This document shows positions 1-64,000 of a stretch of 64,000 nucleotides of DNA, piece after piece; the first letter of the stretch is position 1; the number at the start of each line of letters is the position of its first letter. The notes under the pieces are model-generated. The model was not told the DNA's origin and made no database searches. It saw only the letters and a list, made by a program, of their open reading frames with translations. The DNA is from Nitrospirota bacterium (lineage in GTDB: Bacteria; Nitrospirota; UBA9217). Where the stretch lies: assembly GCA_020052615.1 (NCBI GenBank), contig JAGVOT010000037.1, positions 1-64,000 on the forward strand. Direction: 5' to 3'. The translations under genes were made by a program, and so were the position numbers.

Positions 1-100
1 AGCTGCGGGGAATCTTCGATCCTCAAGGTAGTACTATTTATTCTAATCGCTCGCTAACCCCGCAGCAAGCTGCGGGGAATGCGCTCGCTCCTGGATTCAT
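1..100. repeat. dispersed intergenic repeat, copy 1
   Basis: About 100 bp that recurs with roughly 85-90% identity at 22796-22906 and in shortened form at 17697-17736. It contains a perfect palindrome at 58-77 (9-bp arms CCCCGCAGC / GCTGCGGGG around AA). The element is cut by the window edge. The rest of 101-251, up to the first gene, holds no gene or clear promoter that I can support. Confidence 0.75.
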
Positions 101-251
101 GACCGTCGGCTGCTGATCCCTCGGATCGCGGAAAGTAAAGCCGCGCGCGTACGGGCCTCGTACGCGTGTCCGGTCCCGCTGCGAGCATCAGCGGCTCAGA
201 GATCGACTCCGGCAGTTTAAGAATTGAAGTGATTGTGAGGAGGGTTTTCCC

Positions 252-1274
252 TTGAAAAAAAGATCATTCCGCATCCTGTGCACAGCGCTTCTCTGCATCC
301 TGTGCTCTTCAACAGCGGTCAGGGCAACGTCGTGCCACCAGGTGGACGGCATGGCGGGCGGGGCACCGGGAAGCGAAAACGTGTTTTTGCAGTTTACCTA
401 TCAATTTGCGGGCATGGATAGATACAGGAAAGGCAGCGACACACAGTCACTCGACGAGGCGAAGGCGTACACCAAGCCCGATGGCACCACCTATACTTCG
501 CTGCCCGTCAGCATGGACATGGTGAGATATACCATGACGGCCGGATACGAATTCAGTCCCCGCTTCAAGGCCTACGCTTCCCTGCCTTATGTCAGGAACA
601 CCATGGACATGACGTCGTCGCTCGGCGCGATGCTGGGATGGCAGGACATGACCATGGAGCCGACGTCAGGCGTCGGTGATGCGGTCCTTATGGGCATGTA
701 TCGCCTGAAGGGCGGCCAGGAAACGGGGCCGACCAATGCCGTTTACCTCGGCCTCGGCGTAAAGGCGCCGACGGGCTCTTCGACAGAGCGATATGCCGAC
801 GGCAGGCTCGTCCATTTTCACATGCAGCCCGGCACGGGCTCATGGGACCCCCTGCTCACCGTCCTGTACACGACGACAGCGGATCATCTCACGCTCCAGG
901 CCGATGCCGGCTACCAGTATACGACGAGCAACAGGGAAGGATACGAGGCTGGCGATTCCACGTCCGTCGGGCTTGCGGGAAGGTATGCTGTCTCGCAGGT
1001 GCTCGGCCTCAGCGCCGGTCTCACCTACGTCCATACAGGCAGGGCAAGCGACAGGAATGGACGATACTACGACCCGGCAGCGAACAACAGCCTCATGGAC
1101 GATCCGGCAAATACCGGCGGAGACAGCCTCTGGTTCTCGCCCGGCGTGCAGGCGCTGCCGGTGAAGAACCTTGCCCTTGAGGCCAGGGTGAAGCTGCCTC
1201 TCTGGGAATCGGTGAACGGCATCCAGCTGGTGGCGAGATCCATCTGGTCCGCGGGAATATCATACCGTTTTTAA
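252..1274 (+). CDS. secreted beta-barrel-like outer membrane protein
   Basis: A 340-residue protein with an N-terminal signal peptide (basic KKR start, then a hydrophobic stretch to about residue 25). The mature part has alternating polar/aromatic strands and ends in a terminal Phe (...ISYRF), the usual C-terminal signal of outer membrane beta-barrels. The start is a TTG chosen because GAGGAGGG lies about 8 nt upstream and the signal peptide begins directly there. It is first of three co-directional genes, with an FG-GAP lipoprotein 27 nt downstream and a diheme cytochrome after that. A porin or transporter-like barrel is likely; the substrate is unknown. No close family recognised beyond generic outer membrane proteins. 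Confidence 0.7.
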   Translation: MKKRSFRILCTALLCILCSSTAVRATSCHQVDGMAGGAPGSENVFLQFTYQFAGMDRYRKGSDTQSLDEAKAYTKPDGTTYTSLPVSMDMVRYTMTAGYEFSPRFKAYASLPYVRNTMDMTSSLGAMLGWQDMTMEPTSGVGDAVLMGMYRLKGGQETGPTNAVYLGLGVKAPTGSSTERYADGRLVHFHMQPGTGSWDPLLTVLYTTTADHLTLQADAGYQYTTSNREGYEAGDSTSVGLAGRYAVSQVLGLSAGLTYVHTGRASDRNGRYYDPAANNSLMDDPANTGGDSLWFSPGVQALPVKNLALEARVKLPLWESVNGIQLVARSIWSAGISYRF

Positions 1275-1301
1275 TGTCACCTTATTAAGGAGAACGACAA
1301 A

Positions 1302-2711
1302 ATGAGAACGAAGACATTATTACTATCACTGGTCCTCTCCGTGGCCGCGGGATTGATCTCCCACGGATGCGGCGAGGGCAACAAAGGATCGTCGAGCACC
1401 GGGGCCGCACTGGACCTGACGGGCGCCAGACAGGGCCAGACCGTCGGCTTCGTCGATGTGAACGGCGACGGGATCACGGACAAGGTCGTCGGCGCGCCTT
1501 ATGCCGCCACCCGGTCCGGCCAGACAGGGGCGGTCCTGGTGTACAAAGGTTTGACGACCGGTTTCAGCACGATCCCGACAACGGCGCTCACGGGAGACGA
1601 CAACCTGGGCTATGCGGTCGTCAATATCGGGAACGACCTAGCCGTCGCAGCGATCCATGGGGATGGCGATGACGTATCGCTGTCCGGAAGCGTTGCGATC
1701 TACCGGGGAGGCGGGAGCGGTGCGATCGTGAAAAAACTCTCGGGCGAATGGCCCCTGGACAAGTTCGGAGTGGCTCTTGCCGCGGGCGATCTGAACGGCG
1801 ACGGGACCGATGACTTGATCGTGGGCGCGCCGTTCAACACGAACGATCCCGCGCTTTATCAGGGCGGCGCGGTCTATGTGTTCTTCGGACCCGATTATGC
1901 CGCCCCGGTCAAGCTCTATGCTTCCGCCGCGAATAAAGGCCTCGGCTGGGCGGTCGCAGCGGGAGACGTGAACGGGGACGGCAGCGACGACCTCGTGCTC
2001 TCGGCCACGGGCAAGGTCCTGGTCTTCTACGGAAGCAGCCTTGCATTCGCGCCCTCCATCAACGCGCCTGACATCGAACTCACGAGCGCTGCAGCCGGAT
2101 TCGGCAAGGCAGTTTCGGTCATCGGGAACATTGACGGCATAGCGGGCGGAGAGATCGCCATCGGCGCGCCCAATGCGCTGGTATCCCTGAACACGGTTAC
2201 GAGCCGCGACGTCGGAAGCGTGTACATTGCGAACGGAAGCGGGTCTTCGCCGGTCAACCTCGACACCGCGACGCCCGGGCCCTCGGGCCCGCTCATCACC
2301 AGGCTCAACGGGGAGACGCTGTTCAGCCGCTTCGGATCATCCATAACCGCGCTCGGCGATATCGATGGCCGCGGGAAGCCCGACCTTGCCGTAGGTGCGC
2401 CGATGCGCGATGTTGACTGGAACATCCTGAGCGGAACGGTGTATGTGTTCAAGGGAGAGGACATCGCCGCGGGCACCCCGTGGGCGAATAGCTCGGCCTT
2501 CGAAGGCCAGGTGAAGGACCACTCCTATGGAACGTCCCTTGTTTCCGCAGTGCTGTCCGGACCGACCGGCACCATGAACGCGCTCCTCATCGGAGCGCCC
2601 CGGTCAAACGCGGGCACGGGAGGGGCCGCCATGGTTGATCCGGCAACGGGCCAGACCGTTGCGGGCGGCAGCAGCGGCGGCAGTACCGGCGGCAGCGGAG
2701 ATTGTCATTAA
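1302..2711 (+). CDS. FG-GAP (integrin alpha-like) repeat lipoprotein
   Basis: A 469-residue exported protein. The N-terminal hydrophobic segment ends at SHGC (Cys23), a plausible though not ideal lipobox. The body contains about six FG-GAP beta-propeller blades, recognisable by repeats of GD-x-NGDG-x-DDL-x-VGAP type near residues 50, 160, 215, 270, 350 and 410; the Asp-rich loops are typical Ca2+ sites. The C-terminal tail is Gly/Ser-rich. FG-GAP propellers act in binding at the cell surface or in the periplasm. AAGGAG lies upstream of the ATG. It sits between a barrel protein and a cytochrome c, which suggests a shared envelope complex, but this is inference. Confidence 0.8.
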   Translation: MRTKTLLLSLVLSVAAGLISHGCGEGNKGSSSTGAALDLTGARQGQTVGFVDVNGDGITDKVVGAPYAATRSGQTGAVLVYKGLTTGFSTIPTTALTGDDNLGYAVVNIGNDLAVAAIHGDGDDVSLSGSVAIYRGGGSGAIVKKLSGEWPLDKFGVALAAGDLNGDGTDDLIVGAPFNTNDPALYQGGAVYVFFGPDYAAPVKLYASAANKGLGWAVAAGDVNGDGSDDLVLSATGKVLVFYGSSLAFAPSINAPDIELTSAAAGFGKAVSVIGNIDGIAGGEIAIGAPNALVSLNTVTSRDVGSVYIANGSGSSPVNLDTATPGPSGPLITRLNGETLFSRFGSSITALGDIDGRGKPDLAVGAPMRDVDWNILSGTVYVFKGEDIAAGTPWANSSAFEGQVKDHSYGTSLVSAVLSGPTGTMNALLIGAPRSNAGTGGAAMVDPATGQTVAGGSSGGSTGGSGDCH

Positions 2712-2761
2712 TGTTATTTCGTCACGATGCTTCAGACCACGATACAAAGGAGATCAAATCC

Positions 2762-3817
2762 ATGTTCAATACCATAGTCATCGGTCTGTTCCTGCTGTGC
2801 TGCTCGCTCGGCTTCACGAGCGGCAGTATGGCCCAAGTCCTGTACGATGCGTCCAATTTTTCCGCAGCCGGCAGGCTGCTGCAGCCCGCGCCCGCCGGCC
2901 ATGTTCCCGGTAAGGACAATGGCCCGGGGACCGGCACGCATAACGCAGGCGACGATTGCGGGGTCTGCCACACCCCCGGAGGAAAGGCCGGGAACTTCGT
3001 GTTCACCGTAGGCGGAACGGTCTATGAGGATCGCACCGCGAGAAGGACGCTCAAAAACGCGGAGATCATTCTCCAGGACGTGCAGGGAAATACGATCAGC
3101 ATGACATCGAACGAGGCGGGAAACTTCTGGACCTTTGCGGAGCTGGCGAGCAATCCCTGCGCGGTGTCGAGCCATGGAACCACCATGGACTATCTTTACA
3201 CGCTGAGCAACGGCGTCTGCGTGCCGACGGTCCCTTCCTCCGATTCCCGGACCTGGCAATACAAGGCCTGGGTGAAATACGGCGACCAGGTGAGGCACAT
3301 GGCAACCGTCGCTCCGATCGGCGGTGCCTCCGCAACCACTGCCAGGATGGGCTGCAGCATGCATCACGCGGGCATGGGAAGCCGCGGCGGCCTGTGGGGT
3401 ATGAAAAAGGACACCCTGACAGTCTACCCGGCGTCGAACCTGAGCTTCAAGAAGCATATCCTGCCCATTTTCAGGAACAAGTGCGCGCCCTGCCACATCC
3501 CCGGCAGCACGACAACGCGCATCGCCACAAGGTCGGACATAGACCCGGCAGCGACAGGGACGCTGACGACGGTCGATTACAGCAACGGGCAGGATTTTAC
3601 CTCCTATAGCGGGTCGACCGTGGGAGCGGCTGTCAAAAAGGGCATCGGCGACTTCACGGCAGGCTACCAGTCGGATCCCGACTCCAGCCCCCTCCTGGCA
3701 CATACACTGCTGCAATCTTCAGGCACGGTCACCCATGGGGGCGGCGGGTTCTGGACAACGGCCGATGGCGACTACAAGGCCATACGCCAGTGGATCGCTG
3801 AAGGAGCGTTGCCATAA
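2762..3817 (+). CDS. exported diheme cytochrome c
   Basis: A 351-residue protein with a signal peptide (residues 1-24, cleavage near SMAQ). It has two CXXCH heme-binding motifs, CGVCH at residues 66-70 and CAPCH at 241-245. Between them lies a beta-rich segment (about residues 80-120) resembling a carboxypeptidase-regulatory-like fold. The region after the second heme motif (from ILPIFRNKC) looks like a small cytochrome domain. The start at 2762 is preferred over an upstream TTG because AAGGAGAT lies 7 nt before it and the signal peptide begins there. Last gene of the trio and followed by a strong terminator. Probable periplasmic or surface electron carrier; partner unknown. Confidence 0.75.
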   Translation: MFNTIVIGLFLLCCSLGFTSGSMAQVLYDASNFSAAGRLLQPAPAGHVPGKDNGPGTGTHNAGDDCGVCHTPGGKAGNFVFTVGGTVYEDRTARRTLKNAEIILQDVQGNTISMTSNEAGNFWTFAELASNPCAVSSHGTTMDYLYTLSNGVCVPTVPSSDSRTWQYKAWVKYGDQVRHMATVAPIGGASATTARMGCSMHHAGMGSRGGLWGMKKDTLTVYPASNLSFKKHILPIFRNKCAPCHIPGSTTTRIATRSDIDPAATGTLTTVDYSNGQDFTSYSGSTVGAAVKKGIGDFTAGYQSDPDSSPLLAHTLLQSSGTVTHGGGGFWTTADGDYKAIRQWIAEGALP

Positions 3818-3841
3818 GCGTAATCCCCCCTCTGAAATATA

Positions 3842-3870
3842 AAGGCCGGAGAGACGATCTCTCCGGCCTT
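3842..3870. terminator. bidirectional rho-independent terminator
   Basis: Perfect 13-bp stem (3842-3854 with 3858-3870) around a CGA loop, followed by GCTTTGTTCTT on the plus strand and preceded by an A-run on the other side. It lies between the convergent cytochrome gene and the LPP20-like gene. Confidence 0.85.
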
Positions 3871-3926
3871 GCTTTGTTCTTGATCTTCCGATCCGGAGTC
3901 GCCAGTCACCCCGTACCCCCGTCTGT

Positions 3927-4847
3927 TTAACGCTGATCAGCAATGACCCGCGAAAGGCCGGAAGGCCCGGTAAGCGGCAGCTCCAGCATAACCTCGATCC
4001 TGCCATCCCCCAGTTCCCGCTCGCTCACCACCGTATACCCCTTGACGAAGCCCTGGATCCGTTCAGAGTATTTCCCGTCAGTCATCAGGGACCCGATGCT
4101 GCGTCCTCCATCGATCTTGATCTGCTCTATGATACGGAGCAGGTTCCTCTGCCCATCGGCAAAGGCCGCGCGCTGGGCCATGGCCCGGGCCGAAGCGGCG
4201 TTCGCTGCGTCCGTCGGCCGGGAGCCGACTCCGGCGGCGCGGATCTTCCCGGCTGCCCAGTCAACGCCGTCTGTCGCAACGATGGGAAGAAGAACAGCGT
4301 TCTGCCGCACCCGCTGGTTCTCGGGGATCGTGACCGGTGCAACGTCCGGGGCATGTCCCGGAGCTGTCGCCTGCACTTCGTACCTGCCCGCGGCCAGGTT
4401 CCTGAACTCATACCTGCCCTCCCGGTCAATGCGGCTGGCTGCGCGTTCCTGCCCCTCGCGGATGAGCTTCACCTCGCCATCCGGCAGCGGCGGGGTGACC
4501 CTGCCTGCCAGGACCGCTTTGCCCGACCCCGGCACGATCAGAACGGACGGAAGCACGGTCGATTCTCCGGGCTTCACCATGACGTTCTCCAGGCGGATCG
4601 GGAATGAAGAAACAGGCGCTGACACCATGATCGTATAGGTCCCGGCCGCGAGCGGCAGCCTGAACTTCCCATCCTTCCCCCCTGCCTGCACCGTTGCGAC
4701 GGATGTGCCTTCCCGGACCGCCGATACCTGCGCCGACGCTCCCGAAGGTTCTACCGTCCCTTCGACGACCCCTTCCTGTGGAGCGCTCAGGGCTGTTGAA
4801 GAAAGAACGAGCGCCAGAAAAAAGATCAGCTTGACAGGTATTCCCAT
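3927..4847 (-). CDS. secreted protein with carboxypeptidase-regulatory-like repeats and LPP20-like C-terminus
   Basis: A 306-residue protein with a signal peptide (residues 1-22, ALSA). Two beta-sandwich carboxypeptidase-regulatory-like domains follow (about residues 25-100 and 108-185, each with the GxYxFxxLxxGxY-type pattern). The C-terminal third (about 195-300: a conserved AxxxARxxAxRxAxxDGxRNL stretch, then an EVMLELPL strand) resembles the LPP20/FlgT-N type domain. ATG start with AGGGGGGTGA upstream and a good extended -10 promoter at 4873-4881. It is monocistronic, convergent with the cytochrome gene. Function unknown; an envelope role is likely. Confidence 0.65.
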   Translation of the reverse strand: MGIPVKLIFFLALVLSSTALSAPQEGVVEGTVEPSGASAQVSAVREGTSVATVQAGGKDGKFRLPLAAGTYTIMVSAPVSSFPIRLENVMVKPGESTVLPSVLIVPGSGKAVLAGRVTPPLPDGEVKLIREGQERAASRIDREGRYEFRNLAAGRYEVQATAPGHAPDVAPVTIPENQRVRQNAVLLPIVATDGVDWAAGKIRAAGVGSRPTDAANAASARAMAQRAAFADGQRNLLRIIEQIKIDGGRSIGSLMTDGKYSERIQGFVKGYTVVSERELGDGRIEVMLELPLTGPSGLSRVIADQR

Positions 4848-4872
4848 GGGTCACCCCCCTTGTTCTGATCAA

Positions 4873-4881
4873 ATTATAACA
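4873..4881 (-). promoter_or_regulatory. extended -10 promoter for the LPP20-like gene
   Basis: On the minus strand this reads TGTTATAAT, a perfect extended -10 (TGn + TATAAT), with no convincing -35. The predicted start point lies about 20 nt upstream of the ATG at 4847, leaving room for the AGGGGG ribosome-binding site. Confidence 0.6.
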
Positions 4882-5107
4882 TACGGTACGGAACGAAGAC
4901 AGGCATGCACGGTCAAGAATGGCTGGCGAAAAAAGATTACAGGAACGACCGTACTGTTAGATCGAACAAATACCAGATCCTCTGGTTTGGACATCCTGCC
5001 CGTCTGACCGCGCTGATATTGATGGGAAGATCCGCTCGCTGCCAAGTACCCTGATCCGCCGAGGACTTAACCAGGATGCTCCACATCCTGTATGGGGAAA
5101 AACGCGC

Positions 5108-5113
5108 TATAAT
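5108..5113 (+). promoter_or_regulatory. candidate -10 box upstream of the ferritin-like/receiver gene
   Basis: Perfect TATAAT about 37 nt upstream of the preferred ATG at 5151. No clear -35 at 16-18 bp. The rest of the 4848-5150 gap between the two divergent genes holds no gene that I can support. Confidence 0.4.
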
Positions 5114-5150
5114 GTTATTAAAAGAGCGTTGCGCGAAGAAAGGGATGGTC

Positions 5151-6059
5151 ATGAATGAACTGGCCGAATGGCTCGTCCACATCGAACATCTTGCCGAGAA
5201 CCTGTACGGCGGCGCCGCCCGCGCGTTCAAGGACGACGAGCAGCTTGCCGGTTTCCTGGGTCACCTTGCAGAGGAAGAGGCGCGGCACAGCCGTGTCATG
5301 GGGAACATTGCCGACTATTTGCGAAATAACAAGGGCATAGCGTCCGATATTTCATTGGACGCGGTCACCATGGAGAAGATCGAGGCCCCGTTCCTGGACT
5401 GTGGAAGCAGGCTGGATACAGATTCCCTGCAGAGGGAGCATATCATCAATTGCGTCGTTGCCGCGGAATTCTCCGAGTGGAACGACCTCTTCGTGTACGT
5501 GCTGAACGCCCTGAAGGAGGCCGGCCGGGAATTCGCCGTCACCGCCTCGATCATGCAGACGCACAAACAGCACATCGAGAAGTTCATCGGATCGCTTCCC
5601 GAGGGCAGGGCCTACGTCACGATGATGCGCCGGCTGCCGCACGTGTGGGAGCCGCGGATCCTGGTCGTTGAGGACTATGCGGGCGTGCGGGACCTTCTGA
5701 GCGCCGTTCTCTCGGCAATAGGCACGGTGGAGACGGCTGAGAACGGGAAAGAGGCCCTGGACAAGGTGCGAACACGGCACTTCGATGTCATCGTGTCGGA
5801 TGTGAATATGCCGGTCATGGACGGTATCCAGTTCTTCTCGGCGGCGTCCCGGTTCGATCCCCGCATCAGCAAGCGCTTTCTGTTCCTGGCCGGCAACCCG
5901 ACGGACGAGACCATCGCATTCATCGGAAAGAACAGCCTTCGCTACCTGGAAAAACCTATGCAGATCAATGATCTTCAGGGCGTGGTGGGAGAATTGCTCG
6001 ACAAGTCTCTGACGGACGCGCCTGGAGACCGAAAGAGAGAAGGTTACAGTAAGGGATGA
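5151..6059 (+). CDS. ferritin-like domain fused to a response regulator receiver domain
   Basis: A 302-residue protein. Residues 1-150 form a four-helix ferritin/rubrerythrin-like bundle with candidate metal ligands Glu16, Glu43-x-x-His46 (EARH), Glu106 and His138-x-x-His141. Residues 168-290 form a receiver domain: acidic pair Glu174/Asp175, phosphoacceptor Asp217 in SDVNMP, Lys268 in EKP. The usual Thr/Ser switch residue is Ala247 (FLAGN), which suggests altered signalling. The start at 5151 is chosen because AGAAAGGG lies about 7 nt upstream; longer versions would begin upstream of the -10 box. No histidine kinase gene is adjacent. It could couple oxygen, peroxide or iron sensing to a phosphorelay. 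Domain calls are from motif reading only. Confidence 0.6.
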   Translation: MNELAEWLVHIEHLAENLYGGAARAFKDDEQLAGFLGHLAEEEARHSRVMGNIADYLRNNKGIASDISLDAVTMEKIEAPFLDCGSRLDTDSLQREHIINCVVAAEFSEWNDLFVYVLNALKEAGREFAVTASIMQTHKQHIEKFIGSLPEGRAYVTMMRRLPHVWEPRILVVEDYAGVRDLLSAVLSAIGTVETAENGKEALDKVRTRHFDVIVSDVNMPVMDGIQFFSAASRFDPRISKRFLFLAGNPTDETIAFIGKNSLRYLEKPMQINDLQGVVGELLDKSLTDAPGDRKREGYSKG

Positions 6060-6193
6060 GAAGAACCGCATTACTTCGAGAAGAGGATGCAGCAATAAAT
6101 TGCAGGGGGTCAAGAATGGGGTGTTCAGCAAGGTGGCGGCACACGAGCTGCGCGCCGCCATTCTCAATGCGCCAGGTCAACACCCTCATCGCA

Positions 6194-6646
6194 TCAGCGC
6201 CACCGGGGATTGACGGCGATGATCGTCGCCTTTGCCGCCAGGATCATCTCCTCCAGGTCCTCAATGTTCACGTTCCGGGCGTTCAGCTCGTGGATGAAGC
6301 GCCACCGGTCAAAGGCGCTGTCGAGGGATTCGAGGAGTTGCAGCAGCTCGTCCGAGGTCATCGCGGTGTTGGAGAATTCGTCGAATCGGGAGAGGAGCGC
6401 GGACCGGGTCCCTTCTTTCAGGCGGCGGAACATGCCGGCGAGGGGCATGGGATCGTCGCTGTCGTTGTCCTCGAGCGCCAGCAGACACTTGAAATAGAGC
6501 TTGAGCGCCAGGGCTGCGCAGGTCACCGCGGGCTGGGCCATCGAGAGGGCCGGAACAGTCCCCTTCGGCGGCTTCATAAGGATCGTAGCTCCCAGGTAGT
6601 AGGCGTTTGCGGAGTTGTTGTACAGAAGAGCGGTTTCCTTGTCCAT
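6194..6646 (-). CDS. small helical protein, HEPN-like
   Basis: A 150-residue, nearly all-helical protein. The N-terminal region (about residues 1-60: an Ala/Ser-rich helix, then LALKLYFKCLLAL) resembles HEPN-domain proteins, in which a helix of the SLELYLKALL type is followed by a helix-hairpin. The characteristic RNase RxxxxH motif is not evident, so nuclease activity is not supported. The start at 6646 (MDKETALLY) is chosen for AAGGGGAG directly upstream; an upstream in-frame start lacks one. No nucleotidyltransferase (MNT) partner gene is beside it. Function uncertain. Confidence 0.45.
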   Translation of the reverse strand: MDKETALLYNNSANAYYLGATILMKPPKGTVPALSMAQPAVTCAALALKLYFKCLLALEDNDSDDPMPLAGMFRRLKEGTRSALLSRFDEFSNTAMTSDELLQLLESLDSAFDRWRFIHELNARNVNIEDLEEMILAAKATIIAVNPRWR

Positions 6647-6834
6647 TTTCTCCCCTTTCCGGACGAAACGGGCTAAGAAAAGCGAGAGCAGGCAGAGAAG
6701 CACCGGCGTTATGGAAGGACTCCCACAAGCAGAGGGTACTATACAACATGGGCTGTATCAAGAAAATAGATGGGGTATTTTTGGGGTAGTGGAAAAAAGT
6801 GACCTAAGACAGATATTTTGACATACAGCTGCAT

Positions 6835-6886
6835 AGATAAGAACCCTGATAACGGGGCCCTTATCGTCCACCTGGTCGGCGTCTTC
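6835..6886. repeat. intergenic repeat flanking the DUF72 gene, copy A
   Basis: Shares AGATAARAACCCTGAT at one end and TTATCGTCYAMC...TCTTC at the other with copy B at 7712-7795, in direct orientation. The two copies bracket the DUF72 gene. Copy A lacks about 30 bp of the internal region of copy B. Confidence 0.5.
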
Positions 6887-6904
6887 CGTCCCAACGATAC
6901 TCTA

Positions 6905-7636
6905 CTACCCTGCCTTCTTCAACTCGCTTCCCCGCAGATCGACGATCTGCTGAAAGCGCATCGCCAGTTCCGGTCCCTTGGCACCGTCGCCCTCGTGCTT
7001 GAAGAACACGAATGCCTTCTCCCATTTCTGCGCAAGGACCTTTTCCGCCCATTGAGACAGATCGGCGTCGGTGTAATCGGAACGGCGCAGGCGCAGGTAT
7101 CCCCAGGGCGCCGTGCTGATGATCTCCCCTGCGGCCGCCTCATCATCGTCGGCCACACACAGGCTGCACCCCTTCTCCCGCAGCAGGTCCAGCGCACCAG
7201 CATCGAGCCACGAGGGACTTCGGAACTCGAAGGCGCATAACGCGGCGCGGGGGACCAGGGCGAGAAATTCCTTCAACACTGCCGGGTCGGCATGAAAGGT
7301 CTTGGGAAACTGGAAAAGGACCGGTCCCAGCTTCCTTTCCAGGACCGACAATGACTTGAACAAATACCCCGTCTCAGAGCTCACATGGTGCAGCCGCTTC
7401 ATATGCGTTATGACCTGCGGCGCCTTGAGCGCGAACACGAAATCACTGCCGACCTGGTCCGCCCACGATGCGAGCACGGTCCCGTTGGGCATATGATAGA
7501 AGGTATTGTTGATCTCCACCGTGTTGAGACGGCCGGAATAGGACCGCAGCAGTTCCTTGGGCGAGATCTTTTCAGGATAGAAGCTTCCTTTCCATTCCTT
7601 GTATGCGAAACCGCTTGTACCGGCATATATCTTCAT
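6905..7636 (-). CDS. DUF72 (YecE-like) TIM-barrel protein
   Basis: A 243-residue protein matching the DUF72/YecE family: N-terminal YAGTSGFAYKEW motif, ExNxTFY (VEINNTFYHMP), FxFQFPKTF-type segment and FEFRSPSW near residue 135. Length is typical. These are TIM-barrel proteins of unknown biochemical activity, often found near DNA-repair or ligase genes. ATG with GAGGGGGTGA upstream. It follows the LigD ligase gene on the same strand after about 175 bp and is flanked by two direct repeat copies, so it may be a separate transcription unit. Confidence 0.85.
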   Translation of the reverse strand: MKIYAGTSGFAYKEWKGSFYPEKISPKELLRSYSGRLNTVEINNTFYHMPNGTVLASWADQVGSDFVFALKAPQVITHMKRLHHVSSETGYLFKSLSVLERKLGPVLFQFPKTFHADPAVLKEFLALVPRAALCAFEFRSPSWLDAGALDLLREKGCSLCVADDDEAAAGEIISTAPWGYLRLRRSDYTDADLSQWAEKVLAQKWEKAFVFFKHEGDGAKGPELAMRFQQIVDLRGSELKKAG

Positions 7637-7711
7637 GGTTCACCCCCTCATGTACAGGTAATCACCATTTTTCACAACCTGACTAAAAATACCTTTGACA
7701 CTGATTTTCAC

Positions 7712-7795
7712 AGATAAAAACCCTGATCACAGCGGATAAGGCATGACAGTATCTAAGTTGTATCCGCCTTTATCGTCTAACCGATCCGCCTCTTC
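7712..7795. repeat. intergenic repeat flanking the DUF72 gene, copy B
   Basis: Direct-repeat partner of 6835-6886, longer by an internal segment containing GCGGATAAGG...TATCCGCC (imperfect inverted repeat). It lies between the DUF72 gene and the LigD ligase gene. Confidence 0.5.
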
Positions 7796-7810
7796 AGTGT
7801 CATAATACTG

Positions 7811-9391
7811 TTATTCCCTAACCACTTCGCGGGCGCTCTTGTCGTCGCGCATCCGGACGAAGACCGGATGCCGCATGACGCCGTCTTCGGTCCACTCGGA
7901 CAGGCTGACCTCGCAGACCAGTTCGGGCCGCAGCCACGCGACCGGCCCATTTGTTGCCGGTGCAGCGGCGAACGGACTTTCCTTTTGGACCAGGGGATCC
8001 AGCTTGCCGCGGATCTCCTCCAGGTCCTTTTCCGTGAAACCGCTCCCCACGCTGCCGATGGGGACCAATGCATCCTCTTCATACACGCCCAGGACAAGGG
8101 CGCCGAAGTGTTTTCTGTCTCCCCCCGGTTCGGTGAATCCGGCTATCACCCCCTCCTGGGTGAGCCGCGTCTTCACCTTCAGCCACTGCCGGCTCCTCCT
8201 GCCCGCCTCGTACGTGCTTTGAGAATGCTTTGCGATGATCCCTTCCAGTCCCTTTTCCCTGGAGACGTTGTAGAACAGAACGCCTTCCTTCACCACGTGA
8301 TCGCTGTACCTGACCCTCGGTCCGGACGGCAGGATCCTTTTCAAAAGCTCTTTCCTCCGGACGAGAGGCAGGCCCGTCAGATCATGTCCCCGGAAATACA
8401 GAAGGTCGAAAACGCAGTAGAGCAAATGACCGTTTCCGGCGGCCTGGTAATGCTGCAGCAGCTGAAAATCAGGGCGGCCCTGGTCGTCCACGACGACGAC
8501 CTCTCCGTCCAGCACGGCGTCAAACCCGAATCGCCGGAGCGCTTCCACAACAGGAGGGAACTTCTTGTTGAACGAGATGCCGTGCCGGGAATAGAGCGCT
8601 ACGTTCCCCTCCCGGACCTCTGCAATGGCCCGGTACCCGTCCCACTTCACCTCAAAGACCCATTCGGGATGATCGAACGGTTCCTTTACCGATTCGGCGA
8701 GCATCGGCCGGACAGCCTCGGGCATGGTTTTGACCGGTGCGTCCTTCAGGTCGGCCTGCTCCAGCGTTTCGTGCAGCCGGATCTGGTCCAGTTTTCTCCG
8801 TCCGAAGACACGCTCCGGTCTGTCCGCAAGCAGTTCCTCGAGGGTCTTCCGGGACGCGACGGAGCGATTCTCCTTCAGAATGTCCCCGACCGCCGCATCT
8901 CCGTCCTTCTTCTTCAGAAGGAGCCATGTCTTCCCATCCGTTCCCGTCTTTACCAAAGCGAACTCGCCATGGAGCTTTTCCCCTTCGAGAACGAACTTCA
9001 AGTTTCCTTTCCGCAGCCCGTCAAGAAGAAGCTTCTCATTCTCGCCGGACCCGCGCGCGAGGGGATGATGATAATACCCCCTGTCCCAGATGATGACGCT
9101 TCCCGAGCCGTAATTGCCCTCCGGGATGACCCCTTCAAAATCCTTGTACTCAAAGGGGTGGTCCTCGACCATGACCGCCAGTCTCTTCAGGGAAGGGTCC
9201 TGTGACGGCCCTTTCGGCACTGCCCAGCTCTTCAGCACTCCCTCCAGTTCCAGCCGGAGGTCATAGTGCATGGCCCGTGCCGCGTGCTTGTGGATCACGA
9301 ACAGAAGACGGCCAGCCTCCTGCCCAAACCCCGGTTTCGGTTCCGGAGTACTATCGAATTTTCGTTTCGCTGTGTATTCTTTGAGTATCAT
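7811..9391 (-). CDS. ligD: LigD-type ATP-dependent DNA ligase with phosphoesterase domain
   Basis: A 526-residue NHEJ ligase. Residues 1-170 are the LigD 3'-phosphoesterase domain, with the expected metal and catalytic residues His36, His42, Asp44, Arg46 and His78. Residues about 225-520 are the ATP-dependent ligase: adenylation motif KWDG with catalytic Lys249, then LDGEVVVVD (motif III/IIIa region) and an EGIIAKH motif IV-like segment; the OB-fold is C-terminal. The primase/polymerase domain, fused in many LigD proteins, is encoded separately at 9509-10414. Acts with Ku in sealing double-strand breaks. ATG with AAGGGAT upstream. Confidence 0.92.
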   Translation of the reverse strand: MILKEYTAKRKFDSTPEPKPGFGQEAGRLLFVIHKHAARAMHYDLRLELEGVLKSWAVPKGPSQDPSLKRLAVMVEDHPFEYKDFEGVIPEGNYGSGSVIIWDRGYYHHPLARGSGENEKLLLDGLRKGNLKFVLEGEKLHGEFALVKTGTDGKTWLLLKKKDGDAAVGDILKENRSVASRKTLEELLADRPERVFGRRKLDQIRLHETLEQADLKDAPVKTMPEAVRPMLAESVKEPFDHPEWVFEVKWDGYRAIAEVREGNVALYSRHGISFNKKFPPVVEALRRFGFDAVLDGEVVVVDDQGRPDFQLLQHYQAAGNGHLLYCVFDLLYFRGHDLTGLPLVRRKELLKRILPSGPRVRYSDHVVKEGVLFYNVSREKGLEGIIAKHSQSTYEAGRRSRQWLKVKTRLTQEGVIAGFTEPGGDRKHFGALVLGVYEEDALVPIGSVGSGFTEKDLEEIRGKLDPLVQKESPFAAAPATNGPVAWLRPELVCEVSLSEWTEDGVMRHPVFVRMRDDKSAREVVRE

Positions 9392-9456
9392 GGCAATCCC
9401 TTAGGGAAACACCGATGAACACGGTTTCTTATCTCATATGCTTAAGATCGGTATTT

Positions 9457-9485
9457 AACCGTGTGCGGCGAAGCCGCCTGTGGTT
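9457..9485. other. intergenic hairpin between the two ligD genes
   Basis: GCGGC GAA GCCGC inner stem with outer AACC/GGTT pairing. It lies in the 117-bp gap between the polymerase and ligase genes and lacks a U-tract. It may affect mRNA processing or be a remnant repeat. Confidence 0.4.
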
Positions 9486-9508
9486 CATAAAGCCCTTTCG
9501 GTTTCGGT

Positions 9509-10414
9509 TCAAAGATGCGGCAGCTTCTGTTCTTTCACGAGCACCTCCCGGAATAGATCGCCCTTTGCTTCCGCCCTTCGAACTGCCTCCGAATGCACGA
9601 CCTGCAGGCTTTCCCGGTCGCCCTGTCCGTCCAGATCCTCCAGTTCCTTCCATTCAAGGGGAAAGGAAACGAATGGTTTTTCCCGGGCGCGCAGTGAATA
9701 AACGCAGATCATCGTTTTCGAGGCGTCGTTCTGGGACCAGTTGATAAATACCTTTCCTATCCGCTCGTTCTTCGCCATTTTTGAGGTCACCAGGTCCGGG
9801 TAATGTCTTTCCATGATCCCTGCGACGGCCCTCGAAAATGTCTTTGTGTCGTCAAAGGTCGTATCTTTGCTGTTCAGGGGTACAAGCACATGGAGCCCTT
9901 TTTGGCCCGAGGTCTTCACATAGCTTGCAAGTCCCATCTGAAACAGCAGATCGCGGAGGATCAGCGCGACCCGGGTGCACTCGGGAATGCCCGCCCCGTC
10001 GCCGGGATCCAGGTCGAAGACCAGGGAATCCGGTGTCTGCGGCGATCCAGCCCTGGACAGCGGCACATGAAGTTCGAGGGCCGCCAGGTTCCCCGCCCAG
10101 AGCAGCGTTTCCAGATCACTCACCACGCACATCATCATCGGCTCCCCGTTATGATGGACGACCTCCGCGGTGCTCACCCACGCCGGACGGTGAGCAGGAC
10201 AGCGCTTCTCGAAGAAAAACTCCTTTTCCACTCCCCCGGGATATCGCTTCAAGGTCAATGCCCGGCCCTGCAAATGGGGCAGGATGAACGGCGCGATCCT
10301 GCGGTAGTATTCGAGGATCGCGGCCTTCGTGAACCCGTAGGAGGGATAGAGGTCCTTTTCCAGGTTCGATAACGGGAGACTCCTCCCGGCTATTTCGACA
10401 TAGGTTCGGCTCAC
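9509..10414 (-). CDS. ligD: LigD-type primase/polymerase (stand-alone)
   Basis: A 301-residue archaeo-eukaryotic-primase-type polymerase of the NHEJ LigD family. Metal-binding catalytic pair Asp134/Asp136 in VFDLDPGD; KTSGQKGLHV (nucleotide-binding His) near residue 165-175; KVFINWSQND near 225. Starts with GTG overlapping the Ku stop codon (GTGA), with AAAGGAGGG upstream, so it is translationally coupled to Ku. It fills gaps and adds nucleotides at broken ends before ligation. The domain stands alone rather than fused to the ligase, a split arrangement seen in some bacteria. Confidence 0.92.
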   Translation of the reverse strand: MSRTYVEIAGRSLPLSNLEKDLYPSYGFTKAAILEYYRRIAPFILPHLQGRALTLKRYPGGVEKEFFFEKRCPAHRPAWVSTAEVVHHNGEPMMMCVVSDLETLLWAGNLAALELHVPLSRAGSPQTPDSLVFDLDPGDGAGIPECTRVALILRDLLFQMGLASYVKTSGQKGLHVLVPLNSKDTTFDDTKTFSRAVAGIMERHYPDLVTSKMAKNERIGKVFINWSQNDASKTMICVYSLRAREKPFVSFPLEWKELEDLDGQGDRESLQVVHSEAVRRAEAKGDLFREVLVKEQKLPHL

Positions 10415-11202
10415 CGGCCCTCCTTTACTTTCACTTTCCGCATGCTCTCCTCCAGCGCGGCCACCAGATCGGCTGGTCCTTCTTCCTCTTTTTCAGTCAT
10501 CGCCGGGGCATCCACCAGCGCCTTTTCCTTCACCTTTGCTTCCAGGAGGTCCATGATCTTCTTCCTGCGGCCATCGGCATATTTCCCGGGGTCAAAGTCC
10601 TTCATCATGTTCTCGATGCTTTTCTTCATCCGGGCAACCTCACCGGATTCGGCCGCTCCTTTTGCCGGCGACATCTCTCCGTCAGGAAGGACCTCATCGC
10701 TGTAATGGAGCGTCGTCAGGGCCAGCGCTCCGTCCTTGCTCGTGATCGCGACAAGATGCTCCCGTTCCGCCAGTACGAATTTTGCGAGACCCGCCTTCTT
10801 CGTCCGGGCCATCACCTCGGCCAGCAGCTGATAGGCCTTTTCGCCCCCTTTCGAGGGAACGAGATAATAGGGGTGATCGTAATAGATCGGGTCAACGTCC
10901 TTCATATCGATGAACTCGATGATCTCGATCGTCCGGCTCCGCTCGGGAGACACCGATTCCAGTTCCTCATCGGTCAGGGGAATATACTTTCCGGGCAGGA
11001 CCTCATATCCCCTGATGATCTCTTCGGGGGTCACCATCCTTTCATCAGCCGGGCAGTACATCTTTCTCTCAAGGCGGGAGTAATCCTTGCTGTGCAGCAG
11101 GTGAAAAGAGACATGGCCGGGCACGACCGCCGTGACCACTCGCACCGGTATCGCCACCAGGCTGAAACCGATCGTTCCGTTCCATATTCCCTGAACAGCC
11201 AT
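10411..11202 (-). CDS. ku: Ku protein (first of two)
   Basis: A 263-residue bacterial Ku homologue: WxGxIxFxLVxIPV N-terminal strand, HLLHSKDYSRL, CPADE, a YxxLPGKYIPL segment and EIIEFID central region, as usual for the homodimeric ring protein that binds double-strand DNA ends. The C-terminal tail (from about residue 230) is Lys/Glu-rich and could recruit the ligase. ATG with GGGAGG 7 nt upstream. Its stop overlaps the polymerase start, placing both in one operon. It differs clearly from the second Ku upstream. Confidence 0.93.
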   Translation of the reverse strand: MAVQGIWNGTIGFSLVAIPVRVVTAVVPGHVSFHLLHSKDYSRLERKMYCPADERMVTPEEIIRGYEVLPGKYIPLTDEELESVSPERSRTIEIIEFIDMKDVDPIYYDHPYYLVPSKGGEKAYQLLAEVMARTKKAGLAKFVLAEREHLVAITSKDGALALTTLHYSDEVLPDGEMSPAKGAAESGEVARMKKSIENMMKDFDPGKYADGRRKKIMDLLEAKVKEKALVDAPAMTEKEEEGPADLVAALEESMRKVKVKEGR

Positions 11203-11241
11203 ATTGGCCTCCCTTCTTGAGAGCTTAAAGCCTTTCTTTCT

Positions 11242-11340
11242 TTAACCGCAGAGCACGCGGAGATTTTCCTTATTTAAAGCACAGAAAGCGATGTATTAGA
11301 TCCATTCCCTCTCTGCATTCTCTGCGCTCTCCGCGGTAAA
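11242..11340. repeat. intergenic inverted-repeat element (CCGCAGAG family)
   Basis: Lies in the gap between the two ku genes. It has inverted ends related to TTTAACCGC...GCGGAG and its complement CTCT..CCGCGGTAAA. A related element with the same CCGCAGAG/CTCTGCGG ends occurs at 24921-24968. Probably a non-coding dispersed repeat. Confidence 0.55.
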
Positions 11341-11354
11341 ACGCCCTGTTCCTG

Positions 11355-12125
11355 TCAGGCAACCTTCTTCAGGCTAGCTTCGAGGACCTGCAGCAGGTTA
11401 TCGGGCTCCGTGGGTTTCAGGCGCCGGGGAGACAGGACCACGATGTTCTCTCCGCGGGCTTTCTTATCGATCATTGCCTGCAGCTTCCTCTGATGTTCGT
11501 TCTCGTACTTTCGCGGTTCGAATGGAGCCGTCAGTTTTTCGATCAGCTCGCTCCCGATAGCGAGCTCTTTATCCGTCAAGGGTGCGCTCTGCAGATCAAG
11601 CGATCTCACGGATACCACCTCATCGGCATATCGAAGCGTATTCAGCCGCAGGACCTTCCCGCTCGCCTGCAGTGCCCCGAAATAAGACCGTTTTCTCATG
11701 GTCCAGGTGCAGATGCCTGCAGCATCGAGCTCCTTCAATGCTTCGGCAAGGGGGGCATATCCTTTCGCCTGAACATCCGGCTCCAGGTAGTAGACGCGGT
11801 CGAGGAAGTGGGGATCTATCCGGCTGGTCTTCACGAATTCGTGGACCTCGATCCTCCGGTCGCTTTCGGGAACTGTTTGCTCAAGCTCCTCGGGATCGAG
11901 GAGGATGTATCTCCCTTCCCCGGCCTCGAACCCCCGGGACTGTTCATCCGCAGACACCGGCCGCTTTTCGAGCGCACAGATCAACTGCTGGCGTAACCGC
12001 GCAAGGTCAGGCTCGTGAAGAAGGTGGAACTGGATCCTCTCCTCCCTGACCGCGGTGTGCAGCTTTACGGGTATGTCCGTCTCTCCAAAATGGATGATCC
12101 CCTTCCATATCGTCCCGCTTGCCAT
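11355..12125 (-). CDS. ku: Ku protein (second of two, divergent paralogue)
   Basis: A 256-residue Ku homologue with the family landmarks IWKGIIHFG, HLLHEPDLARL, EGRYILLDPEEL, EVHEFV and VYYLEP. It has clearly diverged from the neighbour at 10411-11202: for example, the CPADE segment reads CALEKRPVSADE. The C-terminus ends at EASLKKVA without the longer Lys/Glu tail. ATG with GGGGGG upstream. The two genes are separated by a repeat. Two Ku copies may form heterodimers or be used under different conditions; which does so here cannot be told from sequence alone. Confidence 0.9.
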   Translation of the reverse strand: MASGTIWKGIIHFGETDIPVKLHTAVREERIQFHLLHEPDLARLRQQLICALEKRPVSADEQSRGFEAGEGRYILLDPEELEQTVPESDRRIEVHEFVKTSRIDPHFLDRVYYLEPDVQAKGYAPLAEALKELDAAGICTWTMRKRSYFGALQASGKVLRLNTLRYADEVVSVRSLDLQSAPLTDKELAIGSELIEKLTAPFEPRKYENEHQRKLQAMIDKKARGENIVVLSPRRLKPTEPDNLLQVLEASLKKVA

Positions 12126-12426
12126 TGCATATCCCCCCAGTATCTTTCATACCTGCTCCCCACAACGTCCCTCCCCGCACGAAAGGGATTAATGAGGATA
12201 TCTTCAGTCCTTTATTGAATCATAGCACCGGAGGGCGCAGGCGTCAACAATGACCGTGGTATCTCAGACGGTCCGGGCCGAAGACAACTTGTCGAGAGCA
12301 GGGAAATCGATTCTCATACGCGAGGTTACCCGTTCCAGCCGACACGGGTGCGGAAGGTCGGGAAGGGACATCGGGGACACGGGGCCCGGGGTCATTATGA
12401 CCAATGTTTACCGCACGTTCCTCGAT
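12126..12426. other. intergenic region upstream of the NHEJ module
   Basis: A 301-bp gap between the second ku and a small helix-turn-helix-like gene. I see no gene, terminator or convincing promoter in it. Confidence 0.5.
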
Positions 12427-12666
12427 TCATCGCCTGGGCCGCACCCGTAAGCGTGCACGGTCTTCTTTCAGGATCCTCTCGATCCGTCCCTGGGTGACCA
12501 GGTCGGCGACGACTTCCTTCACAAGCGCTGTCTGCCGACCGGTCGGCTTCTCAGGCAGCCTGTGCCGCATGATGCCTTCGAGGGTATCCTCACCATCCGG
12601 CCGGCCGGACAGATAGTTGAGTATCTCACGTGCGATCTGTATACGATCAGGCGGACATTCTTTCAT
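12427..12666 (-). CDS. small winged-helix-like protein
   Basis: A 79-residue basic protein. The pattern of three helices followed by a short basic tail (residues 8-20, 28-38, 45-60: REILNYL, LEGIMRHRL, LVKEVVADLV) suggests a winged-helix/PCI-like fold, like small conserved proteins of unknown function. ATG with GAGGGAAT about 6 nt upstream. It is probably downstream of the sugar dehydrogenase gene's own promoter region on the same strand. Not assigned to a named family. Confidence 0.5.
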   Translation of the reverse strand: MKECPPDRIQIAREILNYLSGRPDGEDTLEGIMRHRLPEKPTGRQTALVKEVVADLVTQGRIERILKEDRARLRVRPRR

Positions 12667-12704
12667 AATATTCCCTCATTATCCGCGGCACTGGAGCGCC
12701 GGCG

Positions 12705-13910
12705 TTACGGAACGACGATCTGGTAGACGTTTCCGCCTCCATGGTCTGCGACATAGAGGTTTCCGGCCTCATCCTCGCCGAAGGTCGAGATGGGCATGCC
12801 GCTCTCCATCAACAGCCTGGTCTGCACGGCCACGCCATCCCGTTTCATCCCCCAGATGCGTCCGCTGCAGTAGTCGCCAAAAAGATAGATGCCTTGCAGG
12901 GCGGGGTATTCCTGGCCGCGATAGACGTACCCTCCGGTTATTGAGCAATCGCCCCGCGAGTGGTCGTATTCCGCGACCGGCAGCGTCAGGCCCGTCCGGT
13001 CGCACGTGGCTGCGCCATAGCAATGGAGCCCTTCCATGATGTCCCACCCGTAGTTCTCCCCTCCGGCACTCGCCGCGGACTGGACATGCACCTCTTCATA
13101 GAAATTCTGGCCCACATCGGCGATGAAGAGGTCGCCCGTCCCCCGGTCAAAGGAGAACCGCCAGGGATTCCGGAGTCCCAGTGCCCAGATCTCCGGGCGG
13201 TAGGCGGCATTGCCCACAAAGGGATTGGAAGGCGGGATGACGTATCCTCCGGGTTGGGACTCCACGTCGATGCGGAGGACTTTGCCGAGCAGGGAAAGAG
13301 GGTTCTGGGCATTATTGAGCGGATCACCGCCGCTTCCTCCGTCGCCCATGCCGATGTAGAGGTGGCCGTCCGGGCCGAACGCGAGCTGTCCTCCATTGTG
13401 GTTAGCGAAGGGCTGAACGACCGTGAGCAGGGTCTGACCGCTCGCGGGATCCGCTGCATCGGGGTCAATGGTCGTCTGGAAGCGGGCAACGACCGTGTCT
13501 CCCACGCCCTGCGTTCCCGTGTAATTCGTGTACAAATAGCGCTTGTTCGGGCCATATCCGCGCGGGAAAGCGATTCCCAGAAGCCCCTGCTCGCTGCCGC
13601 TCGATTTGACAAGGGGAGTGATGTTCAGGAACGGCGTCGCGAGCACCGTCCCGCTCTTGATGATCCTGACCGTCCCCCCCTGCTCGATGATGAACAGACG
13701 GCCGCTCCCGTCCCCCGCGTGGGCGATCCCGGTCGGCTGGGCAAAGCCGCCTGCCGTCAGGACGAGGGATACGTCCGGGATCGCCGGCGCCAGGGTCGAC
13801 GACTTTCGTTCCCTGCACGCGGAAAAGATGAAAAACAATACCAGTCCCGCGATCAGGAAGACGGCGAGGGAGCGAAGGGGTGAGTTTCGTACGATACTGT
13901 TCATGGCCAT
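12705..13910 (-). CDS. PQQ-dependent (aldose) sugar dehydrogenase lipoprotein
   Basis: A 401-residue protein of the soluble glucose/aldose sugar dehydrogenase family (six-bladed propeller). A signal peptide ends in lipobox FSAC near Cys32. Landmarks: QPTGIAHAGDGSGRLFI, EQGLLGIAFPRGY, HNGGQLAFGPDGHLYIGMGDGG, ALGLRNPWRFSFDRGTGDLFIADVGQN, GENYGWDIMEG, GGYVYRG and an EDEAGNLYVAD end. These bind PQQ and Ca2+ in characterised members. No PQQ biosynthesis gene occurs in the window, so the cofactor source and true substrate are open. An extended -10 promoter lies upstream at 13963-13971. Confidence 0.87.
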   Translation of the reverse strand: MAMNSIVRNSPLRSLAVFLIAGLVLFFIFSACRERKSSTLAPAIPDVSLVLTAGGFAQPTGIAHAGDGSGRLFIIEQGGTVRIIKSGTVLATPFLNITPLVKSSGSEQGLLGIAFPRGYGPNKRYLYTNYTGTQGVGDTVVARFQTTIDPDAADPASGQTLLTVVQPFANHNGGQLAFGPDGHLYIGMGDGGSGGDPLNNAQNPLSLLGKVLRIDVESQPGGYVIPPSNPFVGNAAYRPEIWALGLRNPWRFSFDRGTGDLFIADVGQNFYEEVHVQSAASAGGENYGWDIMEGLHCYGAATCDRTGLTLPVAEYDHSRGDCSITGGYVYRGQEYPALQGIYLFGDYCSGRIWGMKRDGVAVQTRLLMESGMPISTFGEDEAGNLYVADHGGGNVYQIVVP

Positions 13911-13962
13911 TACCTATGCCCGCGGGGAGCACTTTCTTCAGCACAGTAACAGCTCTGTATTA

Positions 13963-13971
13963 ATTATAGCA
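13963..13971 (-). promoter_or_regulatory. extended -10 promoter for the sugar dehydrogenase gene
   Basis: The minus strand reads TGCTATAAT, a perfect extended -10, about 53 nt upstream of the ATG at 13910. No strong -35 is seen. It is close to the divergent promoter at 14070. Confidence 0.55.
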
Positions 13972-14069
13972 TTGAACGGTGAGGCGCACCCCCGGCAGCT
14001 CAAGACCTATCCGCCTGTATCGCACATTATTCGTTCGCCGTGATCCTGCGACGTCGCCGCGGCATGCTG

Positions 14070-14078
14070 TGCTACAAT
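14070..14078 (+). promoter_or_regulatory. extended -10 promoter predicting a leaderless mRNA
   Basis: TGCTACAAT lies with its end only 5 nt before the ATG at 14084, so transcription would begin at or next to the start codon. No ribosome-binding site precedes that ATG. Confidence 0.5.
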
Positions 14079-14083
14079 TAATC

Positions 14084-16471
14084 ATGACCGTGCATGCCGA
14101 TACCCGGCGGACCATCCTCCCCCTTGTTTTCATCGCGTCCTTTGCGAGCCTCGCCTACGAGCTTGCGCTCATCCGGCTGTTTTCCATCACCCTGTGGTAT
14201 CATTTCGCCTTCATGGTCGTGAGCATCGCCATGCTCGGCATCGGCGCGAGCGGAACGCTCCTGTCCGTCGTCCCCCTCCTGAAGGACGTCCGGAAGGTTC
14301 CCTTGTATGTCCTCCTGCTTGCAGTCGCCATTCCCGCGAGCTACCTCGCTGTCTCCCGCATCCCCTTTGATCCCGCCCGCCTGTCCTGGGACTGGATGCA
14401 GCTCTTCGCCATCGGCCTGTTCGCGGTCGTCCTTTCAGTGCCCTTCCTGTTCTTCGGTCTCGCCGTTTCCACCTGCTTCGCCGCGCTGCCGGGATCGGCC
14501 GGCGCGATCTATGCCGCGGACCTGCTCGGAGCGGGCGCAGGCTCCGTCGCTCTCTTCGCACTGCTGTATACGGGCGGGCCCGAACAGACGCTCTTCCTCA
14601 TGTCGATGCTCGCGGCGACGGCTGCACTCGTCCAGGGCGGAAAGATCGTTCGCTTCACAGCAGCCTTGCTGCTCGGCATTGAACTCTTCCTCCTGCTGAC
14701 CCAGCCGGCATTCATCAGGCCGGTCATGTCGGCCTATAAGCCGCTTTCCTTCGCCCTCAACTATCCCGGCGCCCGTACGATGGAGACGCGGTACACCCCT
14801 TACGCCCGCATCGATATCTTTCAGAGCCCCGCTGTCCGATTCGCTCCCGGCCTGAGCCTCACCTACCTGGATCCCCTTCCGCCCCAGACCGGCGTGGCCG
14901 CGGATGGCGGCGATATCCATGCGATCACCCACGCCGGGGACCCTTCCTCGATGAAGTTCATCGACCATCTTCCATCCGCCCTCTCGTATGTACCCGGCCG
15001 TCCTCGCAATGTCCTGGTCCTTGAACCCAAGGGAGGGCTCTCCCTGCACCAGGCGATCGGTTCCGGTGCGAAACATATCGTCTCGGCGGAATCCAATCCT
15101 CTCCTGCGGACGATCGTGGACGAACGGGGAGGCATAACGCCGCCTCCCGGGGTCTCTCTGCAGAACATGACCGGTCTCGGCAGGAACAGGATCGCGCGGC
15201 TGGACGGGAATTTCGACGTCATAAGCATATCGCTCCTCGGTTCTCTCTTGCCGGGGGCTTTCGGCCTTTCCGAGGACTACGGCTCCACTGTCGAGGCCTT
15301 CCGGACCTACCTGGAGCGTCTGGCGCCCGGCGGGGTCCTCTCGCTGGACCTCTACCTGCTGCCGCCGGCGCGAAGCGAGCTCAGATTGCTGGCAACCGTC
15401 CTGCAGGCTGCGCGGGAAGCAGGGACCACGGACGAGGAGTCCCATATTGCCGTGGTCCGGAGCTGGGACACCGTGACCATTCTGTTCAAGAACAGCGCCC
15501 TCAGCCGATCCGATATCAGCGCCATCAGGCGTTTCTGCGCGAAAAATCGCTTTGATACCGTTTACTATCCCGGCATGAGGCGCGGCGAGGGCAACCGGTA
15601 TGTCAGGATGCAGAACGATAACTACGCAGAGGCATTCAGGAGCATCATCAGCAGAGAGACGCGGACCGCCTTTATCAGGGACTATCTCTTCGACATCCAT
15701 CCGGTCCGCGATGCGGCGCCCTTTGCGCACTATTACCTGAAGTTCAGGAACATCGGGGAGATCTACCGGATGATGGGCGGGAAGTGGCAGTACTTTTTCG
15801 AAGAAGGGTATCTTCTCCCCGTCCTCTTGCTGCAGGTCCTGGTCGTGAGTCTCGCCGTGATGCTCCTGCCGCTGCTTACGCGGGGGCGGTCCGACAGGAC
15901 CCGGACCGCACCGGGGCTGCCCGGCACCCTTCTGTACTTCGGAACGCTCGGCCTGGGGTATCTCTTCATCGAGGTGGCGTTCATGCAAATAATGATGCTG
16001 CCCCTGGAACACCCCGGCTATGCCGCGGGAACGGTCGTTGCTTCGATCCTGGCAGGTTCCGGCCTGGGAGGCTACTTGATCCAGAAGCGGGAGCCCCGGA
16101 GCTGGCCGGCCGCGCCGCTCGTGCTTGCCGGGGCGATCATCCTGTATGCCCTTGCGCTGCCGTTCGCGGCTGCTGTTCTTGCGCGCCTCCCGCTGGCGGC
16201 CAGGGTCCTTGCGTGCTTCATCATGGTCTTCCCCGCCGGTGTCCTCATGGGAATGCCGATGCCATTGGGTCTGTCCCTTCTGGGCAAACGCGACCCGGAC
16301 CTGATCCCCTGGGCCTGGGCAGTGAACGGCTGTTGTTCCGTTGTCTCGCCCATTCTTGCAATGCTGATCGCGCTGTCAGCGGGATTCACGGTCGTGCTTC
16401 TGTGCGGGGCGGGATTTTACGCGGCAGGATACATCCTCATCAGAAGCATGCTCCGGGAAGCCGGAGGCTGA
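14084..16471 (+). CDS. spermidine-synthase-like polytopic membrane protein
   Basis: A 795-residue protein with an N-terminal block of about seven membrane helices (residues 10-220), a cytoplasmic domain (about 270-560) and a second membrane block (about 600-790). The soluble part has a Rossmann-like segment (NVLVLEPKGGLSLHQAIGSGAKHIVSAESNP) that resembles the spermidine/spermine synthase fold, although the glycine-rich loop is degenerate, so catalysis is doubtful. The later membrane part carries LGYLFIEVAFMQ and GNxM-like motifs found in this family of large integral proteins. The start at 14084 is preferred because an extended -10 ends 5 nt before it; upstream frames lack a ribosome-binding site. 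Confidence 0.7.
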   Translation: MTVHADTRRTILPLVFIASFASLAYELALIRLFSITLWYHFAFMVVSIAMLGIGASGTLLSVVPLLKDVRKVPLYVLLLAVAIPASYLAVSRIPFDPARLSWDWMQLFAIGLFAVVLSVPFLFFGLAVSTCFAALPGSAGAIYAADLLGAGAGSVALFALLYTGGPEQTLFLMSMLAATAALVQGGKIVRFTAALLLGIELFLLLTQPAFIRPVMSAYKPLSFALNYPGARTMETRYTPYARIDIFQSPAVRFAPGLSLTYLDPLPPQTGVAADGGDIHAITHAGDPSSMKFIDHLPSALSYVPGRPRNVLVLEPKGGLSLHQAIGSGAKHIVSAESNPLLRTIVDERGGITPPPGVSLQNMTGLGRNRIARLDGNFDVISISLLGSLLPGAFGLSEDYGSTVEAFRTYLERLAPGGVLSLDLYLLPPARSELRLLATVLQAAREAGTTDEESHIAVVRSWDTVTILFKNSALSRSDISAIRRFCAKNRFDTVYYPGMRRGEGNRYVRMQNDNYAEAFRSIISRETRTAFIRDYLFDIHPVRDAAPFAHYYLKFRNIGEIYRMMGGKWQYFFEEGYLLPVLLLQVLVVSLAVMLLPLLTRGRSDRTRTAPGLPGTLLYFGTLGLGYLFIEVAFMQIMMLPLEHPGYAAGTVVASILAGSGLGGYLIQKREPRSWPAAPLVLAGAIILYALALPFAAAVLARLPLAARVLACFIMVFPAGVLMGMPMPLGLSLLGKRDPDLIPWAWAVNGCCSVVSPILAMLIALSAGFTVVLLCGAGFYAAGYILIRSMLREAGG

Positions 16472-16516
16472 GTGTGTGACCCCGGAAGCAGCAGATGACA
16501 TAAGTCTTCTATAAAT

Positions 16517-17623
16517 ATGAACCAGAAAGCCCTCATAACGATCCTTCTGCTCATCTGCACAGTCCTGGTCATCACCGGCCTCTGGCCCTTCGTCTTCCAT
16601 CCGGGCAACGGGGTGATGCTGCTCCGCGAGGAAAATGGGCTCCGCCTGGCGGGTGTCGGCAACGCGATCTCCCGGGACCCATTCTCCCTTTCCGACACCT
16701 TCTTTCGGAACAGGACATTCAGTCTCGAGATGCTGGTCCGTCCCCATCGAGAACCGTTCGAGGACGTTCCTGCCATTTTCTCCGTCCTCGATGGCAGCGG
16801 CATTGATCGCCTCTTTATCGGCCAGTGGAAATCGACCTTGATCATACGGAGCCCCGGACGGTCATCTCTCTCATCGAAGGGCTATCGTGAGATCGGCGTT
16901 GCCGGTGCTCTGCAGCAAGGTCGGACCCGTTTGATCACCGTGACGGCATCGGAACAGGAGACGGCAGTTTTTCTGGACGGCGACCATGCCCGAACCTTCT
17001 CCCGGCATTCTCTCCTGCCTGGGTCGGCCCGGGTTACGGGACACCTGGTGGTCGGCAACGCACGTTCCGGACGGTCTTTTTGGAGCGGCGATCTTTTGGC
17101 CCTTCGGATCTACGACCGTGCGCTGCCTGACCACGAAGTACGGCTGCACGCCCGTGAATGGCCAAAGCTCGCCATGCCGCCCTCAGCGATGGAACAGGGC
17201 GTCATTGCGGAATACGATTTCAACCCACGCGATGCCCCGCTCGCCGTCAACCGATCAGGACCACTGCCGGACCTGGTGATCGCCCGGTCTTTTCAACCGG
17301 TCCATCGCACTCTGCTCGAACTTCCCTGGGAGCGACACTGGCGGTTGTTTTCGGACGCCGGGGATATCTTCATCAATATTGCGGGATTTATTCCCTTCGG
17401 TTTCTTTTTCACCTATCTGCTGCGGGAAAGCCGTTCGCTCCCCGCAAGGATGGCGGTCTTTGCTGCCGCTGCCGCGGGAGCCGCGATCAGTCTGGCCATC
17501 GAAGTTACGCAGGCCTGGCTTCCGATGAGGAACTCATCGGCGACCGACCTCGTCTGCAATATCTGCGGAACGATCGCCGGCGCTATCGTTCTGATCAAGA
17601 CACGATCCGTTCCTGAGCGATAG
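16517..17623 (+). CDS. LamG-like/VanZ-like fusion membrane protein
   Basis: A 368-residue protein. One N-terminal membrane helix (residues 5-25) is followed by a concanavalin/LamG-like beta-sandwich (about 45-220; FSLEMLVRP, LFIGQW, ITVTASEQETAVFLDG, LVVGNARSGRSFWSGDL...RIYDRALPDHEV). A VanZ-like C-terminal region has three to four helices (about 280-362) with the family's DxxxNxxGFIPFG segment and ExxQxWLPMRNSSxxDLxxNxxG. This architecture occurs in uncharacterised bacterial proteins that may bind a surface glycan. No ribosome-binding site is evident; it begins 46 nt after the preceding gene, so coupling or read-through is possible. Confidence 0.8.
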   Translation: MNQKALITILLLICTVLVITGLWPFVFHPGNGVMLLREENGLRLAGVGNAISRDPFSLSDTFFRNRTFSLEMLVRPHREPFEDVPAIFSVLDGSGIDRLFIGQWKSTLIIRSPGRSSLSSKGYREIGVAGALQQGRTRLITVTASEQETAVFLDGDHARTFSRHSLLPGSARVTGHLVVGNARSGRSFWSGDLLALRIYDRALPDHEVRLHAREWPKLAMPPSAMEQGVIAEYDFNPRDAPLAVNRSGPLPDLVIARSFQPVHRTLLELPWERHWRLFSDAGDIFINIAGFIPFGFFFTYLLRESRSLPARMAVFAAAAAGAAISLAIEVTQAWLPMRNSSATDLVCNICGTIAGAIVLIKTRSVPER

Positions 17624-17665
17624 ACGTCGTGGTGACCGGCAGGGGCCGCTACTGGAAGGACTGAA

Positions 17666-17685
17666 GCCCCGGCAGTCCCGGGGGC
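17666..17685. terminator. weak hairpin between convergent genes
   Basis: GCCCCGG CAGT CCCGGGGGC forms a GC-rich stem but lacks a U-tract. It sits between the convergent VanZ-like and pcm genes. Confidence 0.35.
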
Positions 17686-17696
17686 GAAACAGGTAC

Positions 17697-17736
17697 TCTT
17701 CGATCATCAAAGGAGTACTCTCTATTATCATCGCTC
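17697..17736. repeat. dispersed intergenic repeat, partial copy 3
   Basis: Matches the inner part of the element at 1-100 (TCTTCGATC..TCAA..AGTACT..TATT..TAATCGCTC pattern) without the palindromic ends. It covers the pcm stop codon at 17728-17730, so the last few codons of pcm may have been replaced by the repeat. Confidence 0.55.
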
Positions 17737-18453
17737 CCGCTGCACCTCACCCACCATGGGCACAAAGGCCACATCGCCCAGCTGCACGACGTCCAGCCCG
17801 TCCTTCTTTTTGGTTGCCAGCGTCAGCACCTGATAATAGACGGTCCTTCCCAGGGGCACGATGAGCCGTCCGCCCTCCTTGAGCTGCTTGATGAGCGGCG
17901 GCGGGATGTGGTTTGCCGAGGCGGTGATGATGATCACGTCGAAGGGCGCGTGCTCCTGCCAGCCGAAATAGCCGTCGGCGCACTTGACGTTCACGTTCCT
18001 GTACCCGAGGTCCTTGAGGGTCCTGCCGGCGCGGTCCGCGAGGACGCACCGGATCTCGATGGTGTACACCTCCTTCACGATCTCCGCCAGCACAGCGGCC
18101 TGATATCCCGATCCGGTGCCGATCTCCAGGACCCGCTCGCCCGGGCTCAGTTTCAGCGCTTCGGTCATGAGGGCAACTACGTAGGGCTGGGAAATGGTCT
18201 GGCCTTCGCCGATGGGAAGCGGGTGGTCGCCGTACGCCCTGCTCCGGATGTCCCCGGGCACGAACAGGTGCCGAGGAATGCGCGACAGCGCGCCGAGGGC
18301 CGCTGCATCGCGTATCCCTCTGCCCCGGATGTCCTGTTCGACCATGCGCTGCCGCGATCGGGCATACTCGTCATCCCCGGCAGGGAAAGCCGGTCCGGGA
18401 AGGAGAAGGAGGACGATCACTGCAAGCAATAGCAATGAGAATCGTGCAGGCAT
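17728..18453 (-). CDS. pcm: exported protein-L-isoaspartate O-methyltransferase
   Basis: A 241-residue protein. A signal peptide (residues 1-24, FPAG) precedes a canonical Pcm domain: [44 protein letters not shown] and the SAM-binding [13 protein letters not shown]. Uses S-adenosylmethionine to repair isoaspartyl residues; here it is probably exported. The start is set at 18453 by AGGAGGTG 7 nt upstream; the longer frame lacks this. The final codons fall in a dispersed repeat. It is divergent from the 2-oxoacid oxidoreductase operon. Confidence 0.92.
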
Positions 18454-18591
18454 GGAACACCTCCTGCTCTTATTATGACACAGGAAGGATGACAGCGCAG
18501 CCTGCAAAGCGTTTCTACGCCTCTCCCGGAGACAGGGCGGTACGGCCCTTCCTTATATTTTCGCGTCATCTTCCCTTTGCCGCACGGGAAA

Positions 18592-18600
18592 TGATATAAT
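18592..18600 (+). promoter_or_regulatory. extended -10 promoter predicting a leaderless mRNA
   Basis: TGATATAAT is a perfect extended -10. Its last base is 6 nt before the ATG at 18607, where transcription would start. The sequence between has no Shine-Dalgarno element. Confidence 0.65.
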
Positions 18601-18606
18601 TGCCCC

Positions 18607-19659
18607 ATGGAAAAAGTGCTTATGAAGGGGAACGAGGCACTTGCCGAGGCGGCGATCCAGGCGGGATGCAGCTTCTACGCAGGCTATCCCATAACGCCCC
18701 AGAATGAGATCCCTGAATACCTGTCCCGTAAGCTTCCTGCAGCGGGGGGAACGTTCATACAGGCGGAGAGCGAAGTGGCGGCGATCAATATGGTCTACGG
18801 CGCGTCGGCCTGCGGCGCCCGCGCCATGACGTCGTCGAGCAGCCCCGGCATAAGCCTGAAGCAGGAAGGCATATCGTTCCTGGCCGGCGCGGAGCTCCCG
18901 GCCGTGATCGTCAATATGCAGCGGGGAGGGCCCGGCCTCGGCAACATATCCGCCAGCCAGGCGGATTATTTCCAGGCAGTCAAGGGCGGCGGCCATGGTG
19001 ATTACCGGATGATCGTCTATGCTCCCTACAACGTGCAGGAGCTCTGGGACCTGACGCTGCTCGCCTTCGACAAGGCCGACGAATACCGGACCCCGGTGAT
19101 GGTCCTGGGCGACGGCATCCTGGGACAGATGATGGAGCCCTTCGAACCGACGCCCTATGTGCGGCCCCTTCTGCCTGAGAAGACCTGGGCGCTCGGCGGC
19201 TGCGTGAACCGGCAACCCAATGTCGTCAGGTCCCTGTACATGGCGGACGGCGAACTCGAACGCCGGAACGGGTTGCTCCAGGAAAAGTATCGCACGATGA
19301 AAGCACGGGACGTCCTGTACCAGACCTATGACGTCGGGGACGCCGAGCTTATCGTGGTCTCCTTCGGGATAGCCGCCCGCATCGCGATCGCCGCGGTTCG
19401 CAAGCTCCGGGAGGAAGGCTGGAAGATCGGTCATTTCCGGCCTGTCACGCTCTTCCCCTTCCCCGAACGGCAGCTGCGGGAACTGGCGGGACCGGACAGG
19501 AGATTCATGACCGTAGAATTGAATGCCGGCCAGATGGTCGAGGATGTACGGCTGGCGGTCAATGGCAGATCCGATGTCCTGTTCTACGGTCGGCCCGGTG
19601 GAGCGATCATGACGCCGGAAGAACTGTACGAACGTCTGAAGGATGAGCTCAAAGGATAA
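18607..19659 (+). CDS. korA: 2-oxoacid:ferredoxin oxidoreductase alpha subunit (VorB/KorA-like)
   Basis: A 350-residue alpha subunit of a thiamine-diphosphate-dependent 2-oxoacid:ferredoxin oxidoreductase. It opens with MKGNEALAEAAIQAG, GYPITPQNEIPEYL and SEVAAINMVYGAS..GARAMTSSSSPGISLKQEG, as in VorB/KorA proteins. Converts a 2-oxoacid and CoA to acyl-CoA and CO2, reducing ferredoxin. Substrate (2-oxoglutarate or branched 2-oxoacid) cannot be fixed from sequence. ATG at 18607 is at the predicted transcription start. Followed 3 nt later by the beta subunit; no delta (polyferredoxin) gene is present beside it. Confidence 0.88.
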   Translation: MEKVLMKGNEALAEAAIQAGCSFYAGYPITPQNEIPEYLSRKLPAAGGTFIQAESEVAAINMVYGASACGARAMTSSSSPGISLKQEGISFLAGAELPAVIVNMQRGGPGLGNISASQADYFQAVKGGGHGDYRMIVYAPYNVQELWDLTLLAFDKADEYRTPVMVLGDGILGQMMEPFEPTPYVRPLLPEKTWALGGCVNRQPNVVRSLYMADGELERRNGLLQEKYRTMKARDVLYQTYDVGDAELIVVSFGIAARIAIAAVRKLREEGWKIGHFRPVTLFPFPERQLRELAGPDRRFMTVELNAGQMVEDVRLAVNGRSDVLFYGRPGGAIMTPEELYERLKDELKG

Positions 19660-19662
19660 CAG

Positions 19663-20421
19663 ATGAATAAGACCATTGACAGGTCCCCGAGCCTGAAGAA
19701 GGTGCCCTTGCGCTATTGTCCCGGGTGCGGGCACATCATCATCCACCGCCTGATCGCAGAGGTCATCGACGCGCTGAACATCCGCGAGCGCACCATCGGT
19801 ATAGCGCCCGTAGGATGCGCGGTCTTCGCGTACGACTATTTCGACATCGACATGCTCGAGGTGGCCCACGGCAGGCCTCCCGCAGCCGCCACGGGCATGA
19901 AGCGGGTGCGTCCCGACAGCATTGTGTTCTCCTATCAGGGCGACGGAGACCTTGCCTCGATCGGGACCGCTGAGATCGTCCACGCCGCCAACCGGGGGGA
20001 GAACATTTCGGTCTTCTTCGTCAATAATGCCACGTACGGCATGACCGGCGGACAGATGGCGCCAACCACCCTGCGGGGCCAGGTCACGACGACGACGCCG
20101 AAAGGCAGGGAAACCGGGACTGCCGGCTACCCCCTGCACGTGGCCGAGATGCTGGCAGCGCTCGAAGGTCCGTCGCTGATCGCCAGGACCGCCGTCGATT
20201 CGCCTGCCAACGTGAAGACCACCCGGGACCTCATCGAACGGTCCTTCCGCTGCCAGCTGGAGAACAAAGGCTTCAGCATGATCGAAATATTATCAGCCTG
20301 CCCCACCAACTGGAACATGACCCCGTCCCAGTCCACCATCTGGCTGCGCGAGCACATGATGAACGAGTTCAAGCTTGGCGTATTCAGGGATGCGGGGAAA
20401 GCGAACGTGACCAGGGGATAG
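19663..20421 (+). CDS. korB: 2-oxoacid:ferredoxin oxidoreductase beta subunit
   Basis: A 252-residue TPP-binding subunit. CPGCGHIIIHRLIAEV near residue 20 provides [4Fe-4S] ligand Cys residues, and the TPP motif GDGDLASIG...VFFVNN lies at about 90-120. It also has YGMTGGQMAPTT, typical of KorB. Sits 3 nt after korA and 9 nt before the gamma gene. Two Cys (CPGC) are visible in the N-terminal motif; a full four-Cys cluster set would need structural alignment. Confidence 0.88.
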   Translation: MNKTIDRSPSLKKVPLRYCPGCGHIIIHRLIAEVIDALNIRERTIGIAPVGCAVFAYDYFDIDMLEVAHGRPPAAATGMKRVRPDSIVFSYQGDGDLASIGTAEIVHAANRGENISVFFVNNATYGMTGGQMAPTTLRGQVTTTTPKGRETGTAGYPLHVAEMLAALEGPSLIARTAVDSPANVKTTRDLIERSFRCQLENKGFSMIEILSACPTNWNMTPSQSTIWLREHMMNEFKLGVFRDAGKANVTRG

Positions 20422-20430
20422 AGAACCTTT

Positions 20431-21045
20431 ATGGAACTTCGCATCATCATAGCCGGATCCGGCGGACAGGGCGTGCTTTTCTTCGGGAAACTGCTGGCCT
20501 ACGCTGCCATGATCGAGGGACGCGAGGTCAGCTGGTTTCCTTCCTACGGAGCCGAGATGCGGGGCGGCACCGCGAACTGTACCGTCATCATATCGGACAG
20601 CATGATCGGTTCACCGGTCATCAGGAATCCCGACGTACTGGTGGTCATGAACGATGCTTCCTACCAGCGATTCGCGGAGAAGCTGTCTCCGGGCGGCATC
20701 CTGATCTATGATCCATCGGCGGTCCACCCCGCTGCACCGAGGGATGATATCCGGACCGTCACGACCGCTGCCGGCGAGCTTGCTTCGGCCATGAACAGCA
20801 CAATCCGCGCGAACATGGCCTTGCTGGGCGCGTTCATCGCCGCTACCCGGGCAGTCGGCGTGCATGCAGCACTTCGCGCCCTGGACGAGAACACACCCGC
20901 TCACCGGAGGGACCTGCTTACGATCAACAAGGATATAATGCTGAAGGGTTACGACAGCGTGCAGAATAAGACCCCTGCCGCACCGGGTGTCAGGGAGGGT
21001 ATCGCCTTGTCGCACAAGCGCGGAAGACCGGGACTGATCGCCTGA
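20431..21045 (+). CDS. korC: 2-oxoacid:ferredoxin oxidoreductase gamma subunit
   Basis: A 204-residue gamma subunit: RIIIAGSGGQGVLFFGKLLAYAAM at the N-terminus, WFPSYGAEMRGGTANCTVIIS near residue 35-50, and NPDVLVVMN. These match the pyruvate/ketoisovalerate oxidoreductase gamma domain. The C-terminal 30 residues are extra and poorly conserved. It completes the alpha-beta-gamma operon; the four-subunit form would also need a delta ferredoxin, not found here. Confidence 0.88.
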   Translation: MELRIIIAGSGGQGVLFFGKLLAYAAMIEGREVSWFPSYGAEMRGGTANCTVIISDSMIGSPVIRNPDVLVVMNDASYQRFAEKLSPGGILIYDPSAVHPAAPRDDIRTVTTAAGELASAMNSTIRANMALLGAFIAATRAVGVHAALRALDENTPAHRRDLLTINKDIMLKGYDSVQNKTPAAPGVREGIALSHKRGRPGLIA

Positions 21046-21131
21046 TCTGACGACCGCCTTGAAAGGACCTGATCGGGTAATTGACGTCGTTCCGGGTGAA
21101 ACACGCTCGCGCGATACGACCACGCAAGAGG

Positions 21132-21896
21132 TCAACCGTGCCGGAGAATCGCGTGCATAAGGTATTCGACATTCCCGTCCTGGCCGGTTATGGGCGAACG
21201 GATAACGCCTTTGACCTCGAAACCCTGCTCTGCAACAAATGCTGCGAGCCGGTCCTTCGACGCCTCCCGTGCCGCCTCGTCCCGCACGATCCCGCCCTTG
21301 CCCACCTGTTCTTTCCCGACCTCGAACTGGGGCTTGATAAGGGCTATGATGTCGGCTTTCGGACCCAGGAATCGTACTAACGAAGGAATGACCTTCTCCA
21401 GGGAAATGAACGAAACGTCGATGACCGCAAGATCCGATCTTTCCGGGATCAGCGTCGGCTCGATCTCGCGGATATTGGTCCGCTCTATGACGACGACACG
21501 GGGGTCCTGACGGACTTTCCACGCCATCTGGCCGTAACCCACGTCAACGGCATAGACCTTTTTCGCCCCCTGCTGAAGCAGACAATCGGTGAATCCTCCC
21601 GTCGATGCGCCCACATCGATACAGGTCTTTTCCTTCACTTCGATCTTGAACTCGCGTAAGGCCTTTTCAAGCTTCAACCCTCCCCGGCTGACATAGGGCA
21701 TCTGGCCGCCAAGGATACGGATCTCCGCGTCACCCGGCACGAGCGAACCCGACTTCTCCACTTTCTGACCATTCACCAGGACCTGTCCGGCGATGATCAG
21801 TGCCTGTCCCCGCTCACGGCTTTCCACCAGGCCGCGCTCAACGAGCAGGCGATCCAGCCGCATTTTGACGATCTTGTCTGTTGATTTTCCCGTCAT
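21132..21896 (-). CDS. tlyA: TlyA-family rRNA methyltransferase
   Basis: A 254-residue protein with an S4-like RNA-binding domain (residues 12-70: RLDRLLVERGLVESRERGQALIIAG) and an FtsJ-type SAM methyltransferase domain (YVSRGGLKLEKAL, DVGASTGGFTDCLLQQGAKKVYAVDVGYGQ, LAVIDVSFISLEKV). Methylates ribosomal RNA ribose in known members. The start is uncertain: ATG at 21896 or ATG at 21863 (243 residues); neither has a good ribosome-binding site, and the longest frame starts at 21965. In many genomes tlyA follows dxs; here a DUF2845 gene on the other strand separates them. Confidence 0.88.
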   Translation of the reverse strand: MTGKSTDKIVKMRLDRLLVERGLVESRERGQALIIAGQVLVNGQKVEKSGSLVPGDAEIRILGGQMPYVSRGGLKLEKALREFKIEVKEKTCIDVGASTGGFTDCLLQQGAKKVYAVDVGYGQMAWKVRQDPRVVVIERTNIREIEPTLIPERSDLAVIDVSFISLEKVIPSLVRFLGPKADIIALIKPQFEVGKEQVGKGGIVRDEAAREASKDRLAAFVAEQGFEVKGVIRSPITGQDGNVEYLMHAILRHG

Positions 21897-22053
21897 AGGA
21901 GTGTTAGTCTTGATCAGACGCCTGCCGCAGAGATTATCAGATGGATCAGTCCCTGTCAAATGCAACCCTGACGATCTCGCGGTGTCAGATATTCATACGT
22001 CAGCGGCTACCGGGAAGTTGCGGGACATCCCCCTTTCCAAGGAGGAACCGATA

Positions 22054-22647
22054 ATGCCGTTCTATTTTCACGTACTCGTTCTTGCGATCTGCCTGCTTCC
22101 TGCGCTGTCTCATGCAGATTCGATCTCCTGCGACGGGGGCATCGTGTCCGGCGGGGAGTCCGCTGTCGACCTCATCATGAAGTGCGGTCAGCCTGAATGG
22201 AAGGAATCATACCAGGAAGAGATCGTCGACCGGTCCGGTCCCGGCCAGAAACAGAGGACCTATGTGACGGTAGAACGGTGGACCTACAACTTCGGACCCC
22301 AGCAGTTCCTGCGCATCGTCACCCTGCGGAACGGCATGATCGCGGGCGTCCGGACGGGAACGTATGGCAAGACGAAGGGCGGCGACGATCCCGGTCCGGC
22401 ATGCGGGGACCACGTCATTTCCGTCGGCGACACGAGGCCCGACATTCTGAACAAGTGCGGCGAGCCGTTCTACAAGACCTCGCGTCAGGAGGAGCAAAAA
22501 GAGCGCTTCGAGGACGCCGTCAGCCGAACAGTCGTCGTTACCGTCGAGGAATGGACGTACAATTTCGGTCCGCAACGCTTCATGCGCGTGATCACGTTCC
22601 GAAACGGCACGGTCGTGGACATACGGACCGGTGGATATGGCCGCTGA
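22054..22647 (+). CDS. secreted tandem DUF2845 protein
   Basis: A 197-residue protein: signal peptide (residues 1-18, cleavage near SHADS), then two copies of the DUF2845 unit (about residues 20-100 and 105-195). Each has an xxVGDxxxDIxxKCGEP-like start and EEWTYNFGPQxFxRVxTFRNGxVxxxRTGxYG-type end. ATG preceded by AAGGAGG. Lies between dxs and tlyA on the opposite strand and is followed by a strong terminator. Function unknown. The internal duplication is clear from the sequence. Confidence 0.75.
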   Translation: MPFYFHVLVLAICLLPALSHADSISCDGGIVSGGESAVDLIMKCGQPEWKESYQEEIVDRSGPGQKQRTYVTVERWTYNFGPQQFLRIVTLRNGMIAGVRTGTYGKTKGGDDPGPACGDHVISVGDTRPDILNKCGEPFYKTSRQEEQKERFEDAVSRTVVVTVEEWTYNFGPQRFMRVITFRNGTVVDIRTGGYGR

Positions 22648-22713
22648 CGCGTTTCCTCAGGCATCCGGTGTTTTCTGTGACTTTGTTCATAGCAGGCGCC
22701 CCTCGATAGTAAA

Positions 22714-22742
22714 AAAGGCGCTAAGATCCTCTTAGCGCCTTT
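22714..22742. terminator. bidirectional rho-independent terminator
   Basis: Perfect 13-bp stem (22714-22726 with 22730-22742) with a TCC loop and flanking A/T runs. Ends the DUF2845 gene from one side and the dxs transcript from the other. Confidence 0.85.
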
Positions 22743-22795
22743 CTCCGATCCAAATCCGCAATCTGCAATTCGAGGTCCGCTATGCCATTGAAGCT

Positions 22796-22906
22796 CCCTG
22801 CAGCAAGCTGTAGGGAATCTTCGATCGTCAAGGTAATACTCTATATTCTAATCGCTCGCTAACCCCCGCAACAAGCTACGGGGAATGCGCTCGCTCTTCG
22901 ATTCAC
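22796..22906. repeat. dispersed intergenic repeat, copy 2
   Basis: Copy of the element at 1-100, lying just 3' of dxs. It contains two imperfect palindromes: 22796-22815 (ccctgcagc aa gctgtaggg) and 22864-22883. An additional AATCCGCAATCTGCAATTC-type stretch lies just before it at about 22753-22772, related to the repeat in 27400-27550. Confidence 0.7.
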
Positions 22907-22913
22907 TCAGAAA

Positions 22914-24830
22914 TCAACTCGTCTTTATATTCGTCACCGTCGCAACAGCCTTGAGGCTTGTCTTTTCCACGAAAGCCTTTGCCGATTTGAATATACCGTC
23001 GGCATCAAGCCCGTATTTCTGCCTGAGGAGCGTCTGGGTGCCATGCTCGATGAACCTGTCGGGGAGGCCTATCCGCAGGACCTTGACGGCGGAAAGCCGG
23101 TTGTCCTCGATACACTCGAGGACCGCGCTGCCGAACCCGCCCTGAAGGGCGTGTTCTTCAACGGTGACGATCCTGCCGGTCTTCCTTGCCAGCCGGAGAA
23201 TGAGCTCCTCATCCAGCGGTTTGATGAACCGGGCGTTCACCACCGCCGCGGAGATGCCACCTGCCTTGAGACGCTCTCCGGCTTCCTGCGCCGGCTTCAC
23301 CATGTTCCCGATGGCGATGATCACCAGATCATCGCCGTCCTGGAGCAGTTCCCCTTTGCCGACAGGATGCTGTTTCAGTTCCTGGTCCATCGGTACGCCA
23401 AGGCCGGTACCGCGGGGATAGCGCAAGGCTGAAGGGCCGTTGTGTTCCAGCGCGGTCTTGAGCATATGCTGCAGTTCGTTCTCGTCCTTGGGGGCCATGA
23501 TGACCATGTTCGGCAGATGCCGGAGATAGGCGATGTCAAATACTCCATGGTGCGTCGGTCCGTCCTCGCCAACGAGGCCCGCGCGGTCAAGGGCCAGCGT
23601 CACCGGCAGATTCTGGAGGCAAAGGTCATGCATTACCTGGTCATAGGCCCGCTGCATGAAGGTTGAATAGATCGCTGCCACCGGCCGCATGCCCTCTGCG
23701 GCAAGGCCGCACGCAAAGGTCACCCCGTGGGACTCCGCAATACCGACATCGAAGAAACGGTCGGGGTACTGTGCTGCGAATTGCTCCAGTCCCGTCCCGT
23801 CGGACATCGCCGCGGTGATCGCTACGACCTTGTCATTATCCTCTGCAAGCTTGACCATGGTCTGGCCGAAGACCTCGGTGTAGCTCATGACCTTCTGCTT
23901 TTTTACGGCGGCCTTGCCCGTTTCCGGATCGAAGGGAGGCGTTCCGTGGTATTGCGACGGATTGCACTCGGCGAACTCGCACCCCTTTCCTTTTTTCGTG
24001 ATCACATGGATGAGCACCGGCCAGGTGAAATCCTTGATGTTCCGGAAGGTCTCGAGCAGGTGGTCCATGCGGTGTCCGTCGATCGGGCCGACGTACTGGA
24101 ATCCCAGCTCCTCGAACAGGAGCCCCGGGGCCATGAATCCTTTGATGGATTCCTCGGCTTTCTTGGCGATGTTGAACATGGACTCGCCGACCCGGGGGAT
24201 GTTCTGGAGGAATTGCTTCGTTTCCTGCCTGAGCTTGGTGTAAAAGTTCCCGGTCATCATGCGGTTCAGATACGCCGATAGCGCGCCGACGTTCGGCGAA
24301 ATGGACATCTCGTTGTCGTTCAGGATGACGATCAGGTTCTTCTTGAGATGACCCGCCTGGTTCAGCCCCTCGAACGCCAGGCCCGCCGATATGGACCCGT
24401 CCCCGATCACGGCGATGACCCGGAATTCCTCGCCCTTGATGTCCCGCGCGGCCACCATGCCGAGTGCTGCCGATATGGACGTGCTGGCGTGGCCTACATT
24501 GAAGTTGTCATAGGGGCTTTCCTCGCGCTTGGGGAAACCGCTGATGCCTCCATATTGCCGAAGGGTATTGAACCGGTCCCGTCTGCCCGTCAGAAGCTTG
24601 TGCGCGTAGGCCTGGTGGCCCACGTCCCAGATGACCTTGTCCTTGGGCGTGTCAAAGGCATAGTGGAGCGCCACGGTCAGGTCGACCACGCCGAGACTGG
24701 GTGCGAGATGGCCGCCCGTCTTCGAGACGGTCTCGATGATCCTTTCCCGGAGCTCGTCCGCCAGTTTCGGCAGTTCCTCTTCCGGGACCTGCCGCAGGTC
24801 ATCGGCGCTGTTGATGGTGTCAAGTAGCAT
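22914..24830 (-). CDS. dxs: 1-deoxy-D-xylulose-5-phosphate synthase
   Basis: A 638-residue thiamine-diphosphate enzyme that condenses pyruvate with glyceraldehyde 3-phosphate, the entry step of the MEP isoprenoid pathway. Landmarks: [17 protein letters not shown] near the N-terminus, [15 protein letters not shown], the TPP motif [32 protein letters not shown], and [15 protein letters not shown]. Length and domain order are normal. Part of the operon xseA-xseB-ispA-dxs. ATG start at 24830; the upstream ispA lies 155 bp away across a repeat element. Confidence 0.95.
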
Positions 24831-24920
24831 GGGGGTCCTCTTTTTTACTCAAAACGTGATCAAAATACCAACTATTCACCGCAGTCAAAAAGTAGGCGCT
24901 TCTAAGCGAGATCGCTGTGG

Positions 24921-24968
24921 CCGCAGAGAACTATTTAACATCCGGGATTTCCTCCGCGTTCTCTGCGG
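24921..24968. repeat. intergenic inverted repeat (CCGCAGAG family)
   Basis: Perfect 11-bp inverted ends CCGCAGAGAAC / GTTCTCTGCGG at 24921-24931 and 24958-24968, between ispA and dxs. Related to the element at 11242-11340. Confidence 0.6.
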
Positions 24969-24985
24969 TAAATGCTGTGACTGAG

Positions 24986-25882
24986 TCAGTTGATCCTGGT
25001 AACAATATACTTCGCCAGCTCCCGCAGGGGATCGGCCTTCCGGTCAAAGTCCTTCAGAGCGGCCAGCGCCTGGTCAGAAACTTCCTTCGCCCGCCGCCGC
25101 GATTCCTCGAGTCCGTAAAAGCTCGGGAACGTCTTCTTCCCCTTCTTCAGATCACTGCCCACATCCTTGCCGATCTCCTCCTGGCTTCCGACGATGTCCA
25201 GGATGTCATCGGCGATCTGGAACGCAAGTCCTACCCGCTCTCCATACCGGGTAAGGGCCTTCAACCGCTTCTCGCTTGCCTTGGCATAGATCGCCCCTGT
25301 CCGGACCGATGCCCTGATCAGCGCACCGGTCTTATGGGTATGGATAAATTCAAGGGTGGGAAGGTCCACGTCCTTCCCCTCCGATTCCATGTCCACGACC
25401 TGACCGCCTACCATACCGAATGCGCCCGCTGCCAGGGATATCTCTCTCGTGATCGCTATGAGCCGCGGGGCCGCCACCGTCTTCAACCGCCGCGGGTCTG
25501 ACAGGACCTCGAACGCCCGGTTCAGCAGCCCGTCACCGGCAAGGATCGCCATGGCTTCGCCGTAGACCTTGTGACAGGTAGGTCTGCCGCGCCGCAGGTC
25601 GTCGTCGTCCATCGCCGGCAGGTCGTCATGGATGAGGGAATAGGTATGGATGAGTTCAAGGGCGCCGGCAATGGGGAGAAGACCAGTGGTCTTCGCGCCC
25701 AGCGCTTCCGCCGACGCGATGGCGAGGATAGGCCGAATCCGTTTACTCCGCGCAAACAGGCTGTACCGCATGGCCTCGAAGACCTTGGGAGGAAATGTCT
25801 CGGCAGGAGGGATCAGCAGCTCCAGCGCCTTGTCCACCATGGTCCGCTTATATTCCAGATATGCCTTGATGTCCGTGGCCAT
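24986..25882 (-). CDS. ispA: polyprenyl (farnesyl/geranylgeranyl) diphosphate synthase
   Basis: A 298-residue trans-prenyltransferase. First Asp-rich motif DDLPAMDDDD (residues about 90-99) with RRGRPTCHKVYG, second motif FQIADDILD near residue 222. Adds isopentenyl diphosphate units to allylic primers. The residue pattern ahead of the first motif (SLIHDDLPAMD) fits the FPP/GGPP group. Starts 5 bp after the xseB stop codon, in the classic xse-ispA-dxs operon. Confidence 0.93.
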   Translation of the reverse strand: MATDIKAYLEYKRTMVDKALELLIPPAETFPPKVFEAMRYSLFARSKRIRPILAIASAEALGAKTTGLLPIAGALELIHTYSLIHDDLPAMDDDDLRRGRPTCHKVYGEAMAILAGDGLLNRAFEVLSDPRRLKTVAAPRLIAITREISLAAGAFGMVGGQVVDMESEGKDVDLPTLEFIHTHKTGALIRASVRTGAIYAKASEKRLKALTRYGERVGLAFQIADDILDIVGSQEEIGKDVGSDLKKGKKTFPSFYGLEESRRRAKEVSDQALAALKDFDRKADPLRELAKYIVTRIN

Positions 25883-25887
25883 GCTGT

Positions 25888-26124
25888 TTACTCCTGCTCG
25901 TCCACTTCTTCGAAGGGCTTTGCCATCATCTTTCCGGCCTTGTCCTTCAGCAGGACCTCTACCTTGCGCTCAGCCTCCTCCAACCGTACATTGCAAATAC
26001 GGGCGAGCTTTATTCCCTCCTCGAACAGTTTAAGCGACTGTTCAAGGGGCAATTCACCACCCTCAAGCGACCTGACGATCTCTTCAAGCCTGGCCAGCGA
26101 CGCCTCGAATTTTTTCTCCGCCAT
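25888..26124 (-). CDS. xseB: exodeoxyribonuclease VII small subunit
   Basis: A 78-residue Xse[33 protein letters not shown] followed by a helical tail, the whole typical fold. With XseA it forms exonuclease VII, which degrades single-stranded DNA to acid-soluble oligonucleotides. Ends 5 bp before ispA. Confidence 0.93.
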
Positions 26125-26214
26125 AGTGCCGTGGCTCCCTGGGAACCGGGATCCCTCCCGGTGCTAAGAATTGATTATATACAGGTATCCTGCTGAAAAT
26201 CAAGGCAAAACGCA

Positions 26215-27396
26215 TTACTGGGCACGCGACAGCACTTCGCCTTTGTGCAGCTTCGTGCTGAGCATATCTCCCGGGTTGACGTCGGACGCCTCTTTGACGA
26301 TGGTCCCGGCAGGCATCTTTCTCGTAACGCTATAGCCGCGGGCAAGGATAGCAAGCGGATTGAGGTGGTCCAGGGCGCCGGTCATTGACGTCAAAAGAGC
26401 GCGGTCACGGCGCACATGGTGCCTCAGTCCCGAGACAATCCTGCCGAGCAATTCATCGACGCGCTGACTGTATTGCTCAAGTCGTTTCCGGGGATCTGCG
26501 AGGAGACGCATAGCATGCCGGACCATATCCCTCCGGCGATCGAGTTCCTGACGGATGCTCATCTCCAGCCTTGCTGATAAGGAGCGAATGAACTCCCGCA
26601 GATGTTCCTCGCTCTCCACGACCATCTCCGCCGCGGCCGATGGCGTGGGTGCGCGGAGGTCCGCGACAAAATCAGCGATGGTATAGTCAGTCTCGTGGCC
26701 GACCGCGGAGACCACGGGAATGCGAGACGCGAAGATCGCGCGGGCGACTGCCTCCTCATTGAATGCCCAGAGGTCTTCCAGGGACCCTCCTCCTCTTCCG
26801 ACGATCATAACGTCAACGCTCTTTTCTTTATTGAAGTATCCGATCGCCTCAACGATCGCCGGCGCCGCATCGGGCCCCTGGACCGGCACCGGGTAGATGA
26901 GTATTGCCATGCGCGGATGTCTTCGTTTGATCACCCGCAGGATGTCACGGATGGCCGCGCCGGTCGGAGAGGTAACAACGCCGATCCTTTGTGGAAGGAA
27001 CGGCAGGGGTTTCTTGCGTTCGCGAGAGAAGAGGCCTTCTTTTTCCAGTTTGGCCTTGAGCTCTTCGTAGGCCTTTTGGAGCGCGCCGACGCCCTTGGGT
27101 TCGACATACTCGACGATGATCTGATACTCTCCCCGGGGCTCATACACACTGACCCTGCCCCGGCATATCACCTGCATGCCGTGCTGGAGCGTGAATTTGA
27201 GATGCCGTTGGGAGGACCTGAAGAGGACGGCCTTGATCTGGCTCTGCTCGTCCTTGATCGTGAAATAGGCGTGACCGGATTGGGGAACGGTGAGGTTCGA
27301 GATCTCCCCCTCGACCCACACCTCGGGAAACGTTCCTTCGAGAAGGTTCTTGATCTGATGCGAGAGCTGGGTGACGGTGAGGATGTGGGCGTTCAT
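26215..27396 (-). CDS. xseA: exodeoxyribonuclease VII large subunit
   Basis: A 393-residue XseA. N-terminal OB-fold (residues 1-100; LTVTQLSHQIKNLLEGTFPEVWVEGEISN, SGHAYFTIKDEQSQIKAVLFRSS), then the catalytic core with GVVTSPTGAAIRDIL, VGRGGGSLEDLWAFNEEAVARAI, and VSAVGHETDYTIADFVADLRAPTPSAAAE. Slightly short of the usual 400-450 residues but complete. Upstream 27397-27550 is repeat-like sequence without a gene. Confidence 0.94.
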   Translation of the reverse strand: MNAHILTVTQLSHQIKNLLEGTFPEVWVEGEISNLTVPQSGHAYFTIKDEQSQIKAVLFRSSQRHLKFTLQHGMQVICRGRVSVYEPRGEYQIIVEYVEPKGVGALQKAYEELKAKLEKEGLFSRERKKPLPFLPQRIGVVTSPTGAAIRDILRVIKRRHPRMAILIYPVPVQGPDAAPAIVEAIGYFNKEKSVDVMIVGRGGGSLEDLWAFNEEAVARAIFASRIPVVSAVGHETDYTIADFVADLRAPTPSAAAEMVVESEEHLREFIRSLSARLEMSIRQELDRRRDMVRHAMRLLADPRKRLEQYSQRVDELLGRIVSGLRHHVRRDRALLTSMTGALDHLNPLAILARGYSVTRKMPAGTIVKEASDVNPGDMLSTKLHKGEVLSRAQ

Positions 27397-27399
27397 GAT

Positions 27400-27552
27400 T
27401 GCGGATTTCGGATTGCGAATTTCGGATTTTAAAACACGCGGGTCTGCGTCATACGGATCTCGGATTTTGGATTGGAGATGATGTCAGCCTGTGTCATTGC
27501 GGAATTCTGATTTGTCTGCTTTCAGGATTTTATTCCGCATTCCGCAATAGAC
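27400..27552. repeat. intergenic repeat cluster, GCGGATTTCGGATT type
   Basis: Between xseA and ymdB. Contains tandem variants of GATTGCGGATTTCGGATT in one orientation and ATTCCGCATTCCGCAAT in the other, forming inverted arms at about 27401-27430 and 27531-27549. A short related stretch is at 22753-22772. No gene seen. Confidence 0.55.
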
Positions 27553-27555
27553 GTC

Positions 27556-28335
27556 TCAGCTTCTTATCTTGATCCGCTCAATGCTCTTCGCCTTACCGGT
27601 CTTCGCATCGACATCGATGACCGCCGCGTCGAGGTGGACCGGTCCCTTGGGGATCTCGAACTTGTGGGGGCGCTGATACAGAAACCGGTTGATCGCCTCG
27701 TCCTTCCGTACCCCGATGACAGAATCCGTCGGCCCCGTCATGCCCACATCGGTCATGAATGCCGTGCCGCCGGGCAGCACTCGCTCGTCGGCGGTCTGAA
27801 CATGGGTATGCGTGCCGAGTACGGCGCTTACCTTTCCGTCAAGATACCATCCGAGAGCCGACTTCTCTGACGTGGCCTCGGCATGGAAGTCCACGATGAT
27901 CACCTTGGTCTCTTTTCTGAGTCTTTCAACCTCCTGGGCGGCTTTCCGGAAGGGATCATCAAGATTGGACATGAAAACCCTTCCTTCGAGGTTCAAGACG
28001 GCAACCTTGACGGAGTCCGTCGTCGGCACAACCACGCTGCCGAAGCCCAGGCTTCCTTCGGGATAGTTCGCCGGCCTGATGAGCCGTTCCTGCTTGCCTA
28101 GGTACGGTTCGATGTCCTTCTTGTCCCAGATGTGGTTCCCCGAAGTGAGAACATGGATGCCGAGTGAGAACAGCTCCTCGGCGATGTCCGGTGTCAGGCC
28201 GAAACCACCCGCAGCGTTCTCGCCATTGGCGATAACGAGATCGGGCGTATGGGTCTGCAGCAGTCCGCGCATCTCCTGTTTCACGAACTTCCGTCCCGGT
28301 TCGCCGACGATGTCACCGATGAATAGGATCTTCAA
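27556..28335 (-). CDS. ymdB: YmdB-family metallophosphoesterase
   Basis: A 259-residue protein of the YmdB/TIGR00282 calcineurin-like family: MKILFIGDIVGEPGRK, ANGENAAGGFGLT, TSGNHIWDKKDI, VDFHAEATSEKSALGWYLDGKVSAVLGTHTHVQTADE, GTAFMTDVGMTGP. Metal-binding Asp, Asn and His residues are intact. In Bacillus, the homologue hydrolyses 2',3'-cyclic nucleotides and lies beside rny, as here. Probably co-transcribed with rny (80 bp apart). Confidence 0.9.
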   Translation of the reverse strand: MKILFIGDIVGEPGRKFVKQEMRGLLQTHTPDLVIANGENAAGGFGLTPDIAEELFSLGIHVLTSGNHIWDKKDIEPYLGKQERLIRPANYPEGSLGFGSVVVPTTDSVKVAVLNLEGRVFMSNLDDPFRKAAQEVERLRKETKVIIVDFHAEATSEKSALGWYLDGKVSAVLGTHTHVQTADERVLPGGTAFMTDVGMTGPTDSVIGVRKDEAINRFLYQRPHKFEIPKGPVHLDAAVIDVDAKTGKAKSIERIKIRS

Positions 28336-28415
28336 ATAACCTCCGAGTCGAACTAAGTTGTCAATCGACAGTCGGCAGTCAATACTTCTGACGATCGACT
28401 GTTACTCGACTGATC

Positions 28416-29972
28416 TTATTTCGCAAACTCCACATACCGGCTCTCGCGGACCACGGTCACCTTGATCTGGCCGGGATAGGAAAGTTCCGCCTCGATCTTC
28501 TTGGCAATGTCGCGGGAAAGCTGCGCTGCATGCGCATCGGAGAGATCCTCCGGTTTAACGATGATGCGGATCTCCCGGCCGGCCTGAATGGCATAGGACT
28601 TTTCCACTCCCTTGAAGGAGTTCGCCGCGGATTCCAGCGCCTCGAGCCGCTTGAGATAGCTCTCAAGCGTCTCGCGCCGGACACCCGGCCTGCCTGCAGA
28701 TAGGGCATCGGCGGCTGCGACGAGCACTGATTCCACGCAGTTCGGTTCGCCGTCGCCATGGTGCGTCATGATGGCATTGATGACCTTGGCATTCTCCCCG
28801 TATTTCTTTGCCAGGTCGCCGCCGATGACGGGATGGGTACCTTCCACCTCATGGTCAACGGCCTTGCCGAGGTCATGGAGCAGGCCAGCACGCCGTGCGA
28901 GCTTCTGGTCAACGCCCAGTTCCGCGGCCATGATGCCTGCGAAGTAGGCGACCTCGCGGGAGTGCATCAGCATGTTCTGGCCATAGCTCGTCCGGTACTT
29001 CAGTCTGCCGACCAGCTTGATGATATCGGGATGGAGATTGTGGATACCCAGGTCAAAGGCGGCCCGTTCGCCCTCCTCCTTCATGGTGGTCTCCAGCTCC
29101 TTCTTGACCTTCTCGGCGATCTCCTCGATCCGGGCGGGATGGATACGGCCGTCCTGGATCAACCGTTCAATGGTAAGCTTGGCGATCTCCCGGCGGAAAG
29201 GATCGTAGCATGACAGGATCACCGCCTCCGGCGTGTCGTCGATGATAAGGTCGATGCCCGTGGCCGCTTCGATAGCCCTGATGTTCCTGCCCTCGCGGCC
29301 GATGATGCGACCTTTCATCTCATCGTTCGGCAGGTTCAGCACCGACACCGTCGCCTCGGCAACGTAGTCGCTGGCGTACCGCTGGATCGCCAGGCTGATG
29401 AGATGCTTGGCCTTTTTGTCCGCCTCTTCCTTTGCCTCATCCTCGATGCGCTTGATGGTCTTGGCCGCCTCGAACTTGGCCTCGTCCTCCATGGAGAGCA
29501 TCAACTGGCGTTTTGCCTCCTCGGCGGTCATATTGGCGATCTTTTCGAGCAGGAGACGCTGCTCGCGGAGGCCGGCCTCGTACCGGTCTTCTTTTTCCTG
29601 GGCGACCTTTTCGCGGGCGATCACCTCTTTCTCGCGCCGGATCGTATCGGACTCGCGCTTGTCGACAACATCGATCTTCTTCTCGAGGTTCTCTTCCTTC
29701 TGGGTCAGCCGCCGCTCCTGGTTCTGGAGTTCCTGGCGTTTATCGCGGGTCTCCTTTTCAAAATCTGTCCGGGCCTGGTAGAACTTGTCCTTCGCCTCGA
29801 GCATGGCCTCTTTGCGTTTGGTCTCGGCCTCGCGCTCGGCATTGGAGATGATCTTCGCTGCCTCGGCCTCTGCGTCCTTGACCCTGTTGGCTGCTGCCTT
29901 GCCCTTGATCAAAAGACCGATTCCGGCCCCCAAGGCAATTCCTACTATGAAAATAACCACGTACTCAATCAT
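28416..29972 (-). CDS. rny: ribonuclease Y
   Basis: A 518-residue endoribonuclease. N-terminal membrane anchor (residues 3-24), long charged coiled coil (about 30-190), KH domain (about 205-270; [21 protein letters not shown]), HD domain (about 330-425; [36 protein letters not shown]). Initiates mRNA decay at the membrane in Gram-positive and other bacteria. Its start overlaps the rarA stop by 8 bp. Having rny rather than rne as a decay enzyme is a clue to lineage, though only weakly. Confidence 0.95.
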
Positions 29973-31308
29973 TCTTTGTCTCCTCCTGACGATAGTTCCT
30001 CAGCCCGGCAAGGCGCTCCTTGATGCGTTTCTCCTCACCCTGCTCCGTGGGCCGGTAGTATACCCGCTTCTGCGGGAGATATTCCTGCTGAACATAATGG
30101 CCGGGATAGTCGTGGGGATACTTGTATCCCTTACCTCTTCCGAGCCTGGCCGCCCCCTTGTAGCTCGCATCCTTGAGGTGATCGGGGACCGGCATCACTG
30201 CCCCTTCCTGGATGTCCTTCATCGCGGCCTTGATGCCCGCGTACGCGGCATTGCTCTTCGGCGCACAGGCCACATAGGTTGCCGCCTGGGCAAGAGGGAT
30301 CGTCCCTTCGGGCATGCCGATGCGCTCCACTGCCTGATAGGCCCCGGTCGCCACAAAAATGGCACGCGGGTCCGCGTTTCCCACGTCCTCGCTGGCTGCG
30401 ATCACAATGCGCCGTGCTATGAAAAGCGGGTCTTCACCCGCGGAGATCATCTTCGCCATCCAGTAGAGGGCCGCATCGGGGTCGCTTCCCCGCATGCTTT
30501 TGATGAATGCCGAAATGGTATCGTAGTGCTCGTCCTCGTCATAGACCAGCGCCTTTTTCTGGATAGACTCCTCTGCGGCCGCAAGGTCGTAGAGGATCAC
30601 GCCATCGGGGCCGGGCTGTGTGGACAGCGCGCCCAGTTCCATCGCGTTCAATGCCCTTCTGGCGTCGCCGCCGGACCGCGCGATGATAAATTCGAGAGCT
30701 TCATCGGTCAGCGTGACTGCAAGAGAGCCTAGCCCGCGTTCCCGGTCAGCGAGCGCCCGGAGAAGGATGGTGCGAATATCTTCATCCCTCAGTGGTTTGA
30801 ACTCGAATATCTGCGATCGGGACGAAAGGGCCGGAATGATAGCAAAGAAAGGGTTCTGCGTCGAAGCGCCGATAAGGGTGATATTTCCCCGCTCAACATC
30901 AGGCAGGAGAGCATCCTGTTGAACACGGGTAAACCGGTGGATCTCATCGACGAACAGGAGGGTCCGCTTCCCGCTCTGCGCCCGCTCCTCGGCCGCCTCC
31001 TGCGCGACACGCCGGATATCGGCAACTCCCGCGGTAACTGCGTTCAGGGCAACGAAATGGGCCCGGCTCCGCTCCGCGATCAGATGGGCCAGGGCGGTCT
31101 TTCCCGCACCGGGAGGCCCGTACAGGATAAGGGACATGAACCGGTCGGTTTCGATGGACCTGCGAAGGAGTTTGCCCGGACCGAGAATGTGCTCTTGTCC
31201 GGAAAACTCGGACAAATCTCTCGGTCGCATTCTCCAGGCGAGCGGAGCCTGCGGCGACGCTTCAACGTCCTGCGGAGGAATAGGGTGTGCGTGCTTCTTG
31301 ATGCCCAA
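29965..31308 (-). CDS. rarA: replication-associated recombination protein A (RarA/MgsA)
   Basis: A 447-residue AAA+ ATPase. [25 protein letters not shown] at 27-50, Walker A GPPGAGKT near 67, Walker [11 protein letters not shown] near 120, sensor region [10 protein letters not shown]-terminal tetramerisation part ([26 protein letters not shown]). Acts at stalled replication forks. The start is an apparent TTG chosen because it gives the usual N-terminal length; no clear ribosome-binding site precedes it. It overlaps rny, which it precedes. Confidence 0.92.
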
Positions 31309-31377
31309 GGGGATGCTTCGGGAAGGCTGACGAGAGCTTATGATAGTGACGCGACGAGAGCGGATCTGGCCAGGGAA

Positions 31378-31519
31378 GAAATGCAGTTATCCAGGATACG
31401 CACTACATAGGCCGCCGGACAATGTCTCACAGGACTGCGGGTGCCGTCCGCCGTGAGAACACGCCTTCAACTCGTGTCTGCGGTGTAGAGTGGTATAAGT
31501 GAATATCCCCATGAATTTC
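31378..31519 (-). ncRNA. candidate structured RNA upstream of rarA, possibly 6S-like
   Basis: Read on the minus strand, this gap region can form one long interrupted rod with nested helices pairing 31515-31519/31378-31382, 31504-31508/31394-31398, 31484-31488/31403-31407, 31480-31483/31412-31415, 31453-31461/31423-31430 and a terminal 31448-31451/31437-31440, leaving a central open region. Such a rod with a central bubble resembles 6S RNA, and its place between zapA and rarA fits loci where 6S RNA is found in some bacteria. Each helix is short (4-8 bp), so chance pairing is possible and no promoter was identified. Confidence 0.3.
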
Positions 31520-32041
31520 ATGCGTATCTGCTGGCTGACTCTGGTCTTCTGCGGAACCACCTGAATCCATCGTGCTGTCTGACCCGATGCCTGGTGTTTC
31601 TGGTGCCGCTATTGCTGGTCACACTATCAAAGCGCTGGAGCCTTCCTTACTTGACGCTCCTTTTTGCGCTGGTTCTAATTTTTATTGGATCGGTCTTAGC
31701 AGGATCGCAAGTCCACGCTTTTAAAAAGGATCCCCCGCTTTGCCGTGCTGATAACTTGGACCTGGTCATAACCAGGTGGGCGCCATTAGAAAAGTTAGGC
31801 TACCCAGTCTTACCTGGGCATGCACACCCTTTTCCGGGGATAGCTCCCTATTAAATTTTTTACGAGGCACAAGTTATATCAGTCACGCACATTGCAGGGG
31901 ACTTTTTTTCTACGCTATATATACCAAAATCCACTCAAAATGGCAAGGGCAATCTAGGATCACCAGGCCGGCAGAGCTATTTTTATTGTTTTATTTCATT
32001 TAGTTATGCATTATGCAATATTCGAACGTCTAAAGAAGCAA
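31520..32041. other. intergenic region between rarA and zapA, no firm gene
   Basis: The part at 31850-32035 is AT-rich. At 31760-31830 there are small hairpins (ACCTGGT/ACCAGGT, CCCAG/CTGGG). A plus-strand frame at 31594-31854 would encode 86 residues with one hydrophobic segment but has no ribosome-binding site or recognisable family, so I do not call it. Part of this region could belong to a non-coding RNA. Confidence 0.4.
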
Positions 32042-32323
32042 TTATTTTCGTTTCTCAGCTTCAGTAATGTCCATCAATCGGACAAGGGAGGAACTTGCTG
32101 TTTTTTTCAATTCATCGTGCTGGTAGCGCAATCGATGCAGTTCATCGGTAATGTTCAACGCCGTCAGAATGGCAATGCGGTATACATCGGCAGTCCCCGT
32201 ACTCTTCTGGATCTCCTTCATGCGCGCATCGACGAACATCGCGAGTTCCTGGATATAATCCCGGTCGTTCGCAACCTTGATGCTGTAGGTTTGACCAAAT
32301 ATCTCGACCTGAACGCTTTCCAT
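32042..32323 (-). CDS. zapA: cell division protein ZapA
   Basis: A 93-residue ZapA: VQVEIFGQTYSIKVANDRDYIQELAMFVDARM... then IAILTALNITDELHRL and a coiled-coil tail. Stabilises FtsZ filaments at the division ring. The start at 32323 is set by GGGGTGAAGGA just upstream; the longer frame has no such signal. Sits 82 bp after ftsY. Confidence 0.88.
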   Translation of the reverse strand: MESVQVEIFGQTYSIKVANDRDYIQELAMFVDARMKEIQKSTGTADVYRIAILTALNITDELHRLRYQHDELKKTASSSLVRLMDITEAEKRK

Positions 32324-32405
32324 TCCTTCACCCCTGCCATCAAGGACACCAGCAACTAAGAATGATGAACTCAGATGTCTTCGTGGCAAAATGGTTCCCA
32401 GGACA

Positions 32406-33311
32406 TTACAGCAGTGCTTCCACAAACTCCTTTGGATCAAAGTCCTTCAAGTCGTCGATCCCTTCTCCGACGCCTATGAATTTCACCGGGAGATTGAGTT
32501 CCTTGTTGATGGCGAACACGATGCCGCCCTTGGGCGTACCGTCGAGCTTCGTCAGTACGATCCCCGTCACCCCGATAGCCTGATGAAAGGTCTTCGCTTG
32601 AGCAAAGGCATTCTGACCGGTGGTCGCGTCGAGGACGAACAAGGTCTCCTGGGGAGCCCCTGGCAGTTCCCGCGCGAGGATGCGCTGAACCTTCTTCAGT
32701 TCCTCCATGAGGTTCGACTTCGTATGGAGCCTGCCTGCCGTATCAACGATCAGGACGTCCATGCCCCGTGCCTTTGCCGCGGCAAGCGCGTCGAAGGCCA
32801 CCGCGCCGGGATCGGCGCCTTCCTTGTGCTTCACAACGGGGATACCGTTCCGCTCTCCCCAGACCGTGAGCTGTTCCGCTGCCGCAGCCCGGAAGGTATC
32901 CGCCGCGGCAAGCATCACCTTCTTCCCCTCACCCTGCAGACGGCGCGCAAGTTTACCGATGGTCGTGGTCTTGCCTGTACCATTGACGCCGACCACCAGG
33001 ATGACGGAAGGCGTTGCAGACAACGAAAGCGCCGCGGAACGGTCGGTAAGGATCTCGAACAGCACCTGTTTCAGCCGCTCGCGTACCTGGGCAGGCGACG
33101 ACAGCTCGTTCCGCTTGAACCGCTCTTTCAGGTCAGTCAGAACCAGCGATGCCGTCTTCGTGCCTACATCGGATGCGATCAGCGCCTCTTCGAGCTCTTC
33201 GAGGAACGACTCATCGATCTTCTCGCCCAGGACCAGGTTGCCGATTCTATCTTCGAGGTTCTTTCTGGTCTTCGCCAGTCCGTCACGGATTGAGTGAATG
33301 ATGTTTAACAT
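32406..33311 (-). CDS. ftsY: signal recognition particle receptor FtsY
   Basis: A 301-residue SRP-type GTPase: N-domain helices (residues 1-85), P-loop GVNGTGKTTTIGKLA, LAAADTFRAAAAEQL, DTAGRLHT, TKLDGTPKGG, and the closing FIGVGEGIDDLKDFDPKEFVEALL. The acidic A domain is short. Guides ribosome-nascent chains to the translocon. The start at 33311 has AAAGG 5 nt upstream; a GTG start at 33326 is possible. Confidence 0.95.
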   Translation of the reverse strand: MLNIIHSIRDGLAKTRKNLEDRIGNLVLGEKIDESFLEELEEALIASDVGTKTASLVLTDLKERFKRNELSSPAQVRERLKQVLFEILTDRSAALSLSATPSVILVVGVNGTGKTTTIGKLARRLQGEGKKVMLAAADTFRAAAAEQLTVWGERNGIPVVKHKEGADPGAVAFDALAAAKARGMDVLIVDTAGRLHTKSNLMEELKKVQRILARELPGAPQETLFVLDATTGQNAFAQAKTFHQAIGVTGIVLTKLDGTPKGGIVFAINKELNLPVKFIGVGEGIDDLKDFDPKEFVEALL

Positions 33312-33362
33312 GCGACCTTTGTGCACCGCGTAATGCGTTGAAAATCGATGGATATTCCTGAC

Positions 33363-34415
33363 CTAGAGCGGCAGTTTTCCCGTCGTATCAGCAATACCTT
33401 CGGCTGGTTTTTTCCCTTTCCGTGCACTACCTGTTTCGGCCACCGGTGTGTCGACCTCATCCGTGTCCGCATAGGAGGCCTGGCGGTACAGGTACCGGTC
33501 ATGCATCTTGCTGTAGTAGGTCCATTCGCCGGCATCGACGTTCTCCTTTTTCAGGGTCGACCGGAAGTTGCTGATCTTTGCGGCAAGATCATCGAGATAA
33601 TTGATGATGATCGCTTCCTGGATCTTCGGCCTCTTGGGGGACCCGAACTCATATTCGCCGTGGTGGGACAGCATGATGTGCTTCAACAGCATCGTGAGCT
33701 CGTCCGGAAAGCCAGAGATGCCCTTGATCTTCTCGGCAAGCATCTCGTAGCCCAGGGATATATGGCCGAGAAGCCTTCCCTCGGTCGTGTATTCAATGGA
33801 TTTTCTGACAGACAGTTCTCGCACCTTCCCAATGTCGTGGAGGAACGCACCGACGGCAAGCAGGTCCGTATCAATGCCGGGAAAGTGTTTTGCCACGTCC
33901 CTTGCAAGCGAGAGCAGCTCCACGACGTGCTCAAGGAGGCCACCGAGGTAGTTGTGATGGAGCGCCTTTGCCGCCGGGGCGCGTCTGAACGCGTCCATGA
34001 ACGACTTATCGGCGAGAAAGGAATTCATAAGCTGGTTCAGGTGTTTGTTCTTGACGCCTGCTGCAACAGCGGACAGGTCCTTGACCATTTCATCTATGTT
34101 TCTCGGCGACGTCTCAAGAAAATTCGCAAGATCTACCTTCGAGTCGTCCATTCTTTCGACCGTCTTCATCTTGACCTGCATCATGCCCTGATAATTGGCG
34201 GCAACGCCCTTTACCCGGATAAAATCCTCGCGCTCGAATCTGCCCGCGACCTCTTCGGCGTTATCCCACAGCTTCCCGTCCACCTCACCGGTCTTGTCGG
34301 CAAGCTTCACCGATAGGTACATCCCCCCGTTCTTGGCGATCATGATCTGCTTCGCCGTAACCAGGAATGTCTCATCCACCCAGTCGCCTTCTTTTAATGT
34401 TGATATGGTCTGCAT
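33363..34415 (-). CDS. YhaM-type 3'-5' exoribonuclease (OB-fold and HD domain)
   Basis: A 350-residue protein: N-terminal OB-fold (residues 5-95, VSVKLADKTGEVDGKLWDN) and HD domain (about 145-290; HHNYLGGLLEHVVELL, AVGAFLHDIGK, LSHHGEYEFGSPKRPKIQEAIIINYLDDLAAK). This order and the final LDDLAA motif match YhaM/CBF1-type exoribonucleases. The Lys/Pro-rich tail is variable. Next to ftsY on the minus strand, and downstream of the dsr locus terminator. Confidence 0.88.
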   Translation of the reverse strand: MQTISTLKEGDWVDETFLVTAKQIMIAKNGGMYLSVKLADKTGEVDGKLWDNAEEVAGRFEREDFIRVKGVAANYQGMMQVKMKTVERMDDSKVDLANFLETSPRNIDEMVKDLSAVAAGVKNKHLNQLMNSFLADKSFMDAFRRAPAAKALHHNYLGGLLEHVVELLSLARDVAKHFPGIDTDLLAVGAFLHDIGKVRELSVRKSIEYTTEGRLLGHISLGYEMLAEKIKGISGFPDELTMLLKHIMLSHHGEYEFGSPKRPKIQEAIIINYLDDLAAKISNFRSTLKKENVDAGEWTYYSKMHDRYLYRQASYADTDEVDTPVAETGSARKGKKPAEGIADTTGKLPL

Positions 34416-34498
34416 GAAATTTCGCGCTCCTTGGGCTGATAATAAACCATCCCCTCCGTTAAGTCAAACAGGAAAGCCCCCGCGCTGGCCATAAAAAA

Positions 34499-34520
34499 GG
34501 CTCATCCCGGAGGATGAGCC
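34499..34520 (-). terminator. terminator at the end of the dsr locus
   Basis: Stem GGCTCATCC / GGATGAGCC (34499-34507 with 34512-34520) with loop CGGA. Read on the minus strand it is followed by a run of six Ts. It lies about 40 bp after the dsrP stop. Confidence 0.9.
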
Positions 34521-34560
34521 CTGATATCCATCTATTTATGCCGCTATTCTGTTTTTTCGA

Positions 34561-35733
34561 TCAGTGATCGATTTCAACGCCGGCGGTCTGCTCACGTACG
34601 GTGATGGCGATCTTGTACAGGAACGTCAGAACCATAAAGCCGATGGCCCAGACGCCCAGGGTGATCATGGCCTCGGGCAGTGTCGGCCAGTAGGGATTCA
34701 CTTCCTCGAAGGGGTTCGGCACGAAACCGCCGATGATCAGGCCGAAACCCTTGTCGATCCAGAGCGAGATGAAGAGCATCACGCAGGCGATCGAAAGCAG
34801 GCCCTCTTTCCGCCGGATCGAAGGCACCCAGAGCATGACGAGCGACAGGACCGCGAAGATCGTCGAAGTCCACATGAGGGGAACGATCTCGGCGTGCCCA
34901 TCGAGCCCCTTGTAGAGATAGACGAAAGGATGCTGATGGCCCGGGATGCCGCTGTAGAAGGCCGTGAAGAACTCCAGGCCGAGCAGGAAGACGTTGGCAA
35001 ACATGGCGTACGCCACAATACGACTCACCGCCTGGATGACGTCCTTGCCGGCGTCGAACTTACTGACCTTGCGCACGATCAGCGCGAGGATGATCAGCAG
35101 CGCCGGGCCTCCGGCAAAGGCCGAGGCCAGGAACCGGGCAGCCATGACCGCGGTGAGCCAGAAATGGCGGCCCGGGATGCCGGAGTACAGGAACGCCGTG
35201 ACCGTATGGATGCTGATGGCCCAGGGAATCGAAAGATAGATCCAGGGCTTGATCCACTTCGGCGGAGGCACGCCCTTCCGGTCTGACCCGAGGGTCACCC
35301 AGCCTACCAGGGCATTGATGAAGAGATAGCCCGACAGTACGACGGAATCCCAGAACATGACCGAGCCCGGCGTGGGATGGAGGAGCACATTCATGATGCG
35401 CATCGGCTGGCCCATGTCCACGAAGATGAACAAGATGCACATGGTCACGGCCGAAATGGCCAGAAATTCGCCCAGGATCACGATCTTCCCGAACTTTTTG
35501 AAGTCATGGAGATAGTACGGTATCACAAGCATGACGGCGGAGGCGGCCACGCCGACCAGGAACGTGAACTGGCCGATGTACAGGCCCCAGGACACGTCGC
35601 GGTGCAGACCGGTCAACCCCAGGCCTTCATTGAACTGCCGGATGTACCAGTACGTACCGATCAGTGCAAAGATGCCGAGAAAACCCACCCATGCCCAGTA
35701 TTTTTTGCTCCCTTCCAGTGCTTTCTCAAGCAT
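34561..35733 (-). CDS. dsrP: DsrP, NrfD-type membrane subunit
   Basis: A 390-residue polytopic membrane protein (about ten helices) of the NrfD/PsrC family, the quinone-interacting subunit of the DsrMKJOP complex. The start at 35733 is set by GGAGGTGG just upstream and overlaps the dsrO end by 8 bp. Typical landmarks include WGLYIGQFTFLVGVAASAVMLVIPYY and GIPGRHFWLTAVMAARFLASAFAGG. It links the membrane quinone pool to the periplasmic DsrJ/DsrO pair. Last gene of the operon, followed by a terminator. Confidence 0.93.
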   Translation of the reverse strand: MLEKALEGSKKYWAWVGFLGIFALIGTYWYIRQFNEGLGLTGLHRDVSWGLYIGQFTFLVGVAASAVMLVIPYYLHDFKKFGKIVILGEFLAISAVTMCILFIFVDMGQPMRIMNVLLHPTPGSVMFWDSVVLSGYLFINALVGWVTLGSDRKGVPPPKWIKPWIYLSIPWAISIHTVTAFLYSGIPGRHFWLTAVMAARFLASAFAGGPALLIILALIVRKVSKFDAGKDVIQAVSRIVAYAMFANVFLLGLEFFTAFYSGIPGHQHPFVYLYKGLDGHAEIVPLMWTSTIFAVLSLVMLWVPSIRRKEGLLSIACVMLFISLWIDKGFGLIIGGFVPNPFEEVNPYWPTLPEAMITLGVWAIGFMVLTFLYKIAITVREQTAGVEIDH

Positions 35734-36574
35734 GATCACCACCTCCGATCAGATAATAGATCGCCGGCCCCGTGCCCAGTTCAGGCTTCCGACGGATCGT
35801 GAGCTTGTTCGATACGATCTGCCGGATCTCCGAGCTCGGGTCATCGAGGTCTCCGAATATCAGGGCCCCTTTCGGCGCGGCTTCGACGCAGGCGGGCATC
35901 TTTCCGACGGCAAGACGCTCGGTGCAGAAAGTACATTTCTCCACCACGCCCTTGGTGCGGGTGGGATACTCCTTGTTCACCTTCCCGCCCTTCGCGGGAT
36001 CGAGGTTTGCCGCGCGGCGAGGGTCGATCCAGTTGAAGCTCCGGGCTCCGTACGGGCAGGCCGCCATGCAGAACCGGCAGCCGATGCAGCGGTGCATATC
36101 CTGCATCGTGATGCCCGTCGCCAGCTTGTAGGTCGCCTTGGTCGGACAGACCCGCACGCAGGCCGGGTTCGTGCAATGGTTGCAGAGCACCATGAACGGC
36201 ATGTCCTTGATATGCTCGCTCTGGTACTTTCGCTCCTCCATTCCCGGAAACGCCTTCTCGTACGTGGTATTCCAGATCCACTTGATCTCGAACTTCTTGT
36301 CAACGGTCCCGTCAGGCTTCCGGAAGTCAGGCACGTTGTGGATCGTGTGGCAGGCGTTGATGGTCTTCGTGAAATCCTCTTCGGTCTTGAACCTGGTCAT
36401 GTCCACAACCATGGCCCAGCGTTTTGCCGTAAGGGCCTCCTTGTTCCGGTCCATCTGGTCGGGCCGGAGGGCGGGCTGCCATGTCGGATGCGTGGCCGAT
36501 GCCACCGAGGCGCCGAATCCCAGGATGGAGGAGATGCCGGCTACCTTGAGGAATTTTCTCCTGTCCATGCTCAT
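35726..36574 (-). CDS. dsrO: DsrO, periplasmic ferredoxin-like subunit
   Basis: A 282-residue protein with a Tat-type signal peptide (MDRRKFLKVAG). Cys clusters: CNHCTNPACVRVCP, CIGCRFCMAACPYGAR and CTFCTERLAVGKMPACVEA, giving several [4Fe-4S] clusters as in DsrO/HybA proteins. The start at 36574 overlaps the dsrJ stop as ATGA, with AAGGAGG upstream. An upstream in-frame extension would lie inside dsrJ. Works in the periplasm with DsrJ and DsrP. Confidence 0.94.
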   Translation of the reverse strand: MSMDRRKFLKVAGISSILGFGASVASATHPTWQPALRPDQMDRNKEALTAKRWAMVVDMTRFKTEEDFTKTINACHTIHNVPDFRKPDGTVDKKFEIKWIWNTTYEKAFPGMEERKYQSEHIKDMPFMVLCNHCTNPACVRVCPTKATYKLATGITMQDMHRCIGCRFCMAACPYGARSFNWIDPRRAANLDPAKGGKVNKEYPTRTKGVVEKCTFCTERLAVGKMPACVEAAPKGALIFGDLDDPSSEIRQIVSNKLTIRRKPELGTGPAIYYLIGGGDHA

Positions 36575-36996
36575 GACTGTGTCTCCTCCTTCTCGACCGG
36601 CTGGATGTGGCAGTCCCAGCAGAACGGCTTGACCGCCATGTAATTGTGGCATTCATCGCAGAACTTCTTCTTGTTCGAGTGGCACTGCATGCAGCCGTTC
36701 TGCAGGCTCATGTTCCAGCGCTTCCCGGTCGAGCTCAGGTACCCGCGGTTGTCGTCGCGCACCACGGCGTCGCGCCAGTTGTTGATAAGCACCATGTGCT
36801 CGCCGCGCATGTATGCTTTAGGCTCGACACATTCCTTCTTGCCGTTCACCTTTTCATATTCCAGAATGGCCGGCGTATCGGTCTTGATATCGAGTTTCTT
36901 GTTCGCTTTCCCGAAGTTGTTGTAGAACGGGAACAGCGCAAGGGCCAGGAAAATCACGATGCCCAGGAACACCGGACCTTTGTTGTAGATCTTCAT
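36571..36996 (-). CDS. dsrJ: DsrJ, triheme cytochrome c
   Basis: A 141-residue membrane-anchored protein: one helix at residues 8-25, then three CXXCH motifs (CMQCH, CDECH, CWDCH) in the last 45 residues. The three hemes are characteristic of DsrJ, which faces the periplasm. Its start overlaps the dsrK stop by one base (TGATG), so translation is coupled. Tail ends about 12 residues after the third heme. Confidence 0.96.
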   Translation of the reverse strand: MKIYNKGPVFLGIVIFLALALFPFYNNFGKANKKLDIKTDTPAILEYEKVNGKKECVEPKAYMRGEHMVLINNWRDAVVRDDNRGYLSSTGKRWNMSLQNGCMQCHSNKKKFCDECHNYMAVKPFCWDCHIQPVEKEETQS

Positions 36997-38615
36997 CAGG
37001 CTTTTTCCTCCTTCGCTTCGATTCCCGGAAGAGGTTCGCCGCGCAGATCGGTCGTTCTCTCCTTCTCGCCCTTCATGATCAAGGCGTTCGCAACCAGTTC
37101 ATGGAGCCCGCAGACGCCCACACTGGGGACCCAGTATTCCATCAGGGCCTTGAGCGTTGCCCGGTCTATGGCGCAGACGTTGGCGAGCATATTCACGCCG
37201 TAATGGTCGGCAACGAACTTGACCGCGTTCGCTCGGGGGAACCCGCCCTTCATCCTGAGATCCATGTCTTCCGAGGCATTCAAACCCGTGCCGCTGCCGC
37301 AGCAGAAGGTTTTTTCACGGATCGTGTCTTCCGGCATCTCGACGAAGTTATTCACTACGTTCTTGAGCACGTACCGTGGTTCCTCGAGCATGCCCATGCC
37401 GCGCGCTACGTTACAGGAATCATGCCAGGTGACCTTGAGGTGGTCGTTCCGCTTTGGGTCAAGCTTGAGCTTGTTGTTCTTGATCAGGTCAGCGGTGAAT
37501 TCGGCGACATGGACCATTTTCATGGATTTCGCGTTCTCGAAGACCGTGCCGGTGATCGGCGACTTGGGGACTTCGAGGAAATCTGCCGGACCGTTCCAGG
37601 TGTCCATGTACTGCGAAAGTACCCTCCACATGTGGCCGCATTCTCCGCCGAGGATCCACTTCACGCCGAGCCGCTTGGCCTCGGCGTAGATCTTGGAATT
37701 GAGCCGCTTTGCCATCTCGTTCGAGGTGAAGAAGCCGAAATTGCCGCCTTCCGAGGCGTAGGTGCTCCAGGTGTAATCGAGGCCGAGTTCCTCGAAAAGC
37801 ATCATGTAGCCCATGGCGGTGTAGGTGCCCGGGTCGGCGAACAGGTCGCCCGAAGGCGTTACGAACAGGATCTCTGCGCCCTTCCGGTTGAAGGTCGGCT
37901 TGATCCGCTTGCCGGTGACCGTCTCGATGTCATCCAACATGTACTCGAGGTTGCCGACGATCGTATGGGGCTCGAGGCCCAGGTGGTTGCCCTTCATGTA
38001 GCAGTTCGAGACCGGCCCGGCGATCCACTCGATGTTCAATCCGAGGAGATTGAGCAGTTCCCGTCCGATCATGGTGATCTCCGCCTGGTCGATGCCGTAG
38101 GGGCAGAAGACGGAGCAGCGGCGGCATTCGGTGCACTGATAGAAGTAGTACCACCATTCCTTCAGCACATCCACGGTCAGTTCCCGCGCGCCGGCCATCC
38201 TACCGAAGATCTTGCCGGCCGTCGTGAACTCCTTCCGGTAGACTGAACGGATGAGCTCTGCCCTGAGCACCGGCATATTCTTCGGGTCGCCTGTACCGAT
38301 GAAAAAATGGCACTTGTCTGCGCAGGCACCGCAGCGCACACAGATGTCCATGAACAGTCGGAAGGACCGGTACTTCTTGAGCCGGTCCGCGATCCCCTCG
38401 AGGAGGATCTCCTTCCAGTTCTCCGGAAGTTTCCAGTCAGCATCTGCAGGACGCCACTCCCTGGGATTCGGGAATCCAACGATCTCGAGGCTCTTCGGCT
38501 TCGATCCGTGGCAGAACATGCCTTCCTTGAAGACCACGGGCGTGTCCATCCAGTCGGTTTTCGGCGGAGTCAAGTCTATCTTCGAAAGCTCTTCTGGTTT
38601 CGGAAGTTTAGCCAT
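36996..38615 (-). CDS. dsrK: DsrK, HdrD-like catalytic iron-sulfur subunit
   Basis: A 539-residue cytoplasmic subunit related to heterodisulfide reductase HdrD. Two ferredoxin clusters (CVRCGACADKC and CTECRRCSVFCP, residues about 95-190), then CCG-type Cys motifs in the C-terminal part (CGHMW at about 340; CCGSGTGLNASED at about 440). Proposed to act on the DsrC trisulfide or related thiols. Begins 2 bp after the dsrM stop; ends in TGATG with dsrJ. Confidence 0.95.
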   Translation of the reverse strand: MAKLPKPEELSKIDLTPPKTDWMDTPVVFKEGMFCHGSKPKSLEIVGFPNPREWRPADADWKLPENWKEILLEGIADRLKKYRSFRLFMDICVRCGACADKCHFFIGTGDPKNMPVLRAELIRSVYRKEFTTAGKIFGRMAGARELTVDVLKEWWYYFYQCTECRRCSVFCPYGIDQAEITMIGRELLNLLGLNIEWIAGPVSNCYMKGNHLGLEPHTIVGNLEYMLDDIETVTGKRIKPTFNRKGAEILFVTPSGDLFADPGTYTAMGYMMLFEELGLDYTWSTYASEGGNFGFFTSNEMAKRLNSKIYAEAKRLGVKWILGGECGHMWRVLSQYMDTWNGPADFLEVPKSPITGTVFENAKSMKMVHVAEFTADLIKNNKLKLDPKRNDHLKVTWHDSCNVARGMGMLEEPRYVLKNVVNNFVEMPEDTIREKTFCCGSGTGLNASEDMDLRMKGGFPRANAVKFVADHYGVNMLANVCAIDRATLKALMEYWVPSVGVCGLHELVANALIMKGEKERTTDLRGEPLPGIEAKEEKA

Positions 38616-38617
38616 GT

Positions 38618-39613
38618 CTACTCCTTTTCTACCGGCAGGCCGGCGCCTTTCATTTTTTCCCTGAAGTCATTCTCGTATTCCTCATAGGTGTGAACATGAA
38701 CCGGATAATTCCAGGGATTGACATGTCTTTTCATACGGCTGTTGTTCGCCAGGTTCCTCGTGGGGCTCATGAAGACGCCGGCCATGTGCACCAGTTTGCT
38801 CATGGGAAAGTATACGAACAGCACGGAGAGGAGAAACAGGTGCGTGAAGAACATGGGGCTGATCGTCTCGGCGACCGTCGGGTTGAAACTGATGAGCCCC
38901 ATGGCAAGGACCTTTACGCTCACGATGTCCGTCTTCGTGAAATAGCGCATCAGGACGCCGGTAACGGCGATGCCGAGTATCAGGAAGAGCGGAAAGTAGT
39001 CTGCGATCAGCGAGATGTACTTGACCTGCGGAATGCCGATGCGTCGGATGAACAGGTAGGTCACCGACGCCAGAATGACCGCATCGGTCATGTAGAACAG
39101 TGGTGCGCCGATCTGGAGGAAACTGTCGAGACCCTCGATCATCTGGATCGCCGCGGGAACCTGTTCGATGAAGAACCGCATGTGACGGACCAGGATGATG
39201 AGGAACGACCAGTGGAAGGCAAGACCCGCGGCCCAAAGCCACTTGGCCTCGCCGTAGGCCACCTGTGTTCCGTCACCCACCTGCTGGGTCTTGAGATTCC
39301 GGAAGAGAGACCGGAAGAACAGCACCTCCAGCGCCATTCGCGCGATGACGCCCAGACCGGTGGAAGGGCTTTCAATGGTGCTGTGCTTGATCCAGGGCAG
39401 CGATTTCTGCTGTCCCGTGGTCGTGGGGATGCGGAACGGCACGGGAGAGCTTGCCCATTTCAGGATGCGAACGACCATCCCGACGACAAAGATGATGAAT
39501 GCGGCATACGGGATGACCACGCCAAAAAGGAACCGCATGGCCGGTACAGACGCACCTGCATAGGCGATGAGCGCCAGCAGGAGTACCGCGATTAAGGATA
39601 CCAGAGCTTTCAT
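38618..39613 (-). CDS. dsrM: DsrM, membrane cytochrome b-type subunit
   Basis: A 331-residue NarI-like membrane protein with about five or six helices and conserved His residues typical of heme b ligands (for example in FHWSFLIILVRHMRF). It passes electrons between quinones and DsrK. First of the MKJOP run, located downstream of the RsbRD_N-like gene with about 50 bp spacing. Start ATG at 39613. Confidence 0.94.
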   Translation of the reverse strand: MKALVSLIAVLLLALIAYAGASVPAMRFLFGVVIPYAAFIIFVVGMVVRILKWASSPVPFRIPTTTGQQKSLPWIKHSTIESPSTGLGVIARMALEVLFFRSLFRNLKTQQVGDGTQVAYGEAKWLWAAGLAFHWSFLIILVRHMRFFIEQVPAAIQMIEGLDSFLQIGAPLFYMTDAVILASVTYLFIRRIGIPQVKYISLIADYFPLFLILGIAVTGVLMRYFTKTDIVSVKVLAMGLISFNPTVAETISPMFFTHLFLLSVLFVYFPMSKLVHMAGVFMSPTRNLANNSRMKRHVNPWNYPVHVHTYEEYENDFREKMKGAGLPVEKE

Positions 39614-39664
39614 ATCGTTACCTCGTTTCGTATAAGATAACCGGAATGCTCGTGCTGCTCAAAC

Positions 39665-40177
39665 CTATTCCTGGTTTTCCGTGGTGAGTTTTGCCTTCTG
39701 CAGCAGCCGGAAGGTCATGCTCCGCGCTTCTTTCGCTTTGATATCATAGATCGTTTCCCGGCATTGCATATAGAGATCGAAGGCGAACAGGGCAAGGTCA
39801 TCGACGGAGGACTCGAAGAACACAAGTTCTCCTGCCAACGCCGGTTCCTGCGCCTTCTCTCCCAGTTTGTTCCGCACGACGGTCTTCAGTTGGAGGATGA
39901 ACCGGAGCGCCTCGGAAGGGGCGAAGTCCTGTACAGCACGGATCCGGACGATGCCATCCAGAAAACGGGACGTGTCCGATGGCAGCATGCCCTTCAGGAG
40001 GCCGTCGAACAGGCCTTCAAGCCCCTGTTGGGTGTTGAAGCCAACGGGGTTGGTGAAGGGCGCGCCCTGCCGCCGCAGCGGACCGCGCGTCTCTTCCTTA
40101 TAGGTCCCGACCACCGTCTCGAACCACTGGTTGACGATCGCAGAACGGTTTTCCTGCAGCAGGTTCTTCAGGTTCAT
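39665..40177 (-). CDS. RsbRD_N-like protein in the dsr locus
   Basis: A 170-residue all-helical protein resembling the RsbRD/RsbT co-antagonist N-terminal domain: MNLKNLLQENRSAIVNQWFETVVGTY, TNPVGFNTQQGLEGLFDGLL, then FILQLKTVVRNKL. In stressosome proteins this domain senses signals. Related genes precede dsrM in several sulfate reducers. No STAS or kinase domain is attached. ATG at 40177 preferred over a TTG two codons earlier. Lies between a hairpin and dsrM; it could regulate or stabilise the complex. Confidence 0.65.
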   Translation of the reverse strand: MNLKNLLQENRSAIVNQWFETVVGTYKEETRGPLRRQGAPFTNPVGFNTQQGLEGLFDGLLKGMLPSDTSRFLDGIVRIRAVQDFAPSEALRFILQLKTVVRNKLGEKAQEPALAGELVFFESSVDDLALFAFDLYMQCRETIYDIKAKEARSMTFRLLQKAKLTTENQE

Positions 40178-40212
40178 GGTCAATTCTTATTCCCGTGATG
40201 ATCAGCAGAAAG

Positions 40213-40240
40213 TCCGCCCTGCGCAACAGCGCAGGGCGGA
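40213..40240 (-). terminator. strong hairpin in the dsr locus
   Basis: Perfect 12-bp stem TCCGCCCTGCGC/GCGCAGGGCGGA around a 4-nt loop, between the DsrF-like gene and the RsbRD_N-like gene. On the minus strand it is followed by CTTTCTG, so it may be a partial terminator or an mRNA stabiliser. Confidence 0.7.
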
Positions 40241-40248
40241 TCATAAGT

Positions 40249-40665
40249 TTAGAAAAACAGCAAATGTTTGACCGACTCCATTTCCTTCTGGATCTCGGCG
40301 AACGAAACAAATTTCGTCGAAATGTCCGCTCCACCCATATCCTCGGCATCGGAGACTATCTGGTCCTCTTTGAGGCCAAGGCGCTCCATATCCTCTTTGC
40401 AGACCCAAATAGGAACATCGGTCATAAGACAGCCTTTGATGTGACTTTCAGTGCTCGTCACGCCATAGGTTTTCATCGCCTGCTGGCCCTTGACAGCGTT
40501 CAGCACACCGTCGCCGACGAATGCGACGGTAGGAACAACTGAATCGCCCTCATCCATGTAGATCTCGGCGGTCTGGCTTGCCAGTGCATGGGTGAGCGCA
40601 AGGCGGGGGTTCTCGCTCTTGTACGGCGGTCTCTGAACAACAAACAATAATTTGACTGCACCCAT
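40249..40665 (-). CDS. DsrE/DsrF (TusD/TusC)-like sulfur relay protein
   Basis: A 138-residue protein of the DsrE family. N-terminal KLLFVVQRPPYKSE resembles the DsrF/TusC start; VCKEDMERLGL (Cys89) resembles the active-site Cys segment of the family, and a second Cys lies at 79. Overlaps the preceding DsrE gene by one base. Together with the DsrE and DsrH neighbours it would form a three-component sulfurtransferase. Which of DsrE or DsrF it is cannot be settled without alignment; length is slightly above DsrF. Confidence 0.7.
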   Translation of the reverse strand: MGAVKLLFVVQRPPYKSENPRLALTHALASQTAEIYMDEGDSVVPTVAFVGDGVLNAVKGQQAMKTYGVTSTESHIKGCLMTDVPIWVCKEDMERLGLKEDQIVSDAEDMGGADISTKFVSFAEIQKEMESVKHLLFF

Positions 40666-41024
40666 TACTCACCTCCTATGTGGAGAAGCCGGTCGGTCTT
40701 GACGGTCTTCGCCAGGTACCAGTCCATGCTGGCGCGCTTCATGCCTTCGGGCACATCTTCCTTGTGGTAGCCACGGGCCTCGGCGCATGCCTCGCACACC
40801 GTGATTTCCATACCCTTGGACATCAGTTCCTTCATCCGCTTTTCCAGGTGAGAGTAATCTTTGAAAGCTTTCTGTCCTTTTTTTGCCATCATCACGGCGT
40901 TCCCGGAAAGCCACATGTTGACCTTGTGGCCCTTCGCGATCGCGGCCTCGGCAAGCTTGAACGAAAAATCAAGCGACATCGAGCCAACGAGGGACGGGAA
41001 AACTCCAAGCGTCAGTTCAGCCAT
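40665..41024 (-). CDS. dsrE: DsrE (TusD)-like sulfurtransferase
   Basis: A 119-residue DsrE-family protein: SFKLAEAAIAKGHKVNMWLSGNAVM, then TVCEACAEARGYHKEDV with Cys77 at the position expected for the DsrE active-site cysteine and Cys80 nearby. Such proteins pass persulfide sulfur to DsrC. One-base overlap with the DsrF-like gene (TGATG type) indicates coupled translation. A hairpin sits upstream at about 41053-41075 on the minus strand. Confidence 0.78.
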   Translation of the reverse strand: MAELTLGVFPSLVGSMSLDFSFKLAEAAIAKGHKVNMWLSGNAVMMAKKGQKAFKDYSHLEKRMKELMSKGMEITVCEACAEARGYHKEDVPEGMKRASMDWYLAKTVKTDRLLHIGGE

Positions 41025-41094
41025 GGTATCCTCCTTGCAGATTTGAGCGCTACGCCATCGTCGCAGCGCGAAAAAATGGACCCCTGAATTAAGG

Positions 41095-41394
41095 TTACAA
41101 CCACGCGGTCTTCTCGTACTCGTTCGTAATCAAGTCCACGATGTCCCCGTAGCTCACCAGCTTGACCTTCGGGTTCACGTTCGCCGCGGTATATCCCCGC
41201 GTCTCGAGATCGTCCGTGAGAGCGTAGAACGTCGCTCCCGCCTTGGACAGGACGGGCGAATCCTTGCCGCCTTCTTTGATCACTGCGTGGTAAATACCGT
41301 TTTCGACCAGGATGACGCCCAGCTTTTCCGCCTTCAACCGTTCGTAGGTATCTTCGGTCCTTCGTAGATCGCTTAGAAACACGGCCAGTTTCAT
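41095..41394 (-). CDS. dsrH: DsrH (TusB)-like protein lacking Cys
   Basis: A 99-residue protein. The second half (ATFYALTDDLETRGY...VKLVSYGDIVDLITNEYEKTAWL) is typical of DsrH/TusB. There is no cysteine in the entire sequence, whereas characterised sulfur-oxidiser DsrH carries a conserved Cys near residue 20; it may therefore be structural only. First of the H-E-F trio, before which lies a terminator. Operon order H-E-F differs from the E-F-H order of purple sulfur bacteria. Confidence 0.72.
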   Translation of the reverse strand: MKLAVFLSDLRRTEDTYERLKAEKLGVILVENGIYHAVIKEGGKDSPVLSKAGATFYALTDDLETRGYTAANVNPKVKLVSYGDIVDLITNEYEKTAWL

Positions 41395-41438
41395 CAGATC
41401 ACCTCCCTGTGGTATTCAGTTCAAACGGCTAAAAAAAG

Positions 41439-41466
41439 AGGGGATAATTTATTTCAACTATCCCCT
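41439..41466 (-). terminator. rho-independent terminator after the ferredoxin gene
   Basis: Read on the minus strand: an 8-bp stem (TATCCCCT arm at 41459-41466, paired with 41439-41446), 12-nt loop, followed by a run of seven Ts. Separates the ferredoxin gene from the dsrHEF-like trio. Confidence 0.8.
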
Positions 41467-41495
41467 TTCGGTATGGAACCTTTATCTTTCCATCA

Positions 41496-41681
41496 CTAGA
41501 GTTCCTGCACCGTGATGGCTTGCTGAGGGCAATTCTCAACGCACGTCAGGCAGTTGATGCACTCTGACATATTGACCGGCTCGGCCTTGCCGCCCTCAAG
41601 CTTGAAGACCTGCTGGGGGCAGACATTGACGCAGGTGCCGTCGCCGTCGCACTTGTTCTTGTCAACCGTTACCATGATCAT
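41496..41681 (-). CDS. small ferredoxin with one Asp-substituted cluster site
   Basis: A 61-residue ferredoxin. The second site is a full CxxCxxCxxxCP (CINCLTCVENCP). The first reads CDGDGTCVNVCP: Asp replaces the second Cys, as in ferredoxins that hold a [3Fe-4S] or Asp-ligated [4Fe-4S] cluster. Predicted to be a cytoplasmic electron carrier, maybe serving DsrAB. AAGGAGG is about 10 nt upstream. It lies between dsrC and dsrH with its own flanking terminators. Confidence 0.85.
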   Translation of the reverse strand: MIMVTVDKNKCDGDGTCVNVCPQQVFKLEGGKAEPVNMSECINCLTCVENCPQQAITVQEL

Positions 41682-41772
41682 GCCGCAACTTCCTCCTTAG
41701 CGCAATCTTCTGCAGGTGTCCTGTATCTCCGCGGTTCCTCGGCGCGAGCCCCCTTGGACAAACAAGACCGCA

Positions 41773-41799
41773 CGTATCCGGGGACAGCCCCCGAATACG
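41773..41799 (-). terminator. hairpin after dsrC
   Basis: CGTATTCGGGG/CCCCGGATACG (11-bp stem with one wobble, loop of five) on the minus strand, followed by a weak T-rich stretch (TCTTGTTTG). Located about 33 bp after dsrC, before the ferredoxin gene; likely partial terminator. Confidence 0.65.
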
Positions 41800-41831
41800 C
41801 GCTGAGCCTGATAATTTGCCAACGACCGGTC

Positions 41832-42167
41832 CTAGACGCAGCCGGTCGGCTTAGGAAGACCGGCGATTTTGCAGGCCTGCTTGGCCGGGCCGCCCGGATA
41901 GAGTTCATAGAGATATTTGGTGTTGCCCTTGTCGGGACCAAGCTTCTTGCCGATCTCTTTCACCAGGATCTTGATCATCGGCGCGATCTGGTACTGCTTG
42001 TAATAGTCGCGCAGGAAGTTCACAACCTCCCAATGCTGGTCGGTCATCTCGATCCCTTCCACCTCGGCGAAATACTTGGCAACATCCATGTTCCAGTCGT
42101 CCAGGTTCGCCAAAAAGCCATCCTCATCAACTTCTATCGTTTTACCTGCTACTGTGATCGTTCCCAT
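41832..42167 (-). CDS. dsrC: DsrC
   Basis: A 111-residue DsrC. The C-terminal arm carries both redox cysteines, Cys99 (QACKIAGL) and Cys110 as the penultimate residue, 10 residues apart, as needed for the trisulfide mechanism with DsrAB. Also WNMDVAKYFAEVEGIEMTDQHWEVVNFLRDYY as in authentic DsrC. Its own candidate promoter lies at 42245-42273 and AAAGGGGA precedes the ATG. It carries sulfur from DsrAB to the DsrMKJOP complex or from DsrEFH. Confidence 0.96.
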   Translation of the reverse strand: MGTITVAGKTIEVDEDGFLANLDDWNMDVAKYFAEVEGIEMTDQHWEVVNFLRDYYKQYQIAPMIKILVKEIGKKLGPDKGNTKYLYELYPGGPAKQACKIAGLPKPTGCV

Positions 42168-42244
42168 GTTCTGTGTCCCCTTTCTTAAATTGAGCGGACG
42201 CTTCGAAGAGCGCCTCTGCGTGATTAGGTTCCCGTGCTTGCGGC

Positions 42245-42273
42245 ACTGTACCTGTTGATCTGATAGTTGTCGG
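42245..42273 (-). promoter_or_regulatory. candidate promoter for dsrC
   Basis: On the minus strand CCGACA (-35 position, 42268-42273) and TACAGT (-10, 42245-42250) are separated by exactly 17 bp, each matching consensus at 4 of 6 positions. The gap 42168-42365 between dsrC and the zinc-ribbon gene holds no gene. Confidence 0.35.
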
Positions 42274-42365
42274 CCGTGTTGCGCCTGAGCATCACCTCCG
42301 TCATGGATGCATCAGGAGCTCAACGGCCATGTTATGACTAAGGATGCCATCACATAAGCTGACGG

Positions 42366-42725
42366 TCATCGTGCTGTTTTTTCACTGGTCTTCATGACGT
42401 AAAGCCGGCCGTATCGGTCCATATATCCCCTGCTAATGCCCGTTGAACTGTGCGTTCTCCAGTCATAGCTGAGAATAGCGTCCTGGTAGTCTACCTCAGG
42501 AATAAGGTCCCCCACACTTTTTCCCAGGGCATCTGCTGCCCAATTGAGTGCCTGAGCCATCATGGATCCAACATCCTTGCCCGTGGGGTCCACAAGGTAG
42601 AGCGCACCGCAGAAGCAGATCCCACCCGAACCTCGTTCTGTTCCGCTGATCGCAATTTCTGCGGGCCTTGGCAGATCAGCTCCGCAGAACGGACACCGTG
42701 GCGCACTTTTCTCCTGTGTCCTCAT
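42366..42725 (-). CDS. zinc-ribbon protein associated with dsrN
   Basis: A 119-residue protein with a CPFCGADLP zinc-ribbon-like motif near residue 12 and a second CFC motif near residue 38, so about three or four Cys ligands. The rest is helical and ends in a basic stretch. Overlaps the dsrN stop by 4 bp (ATGA). Found beside dsrN in the locus; function not recognised. Confidence 0.6.
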   Translation of the reverse strand: MRTQEKSAPRCPFCGADLPRPAEIAISGTERGSGGICFCGALYLVDPTGKDVGSMMAQALNWAADALGKSVGDLIPEVDYQDAILSYDWRTHSSTGISRGYMDRYGRLYVMKTSEKTAR

Positions 42726-44119
42726 CGTCGGACACCCGGCTTGCTGGTCATCCGATATTCCCGGGCCTTTTTCACGATGCCCTGGGCCCAGAGAGGAGAA
42801 CCCTGCGCGTGAAGATGGGTGTAGGTCGCCAGCACGTTCTTATATACGATCCCTTCATGGAATCCATCTATCCCGTGACCACGCTCCATGGAAAAGGCCA
42901 GACCGTCCAGATCCTTAATGTTCACGATGCGGGAGTAATGGAATTCATGTCCGCGCAGCCTGCACGACATTTCAAAGAACGGATTCGGACCGGTTACTAC
43001 CAATTGTGTATAGCCATGGGCCTGCGGCTTCTTTTCCAGGATAAAATCCGCCTGAAGGACCGACGCCATCGAATATGTCGTATCGCCCACCCGAAGGCTT
43101 CTGCCGAGATAGATCAGGCCACCACACTCTGCGTAGACCGGAAGTCCCTTCTCAACCGCCGCCCGAAGCGAATCTGCAAAGGATACGTTCCCGGCAAGTT
43201 CTGCCGCCTGGGTCTCGGGAAATCCCCCGCCGATATACAGTGCGTCGATCGGCGGCAGTTCCAGGTCCTGCAATGCATTGATCTCCCGGATGACCGCGCC
43301 CTGTTGTTCAAGGGCCTCGATATTATCCGGATAATAGAACTGAAATGCCTTGTCTCTTATGACACCGACCGTCGGTCGGTCTGCCTCGACCGCAGGTACC
43401 GCAGGTCCTTGCACGGACTTCAGGAGACCAGCGTCACCGGCAATCCGCCACAAGGCCACAAGATCGAGATATTTCTCCGCGACTGACGCTGAAGCGGTGA
43501 TCGCCTTGTCGACATCCGGGTGTTCGTGAAAGGGCATGAGCCCCATGTGCCGTTCAGGGAACTCGTCATGCCTCAGTCTCGGAACCGCACCGACAACGGG
43601 TATCCCGCTGCTCTGTTCGATCGCCTTCCGGATGACCGATTCGTGTCTTCCCGGCGATACATTGTTCAGAATGATCCCCCGGACCGCGACCGATGGATCA
43701 TACAGCTTGCTGCCGAGAACGACCGCCGCTACAGTGGCGGATGATTTTGTGCAGTCAACGATCAGAACCACCGGCGACCCGATCACCTTTGCGAGCCGGG
43801 CGGTGCTGTAGGTCCCTGACTCATCCACGCCGTCATAGAGGCCGCGGTTCCCCTCTATCACGGCGGCATCCATTCCGTTCGCGTGCCGGGCAAACGAACG
43901 AAGGATGCTCTCCTCCTCCATCAGGAAGAGGTCGAGATTATAGCAGGGCCTGCCCGCGGCGGCCCCGAGCCAGCCGGCATCGATGAAATCGGGGCCTTTT
44001 TTGAATGAAGCGATCCGCTTCCCCTGGTTTCGCCAGGCTGCGATGATTCCGAGCGAGAGGGTCGTTTTTCCGAGCCCTCCCCGGACGGCTGAAATTACCA
44101 GCCGAGGGATGTTCTGCAT
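42722..44119 (-). CDS. dsrN: DsrN, siroheme amidase (CbiA/CobB-like)
   Basis: A 465-residue amidotransferase of the cobyrinate a,c-diamide synthase family. N-terminal P-loop SAVRGGLGKTTLSLGI; EGNRGLYDGVDESGTYSTARLAKVIGSPVVLIVDC; C-terminal glutaminase domain with catalytic Cys in YAECGGLIYLG (about residue 345) and GHEFHYSR. In dsr loci DsrN is thought to amidate siroheme for DsrAB. Start 44119 is chosen as the P-loop begins shortly after; it follows dsrD by 7 bp. Confidence 0.93.
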   Translation of the reverse strand: MQNIPRLVISAVRGGLGKTTLSLGIIAAWRNQGKRIASFKKGPDFIDAGWLGAAAGRPCYNLDLFLMEEESILRSFARHANGMDAAVIEGNRGLYDGVDESGTYSTARLAKVIGSPVVLIVDCTKSSATVAAVVLGSKLYDPSVAVRGIILNNVSPGRHESVIRKAIEQSSGIPVVGAVPRLRHDEFPERHMGLMPFHEHPDVDKAITASASVAEKYLDLVALWRIAGDAGLLKSVQGPAVPAVEADRPTVGVIRDKAFQFYYPDNIEALEQQGAVIREINALQDLELPPIDALYIGGGFPETQAAELAGNVSFADSLRAAVEKGLPVYAECGGLIYLGRSLRVGDTTYSMASVLQADFILEKKPQAHGYTQLVVTGPNPFFEMSCRLRGHEFHYSRIVNIKDLDGLAFSMERGHGIDGFHEGIVYKNVLATYTHLHAQGSPLWAQGIVKKAREYRMTSKPGVRR

Positions 44120-44126
44120 TGTACTA

Positions 44127-44363
44127 TTACGACTGTGGATTGGCCGAGCCTTCGGTGTGCGGGATCTCGATGAAACTGCCGCCGAAGTAAGAATACACCA
44201 GTTTGCCGCCGTCAACGAGTTCGCGGATCGCGGCCTTGACCTCGTCCCGCGAAGCGCCCTCGGCCTCCATGGCCTTGGTGATATCGCCCGCTTTCATCTT
44301 CTTTTTTCCCTGGTTCTTCTCAACCAGTTCATATACCTTCTTGGTAAGTTCCTGGGCGTCCAT
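44127..44363 (-). CDS. dsrD: DsrD
   Basis: A 78-residue winged-helix protein: MDAQELTKKVYELVEKN, then EVKAAIRELVDGGKLVYSYFGGSFIEIP, matching DsrD. Known to accelerate sulfite reduction by DsrAB and largely restricted to reductive-type loci. The start at 44363 has AGGGGGAT 6 nt upstream. A strong terminator lies between dsrB and this gene. Confidence 0.93.
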   Translation of the reverse strand: MDAQELTKKVYELVEKNQGKKKMKAGDITKAMEAEGASRDEVKAAIRELVDGGKLVYSYFGGSFIEIPHTEGSANPQS

Positions 44364-44406
44364 GATTATCCCCCTGGTTAGTGATGCGTGAGTGAAAAGC
44401 AAAAAC

Positions 44407-44436
44407 CGGCCCCCCGGACGGATGTTCGGGGGGCCG
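44407..44436 (-). terminator. rho-independent terminator between dsrB and dsrD
   Basis: Stem CGGCCCCCCG/CGGGGGGCCG extended by two further pairs, 6-nt loop, followed on the minus strand by GTTTTTGCTTTTC. Located 20-50 nt after dsrB. Expected to reduce read-through into dsrD. Confidence 0.88.
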
Positions 44437-44455
44437 ATCCATACACTTTGCTATG

Positions 44456-45529
44456 TTATTCCCACTTGAAGGTGGGGGTCATCCTGAACGTGTCGCGTGC
44501 GAAGGTGAAATCATCAATATGCTGGTAGGTGAACGGAATACCGGTAACCTTGAAGAACCGCTCCCAGCCGATGCGCTCGATCCACTCGCCCATGCGTTCA
44601 TGCTTCTTCGCATCCTTGGCATATACCTCCACGAGGTGCTTTACGGCCTTTACGACCTCGGGCCAGCGCGGCGGATTGTTCGGAAGGAACGGAATGACCA
44701 GCTTGGACATGCGGGCCGGGCCGCGGGCGTTGGACACCTTGCCGCCAACGTAGATGGAGATCCCGTCGCCCGCACCATCTGCGATCGGCAGCGACGGGCA
44801 CATGGTGTAGCAGTTTCCGCAGTACATGCAGCGCTCGGCCTTGATCTTGACCGTTTTGGTCGCCGGGTTCGGGCTGATGGCGCCCGTGGGGCACGAAGCA
44901 ATGGTCGTGGGGATCTCGCACTGGTTCGCGAGGGTCGCCTCGTTCACCTTGGGGGGCAGGCGGTGGATGCCGAGGATGGCGATATCGGAGCAATGCACGG
45001 CACCGCACATGTTCAGGCAGCAGGCCAGCGCAATGCGGACGCGTGCCGGCAGGCTCTTCGTGGTGAAGTACTCATGGAGCTCGTCCATGACCGCCTTCAC
45101 CACGCCCGATGCGTCCGTGGCCGGCGTATGACAATGGATCCAGCCCTGGGTATGCACGACGTTGCTGATTCCGTAGCCGATGCCGCCTACGAGATGTCCG
45201 CGCTTCTTCAGGTCGGCGACCAGGGCGTCCATCTGGTCCTTCGCCGGAAAGAACTCTATGTTGTGGCGGGTCGTCCATCGGAGATAGCCGCCGCTGTACT
45301 TCTCGGAGATATCGCACATCTCTCGGATATAATCGGTGCTCACGAGGCGGGGCGTTGCGATACGCACGGTGTAGAGCTCGTCCCCGGTCTCGGAGACATG
45401 CTTCATCGTACCTTTGCTGAGCTGCTCATGATACTTCCACTTCCCGTAGTTCTTGGCGATAACGGGAGGCAGGAATTTTTTATAATCAGGTGAACCAAGG
45501 TCCGTTATTCTCTTTGGTTTGTCAGCCAT
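44456..45529 (-). CDS. dsrB: dissimilatory sulfite reductase beta subunit
   Basis: A 357-residue DsrB. Siroheme/[4Fe-4S] region [16 protein letters not shown] near residue 180 and a ferredoxin domain [16 protein letters not shown] near 235. Also [14 protein letters not shown] around residue 140. It pairs with DsrA as alpha2beta2 and shares the catalytic siroheme site. Starts 42 bp after dsrA, with TAGGAGG upstream. Confidence 0.96.
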
Positions 45530-45571
45530 TATAGGTCTTCCTCCTAAGGAATTATTTTCGTTGGTCGGTCG

Positions 45572-46750
45572 TTACTGCACTTCACCCGGCGCCCAGAACA
45601 CGTACGGGTTGGTCCTTGGTTGTTTCACCATCTGCGGCACCGGCGGGAGACCGGTCGATTCAAGCATGGACCTCATGCCCATGCGGTCGACGAGTTCGCC
45701 GATGCGCTCGCGGTTCTTTCCGTGCTCATCCCACCACTCCCAGAGCTTGCGGATGAGGTCTTCCAGATTGTCGTAGGGGGCCTCGAGCTTCATGAAGGGA
45801 ACGATGACCCAGCTCATGAGCGCGCCGGTCACGATCGGGGCCTTGCCGCCGAGCATGATGGTTGCCCCCTGCTCTTTTCCGGGACGGAGGGCCTTCGGCA
45901 TCTGGTTGATGCAATGCATGCAGCGGTTGCAGTCCTTGTCATTGATCTTCAAGGCGCCACCGTCGAAGCTCATGCATTTTGTCGGGCACATGCCAACGAT
46001 CTCTTCCGCGATGTTCATCTTGGAAGCGTAGTTCTTCACCTCGGCCTGGTCGATGCGGATGTTGTCGCGCCAGGTGCCGATGATGGACATATCGGCGCGG
46101 GCGACCGCAGCGGTGCAGTCATTGGCACAGCCGGAGACCTTGATCTTGAACTTGTAGGGGAAAGCGGGACGATGGAGTTCGTCCTGGAACTTATGGGTGA
46201 GGGTGTGGCAGATGTCCATTGTATCGATGTTCGAGAACTCGCAGCGGGACTTGCCTACGCAGGAGCTGGGGGTGCGAAGGCAGGAGCCGGAGCCGCCGAG
46301 GTCCCAGCCTTTGGCCGTGATCTCCGCGAAGATTGGCTCAAGCTTGTCGGTCTGGGTGCCGAGCCATACCATGTCGCCGGTGGAGCCATGGAGATTGGTG
46401 AGGCCGCTGCCGTATTTGTCCCAGATGTCGCACAGCTCTTTCATTGCTTTTGAGGTATAGTAGAAGCCTGACGGCGGATTGATACGCACCGTATGGAAGT
46501 GCGCAACGCCGGGGAATTCTTCGGGCAGATCACAGTAACGTCCGATCACGCCGCCGCCGTAGCCGAGAACGCCCACGATGCCGCCGTGCTTCCAGTGGGT
46601 CACTTTGTCCCGGTACGATCTCTCAAGGATACCGAGCAGGTCATGCGCGGTGTTGCTCTTCTTTGCGGCCGTCTTGATCTCTTTTACAAAACTCGGCCAC
46701 GCTCCTTTTTCCAGGTCGTCAAGCATTGGTGTCTTAACATCCTTGCTCAT
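45572..46750 (-). CDS. dsrA: dissimilatory sulfite reductase alpha subunit
   Basis: A 392-residue DsrA. Siroheme cluster Cys motifs: GSGSCLRTPSSCVGKSRCEF (about residues 158-178) and SGCANDC (about 220). Ferredoxin domain: MCPTKC with CNRCMHCINQMPKAL (about 285-300). Reduces sulfite (or runs in reverse) with DsrC as sulfur acceptor. ATG with AAGGAGG 8 nt upstream; first gene of the dsr locus. Length is within the family's range, at the shorter end. Confidence 0.96.
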   Translation of the reverse strand: MSKDVKTPMLDDLEKGAWPSFVKEIKTAAKKSNTAHDLLGILERSYRDKVTHWKHGGIVGVLGYGGGVIGRYCDLPEEFPGVAHFHTVRINPPSGFYYTSKAMKELCDIWDKYGSGLTNLHGSTGDMVWLGTQTDKLEPIFAEITAKGWDLGGSGSCLRTPSSCVGKSRCEFSNIDTMDICHTLTHKFQDELHRPAFPYKFKIKVSGCANDCTAAVARADMSIIGTWRDNIRIDQAEVKNYASKMNIAEEIVGMCPTKCMSFDGGALKINDKDCNRCMHCINQMPKALRPGKEQGATIMLGGKAPIVTGALMSWVIVPFMKLEAPYDNLEDLIRKLWEWWDEHGKNRERIGELVDRMGMRSMLESTGLPPVPQMVKQPRTNPYVFWAPGEVQ

Positions 46751-47097
46751 AGGGAACCCTCCTTAGGAATTATTCTTTCTGTTAAAAAACTGATATCAGA
46801 ATTCGCGACGCACATCAGAACCGTACCACGCACGTTCGTCCATGACGGATGAACGACAGATCATGTTTCTTCGATATGAACTGTAGTGTGTTGCCGGACC
46901 CCCCTTTCCTGAACATGAAGAGTGATTATGAGATTCTATCCCGCCTCTGGTGAGGAACGGGGGAAATAAAAGAACAGAAAAAAAGGACTGTCGTGCTGTA
47001 GTGTTGACTCTTTAGAACAGAATGGCTTAAGGTATTTTCGGAGGAGTGCAGTATTCAGCAAACCGTCTTTTTTGTCAAATAAGAAAAATTTATCTTT
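46751..47097. other. upstream region of dsrA
   Basis: A roughly 350-bp leader with no gene. It contains an imperfect hairpin near 46937-46966 (CCCGTTCCTC...GAGGCGGG on the minus strand). I found no strong sigma-70 or sigma-54 promoter. The base composition becomes AT-rich from about 47040 on. Confidence 0.4.
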
Positions 47098-47292
47098 TTA
47101 TAAACTCCCCCTGACATTCGCAACTATTTGTATTAACGACCGATAATTCAAATAGAACGCATGGAACGCTATAAATATGCAAATCAATTGCCATATTAGT
47201 ATATAAGAATAATTTAGATAACCTATATTAATCATAAATTTATAAATAACTACAATTGGTAGAAATACAACTATCTTTGGTATTATTGCCAT
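47098..47292 (-). CDS. possible small membrane protein in an AT-rich island
   Basis: A 64-residue frame with two hydrophobic segments (residues 2-20 and 28-48), rich in Ile, Tyr and Asn. It lies in an AT-rich stretch (about 47040-47440) unlike the 58% GC neighbourhood, between dsrA and the divergent OsmC gene. No ribosome-binding site precedes the ATG. AT-rich DNA often yields such hydrophobic frames by chance, so this is weak. Confidence 0.2.
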   Translation of the reverse strand: MAIIPKIVVFLPIVVIYKFMINIGYLNYSYILIWQLICIFIAFHAFYLNYRSLIQIVANVRGSL

Positions 47293-47389
47293 AATTATGC
47301 ATATAACATTTTAATACTTTGTTTTTATTATGCTTTACGTAAGCTGCACTCAATAATATAATTTTGGCATTTTTACCAATATATTCTTA

Positions 47390-47398
47390 TGGTAAAAT
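47390..47398 (+). promoter_or_regulatory. extended -10 promoter for the OsmC gene
   Basis: TGGTAAAAT, about 54 nt upstream of the ATG at 47452, inside the AT-rich island. It may serve OsmC; the -35 is unclear. Confidence 0.5.
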
Positions 47399-47451
47399 GG
47401 AGCAACTTTGTTGACAAGCATGAAACAAAATAAGAGGTCAAGGGGGCAGCT

Positions 47452-47871
47452 ATGGTTGAGGCGAAAGCGACGTTGGTAGCCAACATGCATTTCGAGGGAA
47501 GTGCGTCCTCCGGTCACAAGCTGACAATGGATGCAGATGACACATCGGGCGGACAAAATAAAGGCTTCAGGCCCATGGAACTGCTGCTCGTAGGCTTTGG
47601 AGGGTGTTCCGGCATGGATGTGATATCCATCCTTCGAAAAAAACGCCAACACGTTACCGGTCTTGAAGTGAACGTGAAGGGAGAAAGGGCCGAATCACAT
47701 CCCCATGTCTATAAAGAAGTGCACATCGAATTTGTGGTAAAAGGAAAGGGAGTGGAAAAAGCAGCCGTCGAGCGAGCTCTTGATCTATCTCTGGATAAGT
47801 ACTGTTCCGTGGGCGCAACGCTCGGTAAAGCGGGCAAGATCACGCACAGCTACAGGATACTTGAGGAGTAA
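47452..47871 (+). CDS. OsmC/Ohr-family peroxiredoxin-like protein
   Basis: A 139-residue OsmC-family protein with the two family cysteines: Cys in GFGGCSGMDV (about residue 50) and Cys in DKYCSVGATLG (about 117). RPMELLLVGFGG and LEVNVKGERAESHPHVYKEVHIEFVV are typical of the YhfA-like branch. Members reduce organic hydroperoxides or handle thiols/persulfides. AGGGGG lies 6 nt before the start. It is transcribed divergently from dsrA. Confidence 0.88.
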   Translation: MVEAKATLVANMHFEGSASSGHKLTMDADDTSGGQNKGFRPMELLLVGFGGCSGMDVISILRKKRQHVTGLEVNVKGERAESHPHVYKEVHIEFVVKGKGVEKAAVERALDLSLDKYCSVGATLGKAGKITHSYRILEE

Positions 47872-47938
47872 TGAGAAGCAACGGGAATGAGTGCGGCAGG
47901 ATAGACCACGAAGAGGTGCATCATGCCGCGATACGCCC

Positions 47939-48598
47939 CTATTTTCCTGCTTGTTTCAATTTCTCCATCTCCTTCTTCAGCATATCGATCTGAACCTGAA
48001 GCTCGATGAACTTGTCCGCGATCGGATCGGGAATGTGGATATGGTCCATGAGCGCATCTTCTGCCACGCGTTCATCCTTGATCCGCACGATCCTGCCCGG
48101 GATGCCGACGACGGTGGAATGGTCCGGTACGTCCTGGAGCACCACCGAGTTCGCGCCGATCTTGACATAGTCGCCGACCGTGATGGGGCCGAGGACCTTG
48201 GCTCCCGCGCCCACGACAACATGGCTCCCGATGGTCGGATGCCGCTTACCCCGCTGTTTTCCGGTCCCGCCGAGCGTCACCCCCTGGAAAAGAGTGACAT
48301 TATCGCCGATCTCGCTTGTTTCGCCAATGACGACACCCATCCCATGGTCGATAAACAGTCCTGATCCGATGGCAGCGCCGGGATGGATCTCGATCCCCGT
48401 GAGGAGCCGCGCAAACTGGGACAGGGCACGGGGCAGGAACGGAATGCGACGCTTCACGAGCCAGTGCGCCATGCGATAGAACAGCAGCGCGTGGAAACCG
48501 GCATAGGTCAGCGCGACCTCGATCTTGCTCGTGGCGGCCGGATCCATGGACAGCGCCGCGTTAAAATCGTTCTTTATTTTCCGAAGCGTTTCGCTCAT
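47939..48598 (-). CDS. cysE: serine O-acetyltransferase
   Basis: A 219-residue protein with the left-handed hexapeptide-repeat fold: [64 protein letters not shown] and an acceptor His in IDHG. Makes O-acetylserine for cysteine. The C-terminal coiled coil is short. The start at 48598 is chosen for homology; no strong ribosome-binding site is visible. Convergent with OsmC. Confidence 0.92.
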
Positions 48599-48643
48599 AG
48601 CCGTATTTCTGCAAGAAGGCATCCTCCTTGTCCCTGCCAGCTC

Positions 48644-49228
48644 CTATTGCACTTCCCGCAGCCAGCCAGGAGGGATGTCTGCGCGTCTCGCTTCATCGGG
48701 GATGGTCACCTCGACCTCGGTCCTGGCCCTATCGGCATCCAACTTAGCCCTCACCAGCTCCCCTTCGATCCTGTTCATCTCGTTGAGCACTTCCTGTGTC
48801 GGCAGTGCTGCTCCAAAGGACCCCCATTTGGACGCCAGCTCTTTTTTTTGAAGCTCGATCTGGTGATATCGGTCTTCGGCATCCGCAAGCCGCCGCTTGG
48901 CCTCATGCATTCGCTGCTGCCATTCGGCCTTCTTTATCTCGTCCTGGTCCAGTGAGGTTTCCGCATCGAGGTCCTGCGACTGTACCCTTTCACGGGTTTC
49001 TTCACCGCTCTGCTCTTCCTTGCCGGCGCCAGGCTGCAGCAGCTGCTTCGCCTGGGAGCGGTACTTCTGAGGCACTTTGTCCAGGCTGTCGGTCAAGTTC
49101 ACGACGCCCCGGTCATCCTTCCACTGGTAGAGATATCGCTGATCATCTGCGGCCTGAACGTTCTGTCCGGACGGCAGCAGCCAGATCGTCATCAGAAGCA
49201 TCCCTGTTTTGAACCACCTGGAGCACAT
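48644..49228 (-). CDS. secreted DUF4124 protein with coiled coil
   Basis: A 194-residue protein: signal peptide (residues 1-26, VQAAD), DUF4124-type domain (about 30-60: YLYQWKDDRGVVNLTDSLDKVPQKYR), then a charged coiled coil (about 90-180). The start at 49228 has CAGGAGGTG upstream. Function unknown; exported, possibly periplasmic. Lies between cysE and ispF. Confidence 0.7.
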   Translation of the reverse strand: MCSRWFKTGMLLMTIWLLPSGQNVQAADDQRYLYQWKDDRGVVNLTDSLDKVPQKYRSQAKQLLQPGAGKEEQSGEETRERVQSQDLDAETSLDQDEIKKAEWQQRMHEAKRRLADAEDRYHQIELQKKELASKWGSFGAALPTQEVLNEMNRIEGELVRAKLDADRARTEVEVTIPDEARRADIPPGWLREVQ

Positions 49229-49265
49229 GGTCACCTCCTGATCAGCTACGACCTTCACTTAAGGC

Positions 49266-49745
49266 TTAAGCAGAACGCACGATCGAGCAGGTTGCATAAG
49301 CCGCCATCCCCTCGCCTTTGCCCGCGAATCCCAAGCCCTCGGTCGTCGTCGCCTTCACGTTCACCGCGAGAGCGTCGACGCGGATAGCTGCGGAAATGTT
49401 CGCGATCATGTCTGGGATATGGGGCGCCAGCTTTGGCCGCTCAGCAACGATCGTGGAATCGATATTGTTCACCCGGAACCCCTTCTCCTCCAGGAGACCT
49501 GCCACTTCGCCGAGGAGCTTCAGGCTTGAGATCCCCTTGAATCGAGGGTCCGTGTCGGGAAAGTGCCTGCCGATATCGCCAAGCCCAGCCGCCCCAAGCA
49601 ACGCGTCGCAAATGGCATGGAGCAGTACGTCCGCGTCGGAATGTCCGAGGAGCCCCTTCTCAAAGGGGACATCCACCCCGCCGATAATGAGCTTCCTGCC
49701 GTCCACGAGGCGGTGCACATCGTAACCGTTGCCAATTCTTATCAT
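49266..49745 (-). CDS. ispF: 2-C-methyl-D-erythritol 2,4-cyclodiphosphate synthase
   Basis: A 159-residue Isp[64 protein letters not shown], with zinc ligand Asp/His residues near the N-terminus and the C-terminal [23 protein letters not shown] pathway enzyme. Its ATG directly follows the ispD stop. Confidence 0.96.
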
Positions 49746-50435
49746 CTATCGTCTCTTCAGGATCTCTTCGGCAAGGATGAGGTCTTCGGGCGTTGTGATC
49801 TTGATGTTCTCATAGCTCCCCATGATCACCCGGATCTTGCTCCCCGCGCGTTCTACGAGGGTCGCATCATCCGTTCCGTATATCTTCTTCTTGTATGATT
49901 CGTCGTATGCCTTCCGGAGGACCTTCGCCGGGAACGCCTGGGGGGTCTGGATCGCCCAGAGCTTGCTCCGCTCCAAGGTCGAACGCACGATACCCCTGTC
50001 GTCGACCTCCTTGATCGTGTCCTTGAGCGGCACGCCGACGGCCACGCATTCGCCCTTCCGGGCAGCCTCAACGCATTCCCGGACCAGGTCGGGGGTCACG
50101 AACGGACGCACGCCATCGTGAACGAGGATCACCGCAGCGTCCTTATCGGTCTTCTTCAGGCCGTTGTAGACCGAATCCTGTCTTTCCTTCCCGCCAACCA
50201 CGAGGGTCCTCACCTTGGTGATATGAAAGGCCTCGATCACGTCCTTCAGGCAGGTTTCCATGTCTTCTTCGGAGAGGATGGGGATGATCTCGTCGATCTC
50301 GGAGGAGCGCTGGAAGGCCAGGAGCGTGTGGGCAAGCATGGGTCTGTCGCCGAGGGGGAGAAATTGCTTCGCCACCGCCCTCCCCATTCTCTTGCCCATC
50401 CCCGCCGCCGGGATCAATGCTAGTACCTTGGACAT
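49746..50435 (-). CDS. ispD: 2-C-methyl-D-erythritol 4-phosphate cytidylyltransferase
   Basis: A 229-residue IspD: LIPAAGMGKRMGRAVAKQFLPLGDRPMLAHTL, HDGVRPFVTPDLV, and TPQAFPAKVLRKAY. Transfers CMP to methylerythritol phosphate. Typical length. In an operon with ispF; dxs and ispA are encoded elsewhere in the window. Confidence 0.96.
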   Translation of the reverse strand: MSKVLALIPAAGMGKRMGRAVAKQFLPLGDRPMLAHTLLAFQRSSEIDEIIPILSEEDMETCLKDVIEAFHITKVRTLVVGGKERQDSVYNGLKKTDKDAAVILVHDGVRPFVTPDLVRECVEAARKGECVAVGVPLKDTIKEVDDRGIVRSTLERSKLWAIQTPQAFPAKVLRKAYDESYKKKIYGTDDATLVERAGSKIRVIMGSYENIKITTPEDLILAEEILKRR

Positions 50436-50481
50436 GGATGCCTCATGCTGCGCCCGTGGACCGCGGCCAGGACCCCATGGT

Positions 50482-51405
50482 CTACTTGAATCCCTTTACC
50501 ATCACCTTGAACCGTTTTGCTGCCGGTTCGTTCGTATTGATGGTGACCCGGAGCTGGTATTGTTCCTTCGCGTTCCTGCTCTGCACTTCAAAGGGAAGCA
50601 CGATCACGCCGTTCTCCAGGGAGGGTTTGCCGAGGTCTACCTTGACCCCCTCGTCCACCTTCTTTTCAAGGGCCGCCATCGCGGTTTTTGCATCGACCAG
50701 CGGCGCGTCCGGCAGTGCGGGTTCCGGCTCGGGTACCGGCGCCCGGAGGACCGAAGGCGACACCCGGGTCTCCGCCTCGGTCTTTGCAACGATGTCACCG
50801 ACGGAAAAGTTATGGCGCTCGGGATTCTTCTGCATGTCCTGGAGCACCAGTTTGGAGATCGCCGCAAAGGTCTTGAGCACGCCGTCGCCCCGGGGTGCCA
50901 CTGCCTCATAGAAGGGCCCGTTAAGGGGATTCAGCTTGGCGTTCATCTCGTCCAGGCTCATCACGTCGGGAAGATCGCGCTTGTTGTATTGTAATATGAC
51001 GGGAAAGTCGGACAGGTCAATGCCCATCTCTGAGAAGTTGTCGTGCAGGTTCCGGAGGCTCTCGAGGTCCGCATCGAGCATGGTCCTCTGCGAGTCCGCC
51101 ACGAAGATCACTCCGTCGGCGCCCTTCAGCACCAGCTTCCGCGTGGCATTGTAGAACACCTGGCCGGGTACGGTGTAGAGATGGAACCGCACCTTGTAGT
51201 TCTTGATGGTCCCCAGTTCCACGGGCAGAAAGTCAAAGAACAGCGTCCGGTCGGTTTCCGTGGCGAGTGAAATGAGCTTGCCTCGCTGGCTCGGCGAGAT
51301 GCGGTGGTAGATAAAGTGGATGTTGGTGGTCTTGCCGGAGAGGCCTGGCCCGTAGTATACGATCTTCGCGTTGATCTCGCGTGTTGTATGATTTACCAGT
51401 GCCAT
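50482..51405 (-). CDS. MglA-like small GTPase with extra C-terminal domain
   Basis: A 307-residue protein. Residues 1-195 are a Ras-like GTPase of the MglA family: GPGLSGKTTN P-loop, TVPGQ (G3), NKRDLPD (G4). Beyond about residue 195 comes a linker rich in Pro/Ala and a helical/beta C-terminal part ending KRFKVMVKGFK, not part of standard MglA. MglA controls polarity and motility with the MglB/roadblock GAP; no such gene lies beside it. Upstream of inositol monophosphatase family gene. Confidence 0.75.
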   Translation of the reverse strand: MALVNHTTREINAKIVYYGPGLSGKTTNIHFIYHRISPSQRGKLISLATETDRTLFFDFLPVELGTIKNYKVRFHLYTVPGQVFYNATRKLVLKGADGVIFVADSQRTMLDADLESLRNLHDNFSEMGIDLSDFPVILQYNKRDLPDVMSLDEMNAKLNPLNGPFYEAVAPRGDGVLKTFAAISKLVLQDMQKNPERHNFSVGDIVAKTEAETRVSPSVLRAPVPEPEPALPDAPLVDAKTAMAALEKKVDEGVKVDLGKPSLENGVIVLPFEVQSRNAKEQYQLRVTINTNEPAAKRFKVMVKGFK

Positions 51406-51468
51406 GTGGCCATAATTACATAAAAAGAAAGGGATGTCAATACTGGGTGCTCTTTATCAGGGGAAGCG

Positions 51469-52293
51469 TTATTTCTTCACGGGCCGTACCGAAAGCAGAT
51501 CAAGCGCCTTCACGTGGGTCGCATCGTTCTTGCTCGCCAAGAGCGGCACCGTCCGGTCCAGGCCGGCCGTAATGTGGTCAAGCGACGTCCCTTCGAGATC
51601 GGTGATCACGCCGTTCGCCTCCTTGAGGATCAGCATGCCCGCCGCGTAGTCGAAGGTCCGTGAAGCCGTTGCCGTGGCAAACACGCTGATCGCTCCCGAC
51701 GCAAGATACGCGAGATCGAGGGCCGTCGAACCGAAGCACCGGGTGCGCTTCGCCTGGTCAATGAGCGGGAAGATGCGGGGGATGTCCTTTCCCGGGTTCG
51801 ATGCTTCGTAGGCAACGATCGTGATCTCATCGGTCGCGGGTGTCCGGATGGGAGAACCGTTCTTGTACGCTCCCTGGCCCCGGACCGCCCAGAATTCGTC
51901 TTCCACGGCCAGATTGATGACGTAGCCGACGGTGAGGTCGGACAGTTTATCGCCGTTCAACAGCGCGATGGCCGTCGCGAAGAAGGGCACTCCGTTCTTG
52001 GCGTTGTTGCTTCCGTCGATAGGGTCCACGAGCACGATGTTCCTGCCGTCGCCGAACCGCCGTACACCCGCCTCCTCGGAGATGAGCGTGAACGATTCCC
52101 CCTGCCGATGCGCCTGTTCCAGTTCGGAGATGATGATGTCCTCTGCCCATTTGTCCACGGGGAACGTCCGGTCGCCTCCCGCACCCTTGCCGAGGGCGAT
52201 CGTGCCGCCTTCCCTGCCGAGGAATTCGGTGATCCCTGCGCGCATCTTCCTGCCGATTCGTTTAAAGACCGACAGCCACTGTTCGTTCGTCAT
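51469..52293 (-). CDS. inositol monophosphatase family protein
   Basis: A 274-residue protein with FIG-type metal sites: Glu-Glu pair in ISEEAGVRR, DPIDGSNN near residue 90, and the C-terminal SRTFDYAAGMLILKEANG. Dephosphorylates inositol or related sugar phosphates; the true substrate is not determined. ATG at 52293. Confidence 0.88.
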   Translation of the reverse strand: MTNEQWLSVFKRIGRKMRAGITEFLGREGGTIALGKGAGGDRTFPVDKWAEDIIISELEQAHRQGESFTLISEEAGVRRFGDGRNIVLVDPIDGSNNAKNGVPFFATAIALLNGDKLSDLTVGYVINLAVEDEFWAVRGQGAYKNGSPIRTPATDEITIVAYEASNPGKDIPRIFPLIDQAKRTRCFGSTALDLAYLASGAISVFATATASRTFDYAAGMLILKEANGVITDLEGTSLDHITAGLDRTVPLLASKNDATHVKALDLLSVRPVKK

Positions 52294-52315
52294 GATCTCT
52301 CCCCGGAGCGTGGGA

Positions 52316-54151
52316 TCACGTCATAGACCTGCCGCGAAAGAACGATCCAACTTCCTCCGCCGCCTTCTTGCTCATGCCCTTCACTTCCGCCATATCCTCC
52401 ACCGTTGCCTGCTTGATCTTCTCCAGACTGCCGAAATGCCTGAGCAAGGCCTTTTTCCTCGTTTCGCCGATCCCGGGAATGTCGTCGAGTTCGGACCTTA
52501 CCGCCTTCTTCTCCCGCAGTTTCCGATGGTAGGTGATGGCGAAGCGGTGCGCTTCGTCCCGCACCCGGGCGACGAGGTGCGTGGTCGCGCTCGTGGGGTC
52601 GAGTATGACCGGCTCCTCGACGCCCGGCAGGAAGACCCGCTCGAACTCCCGCGCGGAACCCTCTTCCCCGCTCCGTGCCTTGGCAAGGCCGATCACATCA
52701 GGCTCAGTGATGCCTAATTCCATCAACGCATCGAGGGTCGCATTGAGCTGGCCTTTGCCGCCGTCGATGAGAATGAGGTCGGGCAGGGCCCCCTCTTCCC
52801 TTGCCCTGGAATACCTTCTCCTGATGACCTCAGCCATGCTCGCGAAATCATCCTGCCCCTCGACGGAACGGATCTTGAACCGTTTATACTGTCTCTTGTC
52901 CGGCAGGTTGTTCTCGAAGGAGACCATGCTCGCCACCGATTCGGCGCCCTGGATGTTCGAAACGTCGAAGGCCTCGATCCTTCTCGGCAGGTTCCTGAGC
53001 CCCAGTTCCTCCTGAAGGCGCATCAGGATGCGCTCCTTGCTCCTGCGGGACAGGAGATGTTCTTTCAGAGACTGCGCTGCGTTGTCCGATGCCATCTGCA
53101 CCAGTTCCCGTTTCCTCCCCCGTTGCGGAACTGCCACTTCGACCTTGGCTTCGCGCTTCCCGGTCAGCCATGTCTCGAGCACTTCACGGTCCGGCACGTC
53201 AAGGGGCAAAAGCACTTCGGCCGGCACAATCATTTCTTTCGCGTAGAACTGGTGAAAAAAATCGTCCAGAACGTCTTCATCGGACAAGCCGTGGACATCG
53301 GGAATATAAAAATCCTTCCGGCCGAGCAGCATGCCGCTGCGGATGAACAGCACCTGGATGTCGCTGTGGCCTCCTTCCGATGCGATGCCGATGACGTCCT
53401 GGTTCTCGAACCCCGGAGAAATGATCTTCTGCTTCTCGAAAGCGCCTTCGATCTTCGCGATCCGGTCCCGAAGCTCCGCCGCTCGTTCGTACTCCATCTT
53501 CTCCGATGCAGCTTCCATGCGCTGCTTCAGCAGGTCCACGAGATCCCGGTTCTTGCCTTCGATGAACAGCCGCACCTGGCCGACCATGTCCCGGTATGCC
53601 TCCCGGTCGACCTCTCCCGAGCACGGCGCGACGCACCGTCCGATCTGGTGCTGCACACAAGGCCGCTCGGGCTTGTCCTTCTTGAATTCCATTTTACACG
53701 TAGCGAGCGGGAACGTGCGTCTGATGAGCGAAAGGATCTCCCACATGCCGCCGGCAGGCACATAGGGGCCATAATAGACCGCGCCGTCCTTCTTCAACCC
53801 CCGGACCACATCGAGGCGGGGGTACTCAGCCTTCAGGTCGAACCGGAGGTAAGGATAGTTCTTGTCGTCCCGAAGGATGATATTGAAACGGGGGCGGTGC
53901 TTTTTGATGAGCGTCGACTCCAGGACAAGCGCATCGAGCTCCGTGTGGGTGACGATGGTCTCGAGGTCGGCGATATTCCGGACCAGCAGCTCCGTCTTCT
54001 CGTCCTTCGCGCTTTTCTGGAAGTACGACCGCACCCGGTTCTTGAGGGACACCGCCTTGCCGATATAGATGATATGCCCCGCGTGGTCCTTCATGAGATA
54101 GACGCCGGGCTCGGCCGCGAGGTTCTGGAGTTTTTCCGAGAGGGTCGTCAC
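52316..54151 (-). CDS. uvrC: excinuclease ABC subunit C
   Basis: A 611-residue UvrC: GIY-YIG endonuclease domain (residues 15-90, [17 protein letters not shown]), UVR motif around 205-240, C-terminal RNase H-like endonuclease half ([28 protein letters not shown]) and helix-hairpin-helix end. Incises on both sides of the lesion. Overlaps the end of uvrB by 4 bp. Confidence 0.96.
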
Positions 54152-56154
54152 TCCACCTTCACCCCCACCGCCATTTCCTGCCTCCGGAGCGACCGGATCT
54201 TGTCGCGCAGCTCCGCCGCCGTCTCGAAGTCCAGTTCCTTTGCCGCGTTGCGCATCTCCCTGTCCAGCCGGGCGATGAGCTGCGGGATGTTCACCGTCGG
54301 CACGTACTCGCCGGCATCTTCCGCAGCGATCGGCACGGTAAAGTAATCCTGCTCGTACACAGTGCGGAGCGTTGCCTGGATGTTCTTCTTGATCGATTGC
54401 GGCGTGATGTTGTTCTTCCTGTTGTATTCCTCCTGGACCGTCCTCCGCCTGTTCGTCTCGCTGATGGCCTTCCGCATGGAATCGGTGATCCGGTCGGCAT
54501 AGAGGATCACCTCGCCGTTCACATGGCGCGCCGCCCTGCCCATGGTCTGGATGAGGGACCGGGCCGAGCGAAGGAACCCTTCCTTGTCCGCGTCCAGGAT
54601 GGCAACCAGCGAGACCTCGGGGATATCAAGCCCTTCCCTTAATAGATTGATCCCGATGAGGACGTCGTACTTGCCCATGCGCAGATCGCGGATGATATCC
54701 ACCCGCTCCAGCGTATCGATGTCCGAGTGCAGGTACGCCACCTTGACGTTCAGTTCCTTGTAATGCTCGGTCAGGTCCTCGGCCATTCGTTTCGTGAGCG
54801 TCGTCACGAGCACGCGTTCCTGTGCCGCCGACCGCTTCCGGATCTCTTCCAGAAGGTCGTCCACCTGGCCCGTGACCGGCCGGATGGCGATCTGCGGGTC
54901 CGTAAGCCCGGTGGGCCGGATCACCTGCTCGATGATGCGTCCGCCGGACCGTTCTGTCTCGTAGTCAGCAGGCGTCGCCGAAACATAGACGGTCTGGTTC
55001 ACCCGGGCGTTGAATTCGTCGAAATTGAGCGGCCTGTTGTCCAGCGCCGAGGGCAGGCGGAAGCCGTATTCGACGAGCGTGGTCTTCCGCGCCTTGTCAC
55101 CGTTGTACATGCCGCCGATCTGCGGGATCGTGGCGTGGGACTCGTCCACGACCAGGAGATAGTCCTTGGGAAAGTAATCGAGCAGTGTCGGCGGCGGCTC
55201 GCCCGGTTGCCTGCCGGACAGATGGCGCGAGTAGTTCTCGATGCCGTGGCAGAAACCCATCTCCTGGATCATCTCCAGGTCGAACATCGTGCGCTGCTCG
55301 ATGCGCTGTGCCTCGATGAGCTTGTTCGCCCTGCGGAAATGCTGGATGCGCTCCCGGAGCTCGTCGTGGATCCCGTCGATGGCCGCCTTCATGCGCGACT
55401 CAGGGATCACGTAATGGCTGTTCGGGTAGATGGCGACCTTTTCGAGTCTCCGGAGCGGCGTGCCGAGGAGCGGATCGAACTCCGATATGGCGTCGATCTC
55501 GTCGCCGAACAGCTCGATGCGGATGGCCGTGTTCTCGTGGGAGGCCGGAAAGATCTCGCACACATCGCCGCGCACCCGGAAGGTGCCGCGATGGAAGTCG
55601 AAGTCGTTGCGGGAATACTGGATGTCAACGAGCTTCCTGAGCATGTCGTTCCGCTCGATGTGCTGGCCCTTCTCGAGGAACAGCAGCATGCCGTGGTACG
55701 CTTCAGGGGAGCCGAGGCCGTAGATGCACGACACCGATGCCACGACGATCACATCATTCCGTTCGAACAGCGAGTTCGTCGCGGCGTGGCGCATGCGGTC
55801 GATCTGCTCGTTGATGGACGAGTCCTTCTCGATGTACGTATCCGTGGTGGGAAGATAGGCCTCGGGCTGGTAGTAGTCGTAGTACGAGACAAAGTACTCC
55901 ACGGCATTGTCGGGAAAAAGCTCCTTGAACTCGTTGTAGAGCTGCGCGGCAAGCGTCTTGTTATGGGCGATCACGAGCGTCGGTCTCTGGACCTTCTCGA
56001 TGACGTTCGCCATGGTGAAGGTCTTGCCGGAGCCCGTCACGCCGAGCAGCACCTGATGCTTCAGGTCCCTGACGATGCCGTCGGAAAGTTTCTCGATGGC
56101 CTGGGGCTGGTCGCCGGTGGGATTGAACTCCGATGTTATCTTGAACTTGTGCAT
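54148..56154 (-). CDS. uvrB: excinuclease ABC subunit B
   Basis: A 668-residue Uvr[19 protein letters not shown], Walker [11 protein letters not shown] near 45, [36 protein letters not shown] beta-hairpin region, helicase motifs ([41 protein letters not shown]) and a C-terminal UVR motif ([12 protein letters not shown]). DNA-damage verification in nucleotide excision repair. Overlaps uvrC in one operon. Confidence 0.97.
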
Positions 56155-56262
56155 AGTTGATATTACTCCTCCCTTCCCGGTGTGTCAATTAAGCACACAC
56201 GCGACCCATTTTCCCTGGCAAGTAAGATCGTTCACACCAAGATGCAGACGAACCGTTTCTCC

Positions 56263-56378
56263 CGATGGGCAATGCTACCATCGGTAGCGGTCATCGACCG
56301 ATCATGATGGTCATAATACAGGCGGCCTTGGGTAAAATTCCCTTGCCTTTTCATGCCGCCCTGTGAATAATACAGGGC
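56263..56378. promoter_or_regulatory. two short palindromes upstream of the large lipoprotein gene
   Basis: CCGATGG..CCATCGG (56263-56285, 7-bp arms, 9-nt gap) and GCCCTGT..ACAGGGC (56358-56378, 7-bp arms, 7-nt gap). They lie in the gap between divergent uvrB and the lipoprotein gene. May be operators or RNA hairpins; no partner known. Confidence 0.3.
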
Positions 56379-56436
56379 ATATTCAGCCATCGGTGGACCG
56401 ACGTACCAGAGAAAAAATGTGTCTCAGGAGGCTCTC

Positions 56437-58926
56437 ATGCGTTCATTCAGGTTCTCTGTATCGGGAATACTTGTGATTGCGGCGATCGTTCTCGCCTCGT
56501 GCAGCGGCGACGGGAAAAGCGGTTTCAATCCGAACGGGAACGTCACCCTATCGTCCCTTATCCTTCCGGACAATGTCAGCGTTGTCGACCCGAAAACAAT
56601 ATCCGGCGCCAAACCAAGTTCCAAATCGATCGGTTCCCTTTTGTTCGGGGCGATCTCATCCAACCTGGATCCGACCTCCGATTACATGACGGACAAAACA
56701 ACGGTCTATGTCAACGAACGGTCCCTGGATTCCTTCCGCACGGTGAGCGAGATCCTCTGCATGGTCCGGCAGTCCCGGTATGATGTCATGTTGAACCGGG
56801 GGCCCTACATCGCCCAGGTCGACAAGAACCTCTGCAGCAGCGACCGTTCCGACGCAAGGTCTGCCGGTCAGGCCAGCACCAACCAGTCATCAGGCGCGAC
56901 CATGCCCCTGTACGAGAATTGGACGGTCAACTCGAGCCGCAGCAGTTCTCAGTCACCCCACATCGTCCAGGTCTGGGTCCATTCGCAAGACAACTTCTCC
57001 GGCCAGGTGCAGTACATTTTCGCCAAAGTAGTCATAACGGAAGGCGCTGACACCGCCCCCCCCTATGGCGTCTTCAAGATGAACTTCAAGTTCTACGATC
57101 CGTCTGATCTCACCACGATCCTGGCCAGGGGCTTCCTGAATGCCGAGCGGGACGCCAGCGGAAAGGTCCTTCTCTATTTCGCTACGGAAGACAAGGATAG
57201 CTACGAGATACAGAAGGCCACGCTGGACAAGGACATCGCCAACAATAGCGGCTCCGGCAGCGTTCTCACGGCGCGGACCGGTCCCTGGCTGCCTGAACCG
57301 GAGATCATGCGGTTCAATCTCGCCTACGACCCCGATAAGTTCCTTCGGACCGACAGCACCGGCACCGTCTGCCTCGACCGCAACAACATCGTTGAATCCT
57401 CGTGGCGGTATGGGCTGTACACGACCGATACGAATCCATCGGTGCCTCTCGGAACCAGGGTGACACGGAACTCGAATTTCCAGGTCCGCAAGGGAAGCGT
57501 GTATGGTTCCATCGGTTATTGGGGTGCATGGTTCCCCCCGCTCAACGGCGCCCCGGTGACGGTCAGTGACGGTGAACAGGTCTTTAAGCATGATTACTCG
57601 AACGATACCGATACGGCCTTCACGGTGTTTCAGCGGGGCGGCAAGCTCAAGAAATACTCGAGGAAAAATGTGACCCTGAACGATATCAAGAACATACCGC
57701 TCGTCTGGTTCGCCAGCGGCACGGCATATTCGGTCATATGGGATGGAGCTGCATTTACGATCGTTGCCCAAGCTCAGTCAGATGGATCGTGGAAGCCTGT
57801 CACTCAGTCGTTCGATCCATTCCTGAGCGCACTTCCCTGGGTCGATCTTGGTTTCTACTCGCAATCATTGAGCGGGTCGGTGATAGTCAAACTGCCGGCT
57901 CCAACATCGATAACACCGCTTTCCACGGAATGCTCCAACAACGGGAATAACACCTTCAATTGCGTCGCAAAGGCGACCGGCACCACGCCGGTAGTCTATT
58001 TCAAGGAAAATATCATCTTCCCCGGCGACCCGGTCCCGTCGCAGCTTGCCTGCTTTGAGCAATGCCCAGATGCCGCTAATCTCGCAACGGCAATGCCCTA
58101 CTATGATACGAGCTTGATAAGTTTCCAGACCGTGACCCCCGCGCTCGCTACCTACAAGTCCTACTCGTTCATTTCAACAGGGACATCTCCGACGGCCATG
58201 GTTCTGACCGACAGTTCCACGGGAGCGCCGGTCACGGCCGCAACGACCACCTCCGCTTATGAGAATGGCATCACGAGCGGCCTTCTGACCGAGCCTACTC
58301 CCGCTAACCTTGATCTGCTCGCCTGCCCCTGGAACGCCGGAAATACCTGCGCCGGACTGGCGTGGGCATTGCTTCCTGAATTCTATGTTTGGGAAACCGG
58401 GCCAAGCACCTGGAATCAGTTCGTGACGGTCCTGAACAATGGTGGAACGCCGGTACGGTTCGATCCGCCGCTCCAAGTGCAGTACCTTCACAGCCAGCCA
58501 ACCGCCACTGCGCCTGATAATAAATACGACGGAGCGACCTTCTTCCTCGAATACTCGGGATTCGGCGAACTTCACGGCATCCCGGGTAAATGCGTGGATC
58601 TCGATACCAGTCTGGATGCTGACTGCAGTCTGGGCGGAACGAACCAGGCGATCCGTTGGGTGCCGGAGTTCTCGATCCCCGCCGAGAACGGAATGGGCAT
58701 CCTGACGGAGGTAACGGACATTGGCCAGCCGACCATAACCTATTTTGTCAAAGCCCTTGAAAAAGAGCAGCGTCTGGGGCCTGACGTACCATCGTCGTGC
58801 ACTGACGCAAATCTCTCCACGATCCCCTATCAACTCCCGAGCATGAGTTCCTGGATCGACCCGGTGATCGGCAGCGAACCGGTGGTCACCGCGCCGCCTG
58901 CTGTCATCGGCGGCGTAGTTCAGTAG
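56437..58926 (+). CDS. large lipoprotein of unknown function
   Basis: An 829-residue exported protein with a clear lipobox (LASC, Cys22). The body is beta-rich with Ser/Thr/Asn-rich stretches and several Cys pairs; I recognise no family. The start ATG at 56437 has AGGAGG 6 nt upstream; a GTG six codons earlier is less likely. It is followed by a terminator. Probably attached to the outer membrane or surface. Confidence 0.75.
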   Translation: MRSFRFSVSGILVIAAIVLASCSGDGKSGFNPNGNVTLSSLILPDNVSVVDPKTISGAKPSSKSIGSLLFGAISSNLDPTSDYMTDKTTVYVNERSLDSFRTVSEILCMVRQSRYDVMLNRGPYIAQVDKNLCSSDRSDARSAGQASTNQSSGATMPLYENWTVNSSRSSSQSPHIVQVWVHSQDNFSGQVQYIFAKVVITEGADTAPPYGVFKMNFKFYDPSDLTTILARGFLNAERDASGKVLLYFATEDKDSYEIQKATLDKDIANNSGSGSVLTARTGPWLPEPEIMRFNLAYDPDKFLRTDSTGTVCLDRNNIVESSWRYGLYTTDTNPSVPLGTRVTRNSNFQVRKGSVYGSIGYWGAWFPPLNGAPVTVSDGEQVFKHDYSNDTDTAFTVFQRGGKLKKYSRKNVTLNDIKNIPLVWFASGTAYSVIWDGAAFTIVAQAQSDGSWKPVTQSFDPFLSALPWVDLGFYSQSLSGSVIVKLPAPTSITPLSTECSNNGNNTFNCVAKATGTTPVVYFKENIIFPGDPVPSQLACFEQCPDAANLATAMPYYDTSLISFQTVTPALATYKSYSFISTGTSPTAMVLTDSSTGAPVTAATTTSAYENGITSGLLTEPTPANLDLLACPWNAGNTCAGLAWALLPEFYVWETGPSTWNQFVTVLNNGGTPVRFDPPLQVQYLHSQPTATAPDNKYDGATFFLEYSGFGELHGIPGKCVDLDTSLDADCSLGGTNQAIRWVPEFSIPAENGMGILTEVTDIGQPTITYFVKALEKEQRLGPDVPSSCTDANLSTIPYQLPSMSSWIDPVIGSEPVVTAPPAVIGGVVQ

Positions 58927-58945
58927 CCCGGTCCTCTAACCACTC

Positions 58946-58975
58946 AAGGCGGAGCATGTGCTCCGCCTTTTTTTT
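58946..58975 (+). terminator. rho-independent terminator of the lipoprotein gene
   Basis: 11-bp perfect stem AAGGCGGAGCA/TGCTCCGCCTT (58946-58956 with 58959-58969) followed by a long T-run. Ends the lipoprotein transcript. Confidence 0.92.
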
Positions 58976-59141
58976 ACCCATTCATGCTCTCCTCGTTGTA
59001 CATAAATTTCATCGTATGGACTATTGCTTTTTTCAGGTAATTCCTGTATTTTGTCCATCCTGTCGACGAGATCGCATCTTCCGAACGGGCGCCCGGCGAA
59101 CGTGCCTGGCGCATGCTATTTCCTTTTGCCGGAGGTTTTCC

Positions 59142-59846
59142 ATGCGCACGCAGTTGATCCTGTTGTTCATCGTCCTCGGTCTTTCTCTTGCCGCCCCTTC
59201 AGGCATCATCGCCGCAGAAACTCATTGTCCCGAAAAGGATGACCAGTGCCGGGAGCTCGCCAGGCTCGCCGAGGCGGAGCAGTATGACAAGATCATTGGT
59301 TCTGTCGATGCAAAAAAGACTTACTCCGATGCCTCCAGAAACATCATCGGCCAGGCGTATCTCATGATCGCCGGACGGGAGACCAACACCCCCGAGCAGG
59401 AAGAGCAGTTTTGCAGGAAGGCGCTGGAGTACGGCTCGACCTCGGCCTACATGGGGCTCTACTTCATCTATGCCTCGAAGGACACCGAAACGGCGCTGGG
59501 GTTCCTGAAACAGTACATTGCGACGAAGCCCAAGGATTCCGTCCCCTACGTGATCCTGGGCGAGGCTGAGTTGGAGAAGAAGAACTATCAGGCCGCCGAC
59601 GCCTATCTGCGGGACGCAAAGAAGGTCGCCCGCGGCTCCTCTGCCAATCTTGAATGGCTTTCGTTCCAGGCCGGCTACCTCACGGGCGATTATGCCTATG
59701 CCAGCGCTCGGCTGGAGAGTGTCATAAAAAAGCCCGAGTATCAAAAGGAACTCCTTGCCCTTGCCTCGGACCCGCGTTTTTCAGGCATGGAAAAGCGGCC
59801 CGAATTCAAGCAATATGAATCCATTTTAAAGGGTGCCGCCCGATGA
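59142..59846 (+). CDS. secreted TPR-like repeat protein
   Basis: A 234-residue protein: signal peptide (1-24, IIAAE), then helical tetratricopeptide-like units (about 60-200: EEQFCRKALEYGSTSAYMGLYFIYASKD, ALGFLKQYIATKPKDSVPYVILGEAELEKKNYQAADAYLRDA). The start at 59142 has GGAGG upstream. Role in envelope protein interaction is likely; not assigned further. Confidence 0.7.
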   Translation: MRTQLILLFIVLGLSLAAPSGIIAAETHCPEKDDQCRELARLAEAEQYDKIIGSVDAKKTYSDASRNIIGQAYLMIAGRETNTPEQEEQFCRKALEYGSTSAYMGLYFIYASKDTETALGFLKQYIATKPKDSVPYVILGEAELEKKNYQAADAYLRDAKKVARGSSANLEWLSFQAGYLTGDYAYASARLESVIKKPEYQKELLALASDPRFSGMEKRPEFKQYESILKGAAR

Positions 59847-59936
59847 CCGGCGCACAGCAGTGCTGCATGCCGGTCAGAGCATGAAGCGTTTGCGACATTC
59901 GCCGCTGCCAGGCAGCGCGTCCGACCATTCGTAACA

Positions 59937-59972
59937 AAGGCCCCCTTTCGATGCTGCCGGAAAGGGGGCCTT
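59937..59972. terminator. bidirectional terminator between the TPR and HD-GYP genes
   Basis: 13-bp stem AAGGCCCCCTTTC/GAAAGGGGGCCTT (59937-59949 with 59960-59972), loop of ten. The region 59973-60091 has no intact gene. Confidence 0.85.
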
Positions 59973-60091
59973 ACTATTTCATTCTTGATCTCAGGACCGC
60001 CGAATCACTTCTTCTTCATCACGTACACGCCGTCCCATTCTGAGCGAACACCCTTCTACCGAAGCGGGTCTACTAAACCAGGCGACAGAGT

Positions 60092-62263
60092 TCAGCTGAA
60101 CGCGCCGGGAAGGACCTTTGCGAGGAACACATCGACGATCTGGGGATCGAAATGTTTCCCCTTCTCCGCCTTCAGATATTCAACGATCCGCTCCTCGCTC
60201 CAAGCAGGGCGGTACGGCCGGTCCGACCGGAGCGCATCCCATACGTCGATGACGGCAAAGATGCGCGACGGCACGGGAATCGCCTCCCCCAGTATGCCCT
60301 TCGGGTAGCCGCTGCCGTCCCATTTCTCGTGGTGAAGATAGGGGATATCGAGCGCCTCCCGGAGAAACGGGATCGGCGAGAGTATCTCATAGGCGATCGT
60401 GGGGTGTCGCTTCATGACGGCCATCTCTTCATCGGTGAGCTTGCCGGGTTTCAGCAGGATGCTGTCGGGCACGCCGAGCTTGCCGATGTCATGAAGCAGC
60501 GCGCCCCGCCGGACATTGACCAGCTCCTTCCCGCTGATCCCCAGGATCTCGGCGGTCATGATCGTCAGGGCCGCGACCCGCTGGGAGTGGCCGTGGGTCT
60601 CGTTATCGCGGATATCAAGGGCCCGCGACCACCCTTCGATGGTCATATCGTAGGCGTGGACGATCTCCCCGTGGGCACGCTGGAGCTGTTCGAACATGCT
60701 CGCGTTGTCGATGGCGATGGCCGCCTGGCGGGACAGCGCCTCGAGGAACTCCCGCCAGTCGCCCGGGGGATCGAACGGACGGCGGTGGAAGATCTCGATG
60801 ATCCCCTTCACCTGCCCTTTCACGATCAGCGGGACCCCGATGTAGGAGCGGAAGCCCTCATCCCGTACCATGAACGCGTTCTTGAACGAATATCCCTCCG
60901 GCATGGGGTACCGGCTGTCCTCGCGATCGAAGTCCGGGACGATGATATTCTCGCGCAGCGCGATCACCCTGCCGGCGAGGCTCTGGCCGGCGCGCACGGT
61001 AACCTTCTTGATGCGGTTCGAACGGAAACCGCGTTCGGCCGCGAAGGTCAGTTCCTGGAACTCAGGGTCATAAAGCAGGACCGCCGCCGCGTCCGTCCGG
61101 AGCTGGGACATGACCTGTTCGATGAACACGTTCAGCGTAAGGCTCAGATCAAGGCTCGACGTGATCGCGCTCTCGACGGCAGTGAGCGCCCGCTGACGTT
61201 CGAGCTGTTCGCCGATCTTCTGCTCCGCCTTTCGGCGCTCGGCGACCTCCCGCTCCATCACCCGGTTCATCTCGGTAAGGGCCGCGGTGCGTTCCTGGAC
61301 GCGTTCCTCCAGTCCGCTCTGGTACCGCTTCCGGTCCGTTATCTCCCGCACGAAATCATGGGAACCGACGATCGTCCCGTCCCTGACGACCGCCGCGGAG
61401 CTGACCTCGATGTCGATCTCCCGGCCGTCCTTCGTGACCATCTTGCCCTCGAACTTCTCATAGGCGCCGTGCTGACGAAGCTTTTCGAACTCTGCGTGGG
61501 ACCGGGGGGCCTGTTCAGGCGGGATCATATCCAGGATGGTCCGGCGCTTGAGTTCCTCCTTGGTGAATCCGGAGAGTACGACGGCCTTCCGATTGACGTC
61601 GATATACCGCAGGTCCTGGTCGACAACGAAGATGGGATCGATGGCATGTTCGAAGAGGTCGTGATACTTCTGCTCCGACTGCAGCAGGTCATACTGCAGG
61701 GCCAGTTCCGTATCGAGTGAGCGTTCGCTCAGGAACCGGAGGACCAGTGCGGAAGCAAGCGAAGCGATGAGAAAACCGTTGGCGCTCACGAACAGGGAGG
61801 ACCGCCCGGGCCGGTCAAAGAACAGGATCGGCACAACATAGAGGGAGTAAATGAGGAGGGCGCTGAGCGCATGGAAAGACATCCGTGCCGGAATGAAACC
61901 CAGAACGCAGACGCCGAGCAGAATCTGACCCGCGGCATAAGGTGAATTATGGCCGCCGAACTGCAGGATCATGAGCTCGATGGTCCCCGCGGACGCGGCG
62001 ACGGCGAAGACGCCCATGGCCTGGTGAAATCGTATCCCCCAGATGTCGGTCTCTTTCGCGACGAACGCGATCGCCACCAGCAGGAGGGCGATAAAGACCC
62101 GGTAGACAAAGAAGGTCCTGAAATTCTCCGGCGTAGCGAGATAATCGAGGCAACTCAGCATCATGAAAAGGAACGCACCATAGAAACACAAACGCACCAG
62201 CCAGATCTTGTAGCGGCGCTCCCGGTTCTCCTTGATGTATTGTTCTTTGGTCTGCATGGGCAT
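60092..62263 (-). CDS. membrane-bound PAS-GAF-HD-GYP phosphodiesterase
   Basis: A 723-residue protein. N-terminal membrane block with five or six helices (about 20-190), PAS domain (about 200-320; DPIFVVDQDLRYIDVNRKAVVLSG), coiled coil (about 325-370), GAF domain (about 375-515), HD-GYP domain (about 530-715): HGHSQRV, ALLHDIGKLGVP, HHEKWDGSGYP. Predicted to hydrolyse cyclic di-GMP on a membrane or chemical signal. The start (ATGCCCATG) is uncertain between two Met codons. Confidence 0.9.
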   Translation of the reverse strand: MPMQTKEQYIKENRERRYKIWLVRLCFYGAFLFMMLSCLDYLATPENFRTFFVYRVFIALLLVAIAFVAKETDIWGIRFHQAMGVFAVAASAGTIELMILQFGGHNSPYAAGQILLGVCVLGFIPARMSFHALSALLIYSLYVVPILFFDRPGRSSLFVSANGFLIASLASALVLRFLSERSLDTELALQYDLLQSEQKYHDLFEHAIDPIFVVDQDLRYIDVNRKAVVLSGFTKEELKRRTILDMIPPEQAPRSHAEFEKLRQHGAYEKFEGKMVTKDGREIDIEVSSAAVVRDGTIVGSHDFVREITDRKRYQSGLEERVQERTAALTEMNRVMEREVAERRKAEQKIGEQLERQRALTAVESAITSSLDLSLTLNVFIEQVMSQLRTDAAAVLLYDPEFQELTFAAERGFRSNRIKKVTVRAGQSLAGRVIALRENIIVPDFDREDSRYPMPEGYSFKNAFMVRDEGFRSYIGVPLIVKGQVKGIIEIFHRRPFDPPGDWREFLEALSRQAAIAIDNASMFEQLQRAHGEIVHAYDMTIEGWSRALDIRDNETHGHSQRVAALTIMTAEILGISGKELVNVRRGALLHDIGKLGVPDSILLKPGKLTDEEMAVMKRHPTIAYEILSPIPFLREALDIPYLHHEKWDGSGYPKGILGEAIPVPSRIFAVIDVWDALRSDRPYRPAWSEERIVEYLKAEKGKHFDPQIVDVFLAKVLPGAFS

Positions 62264-62442
62264 GGATGTCAGAAAGAAGAATGACTAGTATGCCTATCAA
62301 GGCGGCAAGAGTCAAGATAGAATTGGAGCGATGTCACTGAGAAGGGGGCAAAGACGGCCGCGGGCAGCAAGGGAACGTTCGAAATGCCGACGCATTCCTG
62401 GAAGAAACCAGGGGGAATGCGTCCGTGCCTGGATCCAGCTAG

Positions 62443-63114
62443 CTACCGGTCGTTTCCATCATCAAGCCGTCTTTCTCCCTGGACCAGGAGTTGAATATAA
62501 TCCTGAACCGGTTCGGCCGTCGCATGCCTGTAGCCGGATGCCGGGAACCGGCTGCGGATCAGTTGCAGGACCTGCTCGGCCTCCCGGACCCCCAGGAACC
62601 TTGACAGGGGCGACTGTCCAGGGCCGCTCTGGGAAATGTTCTCTTTGCGAAAAAAGAATATATCACCGGTCTCGCCGAAGCTCTGGTTCAGGATCGGAGC
62701 CTCGATGGCATCATAGCGGGCGGTCTTCACCAGGATCCCCAGCATATCCTTCCTGATCATGAGCAATCGTCTCCCGGTCACGGCATAGGTCGTCCGGCCG
62801 GCATAGTAGTATGCAACGAACGGCTGTATGATGAGGACGATGCCGGCCAGGAAGATCGAGAAGGGTATGGCCTCTGCAATGTGGATATCACCCTGGCCGG
62901 ATGCAGCCGCCTGTGCCTCTCCGGCAGGTAACGAGTATGGCGTGAAATACTGGCCCAAGGGTGACAGAAAAAGCAGGAGAACGATAGCCAGTCCGGTCAA
63001 GGCAAACCCTATCCGCGCCCTCGCCATGCGAAGCGGATCGGGACGACCGGCCCAGAGCAATTCCTCTTGTGACTCAAGCCACGGATAGAGCGTATCTTGG
63101 GGGGGAAGTTTCAT
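62443..63114 (-). CDS. membrane protein with bacterial PH-like domain
   Basis: A 223-residue protein with two hydrophobic segments (about residues 36-55 and 82-105) and a bPH-like core (YAVTGRRLLMIRKDMLGILVKTARYDAIEAP, GDIFFF). Short PH-domain membrane proteins are common in bacteria with unclear roles. It lies between the HD-GYP gene and the response regulator on the same strand. Confidence 0.65.
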   Translation of the reverse strand: MKLPPQDTLYPWLESQEELLWAGRPDPLRMARARIGFALTGLAIVLLLFLSPLGQYFTPYSLPAGEAQAAASGQGDIHIAEAIPFSIFLAGIVLIIQPFVAYYYAGRTTYAVTGRRLLMIRKDMLGILVKTARYDAIEAPILNQSFGETGDIFFFRKENISQSGPGQSPLSRFLGVREAEQVLQLIRSRFPASGYRHATAEPVQDYIQLLVQGERRLDDGNDR

Positions 63115-63317
63115 GCACTATCGTCCTGTCAGATGCCTGCCTCATAAGATCATATAGATGCAGAAGATTACAAGATTTCCGACAGGAAAGGAATCGCCCG
63201 CGCAGGGTATTTTTGGGGTATGAGGCATCGCGGATAATGATATTGATATAAAGGAGGGTTGATCAGAAGTCAGATAGTATTCTTGCAGAGTTCAGGCTTT
63301 GACCTGTGGTGTCTGTC

Positions 63318-63941
63318 CTAAATGATCCCCTTTCTTCTGGCGGCGACCAGCGCTTCCGGCCGGTCCTTGGCGTGGAGCTTTTCATAGATATTCTTGATAT
63401 GGGTATGGACGGTATGGGGACTTATGCCGAGCTTTGTTGCGATATCCTTGTAGGTCAGGCCGTTCTCGACCTCCTTGACGATCTCCGTCTCCCGGTGGCT
63501 CAGGAGGTATTGTTCATCGACCCCTTCATCCTGAAACTCACGGATGACCTTGCGGGCGATCTTGGGGCTCATGGGCGATCCGCCTTTGGCAAGGGTGTGC
63601 AGGGCGTCGATCAGGTCCCGCGGCGTGCTGCCCTTCAGGATGTATCCTGATGCCCCCGCCTTGATGGCCGAAAACACGGTCTCCCGGTCGTCGAACACCG
63701 TGTGCGCCATTATCTCAAGGTCCGGCATCAGGTCCTTCACCTTTCTGATGAGCTCGATGCCCGACATGCCGGGGAGGCCGATATCGGCCAGCAGGATATT
63801 GGGACGGGCCTTTTTGATGCCCTGGAGGGCCTCCTCGGCCGATCCATAGGCGCTGACCACGGAGATCCCCGACTCCCCGCTCAGAAGCAGCTTGAGGTTT
63901 TCACGCAACAGCACGTCGTCTTCTACGATCGAGATCTTCAT
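63318..63941 (-). CDS. NarL/FixJ-type response regulator
   Basis: A 207-residue regulator. Receiver domain (1-120): VEDDVLL acid pair, phosphoacceptor Asp near 52 in LADIGLPGMSG, Thr in AHTVFDD, Lys in YILKGSTP. LuxR-type HTH (about 143-205): LSHRETEIVKEVENGLTYKDIATKLGISPHTVHTHIKNIYEKLHAKDRPEAL. The cognate histidine kinase is not in the window, but could lie just beyond its end. Confidence 0.93.
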   Translation of the reverse strand: MKISIVEDDVLLRENLKLLLSGESGISVVSAYGSAEEALQGIKKARPNILLADIGLPGMSGIELIRKVKDLMPDLEIMAHTVFDDRETVFSAIKAGASGYILKGSTPRDLIDALHTLAKGGSPMSPKIARKVIREFQDEGVDEQYLLSHRETEIVKEVENGLTYKDIATKLGISPHTVHTHIKNIYEKLHAKDRPEALVAARRKGII

Positions 63942-64000
63942 GTCAGGACTTTATCACACTCGGACAAATAAAAGCCAGTTTTTCGATGGGGTATTTTCAG

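Follow-up and report, generated by a model that had tools for sequence, protein, structure and literature searches.

A reductive-type dsr locus containing a divergent DsrE/F/H-like trio in a Nitrospirota genome

Introduction

A dsr locus in a metagenome-assembled genome of a Nitrospirota bacterium (GCA_020052615.1) raises the question of why a gene for DsrD, taken as a marker of reductive loci, should share an operon with genes resembling dsrE, dsrF and dsrH, taken as markers of sulfur oxidation. The window, that is the whole stretch of DNA analysed, comprises 64,000 nucleotides of contig JAGVOT010000037.1. The original prediction, made from this stretch, was that the organism may run the pathway in both directions, disproportionate sulfur or use the relay for a different thiol transfer. 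A possible answer lies in the DsrEFH type II or YTD cluster, described in May 2026 by Plum-Jensen et al. as characteristic of microbes whose DsrAB is reductive (PMC13293266, in which Umezawa et al. 2020 is cited for the YTD cluster). That the locus is of the reductive type and holds a DsrE/F/H-type relay was borne out; that the trio is the DsrEFH of oxidisers was not, and therefore the trio alone is no mark of classic sulfur oxidation. Reductive genes and relay are real, conserved and not paradoxical, because a relay of this kind is found in sulfate reducers.

The dsr locus

The genes form one minus-strand locus, from 46750 to 34561, in the order dsrA-B-D-N-x-C-ferredoxin-H-E-F-RsbRD_N-M-K-J-O-P, and profile scores agree with the predicted names and positions, DsrD being the weakest assignment. 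The locus begins with the genes for the alpha subunit of dissimilatory sulfite reductase, reductive type (dsrA, 45572..46750; TIGR02064, 561.9 bits, cut-off 392.85), and the beta subunit (dsrB, 44456..45529; TIGR02066, 492 bits, cut-off 341.5). These are followed by dsrD (44127..44363), assigned as a divergent winged-helix activator of DsrAB, and by dsrN (42722..44122), a CobB-like amidotransferase (sirohaem amidation) named from its position and from scores of 419-427 bits with cobB/CobB models. The next gene (x, 42366..42725) encodes a conserved small zinc-ribbon-like protein with CPFC and CFCG motifs; none of the family models searched scored above its cut-off, and the gene is recognised by its place, which is the same across the window's family, with relatives near dsr genes in other families. 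The sulfur-carrier protein DsrC (41832..42167; TIGR03342, 167 bits, cut-off 53.5) ends in ACKIAGLPKPTGCV and so keeps both C-terminal cysteines (C-X10-C), and the 2x[4Fe-4S] ferredoxin gene beyond it (41496..41681; Pfam Fer4 family) is kept throughout the window's family except in genome G003.

Three adjacent genes then encode the DsrH-like (41095..41394; Pfam DsrH 42.3 bits, cut-off 24.4), DsrE-like (40665..41024; Pfam DsrE 55.0 bits, cut-off 22.7) and DsrF-like (40249..40665; Pfam DsrE 44.7 bits, cut-off 22.7) subunits of the putative type II relay. An RsbRD_N-domain gene (39665..40183; PF14361, 70 bits), which other dsr loci of Nitrospirota have at the equivalent position, lies directly before dsrM. 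The complete MKJOP that had been predicted for the locus is present, all five genes scoring above their NCBIfam cut-offs: dsrM (38618..39613; NF038037, 530.9 bits, cut-off 300), dsrK (36996..38615; NF045796, 737.6 bits, cut-off 400), dsrJ (36571..36996; NF038038, 165.2 bits, cut-off 100), dsrO (35726..36577; NF045797, 277.2 bits, cut-off 200) and dsrP (34561..35742; NF045798, 478.3 bits, cut-off 350).

This gene order, with dsrD and dsrN sharing the locus with the H-, E- and F-like genes, recurs in eight or more further genomes of the window's Nitrospirota family, which were separately assembled and carry the dsr order on single contigs. Because of this conservation the order H-E-F is more than chance. 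It does differ, as predicted, from the E-F-H of oxidisers, and it is the standard cassette order across the phylum. A hairpin with a T-run on the minus strand upstream of dsrH (41439..41466) and a second hairpin 3' of dsrF (40213-40240) could mean that H-E-F forms an expression unit of its own within the locus. However, hairpin sites in the region are no more numerous than in shuffles, and a terminator- or attenuator-like function is suggestive only.

The DsrD assignment was made through intermediates. The protein misses the gathering score of Pfam PF08679 (19.1 against 24.2 bits), and a PDB profile search returned other winged-helix or unrelated chains, D. vulgaris DsrD not being among the matches; its identity therefore rests on a chain of homologues and on position. 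Other Nitrospirota families have clear DsrD homologues, some above the Pfam cut-off, and the alignment with 14 Nitrospirota homologues included one of these (L124, that is G106). The gene lies directly after dsrB in every locus of the window's family (f1) that covers the position, and its product is a small winged-helix-like protein homologous, via this chain, to accepted members. The Pfam model may miss this lineage, and the low score may explain surveys in which Nitrospirota were called dsrD-negative.

The H-E-F trio

The products of the trio have the DsrE, DsrF and DsrH folds, those of DsrE and DsrH from models and that of DsrF from Pfam. The DsrE-like fold matches YchN and DsrE of Allochromatium vinosum (2hy5_A) with TM scores of 0.83 and 0.80, the AlphaFold model of the DsrH-like protein (pLDDT 91.6) finds its best match in A. 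vinosum DsrH (2hy5_C), and chains of TusBCD (2d1p) are also among the fold matches. The trio is nevertheless divergent, since all three NCBIfam equivalog models fall below their cut-offs (TusD/DsrE 28/89, TusC/DsrF 34/94 and TusB/DsrH 46/49 bits), and by the TIGR03010-3012 cut-offs and similarity to A. vinosum DsrEFH it falls outside type I. The DsrE-like protein has 21.6% identity to A. vinosum DsrE, and in a tree it does not group with TusD and type I DsrE. In an alignment of 17 orthologues C77 and C80 of DsrE are invariant, and C77 aligns with Cys78 of A. vinosum DsrE, making it the candidate sulfur-carrying residue. Cys89 of the DsrF-like protein is likewise invariant among its orthologues, and the DsrH-like protein has no cysteine.

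Orthologues of the trio were found in 144 of 396 Nitrospirota genomes, 133 of which also carry dsrA (odds ratio 56), and a DsrH search of named genomes gave Nitrospirota as its named matches. In other families of the phylum tusA follows the trio in all 11 loci examined, one of them also having a YeeE-like gene. The window locus has neither, both being on another contig of the genome, where its own TusA (73% identical) adjoins YeeE/TsuA-like transporters; the same TusA-YeeE pairing occurs in four other genomes of the window's family.

The genome also encodes two further DsrEFH-like sets (contigs C36 and C113), in which the active site of DsrE carries selenocysteine and which lie beside an SQR-like flavoprotein. 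These DsrE clusters were considered as the YTD cluster and rejected on account of the in-frame TGA and a different clade in the tree.

The sulfate reduction pathway

A phylogeny of DsrAB and a genome search for sat, aprAB, qmoABC and dsrL had been proposed as checks. DsrA falls clearly on the reductive branch, with a 100/100 split from oxidative sequences in a tree of DsrA only that had few oxidative references, six in-phylum oxidative DsrA among its members. It is 58-59% identical to DsrA of D. vulgaris, D. norvegicum and A. fulgidus and 43% identical to the rDsrA of a SUP05 phage; a search of viral contigs with DsrA gave no match. The genes sat-aprBA-qmoABC lie on contig C5 of the same genome, where aprB, QmoA and QmoB were named by sequence appearance, a match of the HdrA kind and their place next to aprA and qmoC; together with dsrABC and dsrMKJOP they make up a complete dissimilatory sulfate reduction pathway. 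Subunits of aa3- and cbb3-type oxidases are also encoded. No dsrL was recognised when the genome was searched for it. To our knowledge dsrL has not been reported in cable bacteria or D. alkaliphilus.

Proposed role of the relay

The explanation that we think probable is that of a reductive dsr operon with a built-in type II relay, which passes sulfane sulfur to DsrC, and with a DsrAB that is reversible according to conditions. Judging from gene content, YeeE would import sulfane sulfur and TusA receive it, after which Cys77 of DsrE would take it from TusA and hand it to DsrC. When conditions favour it the DsrC-bound sulfur would be oxidised by reversed DsrAB, in sulfide or sulfur oxidation or in disproportionation, with the oxidases of the genome as possible sinks for the oxidative direction; otherwise the same operon would reduce sulfate or sulfite. 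The carrier role appears to be the firmer half of this explanation and the oxidative direction the weaker half. Use in both directions, disproportionation and sulfane-sulfur transfer, all raised by the original prediction, are live hypotheses. A more speculative extension, put forward tentatively, is that in the window's family the type II relay is a dedicated sulfane-sulfur port on DsrC, that reductive DsrAB-DsrMKJOP is bidirectional and that the Sec-DsrEFH sets with the SQR-like flavoprotein feed it in sulfidic, micro-oxic settings.

The carrier step would also serve in a reductive feed, in which DsrE loads DsrC from S0, polysulfide or thiosulfate and DsrMKJOP reduces the persulfide to sulfide, by-passing DsrAB and involving no reversal of it. 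The position of the trio between dsrC and dsrMKJOP, the YeeE/TusA uptake module and the uniformly reductive markers on the DsrAB side all fit, and the one-way transfer from DsrEFH to DsrC seen in vitro suits either fate (PMC13293266). However, the type II in vitro results were read as oxidation, and among the holders of such sets cable bacteria and D. alkaliphilus are sulfide oxidisers (PMC13293266), so that this alternative is considered rather unlikely.

That the trio is a tRNA-thiolation relay of the TusBCD type, in the dsr operon by chance, agrees with the shared superfamily and fold but is very improbable: the tree position of DsrE, the TusD-model score far below its cut-off, the tracking of dsrA across the phylum and a partner that is a true DsrC with both C-terminal cysteines rather than a TusE with one largely refute it. 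The pairing of clearly reductive DsrAB with a TusBCD-related trio would have refuted the original prediction; reductive DsrAB was found, but the trio is unlike TusBCD and tightly tied to dsr. Still more improbable is a classic sulfur oxidiser with DsrAB and DsrEFH of the oxidative kind, for which E/F/H-type genes and terminal oxidases could be cited; it was rejected on the DsrA tree and the comparison with type I, a DsrD-like gene being present and dsrL not recognised, whereas another family of the phylum (f4) has type I DsrEFH (2hy5, E=5e-33) adjoining a DsrL-like gene. A chimera of sulfate-reducer and oxidiser genes produced by binning or assembly, conceivable in a 135-contig metagenome-assembled genome, has a negligible chance of being correct and was rejected on the conserved synteny.

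The probable reading, a relay built into a reductive operon, offers independent support for the proposal, made in 2026, of a coupling between Dsr systems of the reductive type and a sulfane-sulfur relay: the relay genes lie within the dsr operon, and across the phylum their presence follows that of dsrA. It also supplies a concrete operon for asking whether sulfate reducers oxidise or disproportionate sulfur as well. As DsrD and the window's DsrE both go undetected in Nitrospirota at standard profile cut-offs, surveys of the phylum based on reductive versus oxidative markers are unreliable.

Comparison with known systems

TusBCD of E. coli (PDB 2D1P) shares the fold and the kind of heterotrimer, but the window trio belongs to another sequence group, has DsrC and not TusE as partner and shows a phyletic pattern tied to dsrA. 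Type I DsrEFH of A. vinosum (PDB 2HY5) shares the fold, the subunit set, the position of the active-site cysteine and the dsrC neighbourhood; it is unlike the trio in sequence (21.6% for DsrE), in gene order and in the trio's cysteine-free DsrH. Type I also goes with oxidative DsrAB and DsrL, whereas the window genome has reductive DsrAB and no recognised dsrL. Genomes of 'transitionary phyla' with mixed dsrD, dsrEFH and dsrL have been described, Nitrospirota being among the phyla named (PMC11406059), and these share with the window genome the presence of DsrD-type and DsrEFH-type genes together. Those genomes carry DsrL, however, and it is family f4, with type I-like DsrEFH and a DsrL-like gene, that fits them; neither was recognised in the window genome.

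The closest likeness is to type II, of which Nitrospirota are named as main holders of subtype 1 and in which sulfur passes in vitro from TusA to Cys67 of DsrE and on to DsrC (PMC13293266). The window trio differs in its place, being part of the dsr operon, with dsrC and the ferredoxin gene on one side and dsrM on the other, and lying apart from tusA and yeeE; it may also differ in the second cysteine that is invariant in its DsrE (C77-x-x-C80). Shared are three subunits of the DsrE/F/H fold, identity below 25% to type I DsrE, a conserved DsrE cysteine, orthologous cassettes beside tusA (with yeeE in one locus) and co-occurrence with reductive DsrAB. Going by the synteny of the orthologous cassettes in other families, the fold, the DsrE cysteine and the pattern of co-occurrence, the trio probably belongs to the type II or YTD cassette.

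The dsr locus and its source genome

The window belongs to contig C33 of a Nitrospirota metagenome-assembled genome of 3.99 Mb in 135 contigs (97.8% complete, 0.95% contamination). By gene and profile annotation its dsr locus runs from 46750 to 34561 on the minus strand in the order dsrA, dsrB, dsrD-like gene, dsrN, small zinc-ribbon-like gene, dsrC, 2x[4Fe-4S] ferredoxin gene, a trio of dsrH-, dsrE- and dsrF-like genes (H-E-F), RsbRD_N gene and dsrMKJOP. Re-annotation reproduced the gene coordinates of the original prediction and its complete MKJOP, with dsrM, K, J, O and P each above the curated cut-off, and DsrC retains the C-terminal Cys-X10-Cys. Hairpins ahead of dsrH (with a T-run) and past dsrF could allow separate control of H-E-F, the frequency of such sites being not above that in shuffles.

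The zinc-ribbon-like protein between dsrN and dsrC (42366-42725, minus strand) is kept within the family, has more weakly matching homologues encoded close to dsr genes elsewhere in Nitrospirota, and matched no curated family in a profile search. The RsbRD_N-domain protein (39665-40183, minus strand) lies immediately ahead of dsrM, as in most Nitrospirota dsr loci examined. Elsewhere the window carries a bacterial NHEJ set (7811-12125, minus strand) of LigD-type ATP-dependent ligase (7811-9391), Ku (10411-11202) and a second Ku-like ORF, judged by eye (11355-12125).

Direction of DsrAB and the divergent DsrD

The DsrAB phylogeny proposed as a check was run on DsrA. Its references were the reductive enzymes of known structure from D. 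vulgaris, D. norvegicum and A. fulgidus, the rDsrA of SUP05 phage (Lau218) and six oxidative DsrA sequences from within the phylum. Oxidative sequences split off at 100/100 and the window DsrA fell with the rest, beside families f16, f20, f26 and others; it shares 58-59% identity with those structurally known reductive enzymes, and 43% with the rDsrA of the phage. The proposed search for sat, aprAB and qmoABC found sat-aprBA-qmoABC as a single block on contig C5 of the same genome. dsrL was not recognised there: the DsrL-like protein from family f4, used as query, hit only NfnB/GltA-like and other flavoproteins. Two family f6 genomes, G018 and G027 (loci L140, L141, L144, L145), each have two different dsrAB copies, which both fall with the oxidative DsrA in the tree.

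The window DsrD scores 19.1 bits against the Pfam model, under the gathering score of 24.2. Homologues, mostly of 68-82 residues, lie immediately 3' of dsrB in every locus of the window's family covering that spot and right after dsrB in many other Nitrospirota families. The Pfam cut-off was passed in just 17/396 sampled Nitrospirota genomes, most of them from f23, a family in which DsrA clusters with Desulfovibrio. A 2024 survey reported most Thermodesulfovibrionia to be without dsrD and to have dsrFH but no dsrE, the exception being family SM23-35 (printed SM25-35), with dsrD and without dsrEFH (PMC11033732). Because f23 has a canonical dsrD without H-E-F and the other families a divergent DsrD and a divergent DsrE, our own reading suggests an effect of model cut-offs, not true absence.

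Identity of the trio

The original prediction placed a DsrEFH-like relay in a reductive-type locus. The genes are present, but they are not the oxidiser's version: canonical (type I) DsrEFH was ruled out, DsrE being 21.6% identical to that of A. vinosum with TusD/DsrE-type TIGR scores far below cut-off. Family f4 of this phylum provides an internal control: its set is truly type I (2hy5_A E = 5e-33) and adjoins a DsrL-like gene. Its loci L115, L116 and L117 unite E-F-H genes of type I with dsrA-dsrB, a homologue of dsrD and the DsrL-like gene, and their DsrA is placed among the reductive sequences in the tree; this is a true mixed 'transitionary' set.

The AlphaFold model of the window DsrE (pLDDT 85) matches YchN (TM 0.83) and A. 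vinosum DsrE (TM 0.80), and that of DsrH (pLDDT 92) matches A. vinosum DsrH (TM 0.75). DsrE Cys77 aligns with the type I active cysteine and is invariant, with Cys80, among 17 orthologues, whereas type I DsrE has alanine in place of Cys80; DsrH has no cysteine. All 11/11 loci checked from other families have the order H-E-F-tusA, followed in one (L065) by a YeeE-like gene. Synteny, fold, cysteine and co-occurrence together make the trio a probable member of type II, the H-E-F-tusA cassette tied to reductive DsrAB (PMC13293266).

Close orthologues of the window DsrH (E < 1e-20) occur in 144/396 Nitrospirota genomes, 133 of which have dsrA (odds ratio 56, though genomes are not independent); several of the 11 without dsrA are incomplete. 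Leaving out families f3, f4, f6 and f23, 133/155 dsrA-bearing genomes have the orthologue.

Predicted selenocysteine DsrE sets

Two further DsrE-DsrF-DsrH-like sets of the same genome, at ~47696-48740 of contig C36 (L013 7697-8741) and ~78508-79558 of C113 (L012 11509-12559), both on the minus strand, adjoin an SQR-like flavoprotein whose best NCBIfam match, below cut-off, is type III SQR, selenoprotein subtype. Their DsrE has an in-frame TGA precisely at the active-site cysteine (U77-x-x-C80) with a SECIS-like hairpin 17 nt past it, and selB was found. Relatives, almost all of which share the in-frame TGA, matched in 67/296 Nitrospirota genomes. DsrE-like selenoproteins with UxxC have been known since 2005 (PMC1088965); the DsrEFH-like trio and SQR context were not found in the literature searched.

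An apparently split relay

The window's family, presumably GTDB class UBA9217, includes GWC2_57_9, GWC2_57_13 and Hainich aquifer bins. Apart from the window, eight complete loci and two truncated at contig ends have the trio inside the dsr operon. The genome's tusA (C41:977-1216), its product 73% identical to cassette TusA, is followed directly 3' by a YeeE/TsuA-like transporter gene, a pairing repeated in four other family genomes. Since these two genes stand apart from the trio, the relay appears complete but split.

The sequence itself shows the parts list, the conserved cysteines and the reductive DsrA. By analogy with the characterised type II complex, sulfur would pass from YeeE to TusA, DsrE Cys77 and DsrC. 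DsrC-bound sulfur may then undergo oxidation by DsrAB in reverse, reduction by DsrMKJOP, or both, amounting to disproportionation. The aa3- and cbb3-type oxidase subunits that the genome encodes would make an oxidative use possible, and sulfate reducers with such a relay may also oxidise sulfur.

Because the trio differs from the oxidiser's version, the apparent reductive/oxidative paradox dissolves. The DsrD-bearing locus with its relay, real and conserved, is best filed as a known kind of system with an unusual gene order, the trio lying within the dsr operon, whereas in families f35 and f40 it is immediately upstream of dsrA.
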